From the IMG/VR virus record IMGVR_UViG_3300005613_000011, positions 1 through 64,000 of that record: DNA of 64,000 nucleotides. One strand, written 5' to 3'. The position numbers were made by a program, and so were the translations under genes. This DNA is from a virus. Of this stretch, positions 1-64,000 are shown piece after piece; position 1 is the first letter of the stretch, and the number at the start of each line of letters is the position of its first letter. The notes under the pieces are model-generated. The model worked only from the letters and a program-made list of their open reading frames with translations, did no database searches and had not been told where the DNA came from.

Positions 1-510
1 CTCGATACTTACATTTGATTCGTGAACATATACGCAAACATTTTGTATATATGCTTTTCTGAGAATTTCTTCTATGTATGAAGATTTGCTTTCCGGGAAA
101 AATGTTAATACGGCGACATCTGATTGTTTGATTATACACCAAAGAATAGAACTTGCTAGTGCGTTGATAGAAGTCTCTTTTCTTTCGTTTATTGCCTTAA
201 CATACAGGGGTTTACTTTTTTGGGCGAATCCCCTCATCCCTCTTATGTTGTTAGACGCTATAATCCCTGCATGCATGGTAGAAAGGCCAAGAAGATCGTC
301 AGGAACCGATGTTTCTTCCACAAAAACCTCTAAATCCGAAAACTCGTTCAGGTCTTTGTGGCTTGGCAGTCCCGAACCTATTATAGCAAAAGATGTACTG
401 TACCCGCTGCATTTCCCGCTTATCCCAAACCGGGAGGCATCGTAGGTAAACGGTTCAATATTTTTAGTCGTAGTCCTGGGCTTTTTGTATGTTACGTTGA
501 ATTTGCTCAT
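1..510 (-). CDS. Subtilase-fold protein lacking catalytic Asp and His (partial)
   Basis: This open frame starts at 510 and runs off the left edge (170 residues visible). The order of motifs is that of S8 subtilases. A strand AIIGSGLPSHKDL (residues 42-54) sits where the family has the catalytic-Asp motif (V-I-D-T-G..HPDL). LSTMHAGIIAS (76-86) sits at the HGTHVAGxxAA motif. KPLYVKAINE and SILWCIIKQSDVAV follow as the usual strand and helix, and VCVYVHESN (158-166) matches the strand carrying the oxyanion Asn. In this alignment the catalytic Asp is Gly45 and the catalytic His is Leu76, while the Asn is kept. Known: both lost residues are essential in subtilases. Inference: a pseudoprotease or a structural or binding protein. 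The Ser region is outside the window. The start overlaps the upstream GT9-like gene by ATGA, implying coupled translation. Confidence 0.7.
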   Translation of the reverse strand, partial: MSKFNVTYKKPRTTTKNIEPFTYDASRFGISGKCSGYSTSFAIIGSGLPSHKDLNEFSDLEVFVEETSVPDDLLGLSTMHAGIIASNNIRGMRGFAQKSKPLYVKAINERKETSINALASSILWCIIKQSDVAVLTFFPESKSSYIEEILRKAYIQNVCVYVHESNVSIE

Positions 511-1211
511 TTAATCAAACTTAGTGGAACGGGAAATATTTTCCCCTTTCCAAACATTTCTATTTTTGTTGTTTGTGGTAATGTCTTCAAGAATAGTACA
601 AACTTTCTCATGAATATAGACAAGTGCATGACAAAGTGATCGTCGGTAATAATATTGTTGCACCTGTTAATCTCGTCTATTTTCTTGAATATGTTTTCCC
701 TGTAAGGGACTTCCCAAAGATTGCTTTTGTTTAATTGCATCTTTTTTACAATATACCTCTTTAGGTTAATATTAGATAATGCAAGCCCGGTTCTGTGTTT
801 TTTTGCTTTTGTTTTTGGCTTGTAGTTAAGATCGTATGACTCGCCGTGCCACTTCATATTGGCAAGGTCGAAATATACCTGAAACATGTTCTTGTTTATT
901 TTTGTATTGCCGAAAATCGCATCGTAAAACTTCTTGCTGTCCTTATTATAGCCGAAGCCTATCTTTTCCTTCCCTCTTGCGTTTGACAGTTGCTCCGGAT
1001 CGAGATAGATAACCTTGTCATATTCCTTATTTACTTTATTGAATTTTTGTTTTGTGTAAACATTTCTCACTTTTTTGTTATACTTAAAGATGCAGCGTGT
1101 CTTTTCATCACTGACAACGTAATCTATCTTCCCATTGTCGAGAGCCTTTAGAATGCACGTAGACACGAAGCATTCTCTTTGCTTGCCTAGATGTACGATA
1201 AGGGTTTCCAT
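507..1211 (-). CDS. GT9-like (heptosyltransferase-fold) glycosyltransferase
   Basis: This 234-residue protein has the outline of family GT9 (ADP-heptose:LPS heptosyltransferase type). The N-terminal strand METLIVHLGKQRECFVSTCI precedes LKAL...IDYVVS and KVRNVYT, like the family's opening LGxxGDxxxTTPxLxAL...VxN..V..V. Near the C-terminus NNIITDDHFVMHLSIFMRKF followed by EMFGKG resembles the sugar-nucleotide loop (D..xxHLAxxxxKPxVxLFG). It is shorter than cellular GT9 enzymes (about 320-360 residues), and the N-terminal Gly-Asp pair is absent, so activity is uncertain. It lies between a hypothetical gene, whose stop directly abuts this start, and the subtilase-like gene (4-nt overlap), forming a tight operon. 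Possible roles are glycan modification or a structural use of the fold. Confidence 0.6.
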   Translation of the reverse strand: METLIVHLGKQRECFVSTCILKALDNGKIDYVVSDEKTRCIFKYNKKVRNVYTKQKFNKVNKEYDKVIYLDPEQLSNARGKEKIGFGYNKDSKKFYDAIFGNTKINKNMFQVYFDLANMKWHGESYDLNYKPKTKAKKHRTGLALSNINLKRYIVKKMQLNKSNLWEVPYRENIFKKIDEINRCNNIITDDHFVMHLSIFMRKFVLFLKTLPQTTKIEMFGKGKIFPVPLSLIK

Positions 1212-1904
1212 TTAAAAATCGTCTGGCAGGAGAGATCCTTCGTTAGATCCTGTTGTTGGTGCTCCTATGAAGTCATCGGGCAGCAGAGATCCTTCGTTTG
1301 ACGTTGAGGTAACTGGTCCTGGTTTTACGTCTATCTCTATATAGTCATCTCCTGTTGAAGATATCTCGTCTTCGTAAGTTCCAATATAATCATCTATTTT
1401 CCTGTCTACTATTATATTATCTAGTGCTTTGTCTTGTTTCGACTGTCTTTTCTTTTGCCCTGCGAAATAATCTTTTCTTATTTTTGCTGCTTGCGATTCG
1501 GTTACTATCTGCAATTGACCGTTTTTAAGCATCTTCTTAAGTACCGGGTGTTCTTGGAACACGTCTTTCCCGTGTCTTTCATATAGTTCTTCAAGAGGGA
1601 CGAAGTGGGAAGGATTATTAAATTTCATGTCTAGTTCCTGTATCAGCATGCATCCCTTTGACGTTGTTCTCAGGTATGTCTTTTCGTCTTTTTGTACCGC
1701 TTCTTTTACTATTGTGCTTGATACTGTCTCTATTACTTCTACCACATCTTGGGCTGTAGCTTCTTGTGCGCTTGTTATATAGATGACCTTTTCGTTACCG
1801 ATTATTTGTTTTATTGCTTCTATGTCTGAAAACAGGCATTGTCTCTTGCCTTCGTTTGTATAGATGTCTAGGCATCCATTTCCCATGTTTAGAAATACAA
1901 TCAT
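1212..1904 (-). CDS. Hypothetical protein with duplicated C-terminal NEGSLLPDDF motif
   Basis: I do not recognise this 230-residue protein. A good Shine-Dalgarno (GGAGAAAATAAT before ATG) supports the start at 1904. The first ~75 residues look like an alpha/beta domain (IVFLNMGNGCLDIYTNE, EKVIYITS). The middle is charged, with FVPLEELYERHG...HPVLKKMLKNGQLQIVTE, a typical small folded unit. The tail (about residue 165 on) is acidic and disordered-looking, and ends with the decapeptide NEGSLLPDDF present twice, the second copy forming the exact C-terminus. Repeated terminal peptides of this kind often serve as docking motifs. The stop codon is directly followed by the GT9-like start. Confidence 0.7.
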   Translation of the reverse strand: MIVFLNMGNGCLDIYTNEGKRQCLFSDIEAIKQIIGNEKVIYITSAQEATAQDVVEVIETVSSTIVKEAVQKDEKTYLRTTSKGCMLIQELDMKFNNPSHFVPLEELYERHGKDVFQEHPVLKKMLKNGQLQIVTESQAAKIRKDYFAGQKKRQSKQDKALDNIIVDRKIDDYIGTYEDEISSTGDDYIEIDVKPGPVTSTSNEGSLLPDDFIGAPTTGSNEGSLLPDDF

Positions 1905-1930
1905 ATTATTTTCTCCTATTTAATTGTCGG

Positions 1931-1966
1931 AAAAAAAGAAAACCCCATCTACAATATAGACAGGGT
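1931..1966 (-). terminator. Intrinsic terminator of the MKII-leader operon
   Basis: On the minus strand an interrupted hairpin (1942-1966; arms ACCC and GGGT plus TCTA and TAGA) is followed by a run reading TTTTCTTTTTTT. It lies after the last of four co-directional genes (1989-3798) and just before the start region of the 1212-1904 gene. Confidence 0.55.
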
Positions 1967-1988
1967 ATTAGAAGAAAAATTTTTCCTC

Positions 1989-2423
1989 TTATTTTTTCTT
2001 CTTCTTTAATGTGGTATTTGAATAAAATGATGCCATTCCCCTGACTGAAGCATTGTCGCTTTTCATCGCCTTATCTGCACATGCTTTTGAGGGGCCAGAG
2101 AAACCATTTCTTTTGCACCATTCGGTAAATCTGCCTTTCTTTAGTTTCTTGGGCCAACCGTCTGACTCTTTTTTGCTTGCAGTTACAGTGATTTGAGGTT
2201 GTACTTGTTGATCTTCTTTTTTGACTTCTGCTTTTTTGTTTTGATCACGAATATGCTCGATACACCTATCATACTTCTCTTTGTCATTTTTATTCCATTT
2301 GCTTCTTTCTTGAGTCCCCGCTGTAGAGCCTACGCTTGTAATACAAATTGCGTAAGGATTAGAAGGTTTGTCGTATTTGCTTTTTCTTTTTCCTGAGAAT
2401 TTTTCAGTTTGAATAATTTTCAT
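1989..2423 (-). CDS. MKIIQTEKF-leader protein with Cys motifs, basic C-terminus
   Basis: This 144-residue protein begins MKIIQTEKF, identical over nine residues to the protein at 3394-3798, although the rest is unrelated. Residues ~22-55 (NPYAICITSVG...KYDRCIEHIRD) form a Cys-containing module of a type I associate with small environmental-phage proteins. Residues ~95-135 (RFTEWCKRNGFSGPSKACAD...MASFYSNT) form a second Trp/Cys module, followed by a Lys run (TLKKKKK). Function unknown. The spacing of the Cys residues could support metal binding or a disulfide, but no classic zinc finger is visible. It is last in a four-gene operon and is followed by a terminator. Confidence 0.7.
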   Translation of the reverse strand: MKIIQTEKFSGKRKSKYDKPSNPYAICITSVGSTAGTQERSKWNKNDKEKYDRCIEHIRDQNKKAEVKKEDQQVQPQITVTASKKESDGWPKKLKKGRFTEWCKRNGFSGPSKACADKAMKSDNASVRGMASFYSNTTLKKKKK

Positions 2424-2431
2424 TTTATCCC

Positions 2432-2944
2432 TTACAAATGACCGAACCTTCCTGGTTCGTCCTTTCTTAAATCATATTCATAGTCTACTCTAAGATCTTC
2501 TTCAGAGTCATAATCTAGATCTATCTCGTTAATTATATCTTCGTATTCGCCTTCTATAGTTTTTTTAACTTCGTCAGAAAGTTCTCCAATAGGCTTCCCG
2601 TTCACTATTAGTGTCACATTCGTGACTATTCTTTCGTCGTCTCCTTCTGGAGGCCAACCTAGTTGGTCTGGGCCACCATGCATTGAACCAGGGTCACGAT
2701 ATCCAGTACTTTCAAAATCTATTACTAATTCTATTTGGTCTTCACTGTCCAGTCTTATTGGAATAGTACTTACATCTTTGATAATGGCTGATTGAAGTTG
2801 ACCTGACAAGTCTATGTCATTAGTAATGTCAAAGAGGTTTCCTTCTTCTCCTATATTTATTTCAATAGAAAAACTACCTGGAACTTTATTCCATCTCTCT
2901 ACTGCTTCTTTTCTCAAGTACTTTGCTGTTTTAATTATTTTCAT
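2432..2944 (-). CDS. MKIIKTAKY-leader acidic protein, hypothetical
   Basis: This 170-residue protein of unknown function starts MKIIKTAKYLRKEAVERW, the shared leader followed by a short amphipathic helix. The body is acidic and beta-rich (SIEINIGEEG, IELVIDFESTG, VTNVTLIVNGKPIGEL), ending in a very acidic stretch (DLDYDSEEDLRVDYEYD). There is no membrane segment and no recognisable catalytic motif. The purine-rich sequence GAGAGAG lies upstream of the ATG at 2944. It is probably co-transcribed with its leader-sharing neighbours. Confidence 0.7.
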   Translation of the reverse strand: MKIIKTAKYLRKEAVERWNKVPGSFSIEINIGEEGNLFDITNDIDLSGQLQSAIIKDVSTIPIRLDSEDQIELVIDFESTGYRDPGSMHGGPDQLGWPPEGDDERIVTNVTLIVNGKPIGELSDEVKKTIEGEYEDIINEIDLDYDSEEDLRVDYEYDLRKDEPGRFGHL

Positions 2945-3005
2945 GTTTACTCTCTCTGTGGTTAAAGTTAGTTACAATCTACACGCCCCTGCGGGGCGCG
3001 ACCTA

Positions 3006-3389
3006 TTATATAAATCTATTTGTTAATTCTTTTAATAATTTTTGTAATCTTTGTTTATATGCTGCAACAGAGTTAGCAACATCTTCAATATCGCCGTTAT
3101 CTAATTTGATTGACAAGTCATATGTTTCGCCTAGATCCATACCGGCCAAGCGTTGAGCGATATAGTCACCTCCATAATAGTCTTGTCCTTCTGAAACATT
3201 AGATTGTGTTTTTGCTTTATCAATAATTTGCTTTTCTAGTTTGAATATCTCAAAACTATCTTTTCTAATAGATTCTAACTCCTCTGATGGACCTAGTTCC
3301 TTTGATGTCTCTAATAAAAATTTTGTAATCGCATCAAATAAATATACCTCTGCTCGTTTAATGTATTCTGTTGTTTTAATAATTTTCAT
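3006..3389 (-). CDS. MKIIKTTEY-leader helical protein, hypothetical
   Basis: This 127-residue, almost entirely helical protein starts MKIIKTTEYIKRAEVYLFDA. Long charged helices follow (SEELESIRKDSFEIFKLEKQ and VAAYKQRLQKLLKELTNRF), suggesting a coiled coil. The ATG is only 4 nt after the stop of the upstream gene (TAA-AAAA-ATG), the same stop-start spacing as in the mini-gene array at 10.4-11.4 kb, so reinitiation is likely. Function unknown. Confidence 0.7.
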   Translation of the reverse strand: MKIIKTTEYIKRAEVYLFDAITKFLLETSKELGPSEELESIRKDSFEIFKLEKQIIDKAKTQSNVSEGQDYYGGDYIAQRLAGMDLGETYDLSIKLDNGDIEDVANSVAAYKQRLQKLLKELTNRFI

Positions 3390-3393
3390 TTTT

Positions 3394-3798
3394 TTATCCC
3401 ATAGTCACAACCAGGTCATATTTTTCTAATGGTTCACTTATTTGCCCACAACCTGAAGCAATAACAGACCCGTATAACTTGTCGGGCTTACCTCTATTAT
3501 TAGTAAAGTCTATCTCAAATTTCCATTCTTTATAATCGTTTGGAATCTTCCATTTTTCCCTTGTCCATGTCTGTTGAAAACTTGGAGATACACCATATTC
3601 TGTACTTGTAATTGTATAACTTAGACCTAGACTGTCTATAGTCTTGAAAATCTCGTGAACAGGAACCCATGAATCGTCAGAAAAGATCCCTTGAGATATC
3701 GGGTAAAGTATTTTATGTAATTTATTTGACAAACTTTTCTTGGATATATTATCGAATGCGTTTCTTTGTGCGAATTTTTCAGTTTGTATAATTTTCAT
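3394..3798 (-). CDS. MKIIQTEKF-leader protein, hypothetical
   Basis: This 134-residue protein is first of the leader-sharing minus-strand operon. It starts MKIIQTEKFAQRNAFDNISK, while the remaining sequence (a Trp- and Tyr-rich beta domain with SFQQTWTREKWKIP and KEWKFEIDF) matches nothing I recognise. There is no clear Shine-Dalgarno before the ATG. A TATACT box on the minus strand about 20-30 nt upstream could be its promoter. Role unknown. The shared leader suggests the same destination or control as the other MKII proteins. Confidence 0.7.
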   Translation of the reverse strand: MKIIQTEKFAQRNAFDNISKKSLSNKLHKILYPISQGIFSDDSWVPVHEIFKTIDSLGLSYTITSTEYGVSPSFQQTWTREKWKIPNDYKEWKFEIDFTNNRGKPDKLYGSVIASGCGQISEPLEKYDLVVTMG

Positions 3799-3999
3799 AA
3801 TTTAAATTTCTAAAAATAAGTATACAAGTCCTTCTATAAATTAATTCGATTTTTTCCATGTTGTACCTCTTATTTTTTTAAAAAATGCCACAAAAAGCGA
3901 GGAGAGAAGCCACAAGGCCGAAATAAAGGAAGGAAACGAACATATATTTAGAAAAGGGTTTTTCAGCTACAAGTTGTATTTAATGATTAAGGAGCAAAT
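3799..3999. promoter_or_regulatory. Divergent intergenic region
   Basis: These 201 bp separate the minus-strand MKII operon from the plus-strand structural gene at 4000 and should carry promoters for both. A minus-strand TATACT (about 3823-3828) is the clearest -10-like box, and no convincing -35 was seen. The + side has a good Shine-Dalgarno (AAGGAG) 8 nt before the ATG at 4000. Confidence 0.35.
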
Positions 4000-5004
4000 A
4001 TGCCAACAATAACAGCAATAGCCGACTTCAAAGGCACGTTTATACAAGGAACAACAGGAACACTCTTCCTGAAAATAACTGATTTCGACGGGAATCCTAC
4101 AGATCCAGAAGAAATCACAATCACAATACGATTCTGGGACGGAACACTGATAACCTCAACAACTCCAGAAAAAGCGACAGAAGGCTTCTACGTGTACGAT
4201 TGGGAAACAGAAGACGATCAAACTGTCGGAGAATACGAAATAACGTGGGAATTCGAAAGAGACGGAGAAACATATACAGAACTGCAATCAGTAATAGTCG
4301 CAGAGAATGCAGACGATACAAACATGTACTCAGGCAAGGCAATAGCCGTAAGAGAATCTCTGGAAAGATATATAACTTGCGCTCAAAATATCCCTGTCTA
4401 CTTCGAACAGTCAAAACCAACTCACAATAGAAGAACGTATAGATTCACCTTCCCAAGATGGAACCAGGTAACAGGAGTTAAAATATACAGAAATAACAAT
4501 CTTATGGATAGCGGTCTAGAAGTGAATTTCTTCAATGGAGAAGTTGTTTTTGATACCACACAAACTCAATACGACATGATACATGCAGACTACAACTTCA
4601 GGTGGTTTACAGACAGCGAATTGGATGAATATTTGAATAATGCAGTAGCAGATTTTAACTCATATCCACCTCATACAGGATATACGTTGGCAGGTAGCGC
4701 GGAACTTCCTGACAGATATCTCCCGAGTATAATAAGAAAAGCTGCTGTAGATGCAATAAGACATCTTATGATGTGCCTGCAATTCCAGCAGCCTCAACAA
4801 GTTTTCGGCGGTGCTGAAGGTGCAGCAAAAGCATTTGCTAATTTCGAAACACTGAAGAAAAACTATGAGGGAGATTGGGATAAGGTTGTTGACGCAAAAA
4901 AATATGGGCCATACCCTCGAACTATGATCATATCTACACCGGAGTATACATTGCCAGGAGGCCGCAGTCGCTGGTTCAGATATTTGTTTTCTAGTGGCCA
5001 GTAG
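4000..5004 (+). CDS. Phage virion structural protein (Ig-like N-domain)
   Basis: This 334-residue protein has a strong Shine-Dalgarno (AAGGAGCAAAT before ATG). Residues ~1-105 look like an immunoglobulin-type beta sandwich (FKGTFIQGTTGTLFLKITD...VGEYEITWEFERDGETYTE). The C-terminal part has DYNFRWFTDSELDEYLNNAV, a helical stretch IIRKAAVDAIRHLMMCLQFQ and the ending LPGGRSRWFRYLF, a layout I associate with neck or connector-type structural proteins of environmental tailed phages. No enzyme motif is present. It stands alone on the + strand, followed by an AT-rich gap. Precise role inferred only. Confidence 0.6.
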   Translation: MPTITAIADFKGTFIQGTTGTLFLKITDFDGNPTDPEEITITIRFWDGTLITSTTPEKATEGFYVYDWETEDDQTVGEYEITWEFERDGETYTELQSVIVAENADDTNMYSGKAIAVRESLERYITCAQNIPVYFEQSKPTHNRRTYRFTFPRWNQVTGVKIYRNNNLMDSGLEVNFFNGEVVFDTTQTQYDMIHADYNFRWFTDSELDEYLNNAVADFNSYPPHTGYTLAGSAELPDRYLPSIIRKAAVDAIRHLMMCLQFQQPQQVFGGAEGAAKAFANFETLKKNYEGDWDKVVDAKKYGPYPRTMIISTPEYTLPGGRSRWFRYLFSSGQ

Positions 5005-5273
5005 TCCTTATTCTACAATAAGTTACAACAATTTAATTATTATCATTTATTAATATATTAATAATTACTTCTTCGTATATTATGTTTTAGTTAGATCTAT
5101 TTCTTAGTATATTATATAAATTTCCTACTTTACTTCTTCATATATCATATCTTAGATTATGTAAAAACACTTTATTTTAAAATCTTATTATTTTTATTAA
5201 AGGTTTTTATAATTATACCGATATATAAAGTGCAAGTAAACGTTATAACTTATATTGTGGAAAGGAAATCAGA
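5005..5273 (+). repeat. AT-rich gap with a 24-bp imperfect direct repeat
   Basis: No gene is visible. The copies at 5067-5090 and 5132-5155 share the pattern ACTTCTTC.TATAT.AT.T.TTAG (20 of 24 identical). A short palindrome TATTAATATATTAATA lies just before the first copy. The gap directly precedes a free-standing homing endonuclease, so it may be an insertion scar or a regulatory region. Confidence 0.5.
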
Positions 5274-6380
5274 ATGGCACTTAAAGGTCAAATCGTAAGC
5301 GAAGAAACTAAACAAAAGAAAAAAGAAACACAGAAAAAACGACTAATGGAAAAATATGACTGGACCCTTATAGAACCGTACCAGGACGTTGAACTAAAAA
5401 TGTCTTCACGAGGAAGGCAAAAAAAATATATTACATTAAAACAATTTAAACAAAAACTAGAAGGAGACATGTATATACAGGACTTTCAAAAAGAAACATC
5501 TAAAGCTTTAGTTGGTTTCTTTAGTGCTTTTTGTCAAGGTAAAATTAAATTAGAGAAACAAACGTTTATAGATGAATACGAAAAAGGAAAAAGTTTAGTT
5601 GAAATAGCAGAAAAATATAATATTCCAAAAGACTATATTGGATTTCTAAGACAATTATTTGAGATTAAATCCAAAGGAGCGACTTTTCGACATAGAAAAT
5701 TAACAGAAGTACCATTGACACAAAGACAAAGAGAAATTATATATGGATCTATGATGGGTGATGCAAAGAAGTTTGCTCCTGCTTCTGTTGGTTTTGGGCA
5801 TGGACCAAAACAAAAATCATACTTAGAGTGGAAATATGAGGAGTTAAGACCTTTAGCGACAGAACAAGGGATTAAAGAATATTCGTCATATGATAAAAGA
5901 AGTGGTAATTTGAGTTTTTCGTACAGATTTTATACCTATTCGAATACAGAACTAGAAGAAATTAATAAACTGTTTTATTCGGGTCTAGAACAAAAAAAAG
6001 AAGTATCAACTAAAATATTATCTAATTTAACTCCTCTTTCTATCGCCGTATGGTTTATGGATGATGGCAAGACAGACTGGAATCATCGATCTTTGAAAAA
6101 AAGACCAAATAGGGCAACAGAAACTCACTTTCTTTGTGCTGATTCTTTTTCTTTTGATTCTTGCGAAAATATAAAAGGGTGGTTTTTTAAGAGATATAAT
6201 ATAAAATGCAGAATGAAATCTAATGGTTTTCGTAAAAGAAGCACTATTATAAAATATAGAATAGTTATTGAGCATGAATCAAATGAAAATTTCATTAATT
6301 TAATTCGTCCTTATATTTTACCTTTATTTTATTATAAGACCAATTATCAAGCATACCTAAAATGGAGAAGAAATGATTAG
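5274..6380 (+). CDS. LAGLIDADG homing endonuclease with NUMOD3-like N-terminus
   Basis: This 368-residue protein makes site-specific double-strand breaks that promote spread of its own gene. The two diagnostic helices are visible: YGSMMGDA (157-164) and AVWFMDDGKTD (258-268), each ending in the acidic metal-binding residue, as in the LAGLIDADG type-2 family. Before them lie VSEETKQKKKETQKKRL (8-24), resembling the NUMOD3 DNA-binding repeat, and FIDEYEKGKSLVEIAEKYNI (98-117), resembling a helix-turn-helix. The start is backed by AAAGGA 8 nt upstream. No intron or intein borders are evident, so it appears free-standing. It overlaps the next gene by 8 nt. Confidence 0.88.
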   Translation: MALKGQIVSEETKQKKKETQKKRLMEKYDWTLIEPYQDVELKMSSRGRQKKYITLKQFKQKLEGDMYIQDFQKETSKALVGFFSAFCQGKIKLEKQTFIDEYEKGKSLVEIAEKYNIPKDYIGFLRQLFEIKSKGATFRHRKLTEVPLTQRQREIIYGSMMGDAKKFAPASVGFGHGPKQKSYLEWKYEELRPLATEQGIKEYSSYDKRSGNLSFSYRFYTYSNTELEEINKLFYSGLEQKKEVSTKILSNLTPLSIAVWFMDDGKTDWNHRSLKKRPNRATETHFLCADSFSFDSCENIKGWFFKRYNIKCRMKSNGFRKRSTIIKYRIVIEHESNENFINLIRPYILPLFYYKTNYQAYLKWRRND

Positions 6381-6669
6381 AGCAGACCTAATGACATTCA
6401 CTAAACCAGTTTATTATTTTAATGACGGGAAAGAGCCTGACGCAGAAGAGATAAGAGACGTAGCGGAGCACCTTGAAAAGTCACTAAATAAAGTAGCAGA
6501 CGCTGTTGAAAAACTCAAGATAGACAAAAATTGGGAGATGGAATACAATCATGGTGAAATATCCTTATTTAACGATCAAATAGAAGATGAAAATGAGTTT
6601 AACGAGTATCTTGAAAAAATAAATGTCGATAAAGATCTATTTTATCTGATAGATTTAGATGAAGAATAA
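6373..6669 (+). CDS. Small acidic coiled-coil protein, hypothetical
   Basis: This 98-residue protein overlaps the end of the homing endonuclease by 8 nt and has a Shine-Dalgarno (GGAGAAG) inside that gene. Residues 24-60 (EIRDVAEHLEKSLNKVADAVEKLKIDKNW) form a regular heptad-like helix, and the C-terminal third is very acidic. Function unknown. It may be an original phage gene whose upstream flank was invaded by the endonuclease. Confidence 0.65.
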   Translation: MIRADLMTFTKPVYYFNDGKEPDAEEIRDVAEHLEKSLNKVADAVEKLKIDKNWEMEYNHGEISLFNDQIEDENEFNEYLEKINVDKDLFYLIDLDEE

Positions 6670-6763
6670 TTTTTACGGAAAATAGATTACCAAGAATACT
6701 TAAAATAGCGATGTAAATAAATATTTTTGATATTTGTTATTTTCTGCGTATCTTAATGCTATA

Positions 6764-6769
6764 TATAAT
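6764..6769 (+). promoter_or_regulatory. Putative promoter -10 box (TATAAT)
   Basis: A perfect TATAAT lies in an intergenic gap 62 nt before the ATG at 6832. The hexamer 17 nt upstream (TTTCTG) is a poor -35, so the call rests mainly on the -10 and the location. Confidence 0.35.
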
Positions 6770-6831
6770 AGTGGCAGCAGAAAAAGTGGTTGTTGCATAA
6801 GTCTATAACTACCACATATTGGAGACTTGTT

Positions 6832-7122
6832 ATGAGTATATATAAAATTAAGTTAAAGGATCTAGACAACAAGGATATTGGGGAAAATGAAGTTATACAA
6901 AAATTAATAAATGGCAATTCAAATTCGTCTAATACAAACAATATACCACTGAAATATCTCGCCAAATACTTTAAACCAGCAGCAGCAAAATTGGACACTA
7001 TAAAACCAATAATAAGGCAAATTAGTTCTATCCAAAATTTTGATTCTAAAGAAATTGATTTTATGTTGCCAGATTTACCTGAACATAAAGAAGATAAGTT
7101 TTTTTTCAAAAAAAAACCTTAA
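6832..7122 (+). CDS. Small protein with possible -1 frameshift to a membrane tail
   Basis: The start at 6832 has a Shine-Dalgarno (GGAG, 7 nt away). The zero-frame product is 96 residues (MSIYKIKLKDLDNKDIGENE...), ending KFFFKKKP. Just before the stop are eight T (7099-7106), C, and nine A (7108-7116). A -1 slip on A AAA AAA would continue to a stop at 7200-7202 and add about 30 residues, including a clean hydrophobic helix (IIIGSISGIISAVIAFILI). The tail reads like a genuine C-terminal membrane anchor, so either programmed frameshifting or a homopolymer-length error is likely. Function of the soluble part unknown. Confidence 0.6.
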   Translation: MSIYKIKLKDLDNKDIGENEVIQKLINGNSNSSNTNNIPLKYLAKYFKPAAAKLDTIKPIIRQISSIQNFDSKEIDFMLPDLPEHKEDKFFFKKKP

Positions 7123-7250
7123 AAACAATTATAATAGGAAGTATATCAGGTATTATATCCGCTGTAATTGCTTTTATATTAATTGATACTTTCTTTAACT
7201 AATGATTTTCACAATAGGCAAAACCAATAATTGCAAATGTGGAGAAATAA

Positions 7251-7502
7251 ATGAGTTATCCTTCAGTACTAACAAAAAAGCAAATGGAAATAATGCATAA
7301 AGCGATGAAATACTCTTTATACAAAAAAGGAGATCTTGTCCATCATGGAAAATACAGGTTGTTAGAAGATGCTGCCGCTCACGGATGCCCTTGGGTTGAG
7401 GACGTTGAGACAGGCGAGAGACGTTGCATGACCATGTACGGTCATATGGAAGTTTTCAAGCAGATGTGCGAAGATGCAGGAATATGTCATCGCACTCATT
7501 AA
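7251..7502 (+). CDS. Small hypothetical protein
   Basis: This 83-residue protein has a good Shine-Dalgarno (GGAG, 7 nt before ATG). The sequence KKGDLVHHGKYRLLEDAAAH followed by PWVEDVETGERRCMTMYG looks like a small beta-hairpin domain, and His and Cys residues cluster at the C-terminus (CEDAGICHRTH). No family recognised. Confidence 0.6.
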   Translation: MSYPSVLTKKQMEIMHKAMKYSLYKKGDLVHHGKYRLLEDAAAHGCPWVEDVETGERRCMTMYGHMEVFKQMCEDAGICHRTH

Positions 7503-7541
7503 TTCTATTCGATAATAATTTGTAAAATATGAGGTGAAGAA

Positions 7542-8297
7542 ATGAGTTTTTATATAGCATCAAAATCGCAAGTTGTCGCTCGAAAATGGAAAGAAATTTT
7601 AGAGTCTGAAGGTTACGATATTGTAGCCAGGTGGATTGATGAATACGATTTTGGTTCAGGTCCACCATACGATGACATTAAGCGATCAGAAAATGCTGTT
7701 GCAGATGAAGAAGACATTAGAGCGGCAGATGCTTTGATTTTTAGATCTGAACCTGATGGAGTTAGAGTTGCTGGTGGCAAGCATGTTGAAACTGGGATAG
7801 CAATTGCATTGCACAAACAAGTTTACGTAATTGGTCCTAAAGAAAATATTTTCCATTGGCATCCATTAGTGAAAATATTTGATACTTTTGACGATTTCAC
7901 AAAATATATACTTATTATGGAGAAAAAAATGACAGGAATCAAAAAAGACAAAAACGATCATATTTGGATTAAAAGAAATAAAAGCGTTGCTCCTTTTAGA
8001 TGCAAAAATTGTGGAGCTTTATCTGGATCGGATAAAGCTTTTGAGAAATGCCCTAATAAACGCTCTGATTCAAGCGTTGACTTTCTAGAAGAACAAACAA
8101 AACACTGGTTAGCTTTTAATTTTGAGAAAGCCTCCCAATTCAGTTTCACAAAAGGTATTTCTTATAGAGAGGCCGTTTTTTATTTGGCAGGCATGGAACA
8201 TGGTGCGAATGATTATACAAAAAAACAAATCCAAAAAGAAAGAGATGATTTAATTTCGCAACTAGAAAAAATCAATGAAGAGTTAAGTGACTTATAA
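7542..8297 (+). CDS. Nucleoside 2-deoxyribosyltransferase-like domain fused to Cys-rich domain
   Basis: Residues 1-125 resemble the nucleoside deoxyribosyltransferase-like fold. MSFYIASKSQVVARKWKEI is the first strand and helix, DIRAADALIF (58-67) is the family's D..xxADxxxx segment, and GKHVETGIAIALHKQVYVIG (79-98) carries the conserved Glu (Glu83) before an A-x-A-L-x-K-x-V strand. The family cleaves or transfers N-glycosidic bonds of nucleotides. Residues 126-251 form a separate module with CKNCG (154-158), Cys170 and a C-terminal helix. An in-frame ATG at 7929 has its own GGAG 6 nt upstream, so the second module may also be made alone. Substrate unknown. Confidence 0.6.
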   Translation: MSFYIASKSQVVARKWKEILESEGYDIVARWIDEYDFGSGPPYDDIKRSENAVADEEDIRAADALIFRSEPDGVRVAGGKHVETGIAIALHKQVYVIGPKENIFHWHPLVKIFDTFDDFTKYILIMEKKMTGIKKDKNDHIWIKRNKSVAPFRCKNCGALSGSDKAFEKCPNKRSDSSVDFLEEQTKHWLAFNFEKASQFSFTKGISYREAVFYLAGMEHGANDYTKKQIQKERDDLISQLEKINEELSDL

Positions 8298-8542
8298 ACA
8301 GAGATGCAAAAGTAAAAATAATTGATGGACCACTACAAGATACAGATACCTTTCTGTGTGGCAGCGAAAATATAGGCGATATTATACTTTGTTCTCCTCA
8401 CTATAATAAGTACGTTGCCTATAAATATCGCATTGATGCGAACATGGATCTCGCATTTACAGGTGAAATTGTTAATTTAAATCCGTTAGAATTAAAAACA
8501 ATTACTCTTGACAAAAATAATAAAGTAATAGGAGTTGAATAA
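8291..8542 (+). CDS. Open frame without a canonical start, abutting the TnpB element
   Basis: This frame is open from 8291 to a TAA at 8540-8542 and reads like real protein (KVKIIDGPLQDTDTFLCGS, then IGDIILCSPHYNKYVAYKY). It has no ATG, GTG or TTG at its beginning. The first plausible codon is ATA at 8294, overlapping the upstream stop. The frame is -1 relative to the preceding gene. It could be a gene with a rare start, a decayed gene, or a domain once fused upstream. Its stop lies exactly at the boundary of the transposable element. Function unknown. Confidence 0.4.
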   Translation, partial: LINRDAKVKIIDGPLQDTDTFLCGSENIGDIILCSPHYNKYVAYKYRIDANMDLAFTGEIVNLNPLELKTITLDKNNKVIGVE

Positions 8543-9808
8543 TGTCAATTACCCCTCCCACAAGGGGAGGGGCTTGTTCAGCCGGATAAACTGGGAACAA
8601 TAGGCTGATTGACAACAGCCCTATCTGGATAGCCTGTAGCGTCCAGATATTTGAGACAAATATTACGACTAGCATTGAGGTCAGCATTAAGTTGAAAACC
8701 ACATTTCTTACAACTAAACAGAGATTGACAAACCCTGTTTGCTCTCTTAATATGACCGCATCTGCTACATCTCTGACTAGTATACCTTGCATCAACATAA
8801 ACAATATTAATGCCTTTGGATTCAGCTTTGTACTTAATTATCCACTCCAACTGGAAGAAGTTCCAACGATTAACTTCTTTACGTTGGGCTTTTCTCCAAT
8901 TGTTAGTACGCTTACGAATACCAGTCAAATCTTCAAACACCAAAGTGTCTCCGCTTTGAAGTTTGCTAACAATCTGCTTAGAGATGCAATGATTGGCATC
9001 TTTCCTAAACCGTCTCTCCTTACCTCTAACTTTGGTAAGGTGTCTTTTAGCAGACCTTGTTTTCTTAGATTGAAGTTGACTTCTCAATCGTTGATATCTA
9101 TCAGAAACTTGTTTAACTTTTCCACCACCAAAGAATCTATTGTCAGAGGTTACAGCAAGTTTTTTAACTCCTCTATCACAGCCAACAAGATTCCCAGTTG
9201 GTTCTATGTCAGAAACTTCTTTTTCAAAAACAACATGGAGAAAAACTCTTCCTTTGCTATCAATAAGCAAATTAGCAGAAGTGTGTTTCCAATCCAAATA
9301 ACGTTCAAAGTACTCAGGAATATTAAGGCTAAACTTCTTTCTACCATCAATAGTAAGAATAGAAACTTTTCTACTTTCAAGCCAAAGTGTATAGGAGTTC
9401 TTATCAAGCCTGACACTACATTGTTTGGATTGAGGGCAAGAAATATGTTGTTTCTTCTTTCTAAGTGCTTTAACAGATTTAAGGGATTCAGTAGCTTTCA
9501 TTCTAGCAGATATAGCCAGTTGAGAAGGCAGGTATTGTCTTGTTGTTTGATAGGTTTTGTGGTGAAGAGACACACCATTAATATCGAATGGATTAAAACC
9601 TATTTGACAGACAAAATTGTAAGCTTTTGTATAGGCTTCAATAGTTGGTTTGATATCTTGTGTTGAGATATCAAGTCTAAGTTTAGCTGTCCGAATGAGT
9701 TTCATATATTACTATTATCGGATAGTTCTAAAGATTCCTTTAATAATTTTTTCAAATAGGAGAAAGTAGCAATTCCTCCTCTACCGCAAGGGTAGAGGTT
9801 TCCTTGCT
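8543..9808 (-). mobile_element. IS200/IS605-type element carrying only tnpB
   Basis: The element is oriented on the minus strand. Its right end (8543-8580) contains a perfect hairpin (CCCCTCC...GGAGGGG), and its left end (about 9705-9808) contains a second hairpin (CCTCTACC...GGTAGAGG). A deleted copy at 26888-27088 has the same outer sequences, which defines the borders to within a few bases: shared sequence runs from TGTCAATT on one side to GCTACAAAGA on the other. There is no tnpA, so movement would need a transposase in trans. In this family the transcript of the right end normally serves as the guide (omega) RNA of TnpB. No target duplication is expected or seen. Confidence 0.8.
8578..9705 (-). 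CDS. tnpB: TnpB RNA-guided endonuclease (IS605 family)
   Basis: This 375-residue protein is full length for TnpB. The RuvC residues are all present: Asp177 in GCDRGVKKLAV, Glu258 in LVFEDLTGIR, Asp342 in NADLNASRNI. A four-Cys zinc ribbon lies between the last two (C313-x2-C316, C332-x2-C335). TnpB cuts DNA next to a short motif, guided by RNA from the element's right end, favouring element retention. The N-terminus MKLIRTAKL happens to resemble the phage's MKIIKTAKY leader. The gene looks intact, so nuclease activity is plausible. The flanking hairpins and the deleted sister copy support a mobile origin. Confidence 0.93.
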   Translation of the reverse strand: MKLIRTAKLRLDISTQDIKPTIEAYTKAYNFVCQIGFNPFDINGVSLHHKTYQTTRQYLPSQLAISARMKATESLKSVKALRKKKQHISCPQSKQCSVRLDKNSYTLWLESRKVSILTIDGRKKFSLNIPEYFERYLDWKHTSANLLIDSKGRVFLHVVFEKEVSDIEPTGNLVGCDRGVKKLAVTSDNRFFGGGKVKQVSDRYQRLRSQLQSKKTRSAKRHLTKVRGKERRFRKDANHCISKQIVSKLQSGDTLVFEDLTGIRKRTNNWRKAQRKEVNRWNFFQLEWIIKYKAESKGINIVYVDARYTSQRCSRCGHIKRANRVCQSLFSCKKCGFQLNADLNASRNICLKYLDATGYPDRAVVNQPIVPSLSG

Positions 9809-9860
9809 ACAAAGATTATGAACTTTTTATTAAAAAGAACATTACATTGCACAGGTTTGA

Positions 9861-10001
9861 ACCGTTCTCTTTTATGGCGAACTAATTATAGATGGTCACG
9901 CAATTATCACAAAAATCCCACTTCTCGTGATTTTAACTTTTTTAATTTTGGTAAATACTCTGGTCTTTATTGTTGTTGTAATTGCTTTACCTCCCAAATA
10001 A
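9861..10001 (+). CDS. Possible small membrane protein fragment
   Basis: An open frame without an obvious start encodes a strongly hydrophobic helix (LLVILTFLILVNTLVFIVVV) followed by IALPPK and stop. A GTG at about 9921 could start it. It lies just beyond the TnpB element and may be the remains of a gene cut by the insertion. A 73-residue ORF in another frame (9818-10039) overlaps it and looks less protein-like. Confidence 0.3.
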   Translation, partial: TVLFYGELIIDGHAIITKIPLLVILTFLILVNTLVFIVVVIALPPK

Positions 10002-10052
10002 GAAATTCTTTTTGTTTTGAAAGATATAAGAATACCTAAAGTGTAGAAATAA

Positions 10053-10154
10053 ATGTCATTAGGACACACATTAACTGAAGAAGACTTAGAGAGCAACAAA
10101 AATTCTTATCTTGTTTTACGGATAAGGGTGCGAAAATTTTATAGGAGAGTCTGA
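10053..10154 (+). pseudogene. Truncated small gene ending in an IS-end remnant
   Basis: The ATG opens a 33-residue frame, MSLGHTLTEEDLESNKNSYL and onward, that reads like the beginning of a normal protein. It stops inside a sequence shared with the non-autonomous element at 17.6 kb. It is most simply the 5' part of a gene truncated by an insertion. Confidence 0.4.
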
Positions 10155-10183
10155 GAACCCCCCATCCTTGTGGTGGAGGTTTA
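10149..10183. mobile_element. Solo IS605-like element end
   Basis: The sequence GTCTGAGAA, then a hairpin CCCCCATCC-TTG-TGGTGGAGG, closely matches the left border of the element at 17588-17936. No second border was found nearby, so this looks like a remnant end. Confidence 0.45.
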
Positions 10184-10353
10184 ACTATAGACATTAATTT
10201 AATTATTTTTTGCAACAAAGAGGGAGATAGTGATAAAGAATCTTTTTCTTTTGGTATTTAGTGTTATACTGTGAGGGGGGAAAAATTAGAAAACGGTAAA
10301 GAATTATTAATAACTGGGGGTTGTTGCCAACGTTTTTTTTGTGCAAGATTTTT

Positions 10354-10377
10354 AAGGTATACTATAAGGTATACTAT
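10354..10377 (+). promoter_or_regulatory. Tandem 12-bp repeat with two TATACT boxes before the mini-gene array
   Basis: AAGGTATACTAT occurs twice in perfect tandem, giving two -10-like TATACT hexamers 12 bp apart, immediately upstream of the first MKI-leader ATG (10382). It is a plausible promoter for the array. A gain or loss of one 12-bp unit could change expression. Confidence 0.45.
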
Positions 10378-10438
10378 AAAGATGAAAATACTACAGAAAT
10401 AAACTGTTCTGGTTCTAGGTCTTTGTCTAGGTAACAAA

Positions 10439-10651
10439 ATGAAAATAATACAAAAAACAATATGTGTGAGCAAGTCTTGGTCTAGTTCTTGGTCTACGTC
10501 TAGTTTTAGTTCTAGTTCTGGTTTTTGGTCTAGATCTTGGTCTTTGTCTTGGTTTAGTTCTAGTTCTACGTCTAGTTCTAGTTCTTGGCCTTATTCTTGG
10601 TCTTTTTCTTTGTCTTTTTCTAGTTCTTTGCCTAGTTCTAGGTTTAGGTGA
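10439..10651 (+). CDS. Ser-X repeat mini-protein, unit 1
   Basis: This 70-residue product begins MKIIQKTICVSKSW, followed by alternating Ser and mostly W, S, L, T, R, F at the X position (for example SWSTSSFSSSSG). No acidic residue occurs in the repeat. It lacks a Shine-Dalgarno, and the ATG is 4 nt after the stop that closes the unit 0 hexamer frame. No homology recognised. An amphipathic beta or low-complexity structure is plausible. Confidence 0.55.
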   Translation: MKIIQKTICVSKSWSSSWSTSSFSSSSGFWSRSWSLSWFSSSSTSSSSSWPYSWSFSLSFSSSLPSSRFR

Positions 10652-10655
10652 TAAA

Positions 10656-10838
10656 ATGAAAATGATACAAAAAATAATAAGAATAAATAGGTCTAATTCT
10701 AGGTCTTGGTCTACGTTTAGGTCTTGGTCTAAATCTAGTTCTTTTTCTTGGTCTTTGTCTTGGTCTTTGTCTTTGTCTTATTCTACGTCTAGTTCTTGGT
10801 CTTTGTCTACGTCTAGTTCTAGGGCTTGGTCTAGGTAA
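10656..10838 (+). CDS. Ser-X repeat mini-protein, unit 2
   Basis: This 60-residue product begins MKMIQKIIRINRSNSRSW, followed by Ser-X repeats (SWSLSWSLSLSYSTSSSW). It is spaced 4 nt from the previous TGA (TGA-TAAA-ATG). The leader differs from unit 3 by one residue over the first ten or so, while the repeat order differs freely, so repeats are shuffled or slip more than leaders. Confidence 0.55.
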   Translation: MKMIQKIIRINRSNSRSWSTFRSWSKSSSFSWSLSWSLSLSYSTSSSWSLSTSSSRAWSR

Positions 10839-10844
10839 CAAATT

Positions 10845-11027
10845 ATGAAAATGATACAAAAAATAATAAGAACAAATAGGTCTTATTTTTACTCTTGGTC
10901 TAGTTCTTGGTCTAGTTCTTGGTCTAGTTCTTGGTCTAGTTCTTGGTCTAGTTCTTGGTCTAGTTCTTATTCTAGTTCTTTGTCTTATTCTAGGGCTTGG
11001 TCTACGTCTACGTCTTGGTCTTGGTAA
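10845..11027 (+). CDS. Ser-X repeat mini-protein, unit 3
   Basis: This 60-residue product begins MKMIQKIIRTNRSYFYSW. It contains the most regular tract of the array: a 12-bp unit TCTTGGTCTAGT repeated about six times, giving SWSS repeats, a sign of recent slippage expansion. The ATG is 6 nt after the stop of unit 2. Confidence 0.55.
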   Translation: MKMIQKIIRTNRSYFYSWSSSWSSSWSSSWSSSWSSSWSSSYSSSLSYSRAWSTSTSWSW

Positions 11028-11031
11028 CAAA

Positions 11032-11190
11032 ATGAAAATGATACAAAAAATAATATGCGCGAGGAAATCTAGTTCTTTGTCTTGGTCTAGTTCTTTGTCT
11101 TTGTCTAGTTCTTTGTCTTGGCCTTATTCTAGGTCTTATTCTTGGTCTAATTCTTGGTCTTTTTCTTGGTTCAGTTCTAGGTTTTGGTGA
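11032..11190 (+). CDS. Ser-X repeat mini-protein, unit 4
   Basis: This 52-residue product begins MKMIQKIICARKSSSLSW and ends SWFSSRFW. It is the shortest open unit. It contains single-base changes of the invariant Ser codon (TCT to CCT, and TTC near the end), showing point divergence on top of repeat turnover. The ATG is 4 nt after the stop of unit 3. Confidence 0.55.
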   Translation: MKMIQKIICARKSSSLSWSSSLSLSSSLSWPYSRSYSWSNSWSFSWFSSRFW

Positions 11191-11194
11191 CAAA

Positions 11195-11416
11195 ATGAAA
11201 ATGATACAAAAAATAATAAGAACAAATAGATCTTGGTCTTGGTCTTGGTCTTGGTCTAGGTCTTGGTCTAGTTCTAGTTCTCGTTCTTGGTCTACGTCTT
11301 GGTCTAGGGCTAATTCTGGGTCTTCTAGTTCTTATTCTTGGTCTTGGTTTTTGTCTACGTCTTTTTCTAGTTCTTGGTCTTGGGCTTGGTCTAGTTCTAC
11401 GTCTTGGTCTTGGTAA
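11195..11416 (+). CDS. Ser-X repeat mini-protein, unit 5
   Basis: This 73-residue product begins MKMIQKIIRTNRSWSWSW and carries the longest Ser-X tract, ending STSWSW. Its stop (TAA) lies 4 nt before the ATG of the ordinary leader-bearing gene at 11421, tying the array to that gene as one transcription unit. Confidence 0.55.
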   Translation: MKMIQKIIRTNRSWSWSWSWSRSWSSSSSRSWSTSWSRANSGSSSSYSWSWFLSTSFSSSWSWAWSSSTSWSW

Positions 11417-11420
11417 CAAA

Positions 11421-11642
11421 ATGAAAATAATACAAAAAATAATAAGAATGAACACTAAAGAAGATTTGCAAATTGAATTAGACTTTTTTGTTAAGAAAAT
11501 CAGGGAAACAGGTTTTGATATTCGTGTCAGTTGGACTGACGAATACAGTAAAATGCAGAGCGTGTTTGGACATGTTAATTCCCACGTAGAAAAAAGATAC
11601 AAGTTTAAACTAGACGAAGAAGAAACCGATACAATAGATTAA
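11421..11642 (+). CDS. MKIIQKIIR-leader globular protein after the array
   Basis: This 73-residue protein begins MKIIQKIIRMN, the array leader, but continues as a normal mixed protein (TKEDLQIELDFFVKKIRETG, then WTDEYSKMQSVFGHV) with an acidic end. It shows that the leader is a real coding N-terminus which has been joined to unrelated bodies. Start spacing is TAA-CAAA-ATG. Function unknown. Confidence 0.65.
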   Translation: MKIIQKIIRMNTKEDLQIELDFFVKKIRETGFDIRVSWTDEYSKMQSVFGHVNSHVEKRYKFKLDEEETDTID

Positions 11643-11647
11643 CTAGG

Positions 11648-11815
11648 ATAAAAGAATATATTTCTCAATCAAGAGGTTCGTGTTGTTTCGTTATTGCGGC
11701 AACAAACTGTTTGATGTATCAATATCTTACTGTCACTGATCTTGAGGAAGCATACGATATTGCTTATTGTAGAAGCGGATCTACTATTATGTGTGTGGTT
11801 GTTGAAGAGATATAA
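11648..11815 (+). CDS. Open frame without canonical start, cysteine-protease-like motif
   Basis: The frame is open from 11609 to the TAA at 11813-11815, but has no ATG before residue M at 11714. Translation from ATA at 11648 or ATT at 11660 gives EYISQSRGSCCFVIAATNCL and then VTDLEEAYDIAYCRSGS. The Q-x6-Cys-x3-Ala-Ala-x-Asn pattern faintly recalls the start of papain-fold (C39-like) peptidases, but His and Asp partners are missing in this short frame. An AGGA lies 11 nt before the ATT. It may be a rare-start gene or a gene fragment. Confidence 0.35.
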   Translation: MKEYISQSRGSCCFVIAATNCLMYQYLTVTDLEEAYDIAYCRSGSTIMCVVVEEI

Positions 11816-11839
11816 ACAAAAAAGTGAAAGGTAAAAATT

Positions 11840-12046
11840 ATGTTAAAAGTACAGTGCAATCTTTGTAAAACTATTTTATCCGAAGGTATAGGGTTTGTAA
11901 GAGGCAGTTTCGATTCTGTTTTTAATTTTGTAACGGAACTCGTTCCTTCTGGTACAAAAGTAAAATATTTGTTTGGAGAGGACAAAAAAGAGAGAGAAGA
12001 ATGCCCGTATTGCGGTTCTGTAGAGTTATATATCTTAATATTATAG
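11840..12046 (+). CDS. Small zinc-ribbon protein
   Basis: This 68-residue protein has an N-terminal CNLC (residues 6-9) and a C-terminal CPYC, the two Cys pairs of a zinc ribbon, flanking a middle with VTELVPSGTKVKYLFG. An AAAGG Shine-Dalgarno lies about 10 nt upstream. It is likely a nucleic-acid- or protein-binding accessory protein. Confidence 0.6.
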   Translation: MLKVQCNLCKTILSEGIGFVRGSFDSVFNFVTELVPSGTKVKYLFGEDKKEREECPYCGSVELYILIL

Positions 12047-12267
12047 AGTTATGAGCAGTAAAAATATTTCTTTTGTGCATTTTTTTTATTATATAATATA
12101 CCTAACGAAAGGAAAATAAAATTAAATAGAAATGGTTTCTTTTGAAAAGAGACAGGTTTGTTTGATTTAGAAGGTAGTAGTTTACAGTCCCTGCTTCCAA
12201 TAAAAACTTAATTTATCATTTTATTGATTTTAAGTAATTGTTTGGAAAACGGATTTGAGTCTTCAGT

Positions 12268-12471
12268 ATGAAAATATTGTTCAGGATAAAGACACTGATA
12301 GACAGTTGCAGTCATGCGAATTCTAGTCTTTTGAGCTACATGAGTGTTAGGTCTAATACTATAGACGGGGACTTTTCTTGTTTGACTAAGGCATCATTTG
12401 ACGGTTCATTTTCTTTTTGTTGGTCTTATATTAGTTTTAGGACTTGTTCTTTGTGGCAGTGGAATAAATGA
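12268..12471 (+). CDS. Diverged Ser-rich, MKI-leader mini-protein
   Basis: This 67-residue frame begins MKILFRIKTLIDS (DNA start ATGAAAATA as in the array), followed by a Ser-rich body in which Ser often alternates with other residues (SFSFCWSYISFRTCSLW). There is no Shine-Dalgarno. It looks like a diverged relative of the Ser-X units 0.9 kb upstream. Confidence 0.4.
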   Translation: MKILFRIKTLIDSCSHANSSLLSYMSVRSNTIDGDFSCLTKASFDGSFSFCWSYISFRTCSLWQWNK

Positions 12472-12492
12472 AAATAATATACAGGATGTCAA

Positions 12493-12765
12493 ATGATAAA
12501 AGACGGAGATATCATAAGAATAAAAGTTGCTTTGAAAAATTTTCCTTTGTTTATTTTTGCACAAAAACAAAATACCGATCCTATTGAAATAGCTAAATAT
12601 AAGAAAGAAGGGTCTTTCAAGAATATAACTTTTGTCTCCGAACGAACTGAAATAGAGATACCGGATTTGCCAGATGTTTTTTATTACGAAGACGAAGTAC
12701 CAGAATCATTTTTTGTTAAAATAGAAGATATTTACACAAAATACGATTTGCTGAAAATGCTATGA
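12493..12765 (+). CDS. Hypothetical protein
   Basis: This 90-residue protein has an AGGA about 8 nt before the ATG. MIKDGDIIRIKVALKNFPLF is followed by an IEIPDLPDVFYYEDEVP stretch; a small beta-rich domain is likely. A competing ATG 25 nt upstream (12468, ATGAAAATAATA...) opens an overlapping MKIIYRMSN frame of about 39 residues, another trace of the MKII leader. The stop overlaps a further ATGAAAATA at 12762. No family recognised. Confidence 0.6.
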   Translation: MIKDGDIIRIKVALKNFPLFIFAQKQNTDPIEIAKYKKEGSFKNITFVSERTEIEIPDLPDVFYYEDEVPESFFVKIEDIYTKYDLLKML

Positions 12766-12805
12766 AAATACTATTCAAATTCAGTTTACAGGTAACTCTA
12801 TATTC

Positions 12806-13009
12806 ATGTTTATGTTTATAAATCAGAACTCTTCAAGAAGTTTGTGTTGGAAATCTCGCGTTTGTACTTCAACCCATAACATAAGTAAATACGGCTACTC
12901 TTTCTCTTGGGAGTTTTGGATGAGGAGTTCTTATATAAATTCACATGGACCTGTTTTTGATACTTCTTTGTCATGGTCTAGTGTCTCTGTTTCTTCAAAA
13001 CACAATTGA
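12806..13009 (+). CDS. Diverged Ser-rich mini-protein
   Basis: This 67-residue frame ends TSLSWSSVSVSSKHN, resembling the Ser-X units. An MKILFKFSLQ leader begins at 12762 in a different frame 44 nt upstream and stops after 19 residues, so this unit appears to have lost its leader by a frameshift. Coding status uncertain. Confidence 0.35.
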   Translation: MFMFINQNSSRSLCWKSRVCTSTHNISKYGYSFSWEFWMRSSYINSHGPVFDTSLSWSSVSVSSKHN

Positions 13010-13021
13010 CGATACATAATT

Positions 13022-13429
13022 ATGGCAGTTATATATTGTAAAAATATAAACGAATTTTGTTTCGAGCTTTTTATCAGATGTGCTAAGTCCTCTCCATCAG
13101 AGATTATTTGCAAAGATGGAAATGTTAATCATATTTTTTATATAGGTTTTACTTTTAGATATGATTATGGGCCTCCTGACGACTGGATATGCATTCCTTT
13201 AGAGAGAGTAAAAGACCATTCTCTTAGTTCCGCCACAAAAAGAATATTTTTATGCTCTGTCATGAACTCGGCCATAAATAAAAAGTCTGATGATAATAAA
13301 CCCGGCCCGAAAGTTCTTGACACTCCACATTTAGATAAAAAAGTTGGAGAACTGGAAGCCCCAACTATGAACGAACATATAGACGACTACGGAGCTTATG
13401 GTTTGATCGATCTGTCCGAAAATAATTAG
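13022..13429 (+). CDS. Hypothetical protein
   Basis: This 135-residue protein with a weak ribosome-binding site begins MAVIYCKNINEFCFELFIRC. A mixed alpha/beta body contains YGPPDDWICIPLERVKDHSL and the C-terminal part is polar (KKSDDNKPGPKVLDTPHLDK). No family recognised and no catalytic motif seen. Confidence 0.55.
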   Translation: MAVIYCKNINEFCFELFIRCAKSSPSEIICKDGNVNHIFYIGFTFRYDYGPPDDWICIPLERVKDHSLSSATKRIFLCSVMNSAINKKSDDNKPGPKVLDTPHLDKKVGELEAPTMNEHIDDYGAYGLIDLSENN

Positions 13430-13462
13430 AGGTTTAAACTGCTGTTCTTCGTATGAATATCT

Positions 13463-13717
13463 ATGGCGAAAATAAACAACGGAGACATTATCGACGGGGA
13501 AAAAGTAATAGAAGTTTTATACGAATTCAAAATATTGAGGCACGAATGGGAGATGGACGGTTACGGTTGGATAGTATCGCTTGAAGACCAACCCAACAAA
13601 ATTATATTGTCCGATCACGACAGAAAATATATAGCTTCATGGGATGACCTGGACGATCTCGTTAAAATATATAGAGAAACTATTCAAAACATGAATAATG
13701 CTTTGTTTTTTCTTTAA
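13463..13717 (+). CDS. Hypothetical protein
   Basis: This 84-residue protein begins MAKINNGDIIDGEKVIEVLY, with a Trp-rich middle (HEWEMDGYGWIVSLED). It is probably a small beta-barrel-like domain. The stop is 9 nt from the next start, which has AAGGAATA, so the two are likely co-translated. Confidence 0.6.
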   Translation: MAKINNGDIIDGEKVIEVLYEFKILRHEWEMDGYGWIVSLEDQPNKIILSDHDRKYIASWDDLDDLVKIYRETIQNMNNALFFL

Positions 13718-13726
13718 GGAATAATA

Positions 13727-14035
13727 ATGAAAAACAAAAAAACGAATAAAGACATTATGAAAAATGCACAGAAAGCGATATTAAGATTTACTCACGATAA
13801 AGACCAGTTCATGTCTCTCATAAGAGAAACAAAAAATTTTGAGTTGTTGTGTGGCGTAATCGAAAGGATACAGAAAAAAAGTTTTACCGAAAAACCTTAC
13901 GAACCTATAACTCTAGATTTTTATGAGGCCGTATTAGTAGGTGCTGTTCTTTCTATGTTGAGGGATGAATTGTATGCAGCAAAAATAGATGCTGATATAC
14001 AAAAGATCAAAGCACAAACTAAAGAATTTGATTAA
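13727..14035 (+). CDS. Helical hypothetical protein
   Basis: This 102-residue, highly helical protein begins MKNKKTNKDIMKNAQKAILR. It contains YEAVLVGAVLSMLRDELYAA, an amphipathic or partly buried helix, and ends with a charged helix. A good Shine-Dalgarno (AAGGAATAAT) precedes the ATG. Function unknown. Confidence 0.6.
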   Translation: MKNKKTNKDIMKNAQKAILRFTHDKDQFMSLIRETKNFELLCGVIERIQKKSFTEKPYEPITLDFYEAVLVGAVLSMLRDELYAAKIDADIQKIKAQTKEFD

Positions 14036-14069
14036 AAGGGGAAACCAGTTTAACATTGAATAAGCAAGT

Positions 14070-14174
14070 ATGAACTGGTATAAGATTATCTTGTCTAAAA
14101 AGAAGAAATTCAAGCCGATTAAGCCATTTTTGAGAAACTTACCATATACGGGAAAGAAAAATACTAAGAATTGA
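14070..14174 (+). CDS. Tiny NWYK-leader protein
   Basis: This 34-residue frame, MNWYKIILSKKKKFKPIKPF and onward, is very basic. It shares MNWYK with the protein at 21246 and NWYK with the one at 15166. No Shine-Dalgarno is evident. It may be a truncated member of the NWYK-leader set or a free peptide. Confidence 0.45.
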   Translation: MNWYKIILSKKKKFKPIKPFLRNLPYTGKKNTKN

Positions 14175-14254
14175 CTGGTCAAAAGTAATAGCTAAAAAGG
14201 ATTATTTCTTCTATCGCTTTTCTTAATATTGAAAATTATAGCAAGTTTTGTGAA

Positions 14255-15121
14255 TCACTTTTTTGAAGATTTTAAGATATTTATTCTGTCAGTTAATATT
14301 TTTATCTTTTCTTCAAGTAATATCATATCAAGAGCGGCTTTGTAATAATAATTTGGAGTAGAACATATAAAATTGTCGCTGTGTTTTGTAGATGTAAGAA
14401 ATCTTGAAATCACACCTAGTACTTTATTGTTTCTGTTGAGTATAGCTCCGCCTGACATACCATGAGCACCGCCTCCAGAAAACCAGATTTCAAATTTTGA
14501 GATATTACATATGTGGCCCTTGACTGCAAACTTCCTTATCTTTCCATCTATACTTCCTGGGAAACCCACTATCCAGGCATCTTCCATGAATTTAGTATTT
14601 GCGAAATCATAAACCGGATATTCTCTTTCTGACTTAAATCTTAATATTGAAACGTCTACGTTTTTGAACGACATAACGTGTTCGCCTGGTTGATCGTCTA
14701 TTGTTATCTCTGATGCTTTTTCCATCACGATATGTTTTGCTGTAACAACATAATAATATCCGTTTTGCCTTGCTGCGATAAACCCACTTCCAGATCTGGT
14801 CAATTTATACCTAAATGCTCTTGGTATTATTGTATCTCCAGAATCGTCTTTAATTGGGGCCAAATCTTTGATGTCAATAGGATTTATTGGAGATATAGTT
14901 TTTGGTTTAGTAGCGGGTTGAGTTGTCGATTTTTGGGGATTTACATAATAAATTTGATCTACGTAACCTGCTGTTTTCACAAATAGTATTCCACCTATTT
15001 CTGGAACGTGTGGAGATGTTGGAGGAAGGATAGTAAGATTTTCAGTATATATAGAAATAGGCTTAGTAGAGGAACAACCTATTAATAAAAAAATAATAAA
15101 AATTGATAATTTTTTGCTCAT
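14255..15121 (-). CDS. Secreted lipoprotein with trypsin-like serine protease domain
   Basis: Starting at the internal ATG (15121) gives MSKKLSIFIIFLLIGCSSTK, a textbook lipoprotein signal with lipobox LIGC, so Cys16 would be acylated. After a Pro-rich linker the S1/HtrA-type catalytic triad is visible: His130 in VVTAKH, Asp156 in NVDVSILRF, Ser223 in GMSGGAIL. There is no PDZ domain; the protein ends in a short coiled coil (LLEEKIKILTDRINILKS). The predicted place of action is the host envelope, facing out of the cytoplasm. Roles could include superinfection exclusion, envelope remodelling or processing of secreted factors (inference). It stands alone on the minus strand. Confidence 0.82.
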   Translation of the reverse strand: MSKKLSIFIIFLLIGCSSTKPISIYTENLTILPPTSPHVPEIGGILFVKTAGYVDQIYYVNPQKSTTQPATKPKTISPINPIDIKDLAPIKDDSGDTIIPRAFRYKLTRSGSGFIAARQNGYYYVVTAKHIVMEKASEITIDDQPGEHVMSFKNVDVSILRFKSEREYPVYDFANTKFMEDAWIVGFPGSIDGKIRKFAVKGHICNISKFEIWFSGGGAHGMSGGAILNRNNKVLGVISRFLTSTKHSDNFICSTPNYYYKAALDMILLEEKIKILTDRINILKSSKK

Positions 15122-15165
15122 TCTTTTTCTCTTTTTATTATCGGCAATTATAGTTAAAAATCTCA

Positions 15166-15861
15166 TTGGGTGTTGAAATTAATTGGTATAAAGAAGCAAT
15201 GGGAATTTGGGAAGATATAGAAGAACACGGAACTGGTGGACCGTCTGAAGTAGAAAAAGAGTACCTGTTAAAATACAAAGACATAGAAAATATGTCTGAA
15301 GAGGAAATAGAGAAGATGTTGCAGGATAGAAGGAACATGAGTTTTCTAAGGGAATTTTACAGGAGAGAGAAGTTTATAGATGAATTTTCCTGGTCTGTCC
15401 CTTCAAAAGAAGCGGTAGAAAAAATAAAAGAGTTTATAGGTAACGACAAAATCTTGGAGGTTGGTTCAGGATATGGACTGTGGGCTAAACTATTGATCGA
15501 TGCCGGAATAAACCTACATGCTACGGATCCACTTAACTGGACTGAATATTACAGATGGCATCCTTCTAAAAAGAAATTCACACCTATAGAACCAATATCT
15601 AACGTTGAGGCTATTAAAAAATATCCTGGCTATAATGTTTTGATGATGAGTTGGCCTACATACGATGATCCAATGGCACTAGATTCATTGAGAGAATTTA
15701 AAGGAGACAAGTTAATTTATATCGGAGAAGGGAGGTGGGGTTGTACTGGATGCGAAAAATTCCACGAATTATTGAGCAAAGAATGGGAAGAAGCAGGATT
15801 CGTAAATATTCCTCAATGGGAGGGAATACACGATTACTTGTCTTTCTTTGTCAGGAAATAG
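15166..15861 (+). CDS. NWYK-leader SAM-methyltransferase-like protein
   Basis: About 227-231 residues. KILEVGSGYGLWAKLLIDAG followed by INLHATDPL is a Rossmann motif I plus acidic motif II of class I SAM-dependent methyltransferases; VLMMSWPTYDDPMAL could be the motif IV strand. The annotated TTG at 15166 lacks a Shine-Dalgarno. If translation starts at the ATT at 15178 (GGGTG about 6 nt upstream), the product begins (M)NWYKEAMGIW, matching the NWYK leader of two other small proteins here. Substrate unknown. The stop abuts the stop of the convergent gene with no gap. Confidence 0.6.
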   Translation: MGVEINWYKEAMGIWEDIEEHGTGGPSEVEKEYLLKYKDIENMSEEEIEKMLQDRRNMSFLREFYRREKFIDEFSWSVPSKEAVEKIKEFIGNDKILEVGSGYGLWAKLLIDAGINLHATDPLNWTEYYRWHPSKKKFTPIEPISNVEAIKKYPGYNVLMMSWPTYDDPMALDSLREFKGDKLIYIGEGRWGCTGCEKFHELLSKEWEEAGFVNIPQWEGIHDYLSFFVRK

Positions 15862-16476
15862 TTAAGCATCATTATCTGTATATTCTTCAATTTTTGGTTC
15901 GTCTGGGATGTCTTCCTGGCAGATAATTGTTTCTTTCCCTCTTACTCCTAATTTTCTGACGAAGTTCCACCTTTTGTGTACGGGATTGAAATCCGACCAG
16001 TCATGAGATGGATTAATATTATGTTCTGTTACCTTATTTGCTAACACTTCTGCTAGTGCTGCTGACATTCTTCTCGTTCTGTCGCATTCTTCTTCTACTA
16101 CTATTTCTACGGTGAAAAAATGGGAGTTATTTATATACCCGTCCCAAGTTACATTGAAGGGTTGCCATTCTCCTTGGTATTCTGTAGTTACTCCTTCGTG
16201 AACGCCTTGCTCGAATACTGCTCTTTCTGTTGATCTGCCAAGACTATCCCAAATGAAATCTCCGTCATCGTTTTCTACTCTGTAAACGACTCCATTTACA
16301 ATTACACTTGCCCATTCTCCGTCTGCTCCTGTAAATTCAACTTTTTCTGTATCCCATACCGTTATTACAGAGGAAGAGGCAAGTATCTTGGTCTCTCCAG
16401 TAGGCCAATATCCATTATCCCAATATTGATATGACCAATATCCGTTCGCCCAATATCCTAAATATGTAATTGCCAT
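15862..16476 (-). CDS. Putative tail-associated protein with Tyr/Trp-rich N-terminus
   Basis: This 204-residue protein is the last gene of the minus-strand fibre cassette. The first 25 residues are an aromatic repeat (YLGYWANGYWSYQYWDNGYW). A beta-rich domain follows (VITVWDTEKVEFTGADGEW, VEIVVEEECDR), then a charged tail. The start is tightly coupled to the upstream fibre gene's stop. Location suggests a fibre or adhesin accessory. No family recognised. Confidence 0.55.
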   Translation of the reverse strand: MAITYLGYWANGYWSYQYWDNGYWPTGETKILASSSVITVWDTEKVEFTGADGEWASVIVNGVVYRVENDDGDFIWDSLGRSTERAVFEQGVHEGVTTEYQGEWQPFNVTWDGYINNSHFFTVEIVVEEECDRTRRMSAALAEVLANKVTEHNINPSHDWSDFNPVHKRWNFVRKLGVRGKETIICQEDIPDEPKIEEYTDNDA

Positions 16477-16478
16477 GA

Positions 16479-17567
16479 TTAAGCCAATGTACTTGCTGTT
16501 CTATTTCCTTCGGTATCGTGTGTGACTGTCACATCTGTCGTAGCCCCGTCTCTTGCCTTAAATGTAACTGTAGATCCTGATACTTCTGCTTCTCCGAAGA
16601 GTGCTGCCATAATTGCTTTTAATGCTCTCGAAACTACGATTCCGTCTGTTGTTACTGTGTCAAGCCCGGTTGCTGATAATGAATATCCTGTTTTGTCAGA
16701 CACTACAGTTACTGATCCAACAGAACCCTCAACATTACCTTCAACATTACCCTCGACATTACCCTCAACATTACCAGATACAGATCCTTGTATATCCGCA
16801 TTGATATCGAAAGTTCCACCAGTAGCATATAAACCCATGTTGGTTGAGCCGTCGAGATATAATCCGTCAGTCGATCCATACACGTAAAAACCGGTAACAC
16901 CTATCGCGTAGATGCCTTCAGTACTCCCTTCGACTCGCAGGCCGGCACCACCTGCTCCATCTATCCGCACGCCATGCGTTGATCCGTCAATATCAATACC
17001 TGGTCCTCCAATATTGTCAATATCAATTGCTCCACCAGCCGCATTCGCGGTTATAACGAGTTCCCCGTCAATATCAATACCCGGTCCTCCGATATTATCA
17101 ATGTCAATTGCTCCACCAGCAGCATTCGCGTTTATAACGAGCTGTCCAAGGCTTAGTGTATTGCCTCCTGTACCATTAAGCATTGTCTCAAAATTATCGG
17201 CAGCAGTTACATCTCCGGAAATTGCCACAATATCAGCAGGAAGATTACTAATAGAAATCCCGTCCCACCAATATATTTCTCTGGTTAAAACCGTATCTGT
17301 TATAGCAACTCCACCACCAACCTGATTAAAATAAGTAACATAGACTAATTGATTTGCTGTAAGCGTAGCTGGAATAGTGGCTATGTATTGATAAGAGTTA
17401 GCTGGTGTTTCAGTAGCGGGTATATCATAATTTGCCCAGTCAGCTACCACCATTGGGTCATCATATGATTCTGTTGTCGTATCCCAATAGTGACCGGAAG
17501 CATTATTTAATGTAACATATAATGTATCTCCAGTAGAGGTATGTCTATATGGAGGAAAATCTGCCAT
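16479..17567 (-). CDS. Tail-fibre-like repeat protein
   Basis: This 362-residue protein begins with a beta domain (TGDTLYVTLNNASGHYW...QYIATIPATLTANQLVYV). A repetitive shaft follows: AGGAIDIDNIGGPGIDIDG occurs twice, then short Gly-rich beta turns and four NVEG repeats (GNVEGNVEGNVEGNVEG). The last ~50 residues share a pattern with the C-terminus of the 18204-18836 protein (KARDGATTDV..D.EGNRT.ST versus RGRDGTTTVF..DEGDRTVST). This layout is typical of trimeric phage fibres or adhesins. A Shine-Dalgarno AAAGGG precedes the ATG. Confidence 0.65.
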   Translation of the reverse strand: MADFPPYRHTSTGDTLYVTLNNASGHYWDTTTESYDDPMVVADWANYDIPATETPANSYQYIATIPATLTANQLVYVTYFNQVGGGVAITDTVLTREIYWWDGISISNLPADIVAISGDVTAADNFETMLNGTGGNTLSLGQLVINANAAGGAIDIDNIGGPGIDIDGELVITANAAGGAIDIDNIGGPGIDIDGSTHGVRIDGAGGAGLRVEGSTEGIYAIGVTGFYVYGSTDGLYLDGSTNMGLYATGGTFDINADIQGSVSGNVEGNVEGNVEGNVEGSVGSVTVVSDKTGYSLSATGLDTVTTDGIVVSRALKAIMAALFGEAEVSGSTVTFKARDGATTDVTVTHDTEGNRTASTLA

Positions 17568-17587
17568 AATTCACCCTTTCTATTTTA

Positions 17588-17936
17588 TAAAGGTGTCTGA
17601 GAAAACCTCCATCCTTGTGGTGGGGGTAATTCTCCTAAAATAATTAAAGGTTTTTCTTTCTTTTGTCGATCTATAATATAGTTAAACAGCTTTTTTATAA
17701 CCAAATAGAGTAGATGGTTTTAAAACATAAATCCTTGTTTTGAGTAAAACTCGTTAAAAGGTTCGAAAATATCTCTGAAAACCAAAGAGATAAATTTTAC
17801 TGCTAAAACTACGGTTGGAACGACCGAAAGTAAAGCCTTTGGAGAGAATATAAGACTAATTTTGTTTAATATTTTTAACATCTTTAGCTATCTCTATGAA
17901 TTAGGAATCCTCTATACTTGTCGTATAGGAGGTTCA
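17588..17936. mobile_element. Non-autonomous IS605-like element with orphan guide-RNA-like end
   Basis: This stretch has no gene. One border has GTCTGAGAAAACC and a hairpin (CCTCCATCC/TGGTGGGGG) matching the solo end at 10149. The other ends GAATTAGGAATCC plus a hairpin (CCTCTATAC/GTATAGGAGG) plus GTTC, the layout I associate with right ends of TnpB elements. Internal stems include TATCTCT/AGAGATA and CGGT/ACCG. It sits inside the fibre operon and its right border supplies or abuts the stop codon of the 17934-18185 gene. Identity as an element is inferred from borders. An RNA function is speculative. Confidence 0.5.
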
Positions 17937-18185
17937 AAAAGGTGTAACATTTAAATCACTTATATCTTCCACTAATGTCTTAAGGCTTGTATATGCTGCA
18001 ACTATGTCGCTGCTTTTATCTCCAACCTTGGAGAGAAAACCGGCTTTCCCGCCACTATTTTTAGCTAAATCTTTTAGTTGGTCAATCGCAAAATTGCATT
18101 GTCTAACTGCTTTTGTTATAATATTGATTGCTTTTCTTGTCGTAATTTCATCTTCCGTTTCTATAAGATTTACTAATTTAGCCAT
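17934..18185 (-). CDS. Small helical protein of the fibre cassette
   Basis: This 83-residue protein, MAKLVNLIETEDEITTRKAI, is then mostly helical (NIITKAVRQCNFAIDQLKDL). The ribosome-binding region (AGAAAGGTTAAATTATG) closely matches that of the gene at 17567. The TGA stop coincides with the border of the IS605-like element, so the native C-terminus may have been altered. Possible fibre-assembly helper (context only). Confidence 0.55.
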   Translation of the reverse strand: MAKLVNLIETEDEITTRKAINIITKAVRQCNFAIDQLKDLAKNSGGKAGFLSKVGDKSSDIVAAYTSLKTLVEDISDLNVTPF

Positions 18186-18203
18186 AATTTAACCTTTCTG
18201 TTT

Positions 18204-18836
18204 TTAAGTGATTGTACTTACTGTTCTATCTCCTTCGTCTGTTACTTTTCCTTGGAATACAGTAGTTGTTCCATCTCTTCCTCTGACTGTCCAAACTCCT
18301 GTTGCCGTATTATAGCTTGAAGTTCCTCCAGTGATTGCTACTATAACCTCTATTGCTTTTTCTAGTGTTAAGCTTCCGCCAGTAGAATCTATATTACTTG
18401 ACATTATGTCTGATGGTAGTCCTGTTATCTGGTCACTGATAGTCTCCAGCGTATCACCGGAAGTCGCGTCGTATAGATATGCAGTTACGTCTACGTCTGT
18501 ATCAGCGGCATTAGGAGATAATATTCTGAGTATTACCTCCTCGTTTGCCGGGACAGGAAATTGGGAAGTCCAGATAGCGGAACGCACTTCTGTGCCAAAT
18601 GTGACTATTTGTGGAGAAGGCTGTATTGTCTGCCCACCTACAGTAATTACTAATTGGAAATCTCCTCCTGATCCATCCAGGTTGTCACTTCCGTCGCCAA
18701 GTTTTATGTAGCCCTGACAGATTGTGGCGTTAGATGCGTCTGGTGTATCTGTCAGTACTGTGACTAGAGTAGTCAGATCCAATGGTGAACCTGGTCCTGC
18801 TCCTGCATTACGTTCTGTGTCAAATTCAGTTATCAT
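18204..18836 (-). CDS. Beta-rich fibre-cassette protein
   Basis: This 210-residue protein begins MITEFDTERNAGAGPGSPLD. The beta-sandwich-like body (DFQLVITVGGQTIQPSP, VPANEEVILRILSPNAADTD) and a C-terminal module (about 160-210) are shared in pattern with the fibre protein at 16479. The ATG follows the previous stop directly (TAA-ATG). Probable structural or adhesin role. Confidence 0.55.
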   Translation of the reverse strand: MITEFDTERNAGAGPGSPLDLTTLVTVLTDTPDASNATICQGYIKLGDGSDNLDGSGGDFQLVITVGGQTIQPSPQIVTFGTEVRSAIWTSQFPVPANEEVILRILSPNAADTDVDVTAYLYDATSGDTLETISDQITGLPSDIMSSNIDSTGGSLTLEKAIEVIVAITGGTSSYNTATGVWTVRGRDGTTTVFQGKVTDEGDRTVSTIT

Positions 18837-20195
18837 TTACGATCTCCAGTTACGTGGCTTATAATCTCTTGCCGGTAATCCTGCTGTTATGTACCCTGGT
18901 ATTGAGTCTGTAATATCGATCTTTTGCTTTCTGCCAGCGGCCAGATCTGTTAAACCATAATTCCTATCTTCGTTGGCCGTCGTGTCAGCGTTGTCTATGT
19001 AGCCAATCACTCCGGAGATGACGCGGGTCGATTTACCCCGAATGGTGTCATCGACGGTCGCCGGATAATGAAAGTCAGTTCCATTATCACTGTAAAAGCA
19101 ATACGGGTCATGGGTTCGAACGTCACCATCTATTCCATAGCTAGAATTATTTGTAATCCGGCATCCAACCAGCATCGCTCCTGTATTGGTATAGACTCCA
19201 ATGGTGTTATTATCCGCAACACAATTGGTCAGACCGCATCCATTGTCAAACGAATAACCCCTGTCGTTTTCAAACGCAACGCAGTTGCTGCCATTTGTCA
19301 TCTTCATCGCAAAGCCGTGCGAGGCATTATTATATGCGACACAACCGAACATCGATGACCCATAAATGTTGCCGAATCCATGACCGCTGCCGTGGTCGTA
19401 GGCCCGGCAGTTTATCATTGACGAATATTGGATCAGTCCCGCACTGTACGGGCGGCCGAAGCCGTGTGCCGCGCCGGCGGACGCGACACAGTTGACCAGC
19501 GAGCAATATCGCAGCGTCTGTCCGGACGCCCACGCCTCGTCAGTCGTCTGCGTGACGTGGATGTTCCGGAACTCTAAAGCATAACGCAATCCTGTTTGGG
19601 CGAATCCCGTTACAGCCTTGTCGTTTCCGTCCAGTACCGCCTCCGTCCCATCTTCCGTCCACGAGGAATTAACGCCGACGAACTCGATGGGATTCGAGTA
19701 GCTGCCGTCGGTCTCTAAATAGACCCCAGGAGTTGACCTGGCCGCCAGTGTATCAACACTGGTAGGATCACCAGCCCCACCCCCCGCATCATCATTTGTC
19801 ACTCCTTCTGCTACCAATATATCATCCTCAGTATAGCCATCGTCCAGCCATACTAAGACCAGATCATCTGCACCAAGACTCCCCGTCATATCATTCGCTT
19901 CTACAACGATTCCCTGCCAAGTTGACCCCGCGTCTTTGTTATGGACAACATCTTCAATTCCCCAGGCACTCACATCCGTCCCATTACAATCTATCAAGAC
20001 AAGGCGAGACAGGTCGCCGGTCCCCTTGATATAAAGCGCGTCGCCTGCGGCCAGTGCGGTGGCGTTTGACGTCCCGCGCATCGCCGCCTGGAGGCCCGCC
20101 GGGCCGGTGTAAACGTCGCCGGAACCGTCGCCGTTCTTGTCGCCCGTTGCGTCACTGTACGCCGCTTCCAGGTCGAGATAATACGTGTCTGTCAT
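18837..20195 (-). CDS. Right-handed beta-helix tail-spike-like protein in a GC-rich island
   Basis: This 452-residue protein has regular Asn/Gly/Cys-containing coils (SLVNCVASAGAAHGFG, SMFGCVAYNNASHGFA, LTNCVADNNTIGVYT, LVGCRITNNSSYGID), typical of pectate-lyase-like parallel beta-helices found in phage spikes. The C-terminal ~100 residues match the pattern of the 57299-58291 protein (GCRITN...TRVISGVIGY versus TRITNGVTGY; AAGRKQKIDI versus AAGRRKEIEI). DNA coding for the N-terminal two thirds is visibly GC-rich compared with the AT-rich surroundings, suggesting recent acquisition or domain swapping. Overlaps the upstream gene by ATGA. Confidence 0.75.
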   Translation of the reverse strand: MTDTYYLDLEAAYSDATGDKNGDGSGDVYTGPAGLQAAMRGTSNATALAAGDALYIKGTGDLSRLVLIDCNGTDVSAWGIEDVVHNKDAGSTWQGIVVEANDMTGSLGADDLVLVWLDDGYTEDDILVAEGVTNDDAGGGAGDPTSVDTLAARSTPGVYLETDGSYSNPIEFVGVNSSWTEDGTEAVLDGNDKAVTGFAQTGLRYALEFRNIHVTQTTDEAWASGQTLRYCSLVNCVASAGAAHGFGRPYSAGLIQYSSMINCRAYDHGSGHGFGNIYGSSMFGCVAYNNASHGFAMKMTNGSNCVAFENDRGYSFDNGCGLTNCVADNNTIGVYTNTGAMLVGCRITNNSSYGIDGDVRTHDPYCFYSDNGTDFHYPATVDDTIRGKSTRVISGVIGYIDNADTTANEDRNYGLTDLAAGRKQKIDITDSIPGYITAGLPARDYKPRNWRS

Positions 20196-20563
20196 TGTCT
20201 AATCTCTGGTGTTAGTGTTTTTAATGTTATCCCGTGTTTCTCACAAAATTTTGTTATGTCGATTACTTTTCCGTCCCTCGCTGCTTTAATGACGGGGATC
20301 AGGTCATTTTTTTCCACAGTAAATATTTCTTGTGGTTCCGGTTCAGTAGGAAGCGGAGTCTGATCGAACCTACATTCGATTAGTTTGGAATCACCAGGAG
20401 GAATACATCTGAAAAACTTACAGTTTATAAAAGTTAAGTTTTTTCTTTCCGAAAAGCAGGGACTGTCAGGTTCTGGCCCAATAAGTACCGAGTTTGTAAT
20501 AGTGTCGCTTGATTTGAGATGTTTCTCTAAACATCTCAAGCTTGTTCCTGTATATTTAGTCAT
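20192..20563 (-). CDS. Hypothetical first gene of the fibre cassette
   Basis: This 123-residue protein begins MTKYTGTSLRCLEKHLKSSD. The middle SERKNLTFINCKFFRCIPPG looks like a single beta-helix rung, and a C-terminal helical part is EKNDLIPVIKAARDGKVIDI. The stop overlaps the start of the beta-helix gene (ATGA), so translation is coupled and the product may be an anchor or chaperone for that spike (inference). Confidence 0.55.
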   Translation of the reverse strand: MTKYTGTSLRCLEKHLKSSDTITNSVLIGPEPDSPCFSERKNLTFINCKFFRCIPPGDSKLIECRFDQTPLPTEPEPQEIFTVEKNDLIPVIKAARDGKVIDITKFCEKHGITLKTLTPEIRQ

Positions 20564-20679
20564 AATTTATTTTTCAATTAAGATTAGAAAAATCCTTTGT
20601 TTATGAATATAAAATTCACCTTCTAACTTTTTTTTCGATATTTTTCGTTTTTTTCTATAAATGTGTTTAGCTTTTTTGG

Positions 20680-20687
20680 TATATTAT
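20680..20687 (+). promoter_or_regulatory. Putative promoter of the structured RNA
   Basis: TATATTAT, a good -10, lies 6-8 nt before the first paired bases of the RNA candidate, exactly where a start site would be expected. No convincing -35 is present. A TATAAAT further upstream (20655) recalls a T4-late-type box. Confidence 0.4.
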
Positions 20688-20692
20688 GCCGA

Positions 20693-21109
20693 AATTGACT
20701 AATAGAAAGTTCCGTAGAGGAAATAAGAAATTGAATAACTGTTGATATTTTGCCGTGCTAGGCCATAATCTTCCAAGTTCCATCGCTGTAACGAACGCTG
20801 AAGGATGTCAGGTTTCATTCAATTCCTCAAGGACTCACAATCAGAGAATGGAGTCTATTTAGTGAAACCAAGTGGTATAAAAGGCCACCGGAATTGCGGA
20901 GTCCTACCAGGATGATTGTAAGGCAAGCTCCTGGATGGCATCTACAGCGCAACAGCTTAGCGGGTTAATAACCGTCAAAGCGAACGTCCCGTAACCTTAC
21001 GATTAGCTAAATAGTCGTTGCAAAAACCGCTCGATCATACACATTCTTCACGTTCCATAGAGGAGCGTGCGCCTCTTCGCCATTATTGGCGATTATCACC
21101 TAGTCAATT
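20693..21109 (+). ncRNA. Large structured RNA candidate, class unknown
   Basis: This is a gene-free stretch with higher GC than its surroundings. Hand folding gives a closing helix AATTGACTA (20693-20701) with TAGTCAATT (21101-21109). Inside are AATTGAAT/ATTCAATT, TTCC/GGAA, GCC/GGC, GTTC/GAAC, AGGACTC with GAGTCCT, CCAGG/CCTGG, a helix joining GCAAC..UUAGC with GCUAA..GUUGC around smaller hairpins (GGTT/AACC, CGTA/TACG), and CGCCA/TGGCG. ACAATC with GATTGT would cross the AGGACTC helix, a possible pseudoknot. It does not show tmRNA, RNase P or clear group I core sequences. Size and closing stem recall large phage RNAs such as ROOL or GOLLD, but I cannot assign it. Confidence 0.6.
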
Positions 21110-21150
21110 AGTTTTCGTCTTTAAAGTTTTTCATGGTTTCGTCAGATAAT

Positions 21151-21196
21151 TGTACCGCCGAAGGCGGTACAAGCGGAGTTTTTGCGAAGCAAAAAC
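21151..21196. repeat. Two tandem perfect hairpins with GAA loops
   Basis: TGTACCGCC-GAA-GGCGGTACA (21151-21171) and GTTTTTGC-GAA-GCAAAAAC (21178-21196) are perfect 9-bp and 8-bp stems with the same loop. The core C-GAA-G is the known unusually stable mini-hairpin, able to form in single-stranded DNA or RNA. They lie between the RNA candidate and the MNWYK gene. They could be a terminator-like or replication-related element. Confidence 0.6.
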
Positions 21197-21245
21197 GAGC
21201 ATATTTAACAAGGATAATATATTTTTTTATTAGTATATTTATACT

Positions 21246-21431
21246 ATGAACTGGTACAAATTCTCTACATACTACGACTACTTAAGGAAATATCCTGTGA
21301 CTACAGAAAATATCAGACAACTAGTAGAAGAAGGGGAGTTACCAGAAGGTTATTATTTCGTAAAAAATAGTGGTACTTGGTCTGTCTATTCCCCAGAAGG
21401 AACACTAGTTTCAATGAACTACCCAAGTTAA
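21246..21431 (+). CDS. Small MNWYK-leader protein
   Basis: This 61-residue protein begins MNWYKFSTYYDYLRKYP, continues with VTTENIRQLVEEGELPEGYY and ends in a small beta part (GTWSVYSPEGTLVSMN). TATACT lies immediately before the ATG, so the mRNA may have almost no leader. Its stop (TAA) overlaps the stop of the convergent tnpB on a TTAA palindrome, so the last residues may come from the inserted element. Function unknown. Confidence 0.55.
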   Translation: MNWYKFSTYYDYLRKYPVTTENIRQLVEEGELPEGYYFVKNSGTWSVYSPEGTLVSMNYPS

Positions 21432-22702
21432 AGCACTGGGGTTTCCTGACTCTTTCTTCTATTACTAGAAGTTTTTTGATAAAAACTTACTCTAATATAT
21501 TTTGATTCTAACGAATCAAATATACTAGTAGCAGAGGTTTTCATCTCCTCAAGCTTAAATTCCCTGCGTTCCACAGGTACATATTTATTTAATCCTTCAG
21601 TTTCTATACATCTAGCAGATTTTAAATCTCTATCTTCTTTAAATCCACAACTACAAGAATAAACTCTTTGACTTAAAGGAATTTTATTTTTCTTGTTACA
21701 ACTAGGACAAAGTTGAGTAGAAGGAAAGAATTTATCTACTAATATAGGTGTATGAGATTTGTTTTTCAAGTCTCTAATTATCCTACCTATACTAGTATTT
21801 TGAATTTTCTTTCCATGATTACTACTCTTCCAACTATGTATGGATTCATCTTGAAAGATTATATTCTTATAATTATTTACTAATTTAGAAACAATCTTGT
21901 TTCTAATATTATTTTTAATATTAGTGAGTCTAATATATTCTCTTTGTCGTTTGATTTGATCTTTCAACTTGTTATTAGATCGTCTTCTGTTTTTCTTCAT
22001 TATCTTTCTATCTAAACGTTTGAGGCGTTTAGATATTGGTACTTCGTATCTTATTTTAGTTCCATTAGAAAGAGTTAGTTGTGTTTCACAACCGAAGTCT
22101 ATTCCTATTGATTCTCCAATAAATTGTTTATCTTCTTTCTCTTGATAAGTAGTGATGTGTATGAAAAAGTCATTAGCTTTTTTAATTAAAGTGGCATTTG
22201 CTATTTCACAATCTTTAGGTATTTGTTGTAGGCCGTAAACTTTAATAGCTCTTTTTATTCCTTGAATCTTTATACTGTTAGAAACCTTAATGATTTTATA
22301 GGTCTTATTATATTGTTTAAGAGGAATAGAACTTAGTTGTGAGATAAACTTTAGTTTACCTACTCGTTGACCTTTCTTCTTCTTTTCTGAAAGAGATAAG
22401 ATATTGAAGTATAGTCTTTCTCTTATCCCTTGTTTCATCTGTGAAGAGATCTTATCTAATCTTCTTATTTTATAATGATCTTTTACTTTTACAGGTACTT
22501 CTTTTAATTTAGTATTATACTCGAAAGGATCGTTTTCTAGTATATCATTGTATAACCATTTACCTTGTATAAATAATGAGTTAAGATGATTGAGAGTAGA
22601 GATAGAAAGTTTAGACTTATCAATTTTAGTTTGATAAACTTTACAAGTTTGAGACTTATGTCTTTTTGTAGTTTCTAGTCGTTTTGTATATCTTCTACTC
22701 AT
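21428..22702 (-). CDS. tnpB: TnpB RNA-guided endonuclease, second unrelated copy
   Basis: This 424-residue protein has RuvC residues Asp202 (SIGIDFGCETQLTLS), Glu286 (IIFQDESIHSW) and Asp359 (DRDLKSAR), and zinc-ribbon Cys332, Cys335, Cys350, Cys352. It is longer than the first TnpB, has AT-rich codons and little identity outside the motifs, so it is a separate insertion. No tnpA is nearby. The upstream region shares TTAAAGGAATC with the first element. Downstream (minus sense) a CCCA/TGGG hairpin spans the stop codon, where the guide-RNA end would be. Exact element borders cannot be fixed without a second copy. Confidence 0.9.
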   Translation of the reverse strand: MSRRYTKRLETTKRHKSQTCKVYQTKIDKSKLSISTLNHLNSLFIQGKWLYNDILENDPFEYNTKLKEVPVKVKDHYKIRRLDKISSQMKQGIRERLYFNILSLSEKKKKGQRVGKLKFISQLSSIPLKQYNKTYKIIKVSNSIKIQGIKRAIKVYGLQQIPKDCEIANATLIKKANDFFIHITTYQEKEDKQFIGESIGIDFGCETQLTLSNGTKIRYEVPISKRLKRLDRKIMKKNRRRSNNKLKDQIKRQREYIRLTNIKNNIRNKIVSKLVNNYKNIIFQDESIHSWKSSNHGKKIQNTSIGRIIRDLKNKSHTPILVDKFFPSTQLCPSCNKKNKIPLSQRVYSCSCGFKEDRDLKSARCIETEGLNKYVPVERREFKLEEMKTSATSIFDSLESKYIRVSFYQKTSSNRRKSQETPVL

Positions 22703-23119
22703 TACTATTCTATTATTATATAATAATAGAACTGATTCCTTTAAAAAAGTGAATAAAATATTTATATAAATTTTTAAAAAGAAATTATTATTTTGATTTA
22801 TCTTTACGATAAATAATTAAGGTTTTCTTAAAACGTTTCAGTAAACGAAAAATCTAAAGATTCCGCCAGAACAAGAGCATTACAATTAATCAAGTATATT
22901 GAAAATATTTCTGCTTAATATTTCTCTTGTTAATAATTTTTCAACTTTCTGACGATATATTTTTCAAATTCACTATATTTTAATTCATATAATAGACAAA
23001 ATAAAAATTACTATTTTTCTAAGCAATTTTAAAGAATTAGTCGATACATAAATGTTAGTCTGCGAGAATCTACATAAATTTATTCATTGTAGAGTGTCAG
23101 TATAATAAAAAGGACTAAT
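22703..23119. other. AT-rich intergenic region, TnpB left end and a promoter
   Basis: There is no gene in these 417 bp. The first ~60 bp should contain the left end of the second TnpB element. A small hairpin CGTTT-CAGT-AAACG lies near 22840-22855. A TATAAT at 23101-23106, followed by AAAGGA before the ATG at 23120, is a likely promoter and ribosome-binding site for the gene run that starts there. The -35 is weak. Confidence 0.45.
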
Positions 23120-23437
23120 ATGCTTACACCAGGTGATAGTAGAGTAAAAGAAAATCTTCCTAAAATAAAAAAGAGATTAGAAGACGTAAACATAAAGATA
23201 TATTTCTTACCTTCACAAAAATTAAAAAAAGAAATATCTTTAAACAATAATCCTTTGGTTCAGGGAATCCCTAAATCATTTGTTGAGATGTTACTATCAG
23301 GAAGAGGAATACTTATTCAAAAAAGAATGTTGTATGATTGGTTAGCCGGTGATCTGGATAAGAAAAATTCATATATTTTGAGCAATGGTGAAATAAATGT
23401 TGTTGGTGGTTTAAAAAATATTAGAGAGTTTTTGTAA
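23120..23437 (+). CDS. Hypothetical protein
   Basis: This 105-residue protein begins MLTPGDSRVKENLPKIKKRL, continues with VNIKIYFLPSQKLKKEISLN and FVEMLLSGRGILIQKRMLYD. It is a small alpha/beta domain with no recognised motif. A good Shine-Dalgarno (AAAGGA) lies 6-7 nt from the ATG. It is first of a short run leading into the virion block. Confidence 0.6.
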   Translation: MLTPGDSRVKENLPKIKKRLEDVNIKIYFLPSQKLKKEISLNNNPLVQGIPKSFVEMLLSGRGILIQKRMLYDWLAGDLDKKNSYILSNGEINVVGGLKNIREFL

Positions 23438-23439
23438 AT

Positions 23440-23685
23440 ATGGAAAAAGAACAGAAAAAAACACCTAAAAAAACAACGAAGAAAAAAGAAGAAGAATTAA
23501 CAGTCAGAAAGAAAGAATTCAGTATTGAAGGTAGACTTGTTCATATTTGTGTTGGTGATGAACAAAAACCAGCAAATGATGAAGACATTAACAAAATAGA
23601 AGAAAATATAAAAAAAGCAATTCCTGATGATATTGAATGTATTATTTTTGTGACTCATCATGCGGTAAAAGTTACAGTTTTCTAG
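23440..23685 (+). CDS. Lys-rich N-terminus small protein
   Basis: This 81-residue protein has residues 1-25 very basic (EKEQKKTPKKTTKKKEEE), then a small folded domain (FSIEGRLVHICVGDE...IECIIFVTHHAVKVTVF). It starts 3 nt after the preceding stop, so coupled translation is likely. The basic tail suggests nucleic acid contact (inference). Confidence 0.55.
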   Translation: MEKEQKKTPKKTTKKKEEELTVRKKEFSIEGRLVHICVGDEQKPANDEDINKIEENIKKAIPDDIECIIFVTHHAVKVTVF

Positions 23686-23706
23686 AAGGAGTAAAATATC
23701 TTTCAT

Positions 23707-24114
23707 TTGAATGAAGAAGTAGAGGATTCAGTGAACAAAGTATTTCAAGATTTCAGTGAATTCTGGTTTTACACGAAAAATTTATCTGTAAGCCAGAGAA
23801 ACGTTTTATTTACTTCTCTGCCCTCAAAAGAACAGCACATGCTTCAACATTCTTATAAAAGGGGAGGTTGGGAAGATCTGTTTATAAGAAACAGGATAGA
23901 CAATGTTATTGATGGAATAAAAAAAGAAATGGATATTGATTTACTTGATATAAGAGTAAAAGCGTTGCATGGAAGTTGTACTTACATTAAATTATCTCAA
24001 TGGGAATGGATATATGGAGCTTTGTCCAGGTATACTGACAAACATTTGAATTATGTACTTGGTAATATAAAGATCGAAAAAGAAGGGGATATGGTTTGTT
24101 TAAGTCATAATTAA
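23707..24114 (+). CDS. Hypothetical protein with TTG start
   Basis: About 135 residues from TTG at 23707; no ATG is available in frame before the body, and AAGGAG lies some 15 nt upstream. MNEEVEDSVNKVFQDFSEFW is followed by YKRGGWEDLFIRNRIDNVID and WEWIYGALSRYTD. It is helical, Trp-rich and not recognised. Confidence 0.55.
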   Translation: MNEEVEDSVNKVFQDFSEFWFYTKNLSVSQRNVLFTSLPSKEQHMLQHSYKRGGWEDLFIRNRIDNVIDGIKKEMDIDLLDIRVKALHGSCTYIKLSQWEWIYGALSRYTDKHLNYVLGNIKIEKEGDMVCLSHN

Positions 24115-24158
24115 AAACACATCTTTTTGTCGAATAAATAAAAAGGAAATGCCGTTCT

Positions 24159-24192
24159 CAAGTCAAATCTATAAGTATATAGAATTGACTTG
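24159..24192. promoter_or_regulatory. 34-nt inverted repeat before the 24217 gene
   Basis: CAAGTCAA and TTGACTTG flank an inner TCTATA-AGTA-TATAGA, giving a nearly continuous 14-bp stem. It ends 24 nt before the ATG at 24217 and has no T-run, so an operator or an mRNA hairpin is more likely than a terminator. Confidence 0.5.
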
Positions 24193-24216
24193 TCTATACA
24201 CTCTTGGAGCATATTT

Positions 24217-26934
24217 ATGTTTAAGAATTTTAGAGATAGAATAAAAAAATGGGCTAAGAAATATATATTGAGAAGAGCACAAAATGGAGACGTTGAACCT
24301 TCTGTAATATATGATTACGATATTGAGGAACCCGTTGAAATCACTCCTGATTTCGCTCAGAATTTCGTATCGCAGGTTAGACAATATTTTGAAAACATAA
24401 ATCCTGCCGATCCTTTAAATTCTCTTCTTCCTCCTTTTCCTGAAAAATGGAAGTCTTCTCAACTGTCTCGGTCTTTTATTATGGTAGCGAACCAGGTATT
24501 AGATGAAAAAGGTTTAGATGAAAGAAATAAGTATGAAATTATAAATACGCTTCTTGGAACAAGACAATTAATAGAATCTTCTTTCACAGATGAAGTATCT
24601 AATTTTATACGAACATCTATTGACCCTGAAAATCCAGATATTAGTTCACTACCGAATGTTAATAAAGAGTGGCTTGAACCTGATACTATAGGTCAATTTC
24701 AGTCAATAGCAAGAGAAATACTTTCATCTGAACCATATAATATGAACGAGATGGAGGCAGATTCTATTATTACTTCCATGATGGAACCAAGAGTTGAAGG
24801 AAAAGAAAGATTTACTGGTTTACCGGAAGATCTTTTAAGACGTATCGTTATTAAAAATGTTAATGAAAAAACAATACTTGACGGATTAGCCAGTCTTGAC
24901 AGGAGACTTGGCAAAGGCACATATACTCTTGACAGTAAGAATCCTGGAAGCGACAGATATCCTGTAATGTGGGTTTCTCCTCAGTCTCAGCAGTTCTACG
25001 ATACATTTGTTTCGAAAGATCCTCAGAAGAGAGAAGATTTCTTGGCGTATTGTAGAAAAAGTAAGAAAGATGGTGGATCGGGAATGGTTAATAGTATCAT
25101 TAATTATCTTGGTCTAAATAAATCTTTAACGGAGATGCAAAAAGGTGCTGTAGAAAATGACATAGGAAGTTTAATATGGGAATTTCTTGCAACTAAAACT
25201 AGAATTCCTTTTGGTAGAACCGAAAACTTTGATCCGAATACAGGCGAATCAGTTTGCATTAAAGATTACCTAAGTAATTTTTTTGGTAAAAATCCTCAAT
25301 ATCTGCCAAAAGGTATAAAAGTTGAGGTAGTCAAATCAGGAAAAAGAACAGATTATTTATTTAATGGTGTCAACCTTTGTAAATCAGCTGATACACCTCA
25401 AAAATGGGCGATTAGGGACAAGTTATCTCAGTCTGTTTCCTCTTTGATAGCTGCCAAAAACCCAGATATCTTAGATTACGTTCTTAATACTATGGCTGTT
25501 CGTATTGGCAATTATGTTAAAGAAAAGAGAAAAAGGGAAATACCAGAAGCCAGCATTGATGTTCCAGGGAAAGAAGGTAAACCTATGGGAGGAGGTCTGT
25601 CTATAGAGCGAGAAAAAAAACGTAGAGATGTTGCAAAACAAAAAATAGATAAAACACAATTTGGCGAAGAAGATATAGAAAACGCTGTAACTAATAGAAA
25701 GTTAGGAATTGTAATAAAAGAAATTGGTGATGAAAATATATTCCAAAATATATATGACAATTTTGGAAGGGAAACAATTACTTTCTTAAGTTCCGAAATA
25801 GAAAACGGAGTTATAACTAACCCTTCTGCTGTTGTTAAATCCAGTAAAGTTATAGACACATTACAAGCCTTCATGTTATTGTGCTCAAGCCAATTTGATT
25901 CATTTTTATCTAATTCTAATTTCAATAATGATGATGGTAAATTACACTTTGACATGAAAGATGGTAGAGTTAATAAATGGAACGAAACGGTTAATAAAGA
26001 GCGAATGTTTAATACGTTTGCAAATATTGCTGAAGCAAAGAAAATAATTGCCAACATGAATGCAAGATTCAGTAAAGATCCAACTAATGTTGCACAAAAC
26101 ACTGCAAAACAACTTCGAGTAAAAGGTATAACAGAAGAAACTGATCCTATCGTATTTACAATGCTTCAAGACGAAAGCTTTATAAGAAGAAGTATGCTTG
26201 CTGACCCCTCATTAATTGATAATTATTACAAAGTTTCTACTAAAGAAGTGAAAAGAAAGATTAAAGATAAACTTGACAAAAAGAAAATCAGAAAAACTCC
26301 TATAGAAATAAACAAAATGACGTATGAAGCGCTTGGCAAAACTCTCAATGAATCCATGCAGACAATGCCTGGTACTTTTATCCCATATGCAGTAAGTATT
26401 ATTGCACAAAAGGAGAATCAAATAAGACAAGATTTTGCTAACGAACCAGAAATAATGAAATCGGAATTACAGAAATTACGAAAAATGCAGCAAATTTTCG
26501 GATTAGCATTTCCTGTTCACGCTGAGTTTAAATTAGATGACGCAAAATGGGCCGAAAGGATAAGAGATGCCGAGAAAGGAATAAAGAGATATCCTTTCCC
26601 AGGTCATGTTAATAAGACTTTAACACGTATGCTCAATCTTCCAGGAGGAAAAACTATAAGTCACAGAGATGGTTATAGAATGATGGTTGGACTGGAACCT
26701 ATCCCTCAGAATATATTAAGAGAGAGCAGTCAAATGTCTTACTCATTGTATAAGTATGGTAATTCAATTCTAGAAAATATGATTAGATCCTATGATATCC
26801 TTGACAAATTTGGTTTAGGTCAAGAGATAATGGAGACGATAACACAGATAGGAGACGATTATAGAAACAGGATATTATCAGTATCAGTGTCAATTACCCC
26901 TCCCACAAGGGGAGGGGCTTGTTCAACCGGATAA
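24217..26934 (+). CDS. Large helical protein of unknown function, 3' end altered by an IS remnant
   Basis: The ATG at 24217 (GGAG, 7 nt upstream) is preferred over an upstream TTG and gives 905 residues. The N-terminus is basic (MFKNFRDRIKKWAKKYILRR), and the rest is a long alternation of charged helices (for example ENAVTNRKLGIVIKEIGDEN and FRPF-free polar stretches) without transmembrane or enzyme motifs I recognise. It precedes the virion genes and could be an internal virion or DNA-associated protein. The last ~14 residues (SITPPTRGGACSTG) are encoded by the deleted TnpB element. Removing that element would give an ending near RILSVSEYENILRM overlapping the next start (inference). Confidence 0.6.
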   Translation: MFKNFRDRIKKWAKKYILRRAQNGDVEPSVIYDYDIEEPVEITPDFAQNFVSQVRQYFENINPADPLNSLLPPFPEKWKSSQLSRSFIMVANQVLDEKGLDERNKYEIINTLLGTRQLIESSFTDEVSNFIRTSIDPENPDISSLPNVNKEWLEPDTIGQFQSIAREILSSEPYNMNEMEADSIITSMMEPRVEGKERFTGLPEDLLRRIVIKNVNEKTILDGLASLDRRLGKGTYTLDSKNPGSDRYPVMWVSPQSQQFYDTFVSKDPQKREDFLAYCRKSKKDGGSGMVNSIINYLGLNKSLTEMQKGAVENDIGSLIWEFLATKTRIPFGRTENFDPNTGESVCIKDYLSNFFGKNPQYLPKGIKVEVVKSGKRTDYLFNGVNLCKSADTPQKWAIRDKLSQSVSSLIAAKNPDILDYVLNTMAVRIGNYVKEKRKREIPEASIDVPGKEGKPMGGGLSIEREKKRRDVAKQKIDKTQFGEEDIENAVTNRKLGIVIKEIGDENIFQNIYDNFGRETITFLSSEIENGVITNPSAVVKSSKVIDTLQAFMLLCSSQFDSFLSNSNFNNDDGKLHFDMKDGRVNKWNETVNKERMFNTFANIAEAKKIIANMNARFSKDPTNVAQNTAKQLRVKGITEETDPIVFTMLQDESFIRRSMLADPSLIDNYYKVSTKEVKRKIKDKLDKKKIRKTPIEINKMTYEALGKTLNESMQTMPGTFIPYAVSIIAQKENQIRQDFANEPEIMKSELQKLRKMQQIFGLAFPVHAEFKLDDAKWAERIRDAEKGIKRYPFPGHVNKTLTRMLNLPGGKTISHRDGYRMMVGLEPIPQNILRESSQMSYSLYKYGNSILENMIRSYDILDKFGLGQEIMETITQIGDDYRNRILSVSVSITPPTRGGACSTG

Positions 26935-27088
26935 ACTGGGAACAATAGGCTGATTGACAACAGCCCTATCTGGATAGCCTGTAGCGTCCAGATATTTGAG
27001 ACATATATTACTATTATCGGATAGTTCTAAAGATTTCTTTAATAATTTTTTCAAATAGGAGAGAGTAGAGGTTTCCTTGCTACAAAGA
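26888..27088 (-). mobile_element. Internally deleted derivative of the TnpB element
   Basis: It matches the outer parts of the 8543-9808 element. The first ~116 bp equal the right end including the CCCCTCC/GGAGGGG hairpin, then a jump at a CA microhomology skips about 1,046 bp (bases 8659-9704 of the full copy) to the left end. A second deletion of about 26 bp between GTAG repeats removed the left-end hairpin. It is therefore a dead, MITE-like copy. It is inserted at the 3' end of the 24217 gene and directly before the ATG at 27091. Confidence 0.88.
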
Positions 27089-27090
27089 GT

Positions 27091-27273
27091 ATGAAAATAT
27101 ACTGCGTATGTAAGTGTGGTGAACATTCTAGTGATGAAGCTACGTTAGAAATAAACTTCAGAAGCTCTACTATATATTTTGTTTGCCCAAAGTGCAACAA
27201 AGAGTATCAAATGAAGATGAAGCCAGTGGCTGAGCCGCTTCCTCGCATCAATACTATGAGATCAGCTAACTGA
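27091..27273 (+). CDS. Small zinc-ribbon protein
   Basis: This 60-residue protein begins MKIYCVCKCGEHSSDEATLE, with paired Cys (CKCG) followed 27 residues later by CPKC, a compact zinc ribbon. The ATG immediately follows the IS remnant, so upstream control may have been changed by the insertion. Likely a small binding protein. Function unknown. Confidence 0.6.
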   Translation: MKIYCVCKCGEHSSDEATLEINFRSSTIYFVCPKCNKEYQMKMKPVAEPLPRINTMRSAN

Positions 27274-27282
27274 TACAGTCTT

Positions 27283-27408
27283 GAATCGTGAGATTCAAGG
27301 CAAGAGTTGGTTAGGGAAATCAACTGAGTAAAGCTATGCAGAAGTCACTATTAGAAAAATTAAAGAACGCACCTGTAAGTGCTTCCCTGGTTTGTATCTC
27401 TATGAATT
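27283..27408 (+). ncRNA. Noncoding segment with hairpins, guide-RNA-like remnant
   Basis: TTGAATC-GTGA-GATTCAA forms a perfect hairpin near 27283-27300, and GTTG..CAAC another. The segment ends with TATCTCTATGAATT (27395-27408), a 14-nt exact match to 17889-17902, where it immediately precedes the right-end hairpin of the non-autonomous element. This suggests a decayed right end or guide RNA from the same IS605-like family. Confidence 0.35.
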
Positions 27409-27427
27409 CTTCATATAATGAGGTGAA

Positions 27428-28009
27428 ATGTATTTAATAGCGAATTCATCAGGTAAACAAATGATTATCGGTGATTTGGGACTAGTCTTAAAGCCGAAAC
27501 AGGCCATAGATTTACATAAAGTAAAATTAAAGACAATTCCAGAAAGATCAGGCGATCTTTCTTTGTGCGTTAAAAAAGGTTTAGTAAAGGTATTAAAACA
27601 AGATTCTAAAAAATCCAAAAAAATAATAGAAAACGTATCAAATGTCACAAACGTAAATACGATGGACCAAAAGAAATTATTAGAGTCTATCAGGTCGATA
27701 ATAAAAGAAGAGGTAAAGAGCCAATCTCCACAGATTATACAAGGGCAAGACAATAAAGATGTAATGGCAGCAATACAAGAGTTGATGAAGACTGTAAAAA
27801 CTCAAAAAGGTACTGTTGTTATAAGGGATGGAAAAGTTACCGAAAGCGAAGAAGACTTAGGTCTGGATCATGATACACTAGTGAAAATTCATTCAAAGAC
27901 TGTTGACAAAAGAATGACAGACACGGAAGGCAAAATGGAATATGAGGATCAGGAAATAATTGACATTGGTATGGGAGATGATCTCTCGGAATTAGAAGAT
28001 TTGTTATAA
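27428..28009 (+). CDS. Putative virion-block protein with coiled coil
   Basis: This 193-residue protein has a strong Shine-Dalgarno (GAGGTGAA before ATG). An N-terminal beta domain (MYLIANSSGKQMIIGDLGLV, LKPKQAIDLHKVK) resembles small domains often found beside phage virion genes. A helix LLESIRSIIKEEVKSQS and a long acidic C-terminus (DQEIIDIGMGDDLSELEDLL) follow. It sits just upstream of the actin-fold gene, an arrangement that also recalls adaptor-filament pairs, though no DNA-binding motif is visible. Confidence 0.55.
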   Translation: MYLIANSSGKQMIIGDLGLVLKPKQAIDLHKVKLKTIPERSGDLSLCVKKGLVKVLKQDSKKSKKIIENVSNVTNVNTMDQKKLLESIRSIIKEEVKSQSPQIIQGQDNKDVMAAIQELMKTVKTQKGTVVIRDGKVTESEEDLGLDHDTLVKIHSKTVDKRMTDTEGKMEYEDQEIIDIGMGDDLSELEDLL

Positions 28010-28030
28010 AAATATTAGGAGACTATTAAT

Positions 28031-29107
28031 ATGAATGAAAATATTAAAAAAGATAAAATAGTTTCAGTTGACTGTGGCACTATGTTTTTCCAAACAGCTA
28101 CAAGAGGTGAAGGGGATAAACTAGTAATTAAAACAACAAGAAATGCGTTTGTAGAAGTTGCTGACATAGACGATATCGAAGAGACCTTGAAACAAAACGG
28201 TTGGCAATATGTAAAAGACGGTGAGCACTATTATGTAATTGGTGAAGATTCTTTAAGAGTGGCCAAGATGTTCCCAGGACAAGTTGAACTTCGAAGACCT
28301 ATGCAAGAAGGTGTCTTGAATAAAGATGAAGATAAAAAGATGCTTGTCATGGCAGAAATTATTGAGTCCTCGATAGGAAAGGCAACGGGTAAAGACGATG
28401 TTGTTTGTACTTGTATATCATCAGAAGCGGTAGATGATTCTACAACCAGCACGTTTCACAAGGCGAGACTTGAGGCCATGTTTTCAAGGCTTGGATATAA
28501 TGTGGTTATTATAGAGGAGGGTTTGGCTGTAGTTTTTGCGGAGAACCCAAAAGTTACCGAGAAAGACGGTAAAACTTTCAATTTTTCAGGATGTGGGATT
28601 AGCTGGGGAGCCGGAAAAATTAACTGTGTGTTAGCATATAAAGGCATGCCTGTTATAGGGCTTAGTTCTAAGAATTCTGGTGACTGGATTGATAAGACGG
28701 TTTCAAGCGAAACTGGAAAACCTCTTTCACAAGTAACTTCTTTAAAGGAAAACGAGTTAGACTTAACGAAAGATAATTATGATGATGAAGTTTTGTTTGC
28801 CTTGACAGCCTGTTACAGGGCGATGATAACTAATGTAATAAAGAAGTTTGCAAAGAAATTTATGGAAGTTAAGAGCGAGTTTGATGCACCTATTAATTTT
28901 GTTGTGGCAGGCGGTACAAGTATGCCTAAAGGATTTTGCAAGATTTTTGAAGAAGTAGTAAAAGGAATAGAGATTCCGTTCGAAATAGGAACTGTAACGA
29001 GATCTCCCGATCCTAGAAATTCGGTAGTAAAAGGTTGTTTGAGAAGGGCCATTATTGCTCACAAGAGGATTAAGGGAGGTATTCCTGACAAAGAAAGTAG
29101 TGAGTAA
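28031..29107 (+). CDS. Actin/Hsp70-superfamily ATPase-fold protein
   Basis: This 358-residue protein has the superfamily landmarks in order: phosphate-1 IVSVDCGTMFFQTAT (10-24), connect region VIIEEGLAVVFA (159-170), phosphate-2 GCGISWGAGKINCV (187-200), adenosine motif FVVAGGTSMP (290-299). The family binds ATP and often forms filaments (ParM, MreB, PhuZ-like roles) or acts as a chaperone. In phosphate-2 the usual Asp is Ser191 and the Thr is Lys, so catalysis may differ. It is encoded within the head-tail module (RBS GGAG, 1-nt overlap with the next gene), unusual for a partition actin. Confidence 0.75.
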   Translation: MNENIKKDKIVSVDCGTMFFQTATRGEGDKLVIKTTRNAFVEVADIDDIEETLKQNGWQYVKDGEHYYVIGEDSLRVAKMFPGQVELRRPMQEGVLNKDEDKKMLVMAEIIESSIGKATGKDDVVCTCISSEAVDDSTTSTFHKARLEAMFSRLGYNVVIIEEGLAVVFAENPKVTEKDGKTFNFSGCGISWGAGKINCVLAYKGMPVIGLSSKNSGDWIDKTVSSETGKPLSQVTSLKENELDLTKDNYDDEVLFALTACYRAMITNVIKKFAKKFMEVKSEFDAPINFVVAGGTSMPKGFCKIFEEVVKGIEIPFEIGTVTRSPDPRNSVVKGCLRRAIIAHKRIKGGIPDKESSE

Positions 29108-29835
29108 TGCCATATTCAACACAATCTTTAGTTGAAAGAATTTTAGCACAGGCTTTAACTAGTGCGACACCGCAAGATCTTACTCAACCTGTAGATTTAT
29201 TGAGGATAGGAAATACATTAGACACAAACCAGGTTCCCGAAGCGACAGTAGATCAATATATTGCGTGGGCGGATAGCGAAATAGACGGTAGCCTGAGTCC
29301 TCTTTACATAACTCCATTGTTGGAATACGCAGATTTTGAGACAACTTTATATTCTGATATCAGTCCTTATAACGACTATATTGTGACGACAGATGCCGCT
29401 CCGTTTTTTGTCGGTGATGTGGTTGTTCTTTTTGACGGGACTCACGAAGAAAGACATATAATTTCTGAAGTTATAGACCCTATTGACAGGAATGTTTTTG
29501 AGACATCTGAAGCGATTGGATATTCGTTTGAGGCTGGAACTCGCGTGATAAGGGTTCAATATCCTGATCCGGTTCCTGTAACTTCCGCTCGTCTTGCTGC
29601 CGCATATATCTATGATAAATACATGATGGCACAGTCTTCCCCTGCAAAATCCGAGTATGGTATAGAGTTGACGAGAATTGCGAATCAAAGCTTAATTGAT
29701 ATATTGAGTGGTTCTATTATTTTGCACGGACAGCACAGAATTGGAAGAGCGTTTTATAATTCCAATCTATTAAGACAGTATGGATTGGAAGGTGTACAAC
29801 CAGGTGGTCGGCGAGGGCTTGAGAGGATTCAATGA
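29107..29835 (+). CDS. Head-tail adaptor-like protein
   Basis: This 242-residue protein starts on the last base of the upstream stop (TAATG). TVDQYIAWADSEIDGSLSPL resembles the gp6/DUF1320-type adaptor helix (A..EIDxYLxxxYxLP). The middle carries a beta insertion (TTDAAPFFVGDVVVLFDGTH), and the C-terminal helix SARLAAAYIYDKYM is again adaptor-like. The product would sit between portal and tail. Position before the tail-completion and tail-tube genes fits. It overlaps the next gene by ATGA. Confidence 0.6.
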   Translation: MPYSTQSLVERILAQALTSATPQDLTQPVDLLRIGNTLDTNQVPEATVDQYIAWADSEIDGSLSPLYITPLLEYADFETTLYSDISPYNDYIVTTDAAPFFVGDVVVLFDGTHEERHIISEVIDPIDRNVFETSEAIGYSFEAGTRVIRVQYPDPVPVTSARLAAAYIYDKYMMAQSSPAKSEYGIELTRIANQSLIDILSGSIILHGQHRIGRAFYNSNLLRQYGLEGVQPGGRRGLERIQ

Positions 29836-30134
29836 TAAAAGTCAAACTGGAAGGACACAAAGAATTACAGAAGGAGTTGGATCAGATAGATTCAGGATTA
29901 TCTGCCCTTCAAGGGCAAATACTGGAAAAAGAAAGGATGTTGCCTGATACTAAAGTTGCAGACAGTGATTTAAATGCACTTTATGATGCTTTATATATCG
30001 CAAAAAGACAGCAAGACGAAGTGAAGATAAGTTCTATTCTTGACGAGATAAGTAATTTTAATGTACCGGATGAAGAAATAATAAACGCAATAATTAATAG
30101 GGAAGCGGATAATTTTTTAGATAGTATTTTTTAA
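29832..30134 (+). CDS. Small helical neck/tail-module protein
   Basis: This 100-residue protein, MIKVKLEGHKELQKELDQID, begins like many minor head-tail joining proteins (short strand then long helix). The remainder is helical and acidic, with no Cys. It overlaps the previous gene by ATGA and ends 2 nt before the next ATG, so it is embedded in the connector operon. Function inferred from position only. Confidence 0.55.
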   Translation: MIKVKLEGHKELQKELDQIDSGLSALQGQILEKERMLPDTKVADSDLNALYDALYIAKRQQDEVKISSILDEISNFNVPDEEIINAIINREADNFLDSIF

Positions 30135-30136
30135 GT

Positions 30137-31033
30137 ATGGAATACATTCTTGATAGTGTCAGAAGAATAATCTCTAGATGGGTCAGCACTCAAACAAGAC
30201 TTACGGAGAATGCTGAGCCAGGCGATACTGTTCTTACAGTTAGTACATCAAATCGTTTCAGGGAGCATGACGAAACAATTATCAGAAATGCTGTTCAGGG
30301 AGAGACTCCTATTATTGTTGATTCTATTATTGATGAGACCCATATACAACTTGAAGATGCTGTTCGTTTCAGGTGGGAAGTAAGCGACAACGCCATACTT
30401 GAGAAGACGTTCAACCAGAATATGGTACAAGGGATTTATCTCGGAGATCCTGATGTAATACCGAGATATCCAGCGGTTACTGTTACTGCACTAAATAGAA
30501 CATCTAAATGGTTGACAATAGACAGTACGCATGAAACATATAACGTACAAATAGCTATTTATGTTAGAGACGCTAATCAAGAAGGGGCATACAGGTTTTT
30601 GTTACAGATGGTAGATACCATACAAAGAGGATTAAAGCAGAATATTTACCCCCTTGTTGGACCATATAACACTACAACGTTATTAGCAGATATTGCCGAA
30701 CAAGATACGTTTATAAAGGTTAATGATATAAGTCTGTTTGAGAAAGGGTCGAGGATCAACATAGAGGATAGATGGAAAGTCGGAGAATATATGGTTCAAA
30801 GTGTTGTTGACGATGAAACTCTGCAACTGAGCCAGCCAACGTGTTATTCGTGGAATATGTCTGATAATACACAGGTTATAAAATTAGACAGGTTCTTCTT
30901 TAATTCATGGCCCGCAACTATTGATTACGGAAAGATTTTCAAAGGAACGATGTTGAAGGCCGCAACTATAGACTGGTTTGCTTGGGAAGAGAGTATCGAG
31001 AATACATTCCCGAGAGAAACAAGTATTTTGTAA
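30137..31033 (+). CDS. Tail completion/terminator-like protein
   Basis: This 298-residue protein contains a middle segment (YPAVTVTALNRTSKWLTIDS, then YNVQIAIYVRDANQEGAYRF, then a helix VDTIQRGLKQNIYP), the strand-helix pattern of tail terminator proteins that cap the tail tube. It is flanked by two copies of a beta module (GDTVLTVSTSNRF...IQLEDAVRFRWEVSDN and DTFIKVNDISLFE...LQLSQPTCYSWNMSDN). The position between adaptor and tail tube fits. Specific function inferred. Confidence 0.55.
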   Translation: MEYILDSVRRIISRWVSTQTRLTENAEPGDTVLTVSTSNRFREHDETIIRNAVQGETPIIVDSIIDETHIQLEDAVRFRWEVSDNAILEKTFNQNMVQGIYLGDPDVIPRYPAVTVTALNRTSKWLTIDSTHETYNVQIAIYVRDANQEGAYRFLLQMVDTIQRGLKQNIYPLVGPYNTTTLLADIAEQDTFIKVNDISLFEKGSRINIEDRWKVGEYMVQSVVDDETLQLSQPTCYSWNMSDNTQVIKLDRFFFNSWPATIDYGKIFKGTMLKAATIDWFAWEESIENTFPRETSIL

Positions 31034-31200
31034 ATATTTTTAAAAACAAAAAAGGATAGAAGAAATAATAGTTGTAATTAAGATAGATGATGTATTTTTT
31101 TGAAGGATACATAAAGGAAACAACCTATATTTAAAGAAAATACATGGAAATAACTTATTCCTTCTAAAAAAAGGTATTTGTTAGACAGGAGATAAATAAA

Positions 31201-31620
31201 ATGGCAGTTATTACTAATACAGTTTTTAGCTCGATTGCTGATGAAATAGGACAGGCTCGTATACTTCAACTATCAGTTGATGACCATATATATAACGCAG
31301 TTGTTGATATCGTAAATTTGCAGGAAGCTTATCTTGATGTTGAGGTTGATTTACTTAGCGAGTTCTGGCAATCTTATCAGATCTCTCTTGCAGAGGCATT
31401 AGTCCCAGCTTACATGTTGTCTGATATTAGCGTTCTTCATCAACATGTCATGGACAGGGCTGTTGATGGGGCGGGAGACAAGTATACTGATTTGAATGAT
31501 TGGCTGAGAGATGAAAGTGTGCATGTTTATGAAACATATGCAGACATGTCTGAAGAGGCAGGCTGGCCGATAGACCACGATAGGATCAAGGCCGATCCGA
31601 CTGTTACTATAACAGGATAA
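31201..31620 (+). CDS. Putative virion protein next to tail tube gene
   Basis: This 139-residue protein has a strong Shine-Dalgarno (GGAGATAAATAAA before ATG). The gap before it (31034-31200) holds no gene. MAVITNTVFSSIADEIGQAR is followed by an acidic helical body with LLSEFWQSYQISLAEALVPA. The strong RBS suggests high expression, as for structural proteins. Family not recognised. Confidence 0.55.
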   Translation: MAVITNTVFSSIADEIGQARILQLSVDDHIYNAVVDIVNLQEAYLDVEVDLLSEFWQSYQISLAEALVPAYMLSDISVLHQHVMDRAVDGAGDKYTDLNDWLRDESVHVYETYADMSEEAGWPIDHDRIKADPTVTITG

Positions 31621-31642
31621 TTAGCATAAACGGAGAAATAAA

Positions 31643-32647
31643 ATGCCTTCAAGTGCAAAATTAGGATTTGTTGGTTGGGTCAGATTTGGCCCAAGCTATT
31701 TTATCAGGGCAACCTCGGCAGATATTAAAGTAACTCAAGCGATTGATAAGCCGGATGTTGTTGACGGTAAAATAGACAAGACGGTTTATCAGCTTGGATC
31801 GTTGGAAGTTGGAGGCAGCGTTAGTTTTCCAGGAGTTTACGAGCTATATACTGCGACTATAGATTCTCCCGTTGCTATATTGTGGAACTGGGCAACTCAA
31901 AGGGCTGTAACGGGGGAATTTATTCCTGCCAATAAAAAAGACATTACAATTAAATATGTTGACGGACTTGCATTTAAGTATACAGAGTGTGTTATAGACT
32001 CATATGAATTTAATATTGCTGCCGAAGAGGTGCTTAATATTACTGTAAACGTAATCGGCAAAGATCGTCAACAAAACACAGAACCAGCTCTCGACCATGA
32101 TTTACCTGATTATTTGCAGAGAAATACAAGAATTATTACTTGGAATGATGTTAATGTCTATATTGGGGGAGACGGGGTAAGTGTTCAATCGAACGAAATA
32201 CGCAGTTTTACCGCAACTGTCGCTAATAATTCTCAGAGAATTTACACATTAAATAACAGTTTGGCACCTCAAATAGTTCTTCCTACGAAGAGGGACATTA
32301 CTGGTACGTTTACACTTCTTGGAAGAAATAGCGACCTTGGTTTAAGGGCATATGGATTCCAAAATGCCGCAAGAACAGGCAATGAAACAAGATGTACTGC
32401 TGATAATACTATTTGTTTCGGATATGACGCATCGTTTGGTGGAAGCACGACATGCGATTCATCTTGGAACGTAAAGTTTGATACTTGTGTAGTATTTGAA
32501 GTAGAAGAAATGGCTATAACCAACAGTTTCTTCGAGACTACTGTTAACTGGCACGCCCTGCCAGGTATTAGATTCGTTGATGGTGGAAACTTAGAAAACA
32601 GCAACTTTGTTGTTAGTACTTGTACCTCTGATGATGTTCGGCCTTAA
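31643..32647 (+). CDS. Major tail tube protein
   Basis: This 334-residue protein has a strong Shine-Dalgarno (GGAG). Beta-sandwich repeats characteristic of tail tube subunits appear twice: YQLGSLEVGGSVSFPGVYEL and RDITGTFTLLGRNSDLGLRA, each followed by long strands (TECVIDSYEFNIAAEEVLNI; FDTCVVFEVEEMAITNSFFE), consistent with a duplicated tube fold. The expected neighbours follow: chaperone frameshift pair, then tape measure. Assignment rests on fold pattern and order. Confidence 0.68.
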   Translation: MPSSAKLGFVGWVRFGPSYFIRATSADIKVTQAIDKPDVVDGKIDKTVYQLGSLEVGGSVSFPGVYELYTATIDSPVAILWNWATQRAVTGEFIPANKKDITIKYVDGLAFKYTECVIDSYEFNIAAEEVLNITVNVIGKDRQQNTEPALDHDLPDYLQRNTRIITWNDVNVYIGGDGVSVQSNEIRSFTATVANNSQRIYTLNNSLAPQIVLPTKRDITGTFTLLGRNSDLGLRAYGFQNAARTGNETRCTADNTICFGYDASFGGSTTCDSSWNVKFDTCVVFEVEEMAITNSFFETTVNWHALPGIRFVDGGNLENSNFVVSTCTSDDVRP

Positions 32648-32730
32648 TATCAAAGATTTAGTTGATTGAAATTCAATTAAGTTCCGATAAAGTCAACAGG
32701 TGTAATGTATGAGCATTAGGAGAACAAGGA

Positions 32731-33216
32731 ATGTCTATTTTAAACTCTGTTAATCAATTAGTTACAGTTAAGTTGTACTATAAGTCTGTTAGGACTAAAA
32801 GTGGTGTAGATAAAATTATTGTTTTGACTGATGAAGAAGGGGAAGAAGGAATGAAGAAACAAGAGGATATTATAAAAGAGAAGCAGGAAAAAGGTGAAAA
32901 GATTACCGAAGAGGACAGGAAAATAGAAGTTCTGACCACTCAATGGAAATCTTTAAATTGGGGAGACCAGACAAAGATAATGAAGAAATCCGAGAGGTTT
33001 AATCCAAAAGGAGAACAGAATATTGATTGGTTGAGTTTTAGAGACCTGAGAATTAAAAACTGTTTAGTTAATTGGGACATTAAAGACGCCAAAGGCAATC
33101 CTGTTCCGCTTAGTTCTGAAACAGTAGATATGTTACCTTCTAATGTTGTTGCTGAATTATTCTCTAAATATATAGATTTGGTAGAAGGGACTGAAGAGGA
33201 GCAGGAAAAAAACTAG
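32731..33216 (+). CDS. Tail assembly chaperone with -1 frameshift (G/GT type)
   Basis: The zero-frame product (161 residues) ends EEEQEKN. At its end the heptamer A AAA AAC (33207-33213), followed directly by TAG, is a canonical -1 slippery site. The -1 frame continues to a TGA at 33432-33434, adding about 74 residues (KLAELTDFLRGRKSVSNLSP and onward). Siphophages make G and GT chaperones exactly this way to fold the tape measure and recruit tail tube subunits, and the gene lies between those two genes. The GT end overlaps the next ATG (ATGA). Confidence 0.85.
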   Translation: MSILNSVNQLVTVKLYYKSVRTKSGVDKIIVLTDEEGEEGMKKQEDIIKEKQEKGEKITEEDRKIEVLTTQWKSLNWGDQTKIMKKSERFNPKGEQNIDWLSFRDLRIKNCLVNWDIKDAKGNPVPLSSETVDMLPSNVVAELFSKYIDLVEGTEEEQEKN

Positions 33217-33430
33217 CAGAGCTGACAGACTTTCTTAGAGGCAGAAAATCTGTTAGCAATTTATCACCAAAAGTAATTGAATTTTTAATGTTTCATGAAT
33301 TTGGTTGCAGACCCGAAGAAACAAGAAACATGGATGCTAACAATGTTAAAACTTTTATGGAAATGCTTGCATTATATAAGGCAATAACTGAATCTGAACA
33401 ATCTAAAACTATGAAAGGACTATTTACAAG

Positions 33431-33838
33431 ATGACAGGAATATTCATAGATCCAAAAGAGACGGTATCGTTTGAAATTTTTGTAGGAGTTGTTGAAGGTA
33501 AGGTTTTTACTGGAGATAACAAAGAAAAATTAGTTGCAGAAAATAAAGATATAGACAAAGAAAGTGTCATGTCGTTTGAATTTGTTTTTAGAATTCCTTC
33601 TTACAAGGACAATATTGATATGATGAAGAGCAGTGGAGCGGTAACAACCGATGGGGAAACTGTTGAATTTGATGCGGCTTCTTTAAGGTATGAAAGAATG
33701 GTTACTCTTATACAATCATGGACATTGACAGACGAAGAAGGCAAAGAGATATCACCAACGAGAGAAAACATAAACAGGTTACATCCTACGATTGCTGCGG
33801 CGATTTTAGATAAACTTGAAGAAATTATCGTTTTTTGA
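33431..33838 (+). CDS. Paralogue of the tail assembly chaperone G domain
   Basis: In this 135-residue protein the C-terminal half (YERMVTLIQSWTLTDEEGKE, then ISPTRENINRLHPTIAAAIL) follows the same pattern as the chaperone at 32731 (LRIKNCLVNWDIKDAKGNPV, then PLSSETVDMLPSNVVAELFS). It was probably derived by duplication. It overlaps the GT frame by 4 nt and is followed by a strong terminator. Likely another tape-measure chaperone. Confidence 0.6.
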   Translation: MTGIFIDPKETVSFEIFVGVVEGKVFTGDNKEKLVAENKDIDKESVMSFEFVFRIPSYKDNIDMMKSSGAVTTDGETVEFDAASLRYERMVTLIQSWTLTDEEGKEISPTRENINRLHPTIAAAILDKLEEIIVF

Positions 33839-33862
33839 ATTCATATATAACTAGTTGTTTAG

Positions 33863-33910
33863 AGGAAACCAGTTGTTCTTTTTGAAGAATAAGGTGGTTT
33901 CCTTTTTTTT
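33863..33910 (+). terminator. Strong intrinsic terminator before the tape measure gene
   Basis: AGGAAACCA (33863-33871) pairs with TGGTTTCCT (33895-33903), with an inner TTCTT/AAGAA stem, followed by eight T. It separates the tail tube-chaperone unit from the tape measure gene 12 nt further on, so it may set stoichiometry by partial read-through. Confidence 0.78.
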
Positions 33911-33921
33911 AGTGAGAAAAT

Positions 33922-36795
33922 ATGCCAGAAAAAAATGCAGAAATTATAAAAAAATTAAAGCTATTTTTTGATGCCGAAGACGCAGAAAGAGCGGCTTCTA
34001 AAGTACATAACTTGAAAAAGGCCGTAGGAGGACTTAAAACTTCTGTCAAGTCCCTGCTTGATCCGATAGGGAAATTTGCTGCATTGGCCGGTGCTGGTTT
34101 TGGTCTTTCTAAATCGATTGGAACTGTACAAGATTATTATAAAACACTTCTAAAATTATCTTCACAGATGTCTAAGTATGGAGTTGGAGCTGTTACTGTA
34201 AAAAAACAAATGGAATCTTTGTCTAGTACTCTTCACTTGACAAGAATAGAATCAGCAGATCTTTTTGCTTCGTTCGAAAAAGGCTTTCCGATGGTGACGA
34301 TTAGGGGATTCGAAAAAATAATGAAGAATATCAAGAACGTTGTTGGATCAAACGCTGCTGCTATGAAGGAAATGGGGTCAAGCCTTGCTAATCTTGCAAC
34401 TCAATATCCTTGGCTTCAGCAATCTATGGAGAACCTTACCAAATTAGATAAGGAAAGATTGGAAAGTCAACTTGAATTGTTGATGTATACTGGCAAGCTT
34501 AGTCTTACACAAGTTAGAGGGATTCAAGATTACATAAGACAAAATAAACAATCTACTGTGGAAGATAAAAAACACATAGAACAATGGATGCAGTTCCAAG
34601 AAAAGATGCAAGACGTGAGATCTTCTTTTGAAAACATAGCTATGGTCCTTGGCGAAGCATTTATTCCACTTGTAAAAGATTTGTCCAGCTGGATGACCAA
34701 AAATAAGGATACGATAGTTTCAATTACTAAATTTATAGGTACCTGGGCTGCTCGTCTTGGGCCTGCTGTTATAGCGTTTAAGGCAATTAGTGGTTTTGGG
34801 AGTGGGATTTCAAGTATGGGCGGTGGTTTGGCGGGGCTAATCCCTGGCAGTAAAAAAGATTGTGACGAAGCAAAAAGATGTGCTGCCGATGCTGCAAAAG
34901 GATTCTGGGCCAAAGGAAAAATGATTGGAGCCGCTAAAATCTTTGGTTCTGCAATGGCGGGTATTGCAGGAGGTTTGATTGGTAAAGAAATTGGTGGTTA
35001 TATTGGCAAAGAATTAGGGCACGAAGGGGCAGGACAGATTATTGGAGGAGCCGCTGGCGGGGCGATAGCTGGTGCTCAAGTAGGGGGTCTCCCTGGAGCG
35101 ATAATTGGTGGAGGTATAGGGTTGTTAACATCTGCTGTTTCTATGATCAACGATAGTTTCAAAGACGCTGGAGAAGAAAAACTTAAAAAGAGATTACAAG
35201 AAATAAATGATTTAGGAGAGAGATATAGAGAGGCCCATGATGCAGGGAAAACTAGTGATCGAACTTATACCGCTCAAATGAAACTTCTAACGATATCTAG
35301 AAGTAATGATCCAAGTATGAAAGAATCAATAATGAAAGATATTCAGGCACATAGTGAAGGGAAAGACAGAGCGCTAAGCGCAGGCGAAAAACAACAAAAA
35401 TTTTGGCTTGGCCCCCTGGCTCCTGGTGGAGCTAAAAATATAGATGTAGAAAATGCAAAAAAAATGATAAAAGCAAAACTGCAAATCTTAATAAACATGG
35501 GCAAAACTAAAAAGGCCGCAGAAGAAGAACTTAAAAAATCTCTGGCAATAGACAAAGCCGAACAAGATAAATTCGCTGCGATACAGAAGCAAATTAGAGG
35601 ATTAGAGATTCAAACAAATTTAAGATCCTCCCTGGTTGGTAAATTAGAATCAGAATTACAACTTCTATTGATATCTAACAATTCGGGGGATAATACGATT
35701 AAACAATCTATGGAAAAGGCTGATATGGCAATTAAAAATGAACAATCTTTAGCTAGAGAAGTAAAATATGCAGCAGAACTTCGTTTGAAAGACGCTCAAA
35801 AAAACAAAAATAAAGAAAAAGAAGCGGAAGAGACACAGCTAATAGCAGACAAAACAAAACAGATATTAGATTTAGAAGCGAAGAGATTGACATTATATAA
35901 ACTCGGTTTTAAAGAATTTGAAACAGAAAAAGAAATACAAGGAGGTATAGCAAACCTTATGGAGACTCAGGTTAATTTGCTTGATCAGATGGGTATGGGA
36001 ATTGGTGCTCCTGCTGAAATGAGGTTCAGATTGATAGAACAAATAGGTAACAAAATCGTTACTGTTGACAAACAACTTGCAGAATTAAGAGAGTCGCAGG
36101 CAAAAGGAGAAGAAAATCAAGGAGAGATTCAAAAAGATATACTTAAATTTGAACAGGAAAGACTCCAACTTATACAGAAACAATTTTCTGTTTCCAAATC
36201 ATTGAGAGAAGGTTGGGTAGGCGCATTAAGTGCCATGACTGTTGCTTCTGGAAGAATTACAAAAATTATGATAACAAGACAAACTCACTTGGCGACGATG
36301 CTGAAAAACGGGGGAGTTGTTTCTAATGTTAGCGGGGCTTTAGGTGGTGGTGCGATGGGATCATCCAGGTTTGCTGTTGGGTTGGGAGGAGGTTTTGGTA
36401 TTACTGGTGGATATAATGCGGGTTATCAAACCGAATATGGTCCGGATGTAAGAGCAGTCAGGGCAATGGAAGAAGGAGTTATGAGAGGAAATCTGGGGCA
36501 ATCGGCATCTCTCGCTATTGGGCAGTTAGGAGCAATACAAAGGAAAACCACAGCAGGGACTTCCGGTGCAGCATATCTTAGTGGCCCAGGAATGCCAGCA
36601 TATAAAGTGCCTGGTGTGGGGGGTATAAGAAAAGCGGGAGGGGCAGTTTCTCCAGCAGGTGGAATCACTACAACAGGTGGAACTGGAGGTTGGACAAGTA
36701 AAGGCGGTTGCGCTATTTTGAACATTCATATAGAAGTCCATTCTAAAGCAGAATTAATTAAAGCATTAATTGGTTTGGCAAATAAATTAAATTAG
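33922..36795 (+). CDS. Tail tape measure protein
   Basis: This 957-residue protein sits right after the chaperones. It is helical, with Lys/Glu coiled coils (TIKQSMEKADMAIKNEQSLA). A Gly/Ala-rich hydrophobic stretch at about 330-410 (AKIFGSAMAGIAGGLIGKEI and GGAAGGAIAGAQVGG) is typical of membrane-active tape measure segments. The C-terminal ~130 residues are Gly-rich (GGGFGITGGYNAGYQ). Using the usual ~0.15 nm per residue, the tail would be about 140 nm. No lysozyme or peptidase motif was seen. Confidence 0.85.
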   Translation: MPEKNAEIIKKLKLFFDAEDAERAASKVHNLKKAVGGLKTSVKSLLDPIGKFAALAGAGFGLSKSIGTVQDYYKTLLKLSSQMSKYGVGAVTVKKQMESLSSTLHLTRIESADLFASFEKGFPMVTIRGFEKIMKNIKNVVGSNAAAMKEMGSSLANLATQYPWLQQSMENLTKLDKERLESQLELLMYTGKLSLTQVRGIQDYIRQNKQSTVEDKKHIEQWMQFQEKMQDVRSSFENIAMVLGEAFIPLVKDLSSWMTKNKDTIVSITKFIGTWAARLGPAVIAFKAISGFGSGISSMGGGLAGLIPGSKKDCDEAKRCAADAAKGFWAKGKMIGAAKIFGSAMAGIAGGLIGKEIGGYIGKELGHEGAGQIIGGAAGGAIAGAQVGGLPGAIIGGGIGLLTSAVSMINDSFKDAGEEKLKKRLQEINDLGERYREAHDAGKTSDRTYTAQMKLLTISRSNDPSMKESIMKDIQAHSEGKDRALSAGEKQQKFWLGPLAPGGAKNIDVENAKKMIKAKLQILINMGKTKKAAEEELKKSLAIDKAEQDKFAAIQKQIRGLEIQTNLRSSLVGKLESELQLLLISNNSGDNTIKQSMEKADMAIKNEQSLAREVKYAAELRLKDAQKNKNKEKEAEETQLIADKTKQILDLEAKRLTLYKLGFKEFETEKEIQGGIANLMETQVNLLDQMGMGIGAPAEMRFRLIEQIGNKIVTVDKQLAELRESQAKGEENQGEIQKDILKFEQERLQLIQKQFSVSKSLREGWVGALSAMTVASGRITKIMITRQTHLATMLKNGGVVSNVSGALGGGAMGSSRFAVGLGGGFGITGGYNAGYQTEYGPDVRAVRAMEEGVMRGNLGQSASLAIGQLGAIQRKTTAGTSGAAYLSGPGMPAYKVPGVGGIRKAGGAVSPAGGITTTGGTGGWTSKGGCAILNIHIEVHSKAELIKALIGLANKLN

Positions 36796-36847
36796 TCTGG
36801 CCATTTAGTGTGATAAATATCAATAATTTTCGAATAATATATAAAGA

Positions 36848-39800
36848 ATGGCAGATTTCGATCCGACAATCAAGAAGGTTCTTCATCCCTCTGCTCATGG
36901 TGCTCGTAGATGCTGTTTAGAAACTGAAGGTAATGCATATAAGGAAGGCGAAGTCGAACCGTGGGGCGTTATACCTTTATCTGCAAAAGCTAAGGGCATA
37001 CGTTATTCTTTCTCTATTACGCCTGTAGTTAATCACAGCGATACTATTCCATATCAAAAAAGACTTGATACAACCTCTTCAAGTGAATCGTCTGAAGATG
37101 GTGGTATTTGGCCTTCTGATGTCCCTACCATACAAACAACTAATGGGTCAAGAGGATACGGTGTAGTTCCTGGTAGTTTTAGTAATGCATTTTTGCCAGC
37201 AATAACATACGAAGAAGAGGGGTCTGGAGTAACTTATACAAAGTTTGACGATCATACCGATGGAGGAGAAATATATAGTATAAGAATGTGGACAACTGAT
37301 GTTGGAGATACTTATATATCAGAGAATAAAAGAAACGAACTAACGGGGGTAGAGTCACCAGCACAAAGATATAAAATTAATTCAGAAGGTAGTCGTGAAT
37401 ATAATTGGGAGGAAAGACCGAGAGACGAAAATAAGACTACATCATATTCTGACGTATATAAAGAACAACCTAACAATATCAGGTGGTGGTTTGGGTTAGA
37501 TGGTATTGAGCCTAACAGTGGTGATAATATACTGTGGGGCGAAGTAGTACAAGGATGTCGTGATTTAGAAGAAGAGATAAATGGAGATGAATTAGAAGAC
37601 GCTACTACCGATCTTTTAATCCAGATCATTGCATCTCCCGATGTTTCTGCTGACGATATTTCAGAAGCTAACACTGAACTAGGCGATAATTTTGAAGAGA
37701 GAAAAGCGGCTATTGACAGATACATGGAGGTTATTGATAATTCTGAGTCTACACTAAAATCAACTGAAACTGTTACTGAATCTACTCCTGCGATTGGAGG
37801 TGTTGATTATTCCAGAGTTGGAATAGCGACTGTGGCCGAACAAGTCGCTACATCATTAGAAAGCTGTTTGAATATTCCCAATGCAATTATTGACAATGAT
37901 ACACAAACGACTGTAAACAATTTTATAAGGAGTATCAGAAATAAAGCCAGCAGTCTTAAAAATTCCAGAATAAAAAATAAAAAGATTTCCATTAAGCAAG
38001 ACAAGAATATTGATGGATTTTTTGTATCATATATAAACGATCATGATTATATTGCTAAAAACGCAGACGAAGACGAAGAATGTGAAGAAACTTTTGATTG
38101 GGGTTTCCGTCATCCGGTTCCTAAAGTCTTTTATGGAGACTCCGACATAGACGATTGTCCTAGACTGCAAATATCCGAGAAGAATACGAAAGGAGGCGTT
38201 CCTGTAGTTGATGAGGGTGTTGAATTGCCCCCTCAAAGGGATTTTTATTCTAAAGATGGGGAAGCAATAGAGATTTATTCTAAAGATGTTCTGGGGAACG
38301 ATTTTCAATCATATGATTTTTTGGAAGGGACCGAATATACAAGTGGTACATGGAAGATAAGAAATTGTCATTTTAAACCTAATAGTGAGAATAAAGGGCT
38401 TGTCGTAACCGAGTGGATTAAAACTACAAAAGAAGGAGATGAGCAAAAACAAGAGACTTATAGGGAAACCACTCTTATTAATAACAATACTGGAGGGGAA
38501 TCTAGAACATTTTATACGTATATAGGGAAAGACGGGAAATCTCAAAACAGTTGGCCTAAAGGAATGACTGTTTCTGACGAAGAATTTGTGGACAAAACGG
38601 CTGATGCGAAGTTCGTAATACAATTAATAAAAAGAAGAAGAGGAATTGGTTCTAGTAGTTCGTCTAGTAGCTCCAGCTCTAGTATTAGTTCTTCTAGCAG
38701 TTCGTCTATTAGTTCTTCTAGCAGTTCGTCTATTAGTTCTTCTAGCAGTTCGTCTATTAGTTCTTCTAGCAGTTCGTCTAGTATTTCTTCTAGCAGTTCG
38801 TCTAGTATTTCTTCTAGCAGTTCGTCTATTATTTCTTCTAGCAGTTCGTCTATTATTTCTTCTAGCAGTTCGTCTATTATTTCTTCTAGCAGTTCGTCTA
38901 TTAGTTCTTCTAGCAGTTCGTCTATTAGTTCTTCTAGTAGTTCGTCTAGTATTTCTTCTAGTAGTTCGTCTATTAGTTCGTCTAGCAGTTCTTCTAGCAG
39001 TTCGTCTATTAGTTCTTCTAGCAGTTCTTCTAGCAGTTTGTCTAGTAGTTCTGCTAGTTCTATGAGTTCTTCTATGAGTTCTTCTATGAGTTCTTCTAGT
39101 TCAGCTAGTCCTCCTACGTTTATTCTTGCTGCGAATAATCCTTTTTTAAGAAAAAAGATATTACATATCGATCCTTGTGATGAAAACCTTCTTATTTTCC
39201 ATACAGAAGTAACCAATCCTTACGATAAAGATTGGTTTAAGAAGTGTATTTATGGTAGAGGAAATATCTTAGATAATGATACTATTTCCAAGATGTTACT
39301 ATTAGATATCAAGGCGATAGATTGTGAAGATGCTGATGATATAAGTTTTGAAAGAGGAAAAGACGATTGTCCTTGTCCTTGTGTTACTGACAATCATGAA
39401 CAAACGGATTGGGTTTTGGATTTATATGTTTATATTGAGTCAGGAAAATATAAGTTGTTGTTTTTCAGGGGTGTTTATGAATATGACGGGATGGAAGACG
39501 TTCCCCTCGTAGAATCTGTTGTTTTTGATGATAATCTTGTTACTGAGGAAATGGCTGGTCAAGCATATGATTTTGGGGATGATTTAGAATATTTAGAAGA
39601 CGCATGTTGGGGCTACAGGTTTTTGGACGATACTTCTAAAATTTTATCGAGCGGCCATTCTGGGACATGCACACTATATCCTTGTCTTGAAAATTTTGAA
39701 GGACTAAACGTAACTAAATTTAAGGAATCTCTCAATAATGACAATCGGGACCATAATGCATTATTTGAAGATAAAAAAAATTATGCTTATTACTATTCTA

Positions 39801-42800
39801 ATGAACAAGATATTTATTATGAAAAAGAGGGGAGCTATATACGGTCAATACATAATGATTATGCAGCGAATTACCACAAAGGCGGTGCGGCTTATAATTT
39901 GTTCACTCCTCACCTGACAACGCATAACACTATGTCCTTTATCTTCTCTGAAGAACAAACAGTTAAACATTATCCGTTTACATTGACCGAAGACACTAAG
40001 AAAGTCGCTGGAGGTTTTGTCGCTAATCTAAATACTATTTACCCGGCCAACATAGAGAGAGTTGCGTTAAATCCAAGACCACCAGTAGGGAAAAAAGACG
40101 AAGCCAATATATATAAAGACACGTACAAAACAGGTCACTTTGACAGTTACTGTGCAGATTATAACGCTAACGAAAACCCTAACAAGAGGAATGGTTCGGG
40201 CATAAGCAAATATTTGTATTACAAATTTAATTATGACGAAGATGCTGTAAAGGAACTTCTAAGGAAAGATGGAGAAGATCCGCGACCAGATCCTATTAAT
40301 GAATTTAAAGGGAGTAACGATCTGACTACGAGTAAAATTCTTCTTAGTAGGGCTTTAAAAAAAGATGACACTATATATATTACTGGTAGAATTGTTAAAA
40401 AGAGGCATTTTAGACAAATAGTTCAACTCCATACCAGATGTACTAATGACAGATTGAGAATGTACAAGTTTTATGATTGGGACTCTCTAGATAACGGAGA
40501 TGAAGGATATGATTTATATAACTGTTTGAAGCCTAAGTCTGTTGTGGAAGCATTTAATTTCACAGTTTGTTGTCACGATTACAAAGACTCTGACGGTAAT
40601 ATCGAGTGGGAGGAACAGTGGAGGATATCCGAACTTTTGACAAACGCCCGCTTAATACACAGGAGATGGCTGAGGCAGCATATAGGAGACGATCCTTTAT
40701 TGAAGAAACCTATTTCTTCCGGCACTTACTATCAGCAAGGGAAAAGTGAGGATATTTGTTGGGCAGCAGACACGCAGGGGATTATTAAACTAACGTTGAA
40801 TTTTGACGGTACATTTTCGTCTACTGTTGTTTTATCTAGAAATAAAATAAAAGATTCAAAATGGTTCCAAGCATATTTGACATCACAGAATTTAGACAAG
40901 ATAAAACTCGAAGACAAGCTGAATGTTGCGATCAAGACGCTTGTCACATCGAGCACATCTGATAAGGATAGGGATTATTTTACTGATATTTTTACGAGTG
41001 GTATGCTGTTTGATATCAGCGATCATGTTAATAAAAACATAAAAGATTATGAAAAACTTCCTTACATAAGATCTTTTGCCTTGGCAATAGGACTATTACA
41101 CGATGGAGCGGAAGTTGGTGTAACGAACCTTGATCTTACGAACAAGTCAGGCTTATCAGCTAGCGTGACTCTTGATTTGTCTACTGCTCATTTTGTTCCT
41201 AGCGGGACTAGTGCTACGTTAAGGAATTCTCCCACGAATGCTGCTATCGCTGGCAGTATCGCAACTGTTCCTGAAAACGAGTCAAGCGTTGAAAAAGCAG
41301 CAAGAGAGAAGAAAGAGTCTGATATTGAGAACGCTTCTGACAGGTATGATTTTCAAAGTTATCAGTCGTATATGAGTGGCTATTTTAGAAATGCTTATGT
41401 GGATTCTATTTCTTCTGACATGGAACAGGAGATGTATAACAAGATGACAGGGACAGAAGATTGGTCTACAACGTTTGGAGCAGATCCTCCATGGTCTTCT
41501 ACTGTAACAGGAGGCAATAGTTTTTTTGGAGGTGCAGATATTCCTCCTGGCAATCATTCTATATCTGGATCTGATGAAGTTATGTATAGAGCAGTTCCTC
41601 CTTGTAGTGGTTCCAGAACTAAAGAATACACTACAATTAGACATTTAAGCGGTAGTATGTATGTCGTGGGAGGAGGGGATCATACTCTTACGATGACATC
41701 TTCTAGTGTTAAACCTTTAATAGTTGGCAATACTTTGCAGGATAATTTTACAGGTATTAAGTGGACTACTGTAAGCAATACAATCTTTTTGCCTAGATCT
41801 TCCAATTTCAGGATATATGTTGAGAGTTTTGCTATAGAAAGGGATTTCGGTCCTAACCAGGACGAGTTTGAATATGGGACAGACGGTGGGGCAGACAACG
41901 ATTCCGAAATGTTGGAATGTTGTAATGTCAGAACTTGGCTTGCTCTTGAAAATTTAAACGTGGAAATTTTATCTCCTTCACCACCATACGATATAGAGGG
42001 TGCCGGTATATATGTGGCGGAATGGCCTTATACGGATGCTATTATTTTAACTTCTCCCGATTTTGTATATAATAGTGTCAGGTATCACTATATCACGGAT
42101 AAGGAGTACCCGTCTTGGGAGACAACAGGAGTAACAAACGATGAAGCAATAAAAATATGGGAAGAGGCGATTACGGACGAATGGAAGGCGAATGAACGAG
42201 AAATAAATACTGTTCCTTTAGAATATTGGGCAATTCATTTTGAAGGAAATATTATAAATTCAGCGTGTCCTGACGTAGAGGTTTCGCAAGCATCATTCTT
42301 TGACCCGGACGATATTGTATCTGTAGAGAGTTCTACAAGTACTTCTACAAGTACTTCTACAAGTACTTCTACAAGTACTTCTACAAGTACTTCAGCAGGC
42401 GAGAAGTTTGATGTTGATAAATATGGGGTTGACACTATTAGAACAGATCAAATAGTAGGAGAAAGTTTTGCATATAAAAGAGGAAGATCTATTTGTTTTG
42501 ACAGTGGTAAGATCCAAAGATATAATTCTAGTGCTATAACATATATGGATATACCAATTATTTTTCAACTGTCATCTCGCAAAGCAGAGTTTTTATTGAA
42601 GAGCAGCAATAGTGTATTGCAGGCTAATACTGATGTGTGCGGAGATTATCCGTATGTTTATATGAAATCTTTGAATCTTAAATTTTCTCTTACTGATGCT
42701 ACTCAGTCCACGGTTATTACTTTATGTACTTTAGGACAAGGAAAAAACAGGATTTTAACTATTGTAGATGTTATAGAACTAAAGAACTATAACGGACAGA

Positions 42801-44662
42801 TTAACATAGATGCCAGGTATGCAGAGTTTGGTAAAATAATGATAATCTCTGACAATCTTCACAATTTAAATATAACGTCCGCGACAGCAAAATGTTTGTC
42901 GGAAATTAATTTTTATAGATATAAAGCATATAATTCTAATGCGTTCCAGACCGTTAAGGTGGATGGAAATACAATTATAGCAGACGATATAAAACTTGTT
43001 TGTGATAAGTTAGCAAACACCGCTGTTCAATATGATACTAAGTCGATTGTTATATATAATGATTTCTGGCCATTTGATCCTTATAAACCGAAATCTGAAT
43101 CTGCTAAAGATGGGGTAGTAACCTTTAGGTTGGCTTATGGTGCATCTGTTGTTGATGCGAAGGCAAGGTTATTTGTATTTTTCCCTGATGCCAGAAGAAA
43201 CATTTCCGCCGCAATGTCTCTTGATGGTGGTTTAACATGGTACTTGTTTGATGGGTTGATTAGACTTTTACAAAGAGAATCTGCCAGAGCACCGTTTGTT
43301 ATTTACAATAAGCGTAATGATTTAATCAGCTTGTTTTTCTTGTATGAGGAGAGATCTGGTAGTGGAGACTTGCTTGCTGTAAAACATATACCAGCATCGT
43401 TATTTAACGCTACTGATGCTTTTACCCCTTATTATCCTCCAGAAACAACCACTGGATTCGATACGGATTTGGATCATTTTAGTGGTAACGGCAAGTCTCT
43501 AAGATGTTTATTCTCGACTATTATTGAAGGTAATGTGTCCGATTCGAGTTCTGTGTATTGTTTGCAAACCAGAGAAAATGAGGAGAACCAAGGGGGGTGG
43601 GGATGGAGCAAAACTGCTTATGCTTCGCTGTCTAGAGGTTGGAACTATTACGAAGAACAACTCAAAGAAGAATATGCCACACTGCCGGAGGATATAAGCA
43701 AAGAAACGAGTTATTTCCCAAGATTCAAATTAGGAAACAGGAAACTAGAAACGAATCTCCAAAATATCAGGTTTGCTGCTTATCATGATCTAAAGGGAGT
43801 GTTAAGACTTATTGGGGTCAGCGATACTTTCGCTTCCGAATCTGAATCTCAATCTGGTGGTAGTCCTGTTATCCAAAAGGCAAATAGCACTATGTTTATA
43901 AGAAGTTGTAGAGACTATATAAACTGGGAAGAAAATATTAGCGAAATAAATTTCCACAAGAAAAAGGAATCTTATGATGTGGGAGACCCTAATTATGAAA
44001 CCGCTTATAGCTCCGAGACATTTAAAAAGTGGTACTTAATGAATGCATTTTTATGTTATGCGACAAATAAGTGGACTAGCGTCAAGGATTGCATACAGGT
44101 CTCGTCAGAAGTTTATGCTTTTTCTGATGTTGTTTGTGATGAATCGTCTCAAGGGAAATCCAATATTGTTGACATAAAAAAGGAAAACACATCTGATTTT
44201 TGTTTCGGTGACAGTAGAGCGGAAACCGATTTGGGGCCGATTGAAGTTGTTTCTAACCCGTTGACTGGAGATGTTGCTGTTTTCTTTTCTTATCAAGATA
44301 ACCTGTTTGTTAGAAGGTTGATAAACAATTTTATAGATTATTATTCGGAAGAAAATAGAGGAAAATTAAGTGCAAATAAAGAAAAGACAATAGGTGAGAC
44401 GTTTAATTTAACCAAAGACTCGCCGAATAAACCTGTATATATAGCCGGTAAAACACCAAAGAGCGTAGATACTGATTACTATACTGTTACAACCAGAGCG
44501 TCTTCAAACGCACCTAATTCTGGTGTTTTAGGTGGCCTTAAACCTGGATCCTATTTTACAAGAAAGGGATTATTAAGAGTGTTTTATTTCGACGAGTTAG
44601 CAAATATCTGGGGAGTGACTTTATCCCTGCCTGAATTCGGTATTGTTCTGGAGGAATCTTAA
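36848..44662 (+). CDS. Giant tail protein with poly-Ser and Ser-Thr tracts
   Basis: This 2,604-residue protein follows the tape measure and precedes the hub-like gene. The N-terminal ~600 residues are polar and acidic. Residues ~601-755 are almost pure Ser with scattered Ile; later comes a mixed beta body with several Cys-containing loops (DDCPCPCVTDN), a Ser-Thr repeat (about 1828-1848) and a C-terminal region with beta-propeller-like strands (RFAAYHDLKGVLRLIGVSDT). No enzyme motif recognised. It is probably a tail-tip or side-fibre component whose Ser tracts act as flexible linkers. The ribosome-binding site is weak. It overlaps the next gene by one base (TAATG). Confidence 0.6.
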   Translation: MADFDPTIKKVLHPSAHGARRCCLETEGNAYKEGEVEPWGVIPLSAKAKGIRYSFSITPVVNHSDTIPYQKRLDTTSSSESSEDGGIWPSDVPTIQTTNGSRGYGVVPGSFSNAFLPAITYEEEGSGVTYTKFDDHTDGGEIYSIRMWTTDVGDTYISENKRNELTGVESPAQRYKINSEGSREYNWEERPRDENKTTSYSDVYKEQPNNIRWWFGLDGIEPNSGDNILWGEVVQGCRDLEEEINGDELEDATTDLLIQIIASPDVSADDISEANTELGDNFEERKAAIDRYMEVIDNSESTLKSTETVTESTPAIGGVDYSRVGIATVAEQVATSLESCLNIPNAIIDNDTQTTVNNFIRSIRNKASSLKNSRIKNKKISIKQDKNIDGFFVSYINDHDYIAKNADEDEECEETFDWGFRHPVPKVFYGDSDIDDCPRLQISEKNTKGGVPVVDEGVELPPQRDFYSKDGEAIEIYSKDVLGNDFQSYDFLEGTEYTSGTWKIRNCHFKPNSENKGLVVTEWIKTTKEGDEQKQETYRETTLINNNTGGESRTFYTYIGKDGKSQNSWPKGMTVSDEEFVDKTADAKFVIQLIKRRRGIGSSSSSSSSSSSISSSSSSSISSSSSSSISSSSSSSISSSSSSSSISSSSSSSISSSSSSIISSSSSSIISSSSSSIISSSSSSISSSSSSSISSSSSSSSISSSSSSISSSSSSSSSSSISSSSSSSSSLSSSSASSMSSSMSSSMSSSSSASPPTFILAANNPFLRKKILHIDPCDENLLIFHTEVTNPYDKDWFKKCIYGRGNILDNDTISKMLLLDIKAIDCEDADDISFERGKDDCPCPCVTDNHEQTDWVLDLYVYIESGKYKLLFFRGVYEYDGMEDVPLVESVVFDDNLVTEEMAGQAYDFGDDLEYLEDACWGYRFLDDTSKILSSGHSGTCTLYPCLENFEGLNVTKFKESLNNDNRDHNALFEDKKNYAYYYSNEQDIYYEKEGSYIRSIHNDYAANYHKGGAAYNLFTPHLTTHNTMSFIFSEEQTVKHYPFTLTEDTKKVAGGFVANLNTIYPANIERVALNPRPPVGKKDEANIYKDTYKTGHFDSYCADYNANENPNKRNGSGISKYLYYKFNYDEDAVKELLRKDGEDPRPDPINEFKGSNDLTTSKILLSRALKKDDTIYITGRIVKKRHFRQIVQLHTRCTNDRLRMYKFYDWDSLDNGDEGYDLYNCLKPKSVVEAFNFTVCCHDYKDSDGNIEWEEQWRISELLTNARLIHRRWLRQHIGDDPLLKKPISSGTYYQQGKSEDICWAADTQGIIKLTLNFDGTFSSTVVLSRNKIKDSKWFQAYLTSQNLDKIKLEDKLNVAIKTLVTSSTSDKDRDYFTDIFTSGMLFDISDHVNKNIKDYEKLPYIRSFALAIGLLHDGAEVGVTNLDLTNKSGLSASVTLDLSTAHFVPSGTSATLRNSPTNAAIAGSIATVPENESSVEKAAREKKESDIENASDRYDFQSYQSYMSGYFRNAYVDSISSDMEQEMYNKMTGTEDWSTTFGADPPWSSTVTGGNSFFGGADIPPGNHSISGSDEVMYRAVPPCSGSRTKEYTTIRHLSGSMYVVGGGDHTLTMTSSSVKPLIVGNTLQDNFTGIKWTTVSNTIFLPRSSNFRIYVESFAIERDFGPNQDEFEYGTDGGADNDSEMLECCNVRTWLALENLNVEILSPSPPYDIEGAGIYVAEWPYTDAIILTSPDFVYNSVRYHYITDKEYPSWETTGVTNDEAIKIWEEAITDEWKANEREINTVPLEYWAIHFEGNIINSACPDVEVSQASFFDPDDIVSVESSTSTSTSTSTSTSTSTSTSTSAGEKFDVDKYGVDTIRTDQIVGESFAYKRGRSICFDSGKIQRYNSSAITYMDIPIIFQLSSRKAEFLLKSSNSVLQANTDVCGDYPYVYMKSLNLKFSLTDATQSTVITLCTLGQGKNRILTIVDVIELKNYNGQINIDARYAEFGKIMIISDNLHNLNITSATAKCLSEINFYRYKAYNSNAFQTVKVDGNTIIADDIKLVCDKLANTAVQYDTKSIVIYNDFWPFDPYKPKSESAKDGVVTFRLAYGASVVDAKARLFVFFPDARRNISAAMSLDGGLTWYLFDGLIRLLQRESARAPFVIYNKRNDLISLFFLYEERSGSGDLLAVKHIPASLFNATDAFTPYYPPETTTGFDTDLDHFSGNGKSLRCLFSTIIEGNVSDSSSVYCLQTRENEENQGGWGWSKTAYASLSRGWNYYEEQLKEEYATLPEDISKETSYFPRFKLGNRKLETNLQNIRFAAYHDLKGVLRLIGVSDTFASESESQSGGSPVIQKANSTMFIRSCRDYINWEENISEINFHKKKESYDVGDPNYETAYSSETFKKWYLMNAFLCYATNKWTSVKDCIQVSSEVYAFSDVVCDESSQGKSNIVDIKKENTSDFCFGDSRAETDLGPIEVVSNPLTGDVAVFFSYQDNLFVRRLINNFIDYYSEENRGKLSANKEKTIGETFNLTKDSPNKPVYIAGKTPKSVDTDYYTVTTRASSNAPNSGVLGGLKPGSYFTRKGLLRVFYFDELANIWGVTLSLPEFGIVLEES
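38647..39105 (+). repeat. Poly-serine tract (TCT/AGT/AGC/TCG repeats)
   Basis: These are about 450 bp of near-repeats such as TCTTCTAGCAGTTCG-TCTATTAGT, coding for Ser with periodic Ile. Ser is encoded by both codon boxes, so Ser itself seems selected, not just a DNA repeat. The same tract read on the minus strand gives long Leu/Glu-rich frames that are shadows. Confidence 0.8.
42328..42393 (+). repeat. 12-bp tandem repeat coding Ser-Thr
   Basis: AGTACTTCTACA is repeated about five times without visible error, giving (Ser-Thr)n inside the giant tail protein. Perfect copies indicate recent slippage and possible length variation between phages. Confidence 0.8.
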
Positions 44663-47600
44663 TGGCTGACGACAAGTATTTACTTGGTGATGATTATATA
44701 ACTAACGACATTACTCAGATTAAACAGGTTAAGTCTACTTTTACAAAAGATGCCAATGGCAATTTGGAAACGGTAAAAAATTATAATGCTGGTCGTGTGA
44801 GACTTAAGTGTTATATAAACAGGTATTGTCCTGTTACCAAGGGAAGGCACACTAATTACGGTCTGGTTTTTAGTTCTAATACTTTGAGATCGGTCCCTGA
44901 CGAAGTGTTGAAGAACTTTAGTTTTGTACCAGGTCTTGAGGGGCTGTTTTTAAGACCAAGAGTTAATTACAGGTCTAATTTTATTGTGTATCCTGTCAAG
45001 CCTGAAATTACTGAAATCCCTATTAATCAAGCGATAGGAAAAGGGCAGGTAAACTATCAAAAAATACAAACATATACATATAGTCTTTTTCGAAACGGGT
45101 TCCCGGATTACACTGAATACCAGACATGGGTAGCTGTTCCTAGTCCTATTGATGGCAAAAAATCTCCACCTGAGTCTGATTATGTTTGCGATAACGATTG
45201 TCCTTCCGATCAAAGCAGGGCAAGGTGGATGTACACCCCATTGCCCCGCCCGACAGATTCTGACAATAACAATGAAGAGGACAAAGACAAAAGTCAAGAG
45301 CCTGATGATTCGTATGTTCTTTTCCCATCACAGATGGCAAGTGCTCCATTAATACTTGAAGAACTTATAGATCCTCCAACCAAAGAAGAACTAGAAGAAC
45401 AGCAAAAAGAATATGATAAAAAGGCAGATGATTTTTTAAAAAGTAAAGGTGGAGAAGAGTATTCTGACAGATTAGATAAATTAACAGATGAGGAAGAAGC
45501 TGAACTGGTTAAGTTTATTGAAGATAATATGTCTGTTGATCTTTTATACGATTTCTTAAAAAAAAATGGCGAAGATTTATCTACGACTCCTCAACAAATG
45601 GCTTTGTTGGATATGTATAAAGAAGCCATGACAAATAAAGGTGGTCCAATTCCTCTTGAAGCAGAAAGACAAACGAAAGAGCAATACTATAAAGAAAACG
45701 AAAGAATGGCAAAAGAATATGGCAAATGGCTTCGCTCTAACCCGAGAACTAGTTCTATATTTAATAGTGATGGAACTTTTAACCCTAGAACAGCAGAGCA
45801 AGAAAGTCTCATAATTGATTGGATGGCCAATAACTATTCGCCTGCTAATTTAAATTATGAGGTAGATAATGGTTATAATCCCGCCCCCCAGGCTTTAGCT
45901 ATTCAAAAAGCAAGGCATGAAAATAAAATTAAAGAAGCTGGTGGAGTTGCTGGTTATGCTGCGTCTTCTGGTGCTATTAACGATATAAAAAATGCTGCTA
46001 CAATGACACATGAAGATTGGGTAAAGGAACTTAAAGAAGTTAATAATAGATTTGCCAATGGAACTGCTATATTTGATTCTGCTAAACAAAAAGAAGATTA
46101 TGACAACAGGGGATCTTCTGAAGAATTAACACAAGCAGAAAAAGAAACAATCGCAGATGTTTGGGCTAATAATTATTCTAGTGGATTTTTAAACGATCTA
46201 ATAAAAAGTAAAGAAAAAGTATTAAAGGAAACAGGAGATAACAAAGATAGAATTAAACTACAACTGGGTAAAATGGCCTTAGAAAAACAGATGGAAAAAG
46301 CTAGAAAAAAGATCATAGAAGAAAAGCTAAAAAAAAGACAACCAATACACTGGAGACTAAAGAAAAAGACACCTCTGTTTAAAGGACAGGACTTCTTTTT
46401 TGAATTCAGGAAGATTTCTGTAGAAAAAGACATTAAGAACGTTGATTCTAAAGAGTTTGTTGACAAGTCATATAATTTCATGGATGTGAATTTTCAAGGG
46501 GATACTTCTCTCTCTATTACTGAGGGAAAAGTAACTGGTCATCCACCTATTAACCAATCTGTCGTTGAATATAAGAAAAAAGTTACTAAATCTGAAGACT
46601 TTGTTGGCATAGAATACGAAAAAGTGGAAGACTCTATCAAGTTTCTTGATCTTAACAGGCAACCATATCTTATTCTCGAAATGAAAGGGACTGGTGGACA
46701 TTATCTCTTTGTTTTTGCAGAGAAGTATAACCCAATATGTTTCAAGGTTGTTGATATCCCTAATGGAGAGAACGGGTCTGTAAAAGTTAGTTATTTACTT
46801 AGTACCTATAAAGATGTTGTTGGCAAACAGTTGTTCAGCGGTGATGGTTTTACAATGTCTGTAAGAAATCATCTTGGGAGAATTGTTGTTACGTTTGGTA
46901 GCCTGGAAGGCAACCCGTGGATTATAGACAATTTAGAAAAACGAACAGACACTAACGAAGATGTTATTTTCAGGACACCTGCCAATTGCGAATTATATTT
47001 ATGGGGAGGAAGTTACGCAATCGCTTTTTCTTTTGGTCCACTGCAATATAATAAATCGGCTACGATTTCATTACCACCTAACCCTAAAAAATCTACTGGT
47101 TCAGCTGATGAGGTGGATAATGACGAGCCAGGTTTTACCGTAACTGATTTAGGAATAGGTTCTCATCATATTGTTTTAAGCACATCCGATATGATTCCTC
47201 AAAAGTTTAACAAAGGGAGATATAAGAGAGTAACATATTATGTGGGAGGTTCATCAGAAACCGATGTTGGTGACGATATGTATTTACAAACAAGTAAGCA
47301 TTTTTATGGATGTGACGCTCAGGAGATACAAGAAGTTTATTTTACTAAGGGTAACACTGAGCCTCAGATATTCAAAAAAGGATTGTCTAATGCATTGGAG
47401 GGATGTAAATTTACAAACACAGACGATTATATTAAAGACTGGGAAGTTAGTACACTTATAAGTCCAAGTAAGATATATATTAATGCAGCAATAGTACCTA
47501 ACAGTCTTGGAACAACGAATTCAAACTTGGGGTTGTCTTATCAAGATCTTGAAAAAAACAATAAGAATTTAAAGACCTTTGCCACTTCTGTCGAATTATC

Positions 47601-49419
47601 TTCTGGTTCGTATTTGTTTACCGGAGATACAGATGATTTTTCAGTGAACTTAAATGACCCACAACGATCTTTATTTGAAGCAGCAGCCGCAGCCCAAGCC
47701 GCAAATACTAGTGTTGGAGAATCTGTGCCTGAAGGAGGATGGATATTGAGAAATTGTATTACGCCTGTTATCACGCACCTAAGACTCGTTTCTGTTCCTT
47801 TCCACGAAGACGCGTGGAGGCCAAAAGATGATGGCATGGATGTTAGTAAACATGTTTTGAAGTTTGATGATTCGTGGTCAGCTCAAGACTTTATTACGGC
47901 GGAACATTCAGGTTCTATTTCTTTTATTATCAACAACGGTAAAGAAGTAGAAGGAAGCGAAGCAAGTAGTTTACCATATTCGGAAGAACTAGAAGCGATG
48001 AAAGATAAGGCTTTTTATATTGAAGTGTGGGCTGGGTATGATAATTGCAGCTATACGTTTGGAGATATCACAGAGGGTTCTGAACCATTGTATTATAAAC
48101 TATTTACTGGTATCTGTTTTGGCGGGACAATTACACAAGAACCTATGATCAGGAAGATGGAGTGCAAGATAGTTGATTATTCTAGAATATTAAAAGACAC
48201 TCTTTTCTTCAATTCGCCGTTTTTCGACGGGATGAGAGATGCAAATGCTGTTTACGAGATATTGAGAATGGCAGCATTTAAAGAGTTTGGTGTTGGTGCT
48301 GGCGAACAGTCTGGAGATCTAGGGCAGGGACAGGGAACATACGGAGCTACCGATCCCGCATCTTTAGTTAGTTCTTGTTGCAATAATACAGGTGGATATA
48401 TTTCTCCAACATGCGATCATAGAAGTTATGAATACGAAGAATATGCTCTTCCTTTCAGTTATAGCAGATTACAAAATCCTTTCTTCAGATTCAAAGACGG
48501 TTCGAAATTATATGATGCGATTGTTGGATTTGCTAAAAGAGGAGACAAAATGATGTTTTTTGATGCCTTTGGCGGGTTCCACTATCAATCGTCAATAGGT
48601 ATCAAGATGGCATCTCTTACCAACGAAGAATTAGGCAAGTATGCCATATGGAAATTCAGGACGACTGATACAAAAGATATTGATGATGAAACCGGGGAAC
48701 AAACAGCATGGCAATATGTGTTTAACGTTATGACTAAAGAAAGCTCTGTCGAAGATGTATATAACAATATTCACGTAGTGACATCTACTCCTAATTTTGA
48801 AGTTATTTTGGGAGACAGAGTAAATTGGGACTCAATAACAGATCCGTCTATTAAAGGTTTTCTTGGATATACAAAAACTGTATTTCAACAAGAATCTACT
48901 TTTGGTAGAGCAGAAGCTCTGAAAAATATAATGGACAGGTATAAGGCTGTTTGGGTTCCTCCTCTTGTTTACAAATTCGAAACTTATGGTCAACCATTAA
49001 GAATTTTCGATGTTGCCAGCATAGATGACAAAAATATATTGGTAACGAGTATTTCGTCTGAAATAGATCCTAATGCTAATAGGTGGTGGCAAAACATACA
49101 AGGCGAATATTTTGGAGTTAGTCCAACCATCACAGGCAAAGAAGGGACAAAAAGAGATGATGAAAACGGTGTGCAGGAAGATATTTCTGACAATCCTCTT
49201 AGGAGAATAGCAGATGATGCCTATGAAAATGTTTTGTCTGCCGCTTCTGCCGTATCTAATGCCGCTGGTGGGGTATTAGGGACTTTGAGCAACTTGACAA
49301 AGATGACATTGGATGCTCGTAACGCTATTTCGCAAGATGGTGCCATGGTTCGTGTTACTAAGTCAGGATATGGTATTATTGTCATGGAAAACAACACTGG
49401 ATCTAAACCTCTTTTTTAA
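44662..49419 (+). CDS. Tail hub/tip-like protein with helical repeat insertion
   Basis: This 1,585-residue protein has an insertion (about 250-560) of three related helical repeats: LTDEEEAELVKFIEDNMSVD, TAEQESLIIDWMANNYSPAN and LTQAEKETIADVWANNYSSG. After this come beta domains, and the last ~450 residues have hub-like features (LYDAIVGFAKRGDKMMFFDA, FGGFHYQSS, NIHVVTSTPNFEVILGDRVN), as expected for a baseplate or tail-tip hub binding the tube end. The role is inferred from order and pattern. Translation is coupled to the upstream giant gene. Confidence 0.55.
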   Translation: MADDKYLLGDDYITNDITQIKQVKSTFTKDANGNLETVKNYNAGRVRLKCYINRYCPVTKGRHTNYGLVFSSNTLRSVPDEVLKNFSFVPGLEGLFLRPRVNYRSNFIVYPVKPEITEIPINQAIGKGQVNYQKIQTYTYSLFRNGFPDYTEYQTWVAVPSPIDGKKSPPESDYVCDNDCPSDQSRARWMYTPLPRPTDSDNNNEEDKDKSQEPDDSYVLFPSQMASAPLILEELIDPPTKEELEEQQKEYDKKADDFLKSKGGEEYSDRLDKLTDEEEAELVKFIEDNMSVDLLYDFLKKNGEDLSTTPQQMALLDMYKEAMTNKGGPIPLEAERQTKEQYYKENERMAKEYGKWLRSNPRTSSIFNSDGTFNPRTAEQESLIIDWMANNYSPANLNYEVDNGYNPAPQALAIQKARHENKIKEAGGVAGYAASSGAINDIKNAATMTHEDWVKELKEVNNRFANGTAIFDSAKQKEDYDNRGSSEELTQAEKETIADVWANNYSSGFLNDLIKSKEKVLKETGDNKDRIKLQLGKMALEKQMEKARKKIIEEKLKKRQPIHWRLKKKTPLFKGQDFFFEFRKISVEKDIKNVDSKEFVDKSYNFMDVNFQGDTSLSITEGKVTGHPPINQSVVEYKKKVTKSEDFVGIEYEKVEDSIKFLDLNRQPYLILEMKGTGGHYLFVFAEKYNPICFKVVDIPNGENGSVKVSYLLSTYKDVVGKQLFSGDGFTMSVRNHLGRIVVTFGSLEGNPWIIDNLEKRTDTNEDVIFRTPANCELYLWGGSYAIAFSFGPLQYNKSATISLPPNPKKSTGSADEVDNDEPGFTVTDLGIGSHHIVLSTSDMIPQKFNKGRYKRVTYYVGGSSETDVGDDMYLQTSKHFYGCDAQEIQEVYFTKGNTEPQIFKKGLSNALEGCKFTNTDDYIKDWEVSTLISPSKIYINAAIVPNSLGTTNSNLGLSYQDLEKNNKNLKTFATSVELSSGSYLFTGDTDDFSVNLNDPQRSLFEAAAAAQAANTSVGESVPEGGWILRNCITPVITHLRLVSVPFHEDAWRPKDDGMDVSKHVLKFDDSWSAQDFITAEHSGSISFIINNGKEVEGSEASSLPYSEELEAMKDKAFYIEVWAGYDNCSYTFGDITEGSEPLYYKLFTGICFGGTITQEPMIRKMECKIVDYSRILKDTLFFNSPFFDGMRDANAVYEILRMAAFKEFGVGAGEQSGDLGQGQGTYGATDPASLVSSCCNNTGGYISPTCDHRSYEYEEYALPFSYSRLQNPFFRFKDGSKLYDAIVGFAKRGDKMMFFDAFGGFHYQSSIGIKMASLTNEELGKYAIWKFRTTDTKDIDDETGEQTAWQYVFNVMTKESSVEDVYNNIHVVTSTPNFEVILGDRVNWDSITDPSIKGFLGYTKTVFQQESTFGRAEALKNIMDRYKAVWVPPLVYKFETYGQPLRIFDVASIDDKNILVTSISSEIDPNANRWWQNIQGEYFGVSPTITGKEGTKRDDENGVQEDISDNPLRRIADDAYENVLSAASAVSNAAGGVLGTLSNLTKMTLDARNAISQDGAMVRVTKSGYGIIVMENNTGSKPLF

Positions 49420-49556
49420 AGAGGTGAGCGGGAAATCACTGTAGATTTAGCATAAGGATGAAAGCAAACGAAAATTTAGTCTCGCCTAATGCCGATAAGT
49501 TTCTAAGAAAAACAATTAAAAGGATTTAGTTAGTTAAAAAAGGAAAATTAAATTAA

Positions 49557-49763
49557 ATGTCCATTGAAAACTCACTTGAAATTTTTGCTAGGCGAAATCT
49601 TGAATCTGTTAGAAGTGAAATTAGCAGTAATGATGTTATGGATGATGTTTTGAAAATGGCAGATGGTTGGAGAGAACTGGGTCTTTTTATGACTGGTGGT
49701 TGCACTAATGTTTCCGGTAATTTTGCCAAGATAGGTCAAGGAGGAAAGGTTGTAGGAAGGTAA
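49557..49763 (+). CDS. Small hypothetical protein
   Basis: This 68-residue protein, MSIENSLEIFARRNLESVRS, then a helix and a Gly-rich end (FMTGGCTNVSGNFAKIGQGG). AAGGA lies about 13 nt upstream, slightly far. It is flanked by two structured noncoding gaps. Function unknown. Confidence 0.5.
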   Translation: MSIENSLEIFARRNLESVRSEISSNDVMDDVLKMADGWRELGLFMTGGCTNVSGNFAKIGQGGKVVGR

Positions 49764-49764
49764 T

Positions 49765-49814
49765 GTCAACTATATACTTCTTAAGTGAAGAGGCTTGTAA
49801 GAGTCTAAGTTGAC
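49765..49814 (+). ncRNA. Small three-way-junction RNA element
   Basis: GTCAACT (49765-49771) pairs with AGTTGAC (49808-49814), enclosing two hairpins, CTTC-TTAAGT-GAAG and AGGCT-TGTAAG-AGTCT. It directly follows the stop of the small gene. It could be a leader structure for the 49923 gene or a processing signal. It does not contain a hammerhead core. Confidence 0.45.
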
Positions 49815-49887
49815 CAGACCACTAACAGGAGAATAAAAGTTGTTAGTAAACGATAAGGAAGAAATTAGAAACGAAAGGATGACAGCC

Positions 49888-49910
49888 ACTCTTTTTTAAA
49901 AAGAGTTTTG
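49888..49910 (+). terminator. Weak terminator-like hairpin
   Basis: ACTCTTTTT pairs with AAAAAGAGT and is followed by TTTG, 13 nt before the ATG at 49923. The stem is AT-rich, so it may be a weak terminator or an attenuator. Confidence 0.35.
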
Positions 49911-49922
49911 TTATAAAGTAAT

Positions 49923-51563
49923 ATGCCTGGATTCACTCAATGGTACAATCTCGCATACTTTGATTTTGGAGATGAGCTTGATACTACTATCAACGCTCAG
50001 CTAGAAGCGGATCGTTTTGTCACAATAGACAGACAGATGTATGGGTTGTACAGGATCTTTGGAGATGGAGTTATAAGCGGTTGGGAGGTATACAATAATG
50101 GTTATAGCGAGTCTAATGGCATATCTATAGGCATAACAAACGGGGTAGGCGTTATAAGATATACTGCTGTAGAAACAGATGCTCCTTATTTTATCAATTC
50201 GTTAGTTCCTAATTCTGTTATTTATATATACGCTTTACCGCTATCTAGTTCGTCAAGCACTAGAGGCGTTGAATTTATAGCGAGTCTTACGGAACTGTCT
50301 GGTTTTGTTGTCAGAATAGCAACCATTATAACAGAAAATACTGGTATTAGTACTATAGATAATACCGTAAGAGACTATATTGCTTTTGAACGCAATATAT
50401 TAAATGTTATTAACAACCACACTCACAGAAACAGCATCACAAAAATAAATCTATCAACTGAAACGAAAGGCGTTCTGCCTGGTTCTAAGATAGATGGTTT
50501 TGATGTTGATAAACTGGAAACAGGCAGGCTAGATTCTGAAAGAATACCTGTTTTAGACCATAACGATCTGGAAAACGCAGGGAACCTTACCCATGCACAA
50601 ATAGATAGTGTTATAGAGACTATCAGCGACAATAATCTTGGTCTTCTCGGAGAAGTGGCAACAGTTAACTTGTTGAGGCAAATTATATTTTTGCGTTACA
50701 GGTACGACAATGCCGATCAATATTTTGTAAACGAGCTTGTTATCATTCCTGGTTTTTCTACCTCTAGACATATTGATTATAATTCAAGTTCTGCTCTTAT
50801 CGATGAAGATAATAGTTGTATAATAGGCTATCCTGTTGGTAGCTCGTATACTTACTTTTTTACACAAAATTTCACATTGCCTGCCAGAGCTACAAAAGCT
50901 ATAATAACGAGTAATAAGTCTGTTCCTTCTGATTCATCTATCGTGTTTGGTGTCAATACCACAAATTCCATTGATTTTGATAATTATACAACTGTTACAG
51001 AGGATTCGGTTACAGACATTCCTTTAGGGGGAACAAGCATAAGAGTAGGAATACAGTTTTGCTGGACAGGCACTGTTCCTGATTTTAGCGATTCTGAAGA
51101 TACTTTCAGTGATTTTGTTTATTTCTTCTTTGAGAATACGGCAGCAGAACAGGAGTTTCATTTCAGAGTAAGATTTTACGATTCATATGATGGCACGAAT
51201 GTTAGCGGGTTGTTATTGACAGCGGAAAGCAGGACAGATCAGGAAAGGTGGTTTGTAACAGACGAAGACCAGACATTTACTGATGCTATGCCATGTTGCG
51301 GATATGAGGTTGATACAAACCAGGAAATAGTAGTGAATTATTATCCTGATTTATCAAGATTTTTATTTAATAAGAGATATTACGTCATTGTAGACGTGTG
51401 GGACGGAGATTCCTACACGCTTGCTTCGGACGTTTCTACGTTTAGGGTAGCAGGTGGCAGTGTTGTTGATTTATGCACTAAGTATGATTATCTCCCAATA
51501 GTAAAGAATTTTGGTATTATGTTCGAGCTAGAAAACGGTCAACATGTAACGTTGAATATATAG
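49923..51563 (+). CDS. Tail-tip/receptor-binding module protein
   Basis: This 546-residue protein has an N-terminal ~60 residues (FDFGDELDTTINAQLEADRF, then FGDGVISGWEV) with the same pattern as the start of the next protein (VGDGVIYGWDV), indicating a common attachment domain. The middle has NNHTHRN and ...LPGSKIDGFDVDKLETGRLD, again mirrored in the neighbour (NHSHD, LPGTKVGYP). The remainder is beta-rich. It is probably a structural adaptor or fibre base at the tail tip. Confidence 0.55.
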   Translation: MPGFTQWYNLAYFDFGDELDTTINAQLEADRFVTIDRQMYGLYRIFGDGVISGWEVYNNGYSESNGISIGITNGVGVIRYTAVETDAPYFINSLVPNSVIYIYALPLSSSSSTRGVEFIASLTELSGFVVRIATIITENTGISTIDNTVRDYIAFERNILNVINNHTHRNSITKINLSTETKGVLPGSKIDGFDVDKLETGRLDSERIPVLDHNDLENAGNLTHAQIDSVIETISDNNLGLLGEVATVNLLRQIIFLRYRYDNADQYFVNELVIIPGFSTSRHIDYNSSSALIDEDNSCIIGYPVGSSYTYFFTQNFTLPARATKAIITSNKSVPSDSSIVFGVNTTNSIDFDNYTTVTEDSVTDIPLGGTSIRVGIQFCWTGTVPDFSDSEDTFSDFVYFFFENTAAEQEFHFRVRFYDSYDGTNVSGLLLTAESRTDQERWFVTDEDQTFTDAMPCCGYEVDTNQEIVVNYYPDLSRFLFNKRYYVIVDVWDGDSYTLASDVSTFRVAGGSVVDLCTKYDYLPIVKNFGIMFELENGQHVTLNI

Positions 51564-51566
51564 AAA

Positions 51567-54500
51567 GTGCCAATTAATACAAGATATTATGGTTTGACAG
51601 CATTCTCTTTGAATGATGTTTATAGTGCAAGTGCTGATCTTGTTCGTTTCAATATTATTGATAGTCAATTATCCTCTTTGTCGTCATTTGTTGGAGATGG
51701 GGTTATATATGGTTGGGATGTCAGGGATGTAAGCCCGTCAGGCAGTTTAATCATTGAAGTTACTGCTGGTATTGGCATATCTGACAGGATAGTGTACAGA
51801 ACTTTTGGAGATATACGTTATACTGTTGCTGATAATACTTCTGTCTATGTTTATATGCAGAAAAAATTCAACTATATTGGAGGGTTTAGTCCTTTCTCCA
51901 ATATAGTAACAATTCAATATGAAGACAATTTTCCTCCTCCTCCCCCTTCTTCTATTACTGTTGTGGGTTGGGATTACAATTTTGTAAGCATTAGTTGGGA
52001 TTCTATTCCTTCCGAAGAACCAGATTTCAGCCATTATGCTGTTTATAGGAGTACTGATAATTTTGCAACTGAAGCGCAAATAGATACGTCAACAACTAAC
52101 AGTTATACTGATACTACGGTTGTTGAAAATACCATTTACAGATATAGGGTTACATCTGTTGACTTGACAGGGAACGAGAGTAACCCTTCTCCGTCAACAG
52201 GGGATATCACTACTTTAACCAATATCATCCCGCCACTAGATCCGTATTATATTTTGGCATTTCCAGGCGATGAATTTCTTAACATAATGTGGAAGGCATC
52301 GGAATCTGTCAATACACAAAGATATGAACTTTGGATACAAGAGTTAGATGACGAATATAATCCGGTTGGTGGCGTATCTGTAGAATCGTTAAATCCTGAT
52401 GTTCTTAGTTTTAAAATCGAAAATTTAGTCAATGGTGTTTTCTATCGTGTAACATTGTACACTGTTAATAGCAATAATATATATTCTTCTGGTATAAATG
52501 TTATGGAATCTCCAATATCTAATTTTGGACCAGAAGAAGTTTCGTCTATCACTTTGTCTGATGAACAAAACGTTAAGAACCAGTATGGTATAAGGTTGAA
52601 TATTGGATTTGTACCGGGAGTAGATCCTTATAACGAGTTTGTGACAGAAAGATATGTTATAACAATAATCGAAAATGGAGTGATAACATCTGAGCATATT
52701 TATGTATATAATGAAACCTCGCTTTTTGTAGATTTATTTATTGTTAATGGTGGGTATCGTCCATTTTTATCATCTACAGATTATATAGTAAAAATAGAAG
52801 CTGAAGATGAAGAGGGACATCTCAGTAATCCCGTTGTAAACAGGATAGAAACTTCTGAATATATAACACCTGCCGCTCCAACCGGACTTCAATCCAGTCA
52901 AAATAGTGATGGAGATTTAATCTTCTCTTGGATTAATAGCAATAGCGATTTTGATTATAACGAAGTTTCTTTGATAAGGACAAACTTATCGAACGGACAG
53001 GATGTAACTATTGAAGATAAAACTAATTATTTGAAGCAATCTACATATAGAATAGAAAGAGCAGATTTGGCTCTAAATTCAAGGTACACAATTACATTGA
53101 GATCTATTAGCTCTACTGGTATACGCAGCGAACCTGTTAGGACTGGTTTTGATACGCTTGAATCTATAACCGGGACAGCGGACATTCCGACAGGCTTAAC
53201 AGCATTGAGAGGGAATGGATTTGTGAGGTTACAATGGGACAAAGTAACAAGTACTTTTCCTTCTCAGTATAAAATATGGAGAGCACCATATGTAACGTAT
53301 GGATTATCAGCATCTGATTTTAGTTTGGTAGCTACAATCTCTTCTGATTATACCAGTTATGATGATTACACAATTTCTACTGGTGGAAGGTATTATTATT
53401 TTGTTACAACTGTTGACGTGTATGGCAGGGAATCTTTGAATCCTATAGACGACAACTATTTCTTTTATCCACTGGCTTTTGGTTACTACCGACCTGATGA
53501 GTCGCAATCCCAGGTTTCTGATTTGCAGGCCCAGGCCGATGAACACGATGTTATTGTCTCGTGGGCTGAGACCATTGACGAATTTGACGGTTATGAGATT
53601 TGGAGGTCTGATGGGGATGACGCATCTTGGGAAAAAGTAGGAGACGTTTCAAAAGAGTTTACAGTCTTCATAGACGAAAATGCTTTATTGGTTGGTGGCC
53701 AGTATTATTATATGGTTAGAAGATTTCGTAACGAAGGACATCTATTTGTAACAAATTCTTTTGCAGAACCTGTTAATTCTGTTTTACTTGCTATAGTTAC
53801 TGCTAGAAATGGTTCTATTAGTATAAACACTTCGGTTAAAGAAAATGTTGATGTTTTTTCTACTATGCTTGAAAATTTTATTGAGAACGAAGTTACTAAT
53901 CATTCCCATGATTTGGCATCTGATCGTGATTTAAGAATAGATCTTGACAAAAACGTTACTGTTACCGATTCGGATTGGGAAACAACAGATAATATTGTTT
54001 TTACTACGACAAAAGACATCGTCGGGGCATCGGATTATGTAGTATGGCAGGCTGGGGAGATATTGTCTGTGCCATTTGAGGTAGATGCGAATGCCGGTAC
54101 AATAACATTTTCAGAAGTACTAGGTTCTTCTGCTATAACGCTTGAGTGTGTTGGGCTTGATGAGACAAATAATACATTGCCAGGAACCAAGGTTGGTTAT
54201 CCTAGTGCGACGAAAGCATATTCAGGTCGTTTCCCGAAAGAACAATTGCCAGCGATAGATCACGACGGGAGAAAAGAACAAGAATTGTTACCGTTGCAAC
54301 TTCCAATGGTTACTAGTGATGGATACGGTTTCGGAATAGAAGAAAATCAAATATATGCAACAAGAACAGCGAATCTTATTGCAGCAGATATTGGGGAAGA
54401 ACAGGAGATATCTGGAGAAAGTATTGGAAGCTCAATTACATTTTATGATATTGTCGATTTGTCTGAAAATATTAGTAGTGGTTTAAAGAATTGGTTCCCT

Positions 54501-57284
54501 GTTTTTTGGGTTCCTAAAAAATGGGTTCCTCAACGTTGGTTCCCAGGTTCTGAAGAAGAGATTGTTTTTAGACTTAATGATACATCTTCTGTAGCTGCTG
54601 CTACGAGCAGGGGTTTATTGAGGTGGGGTGGTTCTGATTGGGAGGTCGCTATGGAGACGGATAGTGCTCCTCATAGAATCTATTATGCTTCCTCAATTGA
54701 AAAGTATTTTGCTTTAACAGGAACGTCTGTTTATGTCAGCAATGACGGACTCACATGGGTGCAATGTCTGGGATTTGACGGGATCTCTGTGGTTAGAGAT
54801 ATTACAGAGGATAGCAATAATAATGTTTTTGTTACAACGGACAGGGGTGTATATAAAACTAACGAAACAGATCCATTTGCCGAGTATTTGTTTTGGGAAC
54901 AAACATCACAAGTAGATTCTCTTACTTCCAATACTTATGCGATATGGAACGATATTACTAATAGTAGAATTGTAGTATCTGCTGAAAACGGATTATTCTC
55001 AACAGTAGATGATGGGAGTACCTGGAATGCAATTGTAGAGATAGATTCTGACGAAATGGTACAGTCGTTTCTCAGGGAAGGTGATTTAGTTTATGCTTTA
55101 ACAAATAGTAGTGTTTGGAGGAAGCGTGTTACTGATGGAGAGTTTGAAGCGATAGCCTCTTTAAATTCTGTTGCTGCCAGGAAGATATTAATATTCGAAG
55201 ACAGGCTATGGATTACGACTAATGTTGGATTGTTGGTTTCTGATAGTAGCAGCAACATATATACGGACTCAATTATTAGTTTGCAAGAGAGTATTCCAGG
55301 TATTAATTTTACACATGTGCCAGTTCCTGTTACTTCTTTAAACAGGAACAGTACATCTATAATTATAGGCACTGATTCTAAAATATTTACCGGGACCGAC
55401 ACGGAGAAGGTCTCAGTCCTTTATGACGATACTTCTTCCACTATCCCGACTATATTTGTTAATTATGAGATGTATGATATTGGTTTTACTTATTATACTG
55501 TTACCAATACTGTAAGGTTTGATCATTTTATCCCTCACGATTCTGTTGTCACTGTTGCCAATCAATACCAACACTACAGGGCCAGAAACAAGGGTTGGTT
55601 GGACAAGAGATATGACGCTGATTTAACTGTTTATCGGAACGGGCTTTTGTTGGCAAATGTTTCTGGAGATGATGCTCCTGCCGTTGCTTCGCTTTTGAAT
55701 GTGGAATTTGAAGACTTTACCGAGATCGATTCTTATGTTAGTGGAGCTGAAGAACAGCAGGAACAGTTTAATACTGATGTCGATAATCTTGTTGCTGCTC
55801 AAGAGCAGGGAGTGACAGATCTACAGCCTTATATTTCTGACGCAGTTGATTCTTATAACAAGGTTTATTCCAACGTTCACGGCAGGGTCAGGTTTGTTTC
55901 TGTTGAAGAGATAGATGATGAGAGTTACGTTATTTTTGAATACCAGAAAATACCTTTCGATTTTTATCCTCAAATGTTGTCAGACTATGAAACAGTCCCT
56001 GAGATTCCCGACGTTCTCGCATCTGATGCTGATGGTGTTGTTAGTTGTAATGTGGTTAGCGGTGTTTTTAGTTTTTTGAGTTCTTACAATAAATATGATT
56101 TTTTGACGATTGACTTGAGAAATACAGCGTTTGGAGAGGACTTGGATAACAATCATCGAGAAATAGAAAACGGTTTGCAGTTGATCAACTCAGGCTTGTC
56201 TATGTCTATGGGCGAAGTCCAAGAGTCTAACTTGCTGAAAATGGGATTGTTTTTTGAAAGAGTGTGGACAGGAGATCAATGGGAAGTTGATGAATGTTTC
56301 TTGCCTATGCTTGCTACCTACAATCTCAGGTATAATCTAACTACGAATAATAGCTGGTACGATGTTTTGAATTCAACAGTTGATTATGCGGTACATGTTG
56401 ACTATGACGATGTTGGTTTTGATTTTGATTATCCAACAGCCGTTTATTATGAATCTAATATTGGGAAGGTTTTGGTTGGTTGCAGGACTGGTGTTATAAC
56501 AGTTGATACTACCGATTATTCGTTGGAGGTTTTGGATTTTAACGATTCCAAACAAGAATTTGTTAGAGAAATAAAAACATATGATAATATTTTGTATATT
56601 TTGACTGATGATAATTTGTATAGAAGTTCTGATCACGGTATCAATTGGTCGAGAGAGGAGTTACCTAATTTGAGTGGAAAGTTTTTACAATTTTCTAAGT
56701 TCAGGAACTTCTTTATTATTGCTACTGACAATGGTGTTTATTACAAGAGCCTGGTAGATGATTATTGGTATAGGTCTCTTGTGAATTCTGAGATAACTAA
56801 AATACACAGCGGGACGTATCTAGTCGCTATCAAGGACGGAGACAAGGTTTACTATAGTTCAAATGCTGTTGATTGGGTTTCTGGCGGTACTTTACTGGAT
56901 AATGTCAGGGTAAATGCTATAGAGTCGTATAACGGCTTGTTGCTGCTTGCTACAGATCAAGGATTGAGGTATGATAATTCTACGTTTTATAGTGATGCTG
57001 CCGCTACTTCTTTAATTGATGTAGCTGTCGATTTTGATATATCGGTCGCTCTGGAGTTCAACGATGTGGCTGTAAAGTCTATTGATGGCGATCACGTTGG
57101 TGGAACTAGCGACGGTAATTATTATGTTTGGAACGGGTCTAGTTATAGCAGAACTGTTACGGACTTGGAATCTATACATAAGATAATTTATGTTAACGAT
57201 GAATATTGGGCGTTTGGATATGATAGTGTTTGGATATCATCTATTAGTCATTCGATAAAAATAACACTGGGAGTTCCTTTTTAA
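51567..57284 (+). CDS. Giant tail-tip protein with FN3 domains and Asp-box propeller
   Basis: This 1,905-residue protein has a GTG start 3 nt after the upstream stop. After the shared attachment domain come about six fibronectin-type-III-like units (about 124-740; for example PSSITVVGWDYNFVSISWDS and YRYRVTSVDLTGNES). A Trp-Val-Pro-rich linker (PVFWVPKKWVPQRWFPG, about 980) leads to Asp-box (BNR) motifs NDGLTW, DDGSTW, SDHGINW and SNAVDW, typical of sialidase-like beta-propellers. No catalytic sialidase Arg triad is identified, so glycan binding is more likely than cleavage. Likely receptor recognition. Confidence 0.65.
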   Translation: MPINTRYYGLTAFSLNDVYSASADLVRFNIIDSQLSSLSSFVGDGVIYGWDVRDVSPSGSLIIEVTAGIGISDRIVYRTFGDIRYTVADNTSVYVYMQKKFNYIGGFSPFSNIVTIQYEDNFPPPPPSSITVVGWDYNFVSISWDSIPSEEPDFSHYAVYRSTDNFATEAQIDTSTTNSYTDTTVVENTIYRYRVTSVDLTGNESNPSPSTGDITTLTNIIPPLDPYYILAFPGDEFLNIMWKASESVNTQRYELWIQELDDEYNPVGGVSVESLNPDVLSFKIENLVNGVFYRVTLYTVNSNNIYSSGINVMESPISNFGPEEVSSITLSDEQNVKNQYGIRLNIGFVPGVDPYNEFVTERYVITIIENGVITSEHIYVYNETSLFVDLFIVNGGYRPFLSSTDYIVKIEAEDEEGHLSNPVVNRIETSEYITPAAPTGLQSSQNSDGDLIFSWINSNSDFDYNEVSLIRTNLSNGQDVTIEDKTNYLKQSTYRIERADLALNSRYTITLRSISSTGIRSEPVRTGFDTLESITGTADIPTGLTALRGNGFVRLQWDKVTSTFPSQYKIWRAPYVTYGLSASDFSLVATISSDYTSYDDYTISTGGRYYYFVTTVDVYGRESLNPIDDNYFFYPLAFGYYRPDESQSQVSDLQAQADEHDVIVSWAETIDEFDGYEIWRSDGDDASWEKVGDVSKEFTVFIDENALLVGGQYYYMVRRFRNEGHLFVTNSFAEPVNSVLLAIVTARNGSISINTSVKENVDVFSTMLENFIENEVTNHSHDLASDRDLRIDLDKNVTVTDSDWETTDNIVFTTTKDIVGASDYVVWQAGEILSVPFEVDANAGTITFSEVLGSSAITLECVGLDETNNTLPGTKVGYPSATKAYSGRFPKEQLPAIDHDGRKEQELLPLQLPMVTSDGYGFGIEENQIYATRTANLIAADIGEEQEISGESIGSSITFYDIVDLSENISSGLKNWFPVFWVPKKWVPQRWFPGSEEEIVFRLNDTSSVAAATSRGLLRWGGSDWEVAMETDSAPHRIYYASSIEKYFALTGTSVYVSNDGLTWVQCLGFDGISVVRDITEDSNNNVFVTTDRGVYKTNETDPFAEYLFWEQTSQVDSLTSNTYAIWNDITNSRIVVSAENGLFSTVDDGSTWNAIVEIDSDEMVQSFLREGDLVYALTNSSVWRKRVTDGEFEAIASLNSVAARKILIFEDRLWITTNVGLLVSDSSSNIYTDSIISLQESIPGINFTHVPVPVTSLNRNSTSIIIGTDSKIFTGTDTEKVSVLYDDTSSTIPTIFVNYEMYDIGFTYYTVTNTVRFDHFIPHDSVVTVANQYQHYRARNKGWLDKRYDADLTVYRNGLLLANVSGDDAPAVASLLNVEFEDFTEIDSYVSGAEEQQEQFNTDVDNLVAAQEQGVTDLQPYISDAVDSYNKVYSNVHGRVRFVSVEEIDDESYVIFEYQKIPFDFYPQMLSDYETVPEIPDVLASDADGVVSCNVVSGVFSFLSSYNKYDFLTIDLRNTAFGEDLDNNHREIENGLQLINSGLSMSMGEVQESNLLKMGLFFERVWTGDQWEVDECFLPMLATYNLRYNLTTNNSWYDVLNSTVDYAVHVDYDDVGFDFDYPTAVYYESNIGKVLVGCRTGVITVDTTDYSLEVLDFNDSKQEFVREIKTYDNILYILTDDNLYRSSDHGINWSREELPNLSGKFLQFSKFRNFFIIATDNGVYYKSLVDDYWYRSLVNSEITKIHSGTYLVAIKDGDKVYYSSNAVDWVSGGTLLDNVRVNAIESYNGLLLLATDQGLRYDNSTFYSDAAATSLIDVAVDFDISVALEFNDVAVKSIDGDHVGGTSDGNYYVWNGSSYSRTVTDLESIHKIIYVNDEYWAFGYDSVWISSISHSIKITLGVPF

Positions 57285-57298
57285 GGATAAGAATATAA

Positions 57299-58291
57299 AT
57301 GGCAAGTATGTTAGTGGATGGCAAATTGTCTACTGGTACAAATTCAGGTTTAGTCAATGATGGTTGGGCTAATGCAAAACAGGGTGCAGCTGGTCTACAA
57401 ACGGCAATAAACCAGGCAGATGCTGGAGACACGTTGTATCTTGTTAGAACTTTTGCTCTTACTGCTGCAATAGATATAGATATTAATCAGGGCGACGACG
57501 GTTCGCCTATTAGAGTTATTGGATACAATTATAATGAAGGTTCTCCTGTTTTAGATGGTTCAAGAGCGGTAGTTGATGCTAAAGGAACTGTTGCTAATTG
57601 TATTGTTGTTGATGGAAACAATCATTGGATTTGGGAAAATATAGAATTTAAAAATGCTACAGGTTCTAACCTTATAAACAATGCCGTGGATAATTATGCC
57701 AGAGATTGGTTTTTTATAAATTGTATTTCTCATGGTTCAGTATCTGGCGATGGTTGGGGGCCAGGGGATAGTGATTTTTATGATTGCAGATTTTTCTTTT
57801 GTAAAGCTTACGACAACGGAAATGATGGCATAAATATATATAGAGGTACTATTTTTGGTTGTACTATTAATGATAATGGCAGATATGGGATTTATGGGAG
57901 AAAAACAGATACTACAAATTCAGTTATATATAATAATACGAGTTATGGTATATTTTCTGATCTTGGGAATAATGCTGCTTCTATAGATAATTGTGTTTTA
58001 AATAATAATGGTAATGCTGCTATTTATACGGAGGACATAGCATATGTTATTGGATGTAGGATAACGAATCATGCTGTTGGAATTTTAGGAGATGGAGGAT
58101 CTACTGTTTTTAATTTTTGGAACTTTTTTAAAGATAATACGGTTAATAGTAGTAATATTACTGATATCTATACTTTTCGTGGAGAAGATACAAGAATAAC
58201 TAATGGTGTTACTGGTTATACCAATGTTAATAACGATAATTTTAATTTAATGCCTGATGCTGCTGGAAGGCGTAAAGAAATAGAGATTTAA
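57299..58291 (+). CDS. Right-handed beta-helix tail-spike-like protein
   Basis: This 330-residue protein has Asn-rich coils (DGINIYRGTIFGCTINDNGR, SIDNCVLNNNGNAAIYTED) of a parallel beta-helix. The C-terminal third parallels the minus-strand protein at 18837 (GCRITN, RGEDTRITNGVTGY, DAAGRRKEIEI), so the two are paralogues in different genomic contexts and of different base composition. A good Shine-Dalgarno (AAGGATAA). Could bind or depolymerise surface glycan. No catalytic residues assigned. Overlaps the next gene by one base. Confidence 0.7.
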   Translation: MASMLVDGKLSTGTNSGLVNDGWANAKQGAAGLQTAINQADAGDTLYLVRTFALTAAIDIDINQGDDGSPIRVIGYNYNEGSPVLDGSRAVVDAKGTVANCIVVDGNNHWIWENIEFKNATGSNLINNAVDNYARDWFFINCISHGSVSGDGWGPGDSDFYDCRFFFCKAYDNGNDGINIYRGTIFGCTINDNGRYGIYGRKTDTTNSVIYNNTSYGIFSDLGNNAASIDNCVLNNNGNAAIYTEDIAYVIGCRITNHAVGILGDGGSTVFNFWNFFKDNTVNSSNITDIYTFRGEDTRITNGVTGYTNVNNDNFNLMPDAAGRRKEIEI

Positions 58292-59253
58292 TGTCTACTT
58301 ATATATATATGACATCTGGTGTACCATGTGGAGATGTTCTTCTAGAGCCTTCTTCTACTCCTGTCGTATATATCACTTCTGGGCTAATCGGTCCTGATGC
58401 TCTTCCCCTTCCGGAACTAACTAGTGTTAAATTAGCACAAGTTTTTGGGGTATATGATCAGTTTGTACCAACTAAAGCATCTGTTTATCTTAAGCAAAAA
58501 GTGTCTGAAAGTATTCCATATATTCTTATAGATGGAGATGTGGCTGTCGATGCTCTCAACTTTTCTAATTTATTGCAAGGGACAAATAAATTATTGCCAT
58601 CTACAACTTTTGCCGATTATTCTGGTCATGGCCATTTGTGTGTAGATGAGTTTGATTCTAGTGGCTCTTATGGAGTTGTTGAGTACCCTATCAAATCTGG
58701 ATCTCCTGGTAATTATAATATCATGTTTCGTTGTAGGAAGGCAGGCAACCCGTTTATAATGAGAGTATATTTTGACGGAGTATTAATCAATACTATTAAT
58801 GAAAATTTAGCCGTTACTGGAGCTTGGAATTGGCTTTTCATAACTGTTAACATACCGGACACACAGATTCATACGCTGGGATTATCTTTAAGACAAGGAA
58901 ATGCTGCTCTTGATAAAATAGTTATAGCTAACGAATGGCTTACACTTGCTACGGTTAATAATTATACCGATTCATATATTACTATACACACAAATCTTTA
59001 TACTGTTGATGCAAACGATAGACCAGAATCAGAAATGTATATTTATGATTTTAAAACTACAATAGGTGAAGTTCAAACTGATGATTGGTACAGTTTTGAT
59101 CTCAGTTTTTTAGATGACTCAAGAGCAGTTAATTTCGAAGATAAGCATGCTCTTGTTTTATATTCGGTTGGTTCAAATCAAAACAAATATGTGATTTGGG
59201 AAATTTCTGATTCTGATGAATACATAGATGGTCCATCTGCCATAAAAGCCTAA
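58291..59253 (+). CDS. Putative receptor-binding accessory, beta-sandwich
   Basis: This 320-residue protein has an N-terminal ~100 residues similar in flavour to short tail connectors (SGVPCGDVLLEPSSTPVVYI). Residues ~110-215 (GVVEYPIKSGSPGNYNIMFR, ...WNWLFITVNIPDTQIHTLGL) look like a carbohydrate-binding-module jelly roll. The start is coupled to the beta-helix gene (TAATG), suggesting the two work together. Confidence 0.5.
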   Translation: MSTYIYMTSGVPCGDVLLEPSSTPVVYITSGLIGPDALPLPELTSVKLAQVFGVYDQFVPTKASVYLKQKVSESIPYILIDGDVAVDALNFSNLLQGTNKLLPSTTFADYSGHGHLCVDEFDSSGSYGVVEYPIKSGSPGNYNIMFRCRKAGNPFIMRVYFDGVLINTINENLAVTGAWNWLFITVNIPDTQIHTLGLSLRQGNAALDKIVIANEWLTLATVNNYTDSYITIHTNLYTVDANDRPESEMYIYDFKTTIGEVQTDDWYSFDLSFLDDSRAVNFEDKHALVLYSVGSNQNKYVIWEISDSDEYIDGPSAIKA

Positions 59254-59324
59254 AGGACTAGATGTAATAAAATCGAAAATATATACGGTATAACTGTTTT
59301 TTTGAAAAATAGGTAAGTCTATAT

Positions 59325-62300
59325 ATGAGTGTTTGTTCATTTAATCCTAGTAATCAGTGGAGTTTGATAAATTATTATTGTCTCTATTATAACATAGGGG
59401 ACAATTGGGCCAGCGGGACGTGGTATATCAACAACGACAAGAAGCATGCTATCAAGATTTTTGGATCTAATGAAAACGGGGGTTTCGGGGACAACAGTAT
59501 TACAGTTTCCCCTCCTTCTCAAGAGTCTTTTATAAGTAGCTATTTTGATAGTAATAATCTTGTATTGAATGGTACAAGATTGCAGGATGATGCATATGGT
59601 TTTAATGATATAGGTCTTGATTTCAATAACAACATAATAACTTTTCTGTTTGATGAAAGTGGGAGCATGCTGTGGAACGATAATGGTGGTTTCAGGTACG
59701 ATCTTGCAAAAAGGTATATTAATCGGGTTGCTGGTGCTTATCCGGCAGAAGTGTTATACAAGATATTTAAGTTTGGAGGACAAAAAGTAAAACTTACCAT
59801 TGGGGCCGATTTAGAGTCATCTAATCAATTGAGTCAATTAAGGACGGAGTTTTTCCAGCAATATTTGTTTGGCGATTCTATAATAAACTTTACTGGCATA
59901 AGAGTTGTAAGAAGAGAAGACGGTTTTCCGTCTAACCCTATTGATGGAGATATAATATTTGACGGCATTTCTAATGGAGTGCAAGATTTAAACGTTTCTG
60001 CCGATTCAACATATTATTATACCGTTTATACTTTCAATAGTAACTATCAGTTTAGTGATGGTGTCAGAATACAAGTGACTTCTCGTGATGGAGATTCTCC
60101 AAGAGGTGTAAAAACCTTTGACTATGAAGTTCTTTCTGGTTCCGGTGTGCCTTTTGATGAGAATATTGTAGGGGTTTGGCATTTTGACGAAGCAGATGGT
60201 CAGGTTGTATATGATTTTGCCACTAATGTCGATTTGTCTGTATCTGAGACTAATGCGATTTGGTTGACCGAGGAAGATGTTCCTGTTGGACAGTCTGGTT
60301 TAAGGTTTAATGGAGAGACAACTTCAGTTTCAACTCAATCTGTCGTTTCTAATTTTGAACTCAGACAAAGTAGTTATATGACACTTAGCGCTTGGATCAA
60401 GCCTTATAATTTTTCTTCGAATAGAGCAATTATTTCCAGGCAGGATGGAACTAATCTAAACTATTTTCTGTATACTAACACATCAGGAGGGTTGACGTTC
60501 GAGACCGCGTTTACGAACGCCTCATCAACGAATGGAATTTTGACGGAAGAACAGTGGAATAAAGTAGACGTTGTTATAGACATGTTTACTGGTATTGTTT
60601 CTTTTTATGTGAACGGGTCTCCTGCTGGATCTCCAGTCCTGTCTAATTTAAACCTGACTTTTGGAAATATGTATTTTGATGTTGGATATAACAGGGGAGC
60701 AATTTCTGGAATTGAGAGATTTTTTGGGGAAATTTGCGAAATCTCGGTACACGATGTAGCAAGAGGTTTTAACTATATCACTGAGCACCATAATATTTTG
60801 AGAAACGATAATGGCGATAGACTCGTTATTCTTAAATATGCCATACCTGAAGTTTATAATTTTAATGGTAATGATGTTGTTATTATAGCGAACGAGATGA
60901 GAGTTCCTTCTTATGTCGGAGACGGTCTAGAGATACATTCTAATACTATAACTTCGTCAGGGGATTTTTATACTACGTTTAGGGATGAGTTTCTACTAGG
61001 TTCGAACTACTATTTTAGAATATTCTCCAAAAATCAAAACCGTCACTACTGTCATATTGATGATGCTATGTCATTATCTGTACTTGTCCCAAACATTGAT
61101 ACAGAAAACAGAGAGATAGTTCCTTCTCTTTCGTCTCTACTTGCCCCGCCTTACAATATCGAGGCTATAGCTGGTGACAGGAAAGTATACATAAGGTGGG
61201 ATTTGGATCCGTCTGATGAGAGGTTAAAAAGAGTGAGGCTGTACAGGTCTGATAGTGCTTTCCCGATATTAGACGAGGAAGGTAATAGTGATAGTATCTT
61301 GATTTTCGATGGTGACACATATGAAACTGGTTATGTTGACGTTCTACTGTCTAATAATGTTCGTTATTATTACACTTTGTGTTCTATTGACAAATATGGG
61401 AGACCGTCTGAGGAGAGTACTGTTGATGTTGTCCCGTCTAGTGGACTTGATGAATCACGAATACCTTTAAGAGATGTGAAAAATGTTCGTTATGAAATTG
61501 TAGATGGAAATCATCTTAATTTGATGTGGGATGAATTTGTGTTAGAAAGAGACATTAGCACATTTTTTAGCGAAAATATAGTTTTCTATATGAAGCTAAC
61601 AGACCAAAGCGGCAATAAGTTAACTAAAGATTATACTATTTCTTGTGATATCATAGATGCGTCTTATACGTATCCAGACGATGTTGCAGAAGATATTTTT
61701 ATCAACGACACAAATATTCCAACTCCTGATATAAACGATTTGTATAGTTTAACTGTTACGTCCGTTGACAAGGGTTTATCAAAAGGGCTGGTCGAACTGA
61801 CAAAAGATAATAGTTTGTTGACTAATATAAAATCTGTCTTGTTAGTTTTAAGATTTAATGTTACTTTTAGTAGCGTTGGTGATAGTGAGTTTGTATACAG
61901 GTCGAGACCGATAGTTGTAGAGTGGAAAAATAACTTATCTGTTGATATCACTAATAAAGATAGTAAATATGTAGAAATCACCAGTAAGCATAAAATCAAT
62001 GCTTTAGATGATCAAGTCCCGTCTTCTGTTGTAAAATATAACGGTATTTATGCCACATCTTCTAATAATTATGTTTGTAGAGTTTATTTATATAATGCTG
62101 GTCAACAGGCTTCAATTGTGAGTTCTACTGTTGATGTTGCTGTATATGATGCAACGATAGATTTTGATGATATAGTCCCGACTCCAGTTAGAGGAAATAT
62201 TAGTTCGACAGTTCGTGTTCTTAATTCTTTGAGTATTGTGTCTGGGACGAGAGAAGTTAGAAATGTTTATGGAGAATTTACGGGGGAGACTGAAAATGTC

Positions 62301-64000
62301 ACCTATGTTGATATTCTTCTTTTTACCCCATCTCAGGAGCATACTGTTCTTTTGTATGTCAAGTCGCGTTTGATTGACGGGTCTACGATTATCAAGAAAA
62401 TATTAGTTGTTTTTAAGAGCCCGTTGATTGTTGATATACTACCAAGTGTTCCGGTTGGTGATGGGAGACAGGTCAGGGAGCAAAGTGCTCTTGTCTATAT
62501 GGTCGATCCAGACGATCCTGACGATTTATCCAAAAGAACATATTTGCCTGATACAACGATGGTCGAATGGAAGTTGGAGAAAAAGTCCGACGCAATTGAT
62601 AGAATATTTTATTCTATGGATAGCACTCCATCGACTGATGGCATTTTTTCATACCTGAACAGAGGATTAGCCAGAAACGTTTTTCTTGGCCCAATTAACA
62701 ATGTAAAAGTTCATGGGTATGATAGTGCCGGGAATCCACAGTATGAAACTCATACTATGAGTGTTTCTGTCTTTTATGACGGAGTATCAGCAACTGATTC
62801 TCAAGATATAGAACTGATTCCATTGAGAGAGAAAGGTCATCGTGTTATGCCTTCTAATTTCTTAATGGAATTTAGTGATCTGAAACAAAAATTCTGGACC
62901 GATGGCATAGGATATGCAACTCTTATAATTTCACACAATGCCGAATCTTCAACTACTAAGTATTCTCAACCATTTAGACAGTGCATGTCTTTGGCCGGTA
63001 AACAAATATATCAGTTGAATAGTGGTATGATGGTTAGGATAGATACAAACGATCCAGATGTTGAGATTATATGGGGCGATGTTGTAGAATATCTTGACCC
63101 GTATCTAGACAGATGGGTTTTGGATACGAGCAATGCTCATATCGCTTATGGAGCAGCATCTGTTAATCTCTCTCAATATAATGATACTTATGTTTATTTC
63201 AGGCAAGATAAAAAATATACAAGTCAAGGAGCAGCCGGGTTTGAGAGGTTGCGAACCGATTGTTCGTCGTTATCTGCTGATAAATATACTTTGTATAATG
63301 ATGAAATAACTGTTACTGGGCATATTGTTTCTGATTTTAATGGAGACCTGTTGACTCTTACTGGAGGTGGTTCTTTTGGAACTGGTCTTGTTCCAACTGT
63401 TTTAATACCTGAAGAACCATTAAGAGTCAGGGCCGTGGACAGAAGGTCTAGAATCGGGAACGCTATTACCAGGCAAGAAGGAATTATACTTGATGGTGTT
63501 AGTATCAACCAGTTTGTTTTGGATGTGTCTTTTGCTGAGACATGTGTTCCTGATGGGACTCCTATAGACATAGAAGTAGTTAATTATTCAGAAAATTCTG
63601 TTGAGCCTGTTAATAGTAGAATAAGAACGGCTACAACAGTTGATAGCGATATTGATCCAGACAGGGAACGAAGCTATGCCGTTTTTGAGCTGCAACCCCT
63701 ACAACCAAAAAAGAACATAGCCGCTAATATCTATTTGACAGCGACATATCATATAGAACAGGAAAATATTGGTGTAATAGACAGGACTGAAACAATTTGT
63801 TTGCTTGTCAGGTATGATGCTGACGATTGGAAGGACCAGTCTTCTGCCAGTAATATCAGAAGTATTTTCAGTGGAAGGGTTGATAGGTATAATACTTCTA
63901 CAAATGCGTGGACTCAACTTGCTTCTATGAATACAGCAAGGGGCCATTTGTGTGTAGAATCAGTAGGAAATATAGTATATGCTATTGGCGGGATAGGAGC
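59325..64000 (+). CDS. Giant VWA-LamG-FN3-Kelch tail protein (partial at right edge)
   Basis: The frame is open from ATG at 59325 (AGGTAAG upstream) to the window end, at least 1,558 residues. FLFDESGSM (about 107-115) is a von Willebrand A MIDAS motif (DxSxS), with the following helix RYDLAKRYINRVAG. Residues ~283-480 (VGVWHFDEADGQ...SYMTLSAWIKPYNF...FYVNGSPAGSP) form a LamG/concanavalin-type lectin domain. Around 605 onward are FN3-like units (YNIEAIAGDRKVYIRWDLDP). At the edge WTQLASMNTARGH...VYAIGGIG is a Kelch-type propeller blade. The combination suggests adhesion to a host surface polymer or protein. Confidence 0.75.
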   Translation, partial: MSVCSFNPSNQWSLINYYCLYYNIGDNWASGTWYINNDKKHAIKIFGSNENGGFGDNSITVSPPSQESFISSYFDSNNLVLNGTRLQDDAYGFNDIGLDFNNNIITFLFDESGSMLWNDNGGFRYDLAKRYINRVAGAYPAEVLYKIFKFGGQKVKLTIGADLESSNQLSQLRTEFFQQYLFGDSIINFTGIRVVRREDGFPSNPIDGDIIFDGISNGVQDLNVSADSTYYYTVYTFNSNYQFSDGVRIQVTSRDGDSPRGVKTFDYEVLSGSGVPFDENIVGVWHFDEADGQVVYDFATNVDLSVSETNAIWLTEEDVPVGQSGLRFNGETTSVSTQSVVSNFELRQSSYMTLSAWIKPYNFSSNRAIISRQDGTNLNYFLYTNTSGGLTFETAFTNASSTNGILTEEQWNKVDVVIDMFTGIVSFYVNGSPAGSPVLSNLNLTFGNMYFDVGYNRGAISGIERFFGEICEISVHDVARGFNYITEHHNILRNDNGDRLVILKYAIPEVYNFNGNDVVIIANEMRVPSYVGDGLEIHSNTITSSGDFYTTFRDEFLLGSNYYFRIFSKNQNRHYCHIDDAMSLSVLVPNIDTENREIVPSLSSLLAPPYNIEAIAGDRKVYIRWDLDPSDERLKRVRLYRSDSAFPILDEEGNSDSILIFDGDTYETGYVDVLLSNNVRYYYTLCSIDKYGRPSEESTVDVVPSSGLDESRIPLRDVKNVRYEIVDGNHLNLMWDEFVLERDISTFFSENIVFYMKLTDQSGNKLTKDYTISCDIIDASYTYPDDVAEDIFINDTNIPTPDINDLYSLTVTSVDKGLSKGLVELTKDNSLLTNIKSVLLVLRFNVTFSSVGDSEFVYRSRPIVVEWKNNLSVDITNKDSKYVEITSKHKINALDDQVPSSVVKYNGIYATSSNNYVCRVYLYNAGQQASIVSSTVDVAVYDATIDFDDIVPTPVRGNISSTVRVLNSLSIVSGTREVRNVYGEFTGETENVTYVDILLFTPSQEHTVLLYVKSRLIDGSTIIKKILVVFKSPLIVDILPSVPVGDGRQVREQSALVYMVDPDDPDDLSKRTYLPDTTMVEWKLEKKSDAIDRIFYSMDSTPSTDGIFSYLNRGLARNVFLGPINNVKVHGYDSAGNPQYETHTMSVSVFYDGVSATDSQDIELIPLREKGHRVMPSNFLMEFSDLKQKFWTDGIGYATLIISHNAESSTTKYSQPFRQCMSLAGKQIYQLNSGMMVRIDTNDPDVEIIWGDVVEYLDPYLDRWVLDTSNAHIAYGAASVNLSQYNDTYVYFRQDKKYTSQGAAGFERLRTDCSSLSADKYTLYNDEITVTGHIVSDFNGDLLTLTGGGSFGTGLVPTVLIPEEPLRVRAVDRRSRIGNAITRQEGIILDGVSINQFVLDVSFAETCVPDGTPIDIEVVNYSENSVEPVNSRIRTATTVDSDIDPDRERSYAVFELQPLQPKKNIAANIYLTATYHIEQENIGVIDRTETICLLVRYDADDWKDQSSASNIRSIFSGRVDRYNTSTNAWTQLASMNTARGHLCVESVGNIVYAIGGIG

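Follow-up and report, generated by a model that had tools for sequence, protein, structure and literature searches.

Four consecutive minus-strand genes of a virus (starts at 3798, 3389, 2944, and 2423) all begin MKII[KQ]T..[FY] and continue into unrelated bodies. The question raised by this locus is what a nine-residue start does on proteins that otherwise have nothing in common. The genes lie in a window of 64,000 nucleotides, positions 1 to 64,000 of the 113,266-base IMG/VR record IMGVR_UViG_3300005613_000011. The proposal made here, with a probability of about two in three, is that huge phages of a clade allied to Bacillus phage G use the start as an N-terminal targeting propeptide (leader) for their internal head (cargo) proteins. 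Should this hold, the peptide would name the head cargo, likely early-infection effectors, of widespread and mostly unannotated huge phages. It would also reveal the rule by which the phage-G-type protease cuts, and could serve as a tag that brings foreign proteins into very large heads. Since phage G is cultivated and its virion spectra are reportedly published, the rule could soon be checked.

The shared start and its distribution

The leader genes, their candidate sites, and the genes downstream of the block are:

3394 to 3798, minus strand: leader gene 4, MKIIQTEKFAQ followed by the body; candidate site K8-F9-A10 ahead of Q
3772 to 3798, minus strand: nine-residue leader of gene 4 (MKIIQTEKF)
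3769 to 3777, minus strand: candidate K-x-A site of gene 4 (KFA), a putative cut aligned to the internal KYA, then Q, of relatives
3006 to 3389, minus strand: leader gene 3, MKIIKTTEYIKRA followed by the body; start MKIIKTTEY, candidate site K11-R12-A13 ahead of E
3363 to 3389, minus strand: nine-residue leader of gene 3
3351 to 3359, minus strand: candidate K-x-A site of gene 3 (KRA), a presumed cut aligned to the internal KTA, then Q, of relatives
2432 to 2944, minus strand: leader gene 2, MKIIKTAKYLRKEA followed by the body; start MKIIKTAKY, candidate sites KTA (residues 5-7) and KEA (12-14)
2918 to 2944, minus strand: nine-residue leader of gene 2
1989 to 2423, minus strand: leader gene 1, MKIIQTEKFSGK followed by the body; start MKIIQTEKF, candidate sites KFS (8-10) and RKS (13-15)
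2397 to 2423, minus strand: nine-residue leader of gene 1
1212 to 1904, minus strand: downstream gene without leader (MIVFLNM...), conserved in contigs L005 and L011 with 47% identity
507 to 1211, minus strand: downstream gene without leader, conserved in L005 and L011 with about 62-64% identity
1 to 510, minus strand: downstream gene truncated at the record end, with 57% identity to L005 and L011

The open reading frames are as an earlier sequence-only reading had described them, including the identical MKIIQTEKF of genes 4 and 1. That reading had named full-length homology of the bodies as one finding that would overturn it; the bodies (residues 17 on), compared with each other by blastp, gave no match at E<=1e-3. 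A search of the whole record for DNA encoding MKII[KQN]T gave exactly four matches, one at each of these genes, and the reversed-pattern control gave 0 matches there. Given how often each residue occurs at the gene starts of this record, 3.6e-4 such genes would be expected, and the probability of at least four is about 7e-16, for a pattern whose residues were picked post hoc.

None of the four bodies matched a Pfam or PHROG family above noise; phrog_12120 reached only E=0.051, over residues 1-31 of gene 2. The predicted structure of gene 2 has a mean pLDDT of 60.1, with residues 1-21 below 50, and its comparison with the PDB gave nothing at E<=0.001. Protein 1 found no relative in the viral contigs or phages. 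By eye, a leader protein at L098:1521-1721 (NPWAVC..VGRED..KYERCV) looks like gene 1 of the window (NPYAIC..VG..KYDRCI).

Relatives of protein 2 were found in two IMG/VR contigs, L004 and L005, whose version of the block comprises four to six leader proteins. In both, the counterparts of bodies 3 and 4 form the C-terminal portion of a longer leader protein (for gene 4, L004:6205-6822 and L005:6144-6755), and the junctions read NIKTAQ ahead of body 3 and S[VI]KTEKYAQ ahead of body 4. Further downstream, the full-length relative of the truncated gene (L005:10145-10924) has a weak phage-protease match (phrog_3677, E=0.0023). By eye, the truncated gene and this relative have a subtilase-like pattern that seems to lack the usual surroundings of Asp and His; the model of this neighbor has a pLDDT of 38.7, too low to judge the pattern by.

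As the sequence-only reading had suggested, proteins with this start were collected from the genome and its relatives, yielding 38 leader proteins in 27 body families from 12 records, the window's own included. The pattern scan of viral contigs gave 33 stretches, about a dozen of which are plausible starts of proteins of at least 60 residues, the remainder being short or within other frames. Whole-record scans found at most four strict matches per new record, except for six in G002; in nearly every record the matches shared a strand, and the reversed pattern had no match in the scanned leader contigs. Residues 2, 3, 4, 6, and 9, which the pattern-based selection itself favors, are nearly invariant, and variation jumps from residue 10. 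Moreover, Lys stands at residue 11, a position outside the selection pattern, in 15 of 27 families (background 0.088, p=9e-10).

A fifth leader gene of the record, with a GTG start, reads MKIIKTREY and carries the candidate site KIA (record positions 73361-73558; L001:9361-9558). The related starts that had been claimed for the repeat array and at 11421 did not hold up. They read MKMIQKII or MKIIQKII without the T6..[FY]9 pattern, are near-identical DNA repeats down to the bases ahead of the start, and form part of a Ser/Trp tandem-repeat array; they are something other than the leader. At 10439-11416 the window holds tandem 12-base-type repeats whose plus-strand frames are Ser/Trp-rich and whose minus-strand frames are Pro/Arg-rich, the units with the MKMIQKII start being near-identical. 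A minus-strand gene at 8578-9705, presumably an IS605-type TnpB gene, starts MKLIRTAKL, a resemblance to the leader that is probably due to chance.

Head modules and the K-x-A motif

In two relatives, G001 and G002, the gene order is portal, a protease fused to a very long scaffold-like ORF, decoration protein, MCP, and then the leader block. The head modules of these relatives are phage-G-like, their MCP being 52% identical to gp27 of phage G. Where MCP and terminase were both found (G004, G006, G009, and G010), all 12 strict matches (4, 4, 1, and 3) lie between them. This bracket spans about 110 of 333 kb (about 33%), and a random spread would give roughly 1.6e-6, a hand calculation in which gene clustering is ignored. 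Counting against this, in G001, G002, and the window the block lies outside the interval from terminase to MCP. The window's own record gave no MCP, terminase, or protease match; it is therefore probably a fragment, and its packaging machinery is deduced from relatives. A head maturation protease PHROG was found in seven of the 12 leader records and in phage G.

Loci chosen by their MCP gave a converse view. Among 80 such loci, 14 hold 28 MKII-type genes, and permuted patterns gave 0, 0, and 1. The leader had already led to eight of the 80 contigs; among the remaining 72, only seven carry MKII-type genes within 10 kb (12 genes), which counts against the proposal. As separate observations, the terminase at L008:448-3540 has an intein/LAGLIDADG insert (PF14528, E=2e-13), and the portal and protease of L010 also seem to bear inteins.

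A cleavage motif was then sought among all 400 residue pairs spaced by one, using one sequence per family and shuffles for comparison. In T4, the internal proteins and Alt carry a capsid-targeting sequence (CTS) that is cut by gp21 at the motif I/L-x-E. In a positive control with T4 gp67, gp68, and gp21-24, I.E ranked first and L.E third, and neither came out on top in gp15-19, so the scan is able to find a known protease motif. In the head-module genes of the clade, K.A ranked first of 400 (112 versus 73.9 shuffled, z 4.8), and it did so again in phage G gp4-gp27 (60 versus 32.6, z 6.0). The reversed pair A.K was near expectation, and in non-head genes K.A ranked 140 (window record and L053) and 44 (phage G, a set covering about half of the genome). 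A.E, S.E, and G.E were absent from the eight most enriched pairs, so the head genes do not show the S/A/G-x-E motif of the phiKZ/SPN3US type.

After removal of leaders and proteases, K.A stood second to G.G in the head-module genes (97 versus 59.7). Several results count against the motif: within residues 1-40 of head genes without leaders K.A was not clearly enriched (13 versus 8.2, rank 23), and no obvious site was seen by eye in the MCP. Moreover, in loci chosen by MCP alone (the eight contigs met through the leader excluded), K.A was second to K.I upstream of the MCP (113 versus 82.3) and ranked 42 downstream.

The protease itself carries the motif. Of 70 proteases found in the MCP-chosen loci, nine were excluded as cut, short, or duplicate. 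The N-terminal extension ahead of the protease domain in the remaining 61 has one aligned column triple, K/R (59/61), any residue, and A (58/61), followed mostly by S (42/54). [KR].A occurs in this extension in 59 of 61, versus 21.0 in shuffles; the control [KR]..[AS] was also frequent (55/61) because A usually precedes S. Phage G gp19 reads VKTA at the same site, and a phmmer search of gp19 against the PDB gave nothing useful. In the portals, K-x-[AS] was seen by eye near the start of the conserved part in nine of nine compared. In seven loci whose protease has R-T-A, a co-variation test gave no switch from K.A (43 versus 32.9) to R.A (17 versus 14.1).

The leaders also appear to carry this presumed cleavage motif, which is deduced from its enrichment in head genes and proteases. 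[KR].[AS] occurs within leader residues 2-20 in 24 of 27 families (12.3 in shuffles, 0/5000) and within residues 10-20 in 20 of 27 (8.0 in shuffles, 0/5000; reversed motif 5). An earlier test had also raised the control K..[AS] because leaders are Lys-rich, and it was therefore redone with shuffles of the same residues. The most telling cases are genes 3 and 4, with K-T-A and K-Y-A at the internal junctions of the relatives. It counts against the motif that K5-x-[AS]7 is found in just 13 of 27 families and that three of 38 leaders have no [KR].[AS] site. A depletion of [KR].[AS] in leader bodies (52 versus 75.3) was rejected as evidence, since the window's tail genes show a similar dip, in the reversed motif as well; a protease-scaffold entry with an out-of-frame sequence was dropped from that comparison.

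Proposed propeptide and alternative explanations

In the proposed mechanism, otherwise unrelated bodies that carry M-K-I-I-K-T-x-[KN]-[YF] would be collected by the growing prohead core. The prohead protease would then cut after [KR]-x-[AS], mainly K-x-A, taking off the leader either at residue 7 or a few residues further along. The mature protein would stay in the head and would probably be ejected along with the DNA. The sequence-only reading had left a sorting signal and a translation signal side by side. Clustering in head modules, unrelated bodies, and a motif over-represented in head proteins and retained by the proteases indirectly support capsid targeting; the translation signal is disfavored by internal copies, GTG starts, and varied codons.

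Alternatively, the leader could be an uncleaved docking peptide that attaches to scaffold or portal and is never removed; the K-x-A enrichment would then reflect scaffold degradation only. Conservation of the nine-residue core beyond K-x-A would suit such a peptide, as would the half of families without [AS] at residue 7. It is nonetheless considered unlikely, since [KR].[AS] follows the core far more than in shuffles and K-x-A is retained at the internal junctions of relatives.

Sorting to another place, such as the host membrane, a replication compartment, or the tail, is given a very small chance. Neither the fifth leader gene nor its L053 homologue lies in a head module, which favors this explanation and counts against head cargo; on the other side stand the 12 of 12 bracketed matches in head modules and the peptide itself, which is short and basic and, by eye, is no signal peptide.

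Even less is to be expected of a translation or mRNA signal at the start codon, made of A-rich early codons or a copied start region. Leader codons are indeed A-rich beyond body usage (of 38 leaders, 35 use AAA for K2 and 28 use ACA for T6), and this counts against a propeptide. However, 36 distinct 27-nt forms encode the 25 peptides, three starts are GTG, and Thr6 and Tyr/Phe9 are conserved as residues. Moreover, the similar sequence inside the longer proteins of relatives has no start codon, and the K-x-A kept there fits a processing site, unlike a signal bound to the translation start. Recent duplication of one gene start (a promoter-RBS-leader cassette with a functionless peptide) is hardly credible, because although two window leaders differ at only 1 of 27 nucleotides, the peptide is kept with varied codons in 27 families and 12 records.

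Known systems and other shared starts

The proposed targeting propeptide has its nearest parallel in T4, whose CTS, according to excerpts of PMC5694885, has 10-20 residues and serves in targeting before it is removed. In both, otherwise unrelated proteins begin with a short leader, the phage group has a head maturation protease, and the presumed motif of that protease is enriched in head proteins. Here, however, the motif is [KR]-x-[AS], the core is MKIIKTxxY, the set of bodies is another, and the function is proposed from sequence. By this analogy, the mechanism is most likely like that of the T4 CTS but with a different cleavage motif (excerpts of PMC5694885 and PMC10052503). The same excerpts describe head proteins of giant phages that are N-terminally trimmed by a prohead protease, which likens phiKZ and SPN3US to the present proposal. 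Their motif, in contrast, is S/A/G-x-E or A-x-E, and most SPN3US propeptides are far longer, at 111-254 residues (PMC10052503, in excerpt). The literature searched on capsid targeting, prohead proteases, and phage G, partly in excerpt, yielded neither this leader nor a K-x-A motif; a prior report may exist in the main paper on the phage G virion, which lies outside that search.

Phage G (Donellivirus gee) shares with the clade the related MCP, the related protease gp19, and the first rank of K.A, but its leader sequence class is another, and the forward MKII-leader pattern had no match in it. Its commonest shared start on unrelated bodies is MKRLI (seven families), with the site a residue or two later. 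The MKRLIKK[AS]-type class counts nine proteins (permuted controls 0), among them gp284 (ParB-like) and gp336 (weak match to RNA 2'-phosphotransferase). Further starts are shared by unrelated bodies in the MCP-chosen loci L067-L146, namely MNWYK (10 families) and MKIYR (five families). In the MCP-selected loci, [KR].[AS] has a sharp positional peak starting at residue 5 (residues 5-7), with 10.7 of 53 families upstream of the MCP (20%) and 32.0 of 278 downstream (12%), versus about 2% at most other positions. The peak persists without the MKII leaders (5.7/45 and 29.0/273); the counts elsewhere are 1.5/93 in the non-head set, 1.5/264 in phage G outside the head, and 0/24 in its head set.

It is tentatively suggested, at somewhat less than even odds, that interchangeable start tags mark fast-changing, unrelated head cargo in phage-G-like huge phages, and that one K-x-A protease trims the tags and splits fused cargo. 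The set would comprise MKIIKTA, MNWYKKA, and MKIYRLA, with MAFKKTA on the protease itself and MKRLIKKA in phage G, all of which have [KR]-x-[AS] within about eight residues of the start. If such a code is true, sequence would suffice to list the cargo that uncultured huge phages eject.

Most leader bodies have no Pfam family. Those that do include InPase (PF18823), DUF5662, DUF5661, and 2H phosphoesterase, RyR and zinc ribbon being below the cut-off. Phage homologues of the InPase protein match mostly from query residue 29-34 (among 15 listed of 397 records), so the leader is not part of the InPase domain. Phage InPase proteins are described as likely virion-packaged in excerpts of PMC5512222, in which phage polyvalent proteins with InPase and other domains are predicted to be packaged and injected. 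In this they would resemble the leader proteins, which differ in being mostly small and apparently single-domain with a common leader. Finally, two neighboring leaders (L048:17297 and 16897) share a longer start, MKIIKTEKYGRFLTE, which contains L-x-E, the T4-type motif, in place of K-x-[AS].

What the first reader, a model, noticed from the sequence alone, without database searches (positions are those of the whole stretch)
10382..11416. Array of leader-plus-(Ser-X)n mini-genes with reinitiation spacing
Six tandem units share a nearly constant N-terminus (MKMIQKIIR type) but carry freely varying TCTNNN hexamer tracts that translate as Ser-X repeats. X is W, S, L, T, R, Y, F, N and never acidic. 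Stop-to-start spacing is 4 nt in most cases (6 nt once), with CAAA before ATG and no Shine-Dalgarno. The same leader then heads a normal protein at 11421. Constant leader, hypervariable repeats and coupled translation look like a dedicated peptide-generating locus: an adhesive or amyloid peptide set, a decoy, or a phase-variable cassette. I know of no described counterpart.
Basis: partly seen in the sequence, partly recalled or inferred. Interest (0 to 1): 0.88.

Follow-up and report, generated by a model that had tools for sequence, protein, structure and literature searches.

The report
Phage micro-genes for alternating-serine peptides
The window holds one divergent copy of a widespread, apparently undescribed family of tiny virus genes that make a short constant head followed by about 25 serine-plus-something pairs, where selection seems to keep the composition and pattern of the peptide rather than its exact sequence.

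Summary
The array is real. At 10439-11416 lie five intact mini-ORFs (70, 60, 60, 52, 73 aa), plus a broken remnant at 10382 and a seventh leader fused in frame to an ordinary gene at 11421. It is not unique. DNA scans of IMG/VR found the same architecture in about 160 loci: a 9-12 aa leader, then (Ser-X)n of about 54 aa, often in tandem. X is usually Trp, Arg or Gly, about one third each, always written NGG. Ser uses any of its six codons, but one per tract. Leaders recur across phages and are conserved as protein (pS 0.76, pN 0.34). Tracts avoid in-frame stops; indels are mostly multiples of six. A Thr/Ala/Pro control scan found almost none. So these look like translated genes selected for serine alternation and composition, not artefacts, DGRs or phase switches. 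The window and L011 form a divergent subtype (X = W, S, L, T, Y, R, F); they share about 190 nt of array in unrelated flanks, so units move between phages. No family, structure or paper matched. Likely function (inferred, weak): a disordered Trp-rich, often Arg-rich "sticker" peptide made early in infection.

The parts
10382..10434 (+). Broken first unit: leader start MKILQK then TAA; four TCTNNN hexamers (10408-10431) out of frame with that ATG
   Evidence: Sequence and translation
10439..10651 (+). Unit ORF, 70 aa: leader 10439-10474, (Ser-X) tract 10475-10648, stop TGA
   Evidence: alternation p 3e-13
10656..10838 (+). Unit ORF, 60 aa: leader 10656-10691, tract 10692-10835, stop TAA; second half of the tract is near-identical to L011
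   Evidence: alternation p 2e-10
10845..11027 (+). Unit ORF, 60 aa: leader 10845-10880, tract 10881-11024 with a (TCTTGGTCTAGT)n run, stop TAA; leader identical to L011
   Evidence: alternation p 2e-9
11032..11190 (+). Unit ORF, 52 aa: leader 11032-11067, tract 11068-11187, stop TGA
   Evidence: alternation p 1e-6
11195..11416 (+). Unit ORF, 73 aa: leader 11195-11230, tract 11231-11413 with one 3-nt phase shift, stop TAA
   Evidence: AlphaFold model unstructured
11421..11642 (+). Seventh leader copy (MKIIQKIIR) in frame with an ordinary 73-aa protein; the gene's own start may be ATG 11448 (MNTKED...)
   Evidence: no Pfam or PHROG match. The alternative start is inference

Best explanation
The array belongs to a widespread family of small genes of tailed phages. 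Each gene makes a protein of about 65 aa: a 9-12 aa leader, then about 25 Ser-X pairs. Supported by sequence: the genes are kept as translated units with an open frame, a protein-conserved leader, serine at every second residue, a narrow X composition and a tract of about 50-60 aa, but not with one exact sequence. Inferred: tracts grow and turn over by whole-hexamer gain and loss, which homogenises codons (one Ser codon per tract, X as NGG), while selection keeps a mixture at the one base that interconverts TGG (Trp), AGG/CGG (Arg) and GGG (Gly). The window and L011 are a subtype whose X set became W, S, L, T, Y, R, F. Units are exchanged between phages as cassettes. Inferred, weaker: the product is an intrinsically disordered, multivalent peptide with Trp (and usually Arg) as stickers and Ser/Gly as spacers, made alongside early/replication genes, and acting by composition-driven binding: self-association, or coating nucleic acid or a host factor such as ribosomes.
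For: Frame: at X, AAG/GAG/CAG occur 84/65/34 times but TAG 3, mostly terminal. Leaders: two motifs recur in 24 and 16 loci, each with four Ser-codon types, pS 0.76 and 0.78 vs pN 0.34 and 0.33. Serine: all six codons found, one per tract; control scan for Thr/Ala/Pro codons 2 of 88 qualifying vs 63 of 117 and 24 of 119 for Ser. X: W, R, G about one third each whether Arg is AGG or CGG. Tract length median 49-58 aa in every type with several tracts. SD-like sites enriched. Same-strand neighbours, upstream stop often 1-6 nt away, diverse early/replication genes. Gaps between tracts are multiples of six in 34 of 38 cases. Cassette movement: window and L011. Disorder: pLDDT 50.
Against: Synonymous positions (third base of Ser, last base of X) are more conserved than the non-synonymous base before GG; the concerted-evolution explanation for this is untested. 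The window subtype departs from the W/R/G rule and a scan for its grammar found no further example. No direct evidence of expression or of any function. The AlphaFold model was made without an alignment, and low confidence is expected for any low-complexity sequence. In W/R/G tracts the alphabet could partly be a by-product of NGG.
Confidence: 0.6

Rival explanations
1. The tract acts as DNA or RNA (an array of GGTC-like hexamers as a binding decoy, recombination hot spot, NGG PAM-like decoy, or mRNA structure) and translation is incidental.
For: Five of six hexamer positions are 97-99% conserved in TCG tracts, including synonymous ones, while one base is random. X is always NGG in the main family.
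Against: AGY tracts share neither of the first two Ser bases with TCN tracts, yet have the same leaders. Stops are avoided in frame. Thr/Ala/Pro versions are nearly absent. Folding energy is not special compared with column-permuted controls.
Confidence: 0.12
2. The genes act through translation itself: NGG codons are linked to peptidyl-tRNA drop-off or slow decoding, so the arrays are mini-genes that hold or exhaust ribosomes or tRNAs, and the peptide is a by-product.
For: NGG at X regardless of which of three amino acids it gives. Suppressive 5' NGG codons and drop-off are described in bacteria (PMC12204400 abstract).
Against: The described effect concerns the first few codons, whereas tracts begin after 9-12 leader codons. 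It does not explain why Ser alternates in all six codons, or why W:R:G stay near thirds. The window subtype uses NGG for under half of X.
Confidence: 0.12
3. Neutral or selfish hexamer microsatellite without function, in frame by chance.
For: Hexamer indels and a 12-nt run in one window unit show repeat dynamics. Pure SWSWSW-type microsatellites exist in many genomes.
Against: Conserved leaders, stop avoidance, Ser specificity, constant tract length and lack of local N autocorrelation.
Confidence: 0.06
4. A hypervariable or phase-variable cassette (for example a diversity-generating retroelement or contingency locus).
For: The base before GG looks random, and L022 and L028, with 99.9% identical flanks, differ completely in one tract.
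Against: No reverse transcriptase in 40 array-bearing records. TCA tracts keep their A. The L022/L028 difference fits one recombination patch. Orthologous tracts at 97-99% flank identity are nearly identical, and indels are nearly all multiples of six, so frames do not switch.
Confidence: 0.05

Closest known systems
Dipeptide-repeat proteins from hexanucleotide expansions (C9orf72 poly-GR and poly-PR)
   Same: A hexamer repeat read as a two-residue repeat; arginine-containing low-complexity chain
   Different: Those are disease expansions of a near-pure repeat, translated without a normal start. Here there are start codons, conserved leaders, stops, bounded length and mixed X. Comparison rests on general knowledge and abstracts
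T4-type internal-protein loci (conserved capsid-targeting leader, variable bodies)
   Same: Tandem small phage genes with a constant ~10-aa leader and variable remainder
   Different: Here the remainder is a regular Ser-X chain, neighbours are early/replication genes, and in nearly all loci the leader heads no other protein. Recalled from general knowledge; no paper was read
Tryptophan-repeat region of Nanog
   Same: Simple repeat with regularly spaced Trp; Trp number sets self-association (PMC5446312)
   Different: Eukaryotic transcription-factor domain, Trp every fifth residue; no homology claimed
Low-complexity regions of prokaryotic and phage proteins (survey PMC6821194)
   Same: Short, Ser/Gly-containing low-complexity sequence
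   Different: That survey reports aromatics and Arg heavily under-represented in such regions; here Trp and Arg are each about a third of X
Simple-sequence contingency loci
   Same: Short tandem repeat inside a small ORF
   Different: Repeat-unit changes of six bases cannot switch the frame, and none was seen doing so

Membership tests
Diversity-generating retroelement | Reverse transcriptase encoded nearby | tested here: not met
   PF00078: 0 of 40 array-bearing viral records, including the window contig; many are fragments
Diversity-generating retroelement | Adenine-specific variation | tested here: not met
   TCA tracts keep their A at 98-99%
Phase-variable contingency locus | Repeat-number changes shift the reading frame | tested here: not met
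   34 of 38 gaps are multiples of six, two more multiples of three
T4-type internal-protein locus | Leader is shared with other, unrelated small proteins of the same phage | tested here: not met
   Only two non-repeat ORFs carry an array leader: window 11421 and L271:397; only the DNA held was searched
T4-type internal-protein locus | Leader targets the capsid and is cleaved | not testable with these tools
   Needs proteomics of particles
Known protein family (Pfam, PHROGs, PADLOC) | Profile match | tested here: not met
   14 members, no match
Protein of known structure | Sequence match in PDB | tested here: not met
   One window unit searched, none at E<=1
Dipeptide-repeat protein | Two-residue repeat from a hexamer repeat | tested here: met
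   Ser-X from (Ser codon + NGG)n
Dipeptide-repeat protein | Near-invariant second residue | tested here: not met
   X is W/R/G mixed at random
Ser-X leader-plus-tract family defined here | 9-12 aa leader, one Ser codon per tract, open frame, 40-60 aa tract | tested here: met
   Window units
Ser-X leader-plus-tract family defined here | X = W/R/G in thirds, written NGG | tested here: not met
   Window X: TGG 40, AGT 27, TTG 13, ACG 10, TAT 7, AGG 7 of 118; only the Trp third is kept. Hence filed as a divergent subtype

The most novel reading that the evidence does not exclude
A gene family whose selected product is a statistically defined copolymer: serine at every second residue and a fixed mixture (usually Trp, Arg, Gly) at the others, in no fixed order. 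It is regenerated repeatedly from different serine codons and traded between unrelated phages as leader-plus-tract cassettes, giving phages disordered sticker peptides used early in infection.
Probability: 0.5. Interest if true: 0.9.

Novelty: categorically new. Interest (0 to 1): 0.8.

Why it matters
If right, a common class of phage genes has been overlooked because each gene is short and low-complexity and matches no annotated family. It would be a natural system in which selection acts on composition and pattern instead of sequence, with hundreds of alleles to compare. That bears on how disordered peptides evolve, on how genes arise from repeats, and on a new kind of early phage protein whose target is unknown.

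Tried and rejected
(1) RNA hairpins: TCTNGG can pair with itself, but folding energies resemble column-permuted controls and the window folds weakly. (2) Reverse-transcriptase or DGR origin: no RT in 40 records. (3) In-place hypermutation in L022/L028: one recombination patch explains it. (4) Patescibacteria as the general host: 2 of 380 genomes matched, one only a pure microsatellite. (5) Decayed relatives in the same phage (12268, 12806, 75741, 102337, 9818): alternation not significant, p about 0.2-0.5. (6) Fusion to a folded domain (L331): a longer leader and read-through, not convincing. (7) Leader heading other proteins: only window 11421 and L271:397. (8) Non-NGG X in TCT tracts: no such arrays. 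(9) A fixed partner gene: none; 130 neighbours match 143 PHROG families. (10) A blastn hit to Synechococcus phage S-SCSM1 (90 nt) was not followed up; one to a Halomontanus plasmid fell in a stretch without an annotated gene. (11) One terminase type: 10 of 32 records match Terminase_6C, 2 TerL_ATPase, 0 Terminase_3. Limits: scans stop at about 120 rows, so counts are not prevalence; near-duplicate contigs were removed only in part; the seeds required no C at position 4 for several hexamers, so CGG-rich tracts are under-sampled.

Full report
WHAT IS THERE. The window is the first 64 kb of a 113,266-base viral contig with phage structural genes, for example a minor tail protein. At 10439-11416, + strand, are five tandem ORFs of 70, 60, 60, 52 and 73 codons. 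Each starts with a near-constant 12-codon leader (MKMIQKIIRTNR and close variants), runs into 20-30 TCTNNN hexamers read as Ser-X, and ends in TAA or TGA. The next ATG follows after 4 nt, once after 6. The supposed first unit at 10382 is a remnant: its leader stops after six codons and its four hexamers are out of frame. The seventh leader at 11421 runs into an ordinary 73-aa protein whose own start may be the ATG at 11448. In a scan of 232 ORFs of 40-130 aa in the whole contig for TCT-like codons at alternate positions, only array units stand out.

IT IS NOT ALONE. A search for leader plus tract found one other contig, L011, a 39-kb phage in which two units sit between nicotinamide phosphoribosyltransferase-like and NUDIX genes, with a third unit elsewhere. 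L011 and the window share about 190 nt of near-identical tract and leader, with an 18-nt in-frame insertion in L011. Outside the array I found only short shared stretches linked to mobile elements. So units move between phages. Scans with other serine codons gave the same architecture: TCA/TCG/TCC and AGC/AGT. In all, 245 units in 161 loci passed one filter.

THE RULES OF THE TRACT. In the main family the hexamer is a Ser codon + NGG. In TCG tracts the five fixed positions are 97-99% conserved, while the base before GG is 34% G, 33% T, 24% C and 9% A. Each tract uses one serine codon throughout. X is therefore Trp, Arg or Gly, close to one third each: W/R/G 0.319/0.315/0.315 in TCG tracts, 0.312/0.301/0.282 in AGC tracts. 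The thirds hold whether Arg is mostly AGG or mostly CGG, which points to the amino acid rather than the base. The order of X looks random: lag 1-12 autocorrelation is at chance, although longer X-words recur somewhat more than expected. Tract length is similar in every type with several tracts, median 49-58 aa. The window and L011 obey the Ser lock, the length, the leader and the Trp share (34% of X in the window), but their other X codons are AGT, TTG, ACG, TAT, AGG, TTT and AAT. A scan for that grammar found nothing further. They are a divergent subtype.

WHY THESE ARE GENES. (1) Stops: AAG, GAG and CAG occur 84, 65 and 34 times at X, but TAG only 3 times, mostly as the terminal stop; TGA is depleted likewise. 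(2) Leaders: two motifs recur across phages, MNxAxLRxGF[DE] in 24 loci and KQK[WYF] in 16 loci, each with four serine-codon types; synonymous sites are saturated (pS 0.76, 0.78) while residues are conserved (pN 0.34, 0.33). (3) Serine itself: TCN and AGY tracts share leaders although they share neither of the first two bases. A matched control for Thr, Ala and Pro codons gave 2 qualifying loci of 88, against 63 of 117 and 24 of 119 for Ser; these are shares of capped lists, not rates. (4) SD-like sites precede 92 of 245 units against 53 expected. (5) Arrays mostly lie in the direction of neighbouring genes, often 1-6 nt behind the upstream stop. (6) Gaps between aligned tracts are multiples of six in 34 of 38 cases.

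HOW THEY EVOLVE. In phages 97-99% identical in the flanks, orthologous tracts are nearly the same; they change by whole hexamers and, most often, at the base before GG. Whole units or half-units are replaced by recombination: L022 and L028 differ in a patch from unit 1 into unit 2 with 99.9% identical flanks. This argues against hypermutation and phase variation, and no reverse transcriptase was found in 40 array-bearing records. My inference is concerted evolution: hexamer turnover homogenises every position, which locks one Ser codon and forces GG because Trp has only the codon TGG, while selection for a mixture of X keeps polymorphic the one base that interconverts Trp, Arg and Gly. This would account for the odd finding that synonymous sites look more conserved than a non-synonymous one. 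It is not proven.

WHAT IT DOES. Nothing known matches: no PHROG, Pfam or PADLOC family for 14 members and no PDB chain for a window unit, no clear relative in isolate phages at the sensitivity used, where low-complexity filtering limits the test, and no paper found. Neighbours are diverse early/replication genes without a fixed partner. A single-sequence AlphaFold model is unstructured (pLDDT 50). A survey of prokaryote and phage proteins reports aromatics and Arg as heavily under-represented in low-complexity regions (PMC6821194), so this composition is unusual. A random chain of Ser with Trp, Arg and Gly has the make-up of a multivalent sticker-and-spacer peptide; in Nanog the number of Trp in a simple repeat sets self-association (PMC5446312). 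My best guess is a composition-driven binder made early: self-associating, or coating nucleic acid or a host factor such as the ribosome. I put about 0.35 on that functional step and about 0.85 on the family being real translated genes. The main rivals are a translation effect of NGG codons and a nucleic-acid-level function, both weakened by the six-codon serine result.

CAVEATS. Scan outputs are capped, contigs are fragments with unknown hosts, and the seeds excluded C at the variable position for several consecutive hexamers. Counts are therefore minimum numbers, and the Arg share in GC-rich phages may be underestimated. All evidence is from sequence; expression is not shown.

Noticed in passing
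L008:11074-11303 (contig 75074-75303); contig ~75451-75502, 105176-105218, 106547-106584; L011:9349-9391: A HEARO RNA (Rfam RF02033, 103 bits) followed by a short IscB-like N-terminal fragment (my reading of the translation), and further copies of its 3' hairpin (GCCCACGACTTTAGTCGTGGG) without an apparent nuclease gene, in both the window phage and L011.
   Followed up: partly
window 8543-9822 and 26888-27095: A TnpB-like gene (8578-9705, minus strand) with flanks; 26888-27095 repeats both ends (97-98% identity) without the gene, as a deleted, non-autonomous copy would. Another TnpB-like ORF lies at 21428-22702 (by eye).
   Followed up: partly
window 1989-3798 (minus strand) and contig 73361-73558: Four neighbouring genes and one distant gene begin with MKII[KQ]T (MKIIQTEKF, MKIIKTAKY and similar), a shared N-terminus that resembles the array leader only loosely.
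   Followed up: no
contig 75741-75980; window 12268-12471 and 12806-13009: Ser/Trp-rich ORFs of 67-79 aa (two with MKMII/MKIL starts) that look like degenerate relatives of the array units; alternation is not significant.
   Followed up: yes
window 38683-39099 and 42331-42393: Low-complexity SSSSSSSI and TSTSTS tracts, made of 24- and 12-bp tandem repeats, inside the 2604-aa protein 36848-44662.
   Followed up: no
L011:3706-6719: NAD-salvage-like gene set (nicotinamide phosphoribosyltransferase-like, NUDIX, and an NAD synthetase-like gene by eye) interrupted by two array units.
   Followed up: no
L647 and L703: Rare Ala and Thr versions (ARAWAGAWAG..., TRTWTRTG...) with mixed W/R/G at X, found in the Thr/Ala/Pro control scan.
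   Followed up: no
L203 (Patescibacteria MAG contig) and L207 (Thaumarchaeota MAG contig): W/R/G arrays in two contigs binned into cellular genomes; they may be binned phage contigs and could hint at hosts.
   Followed up: partly
window 5274-6380: 368-aa ORF that resembles a LAGLIDADG homing endonuclease by eye; not tested.
   Followed up: no
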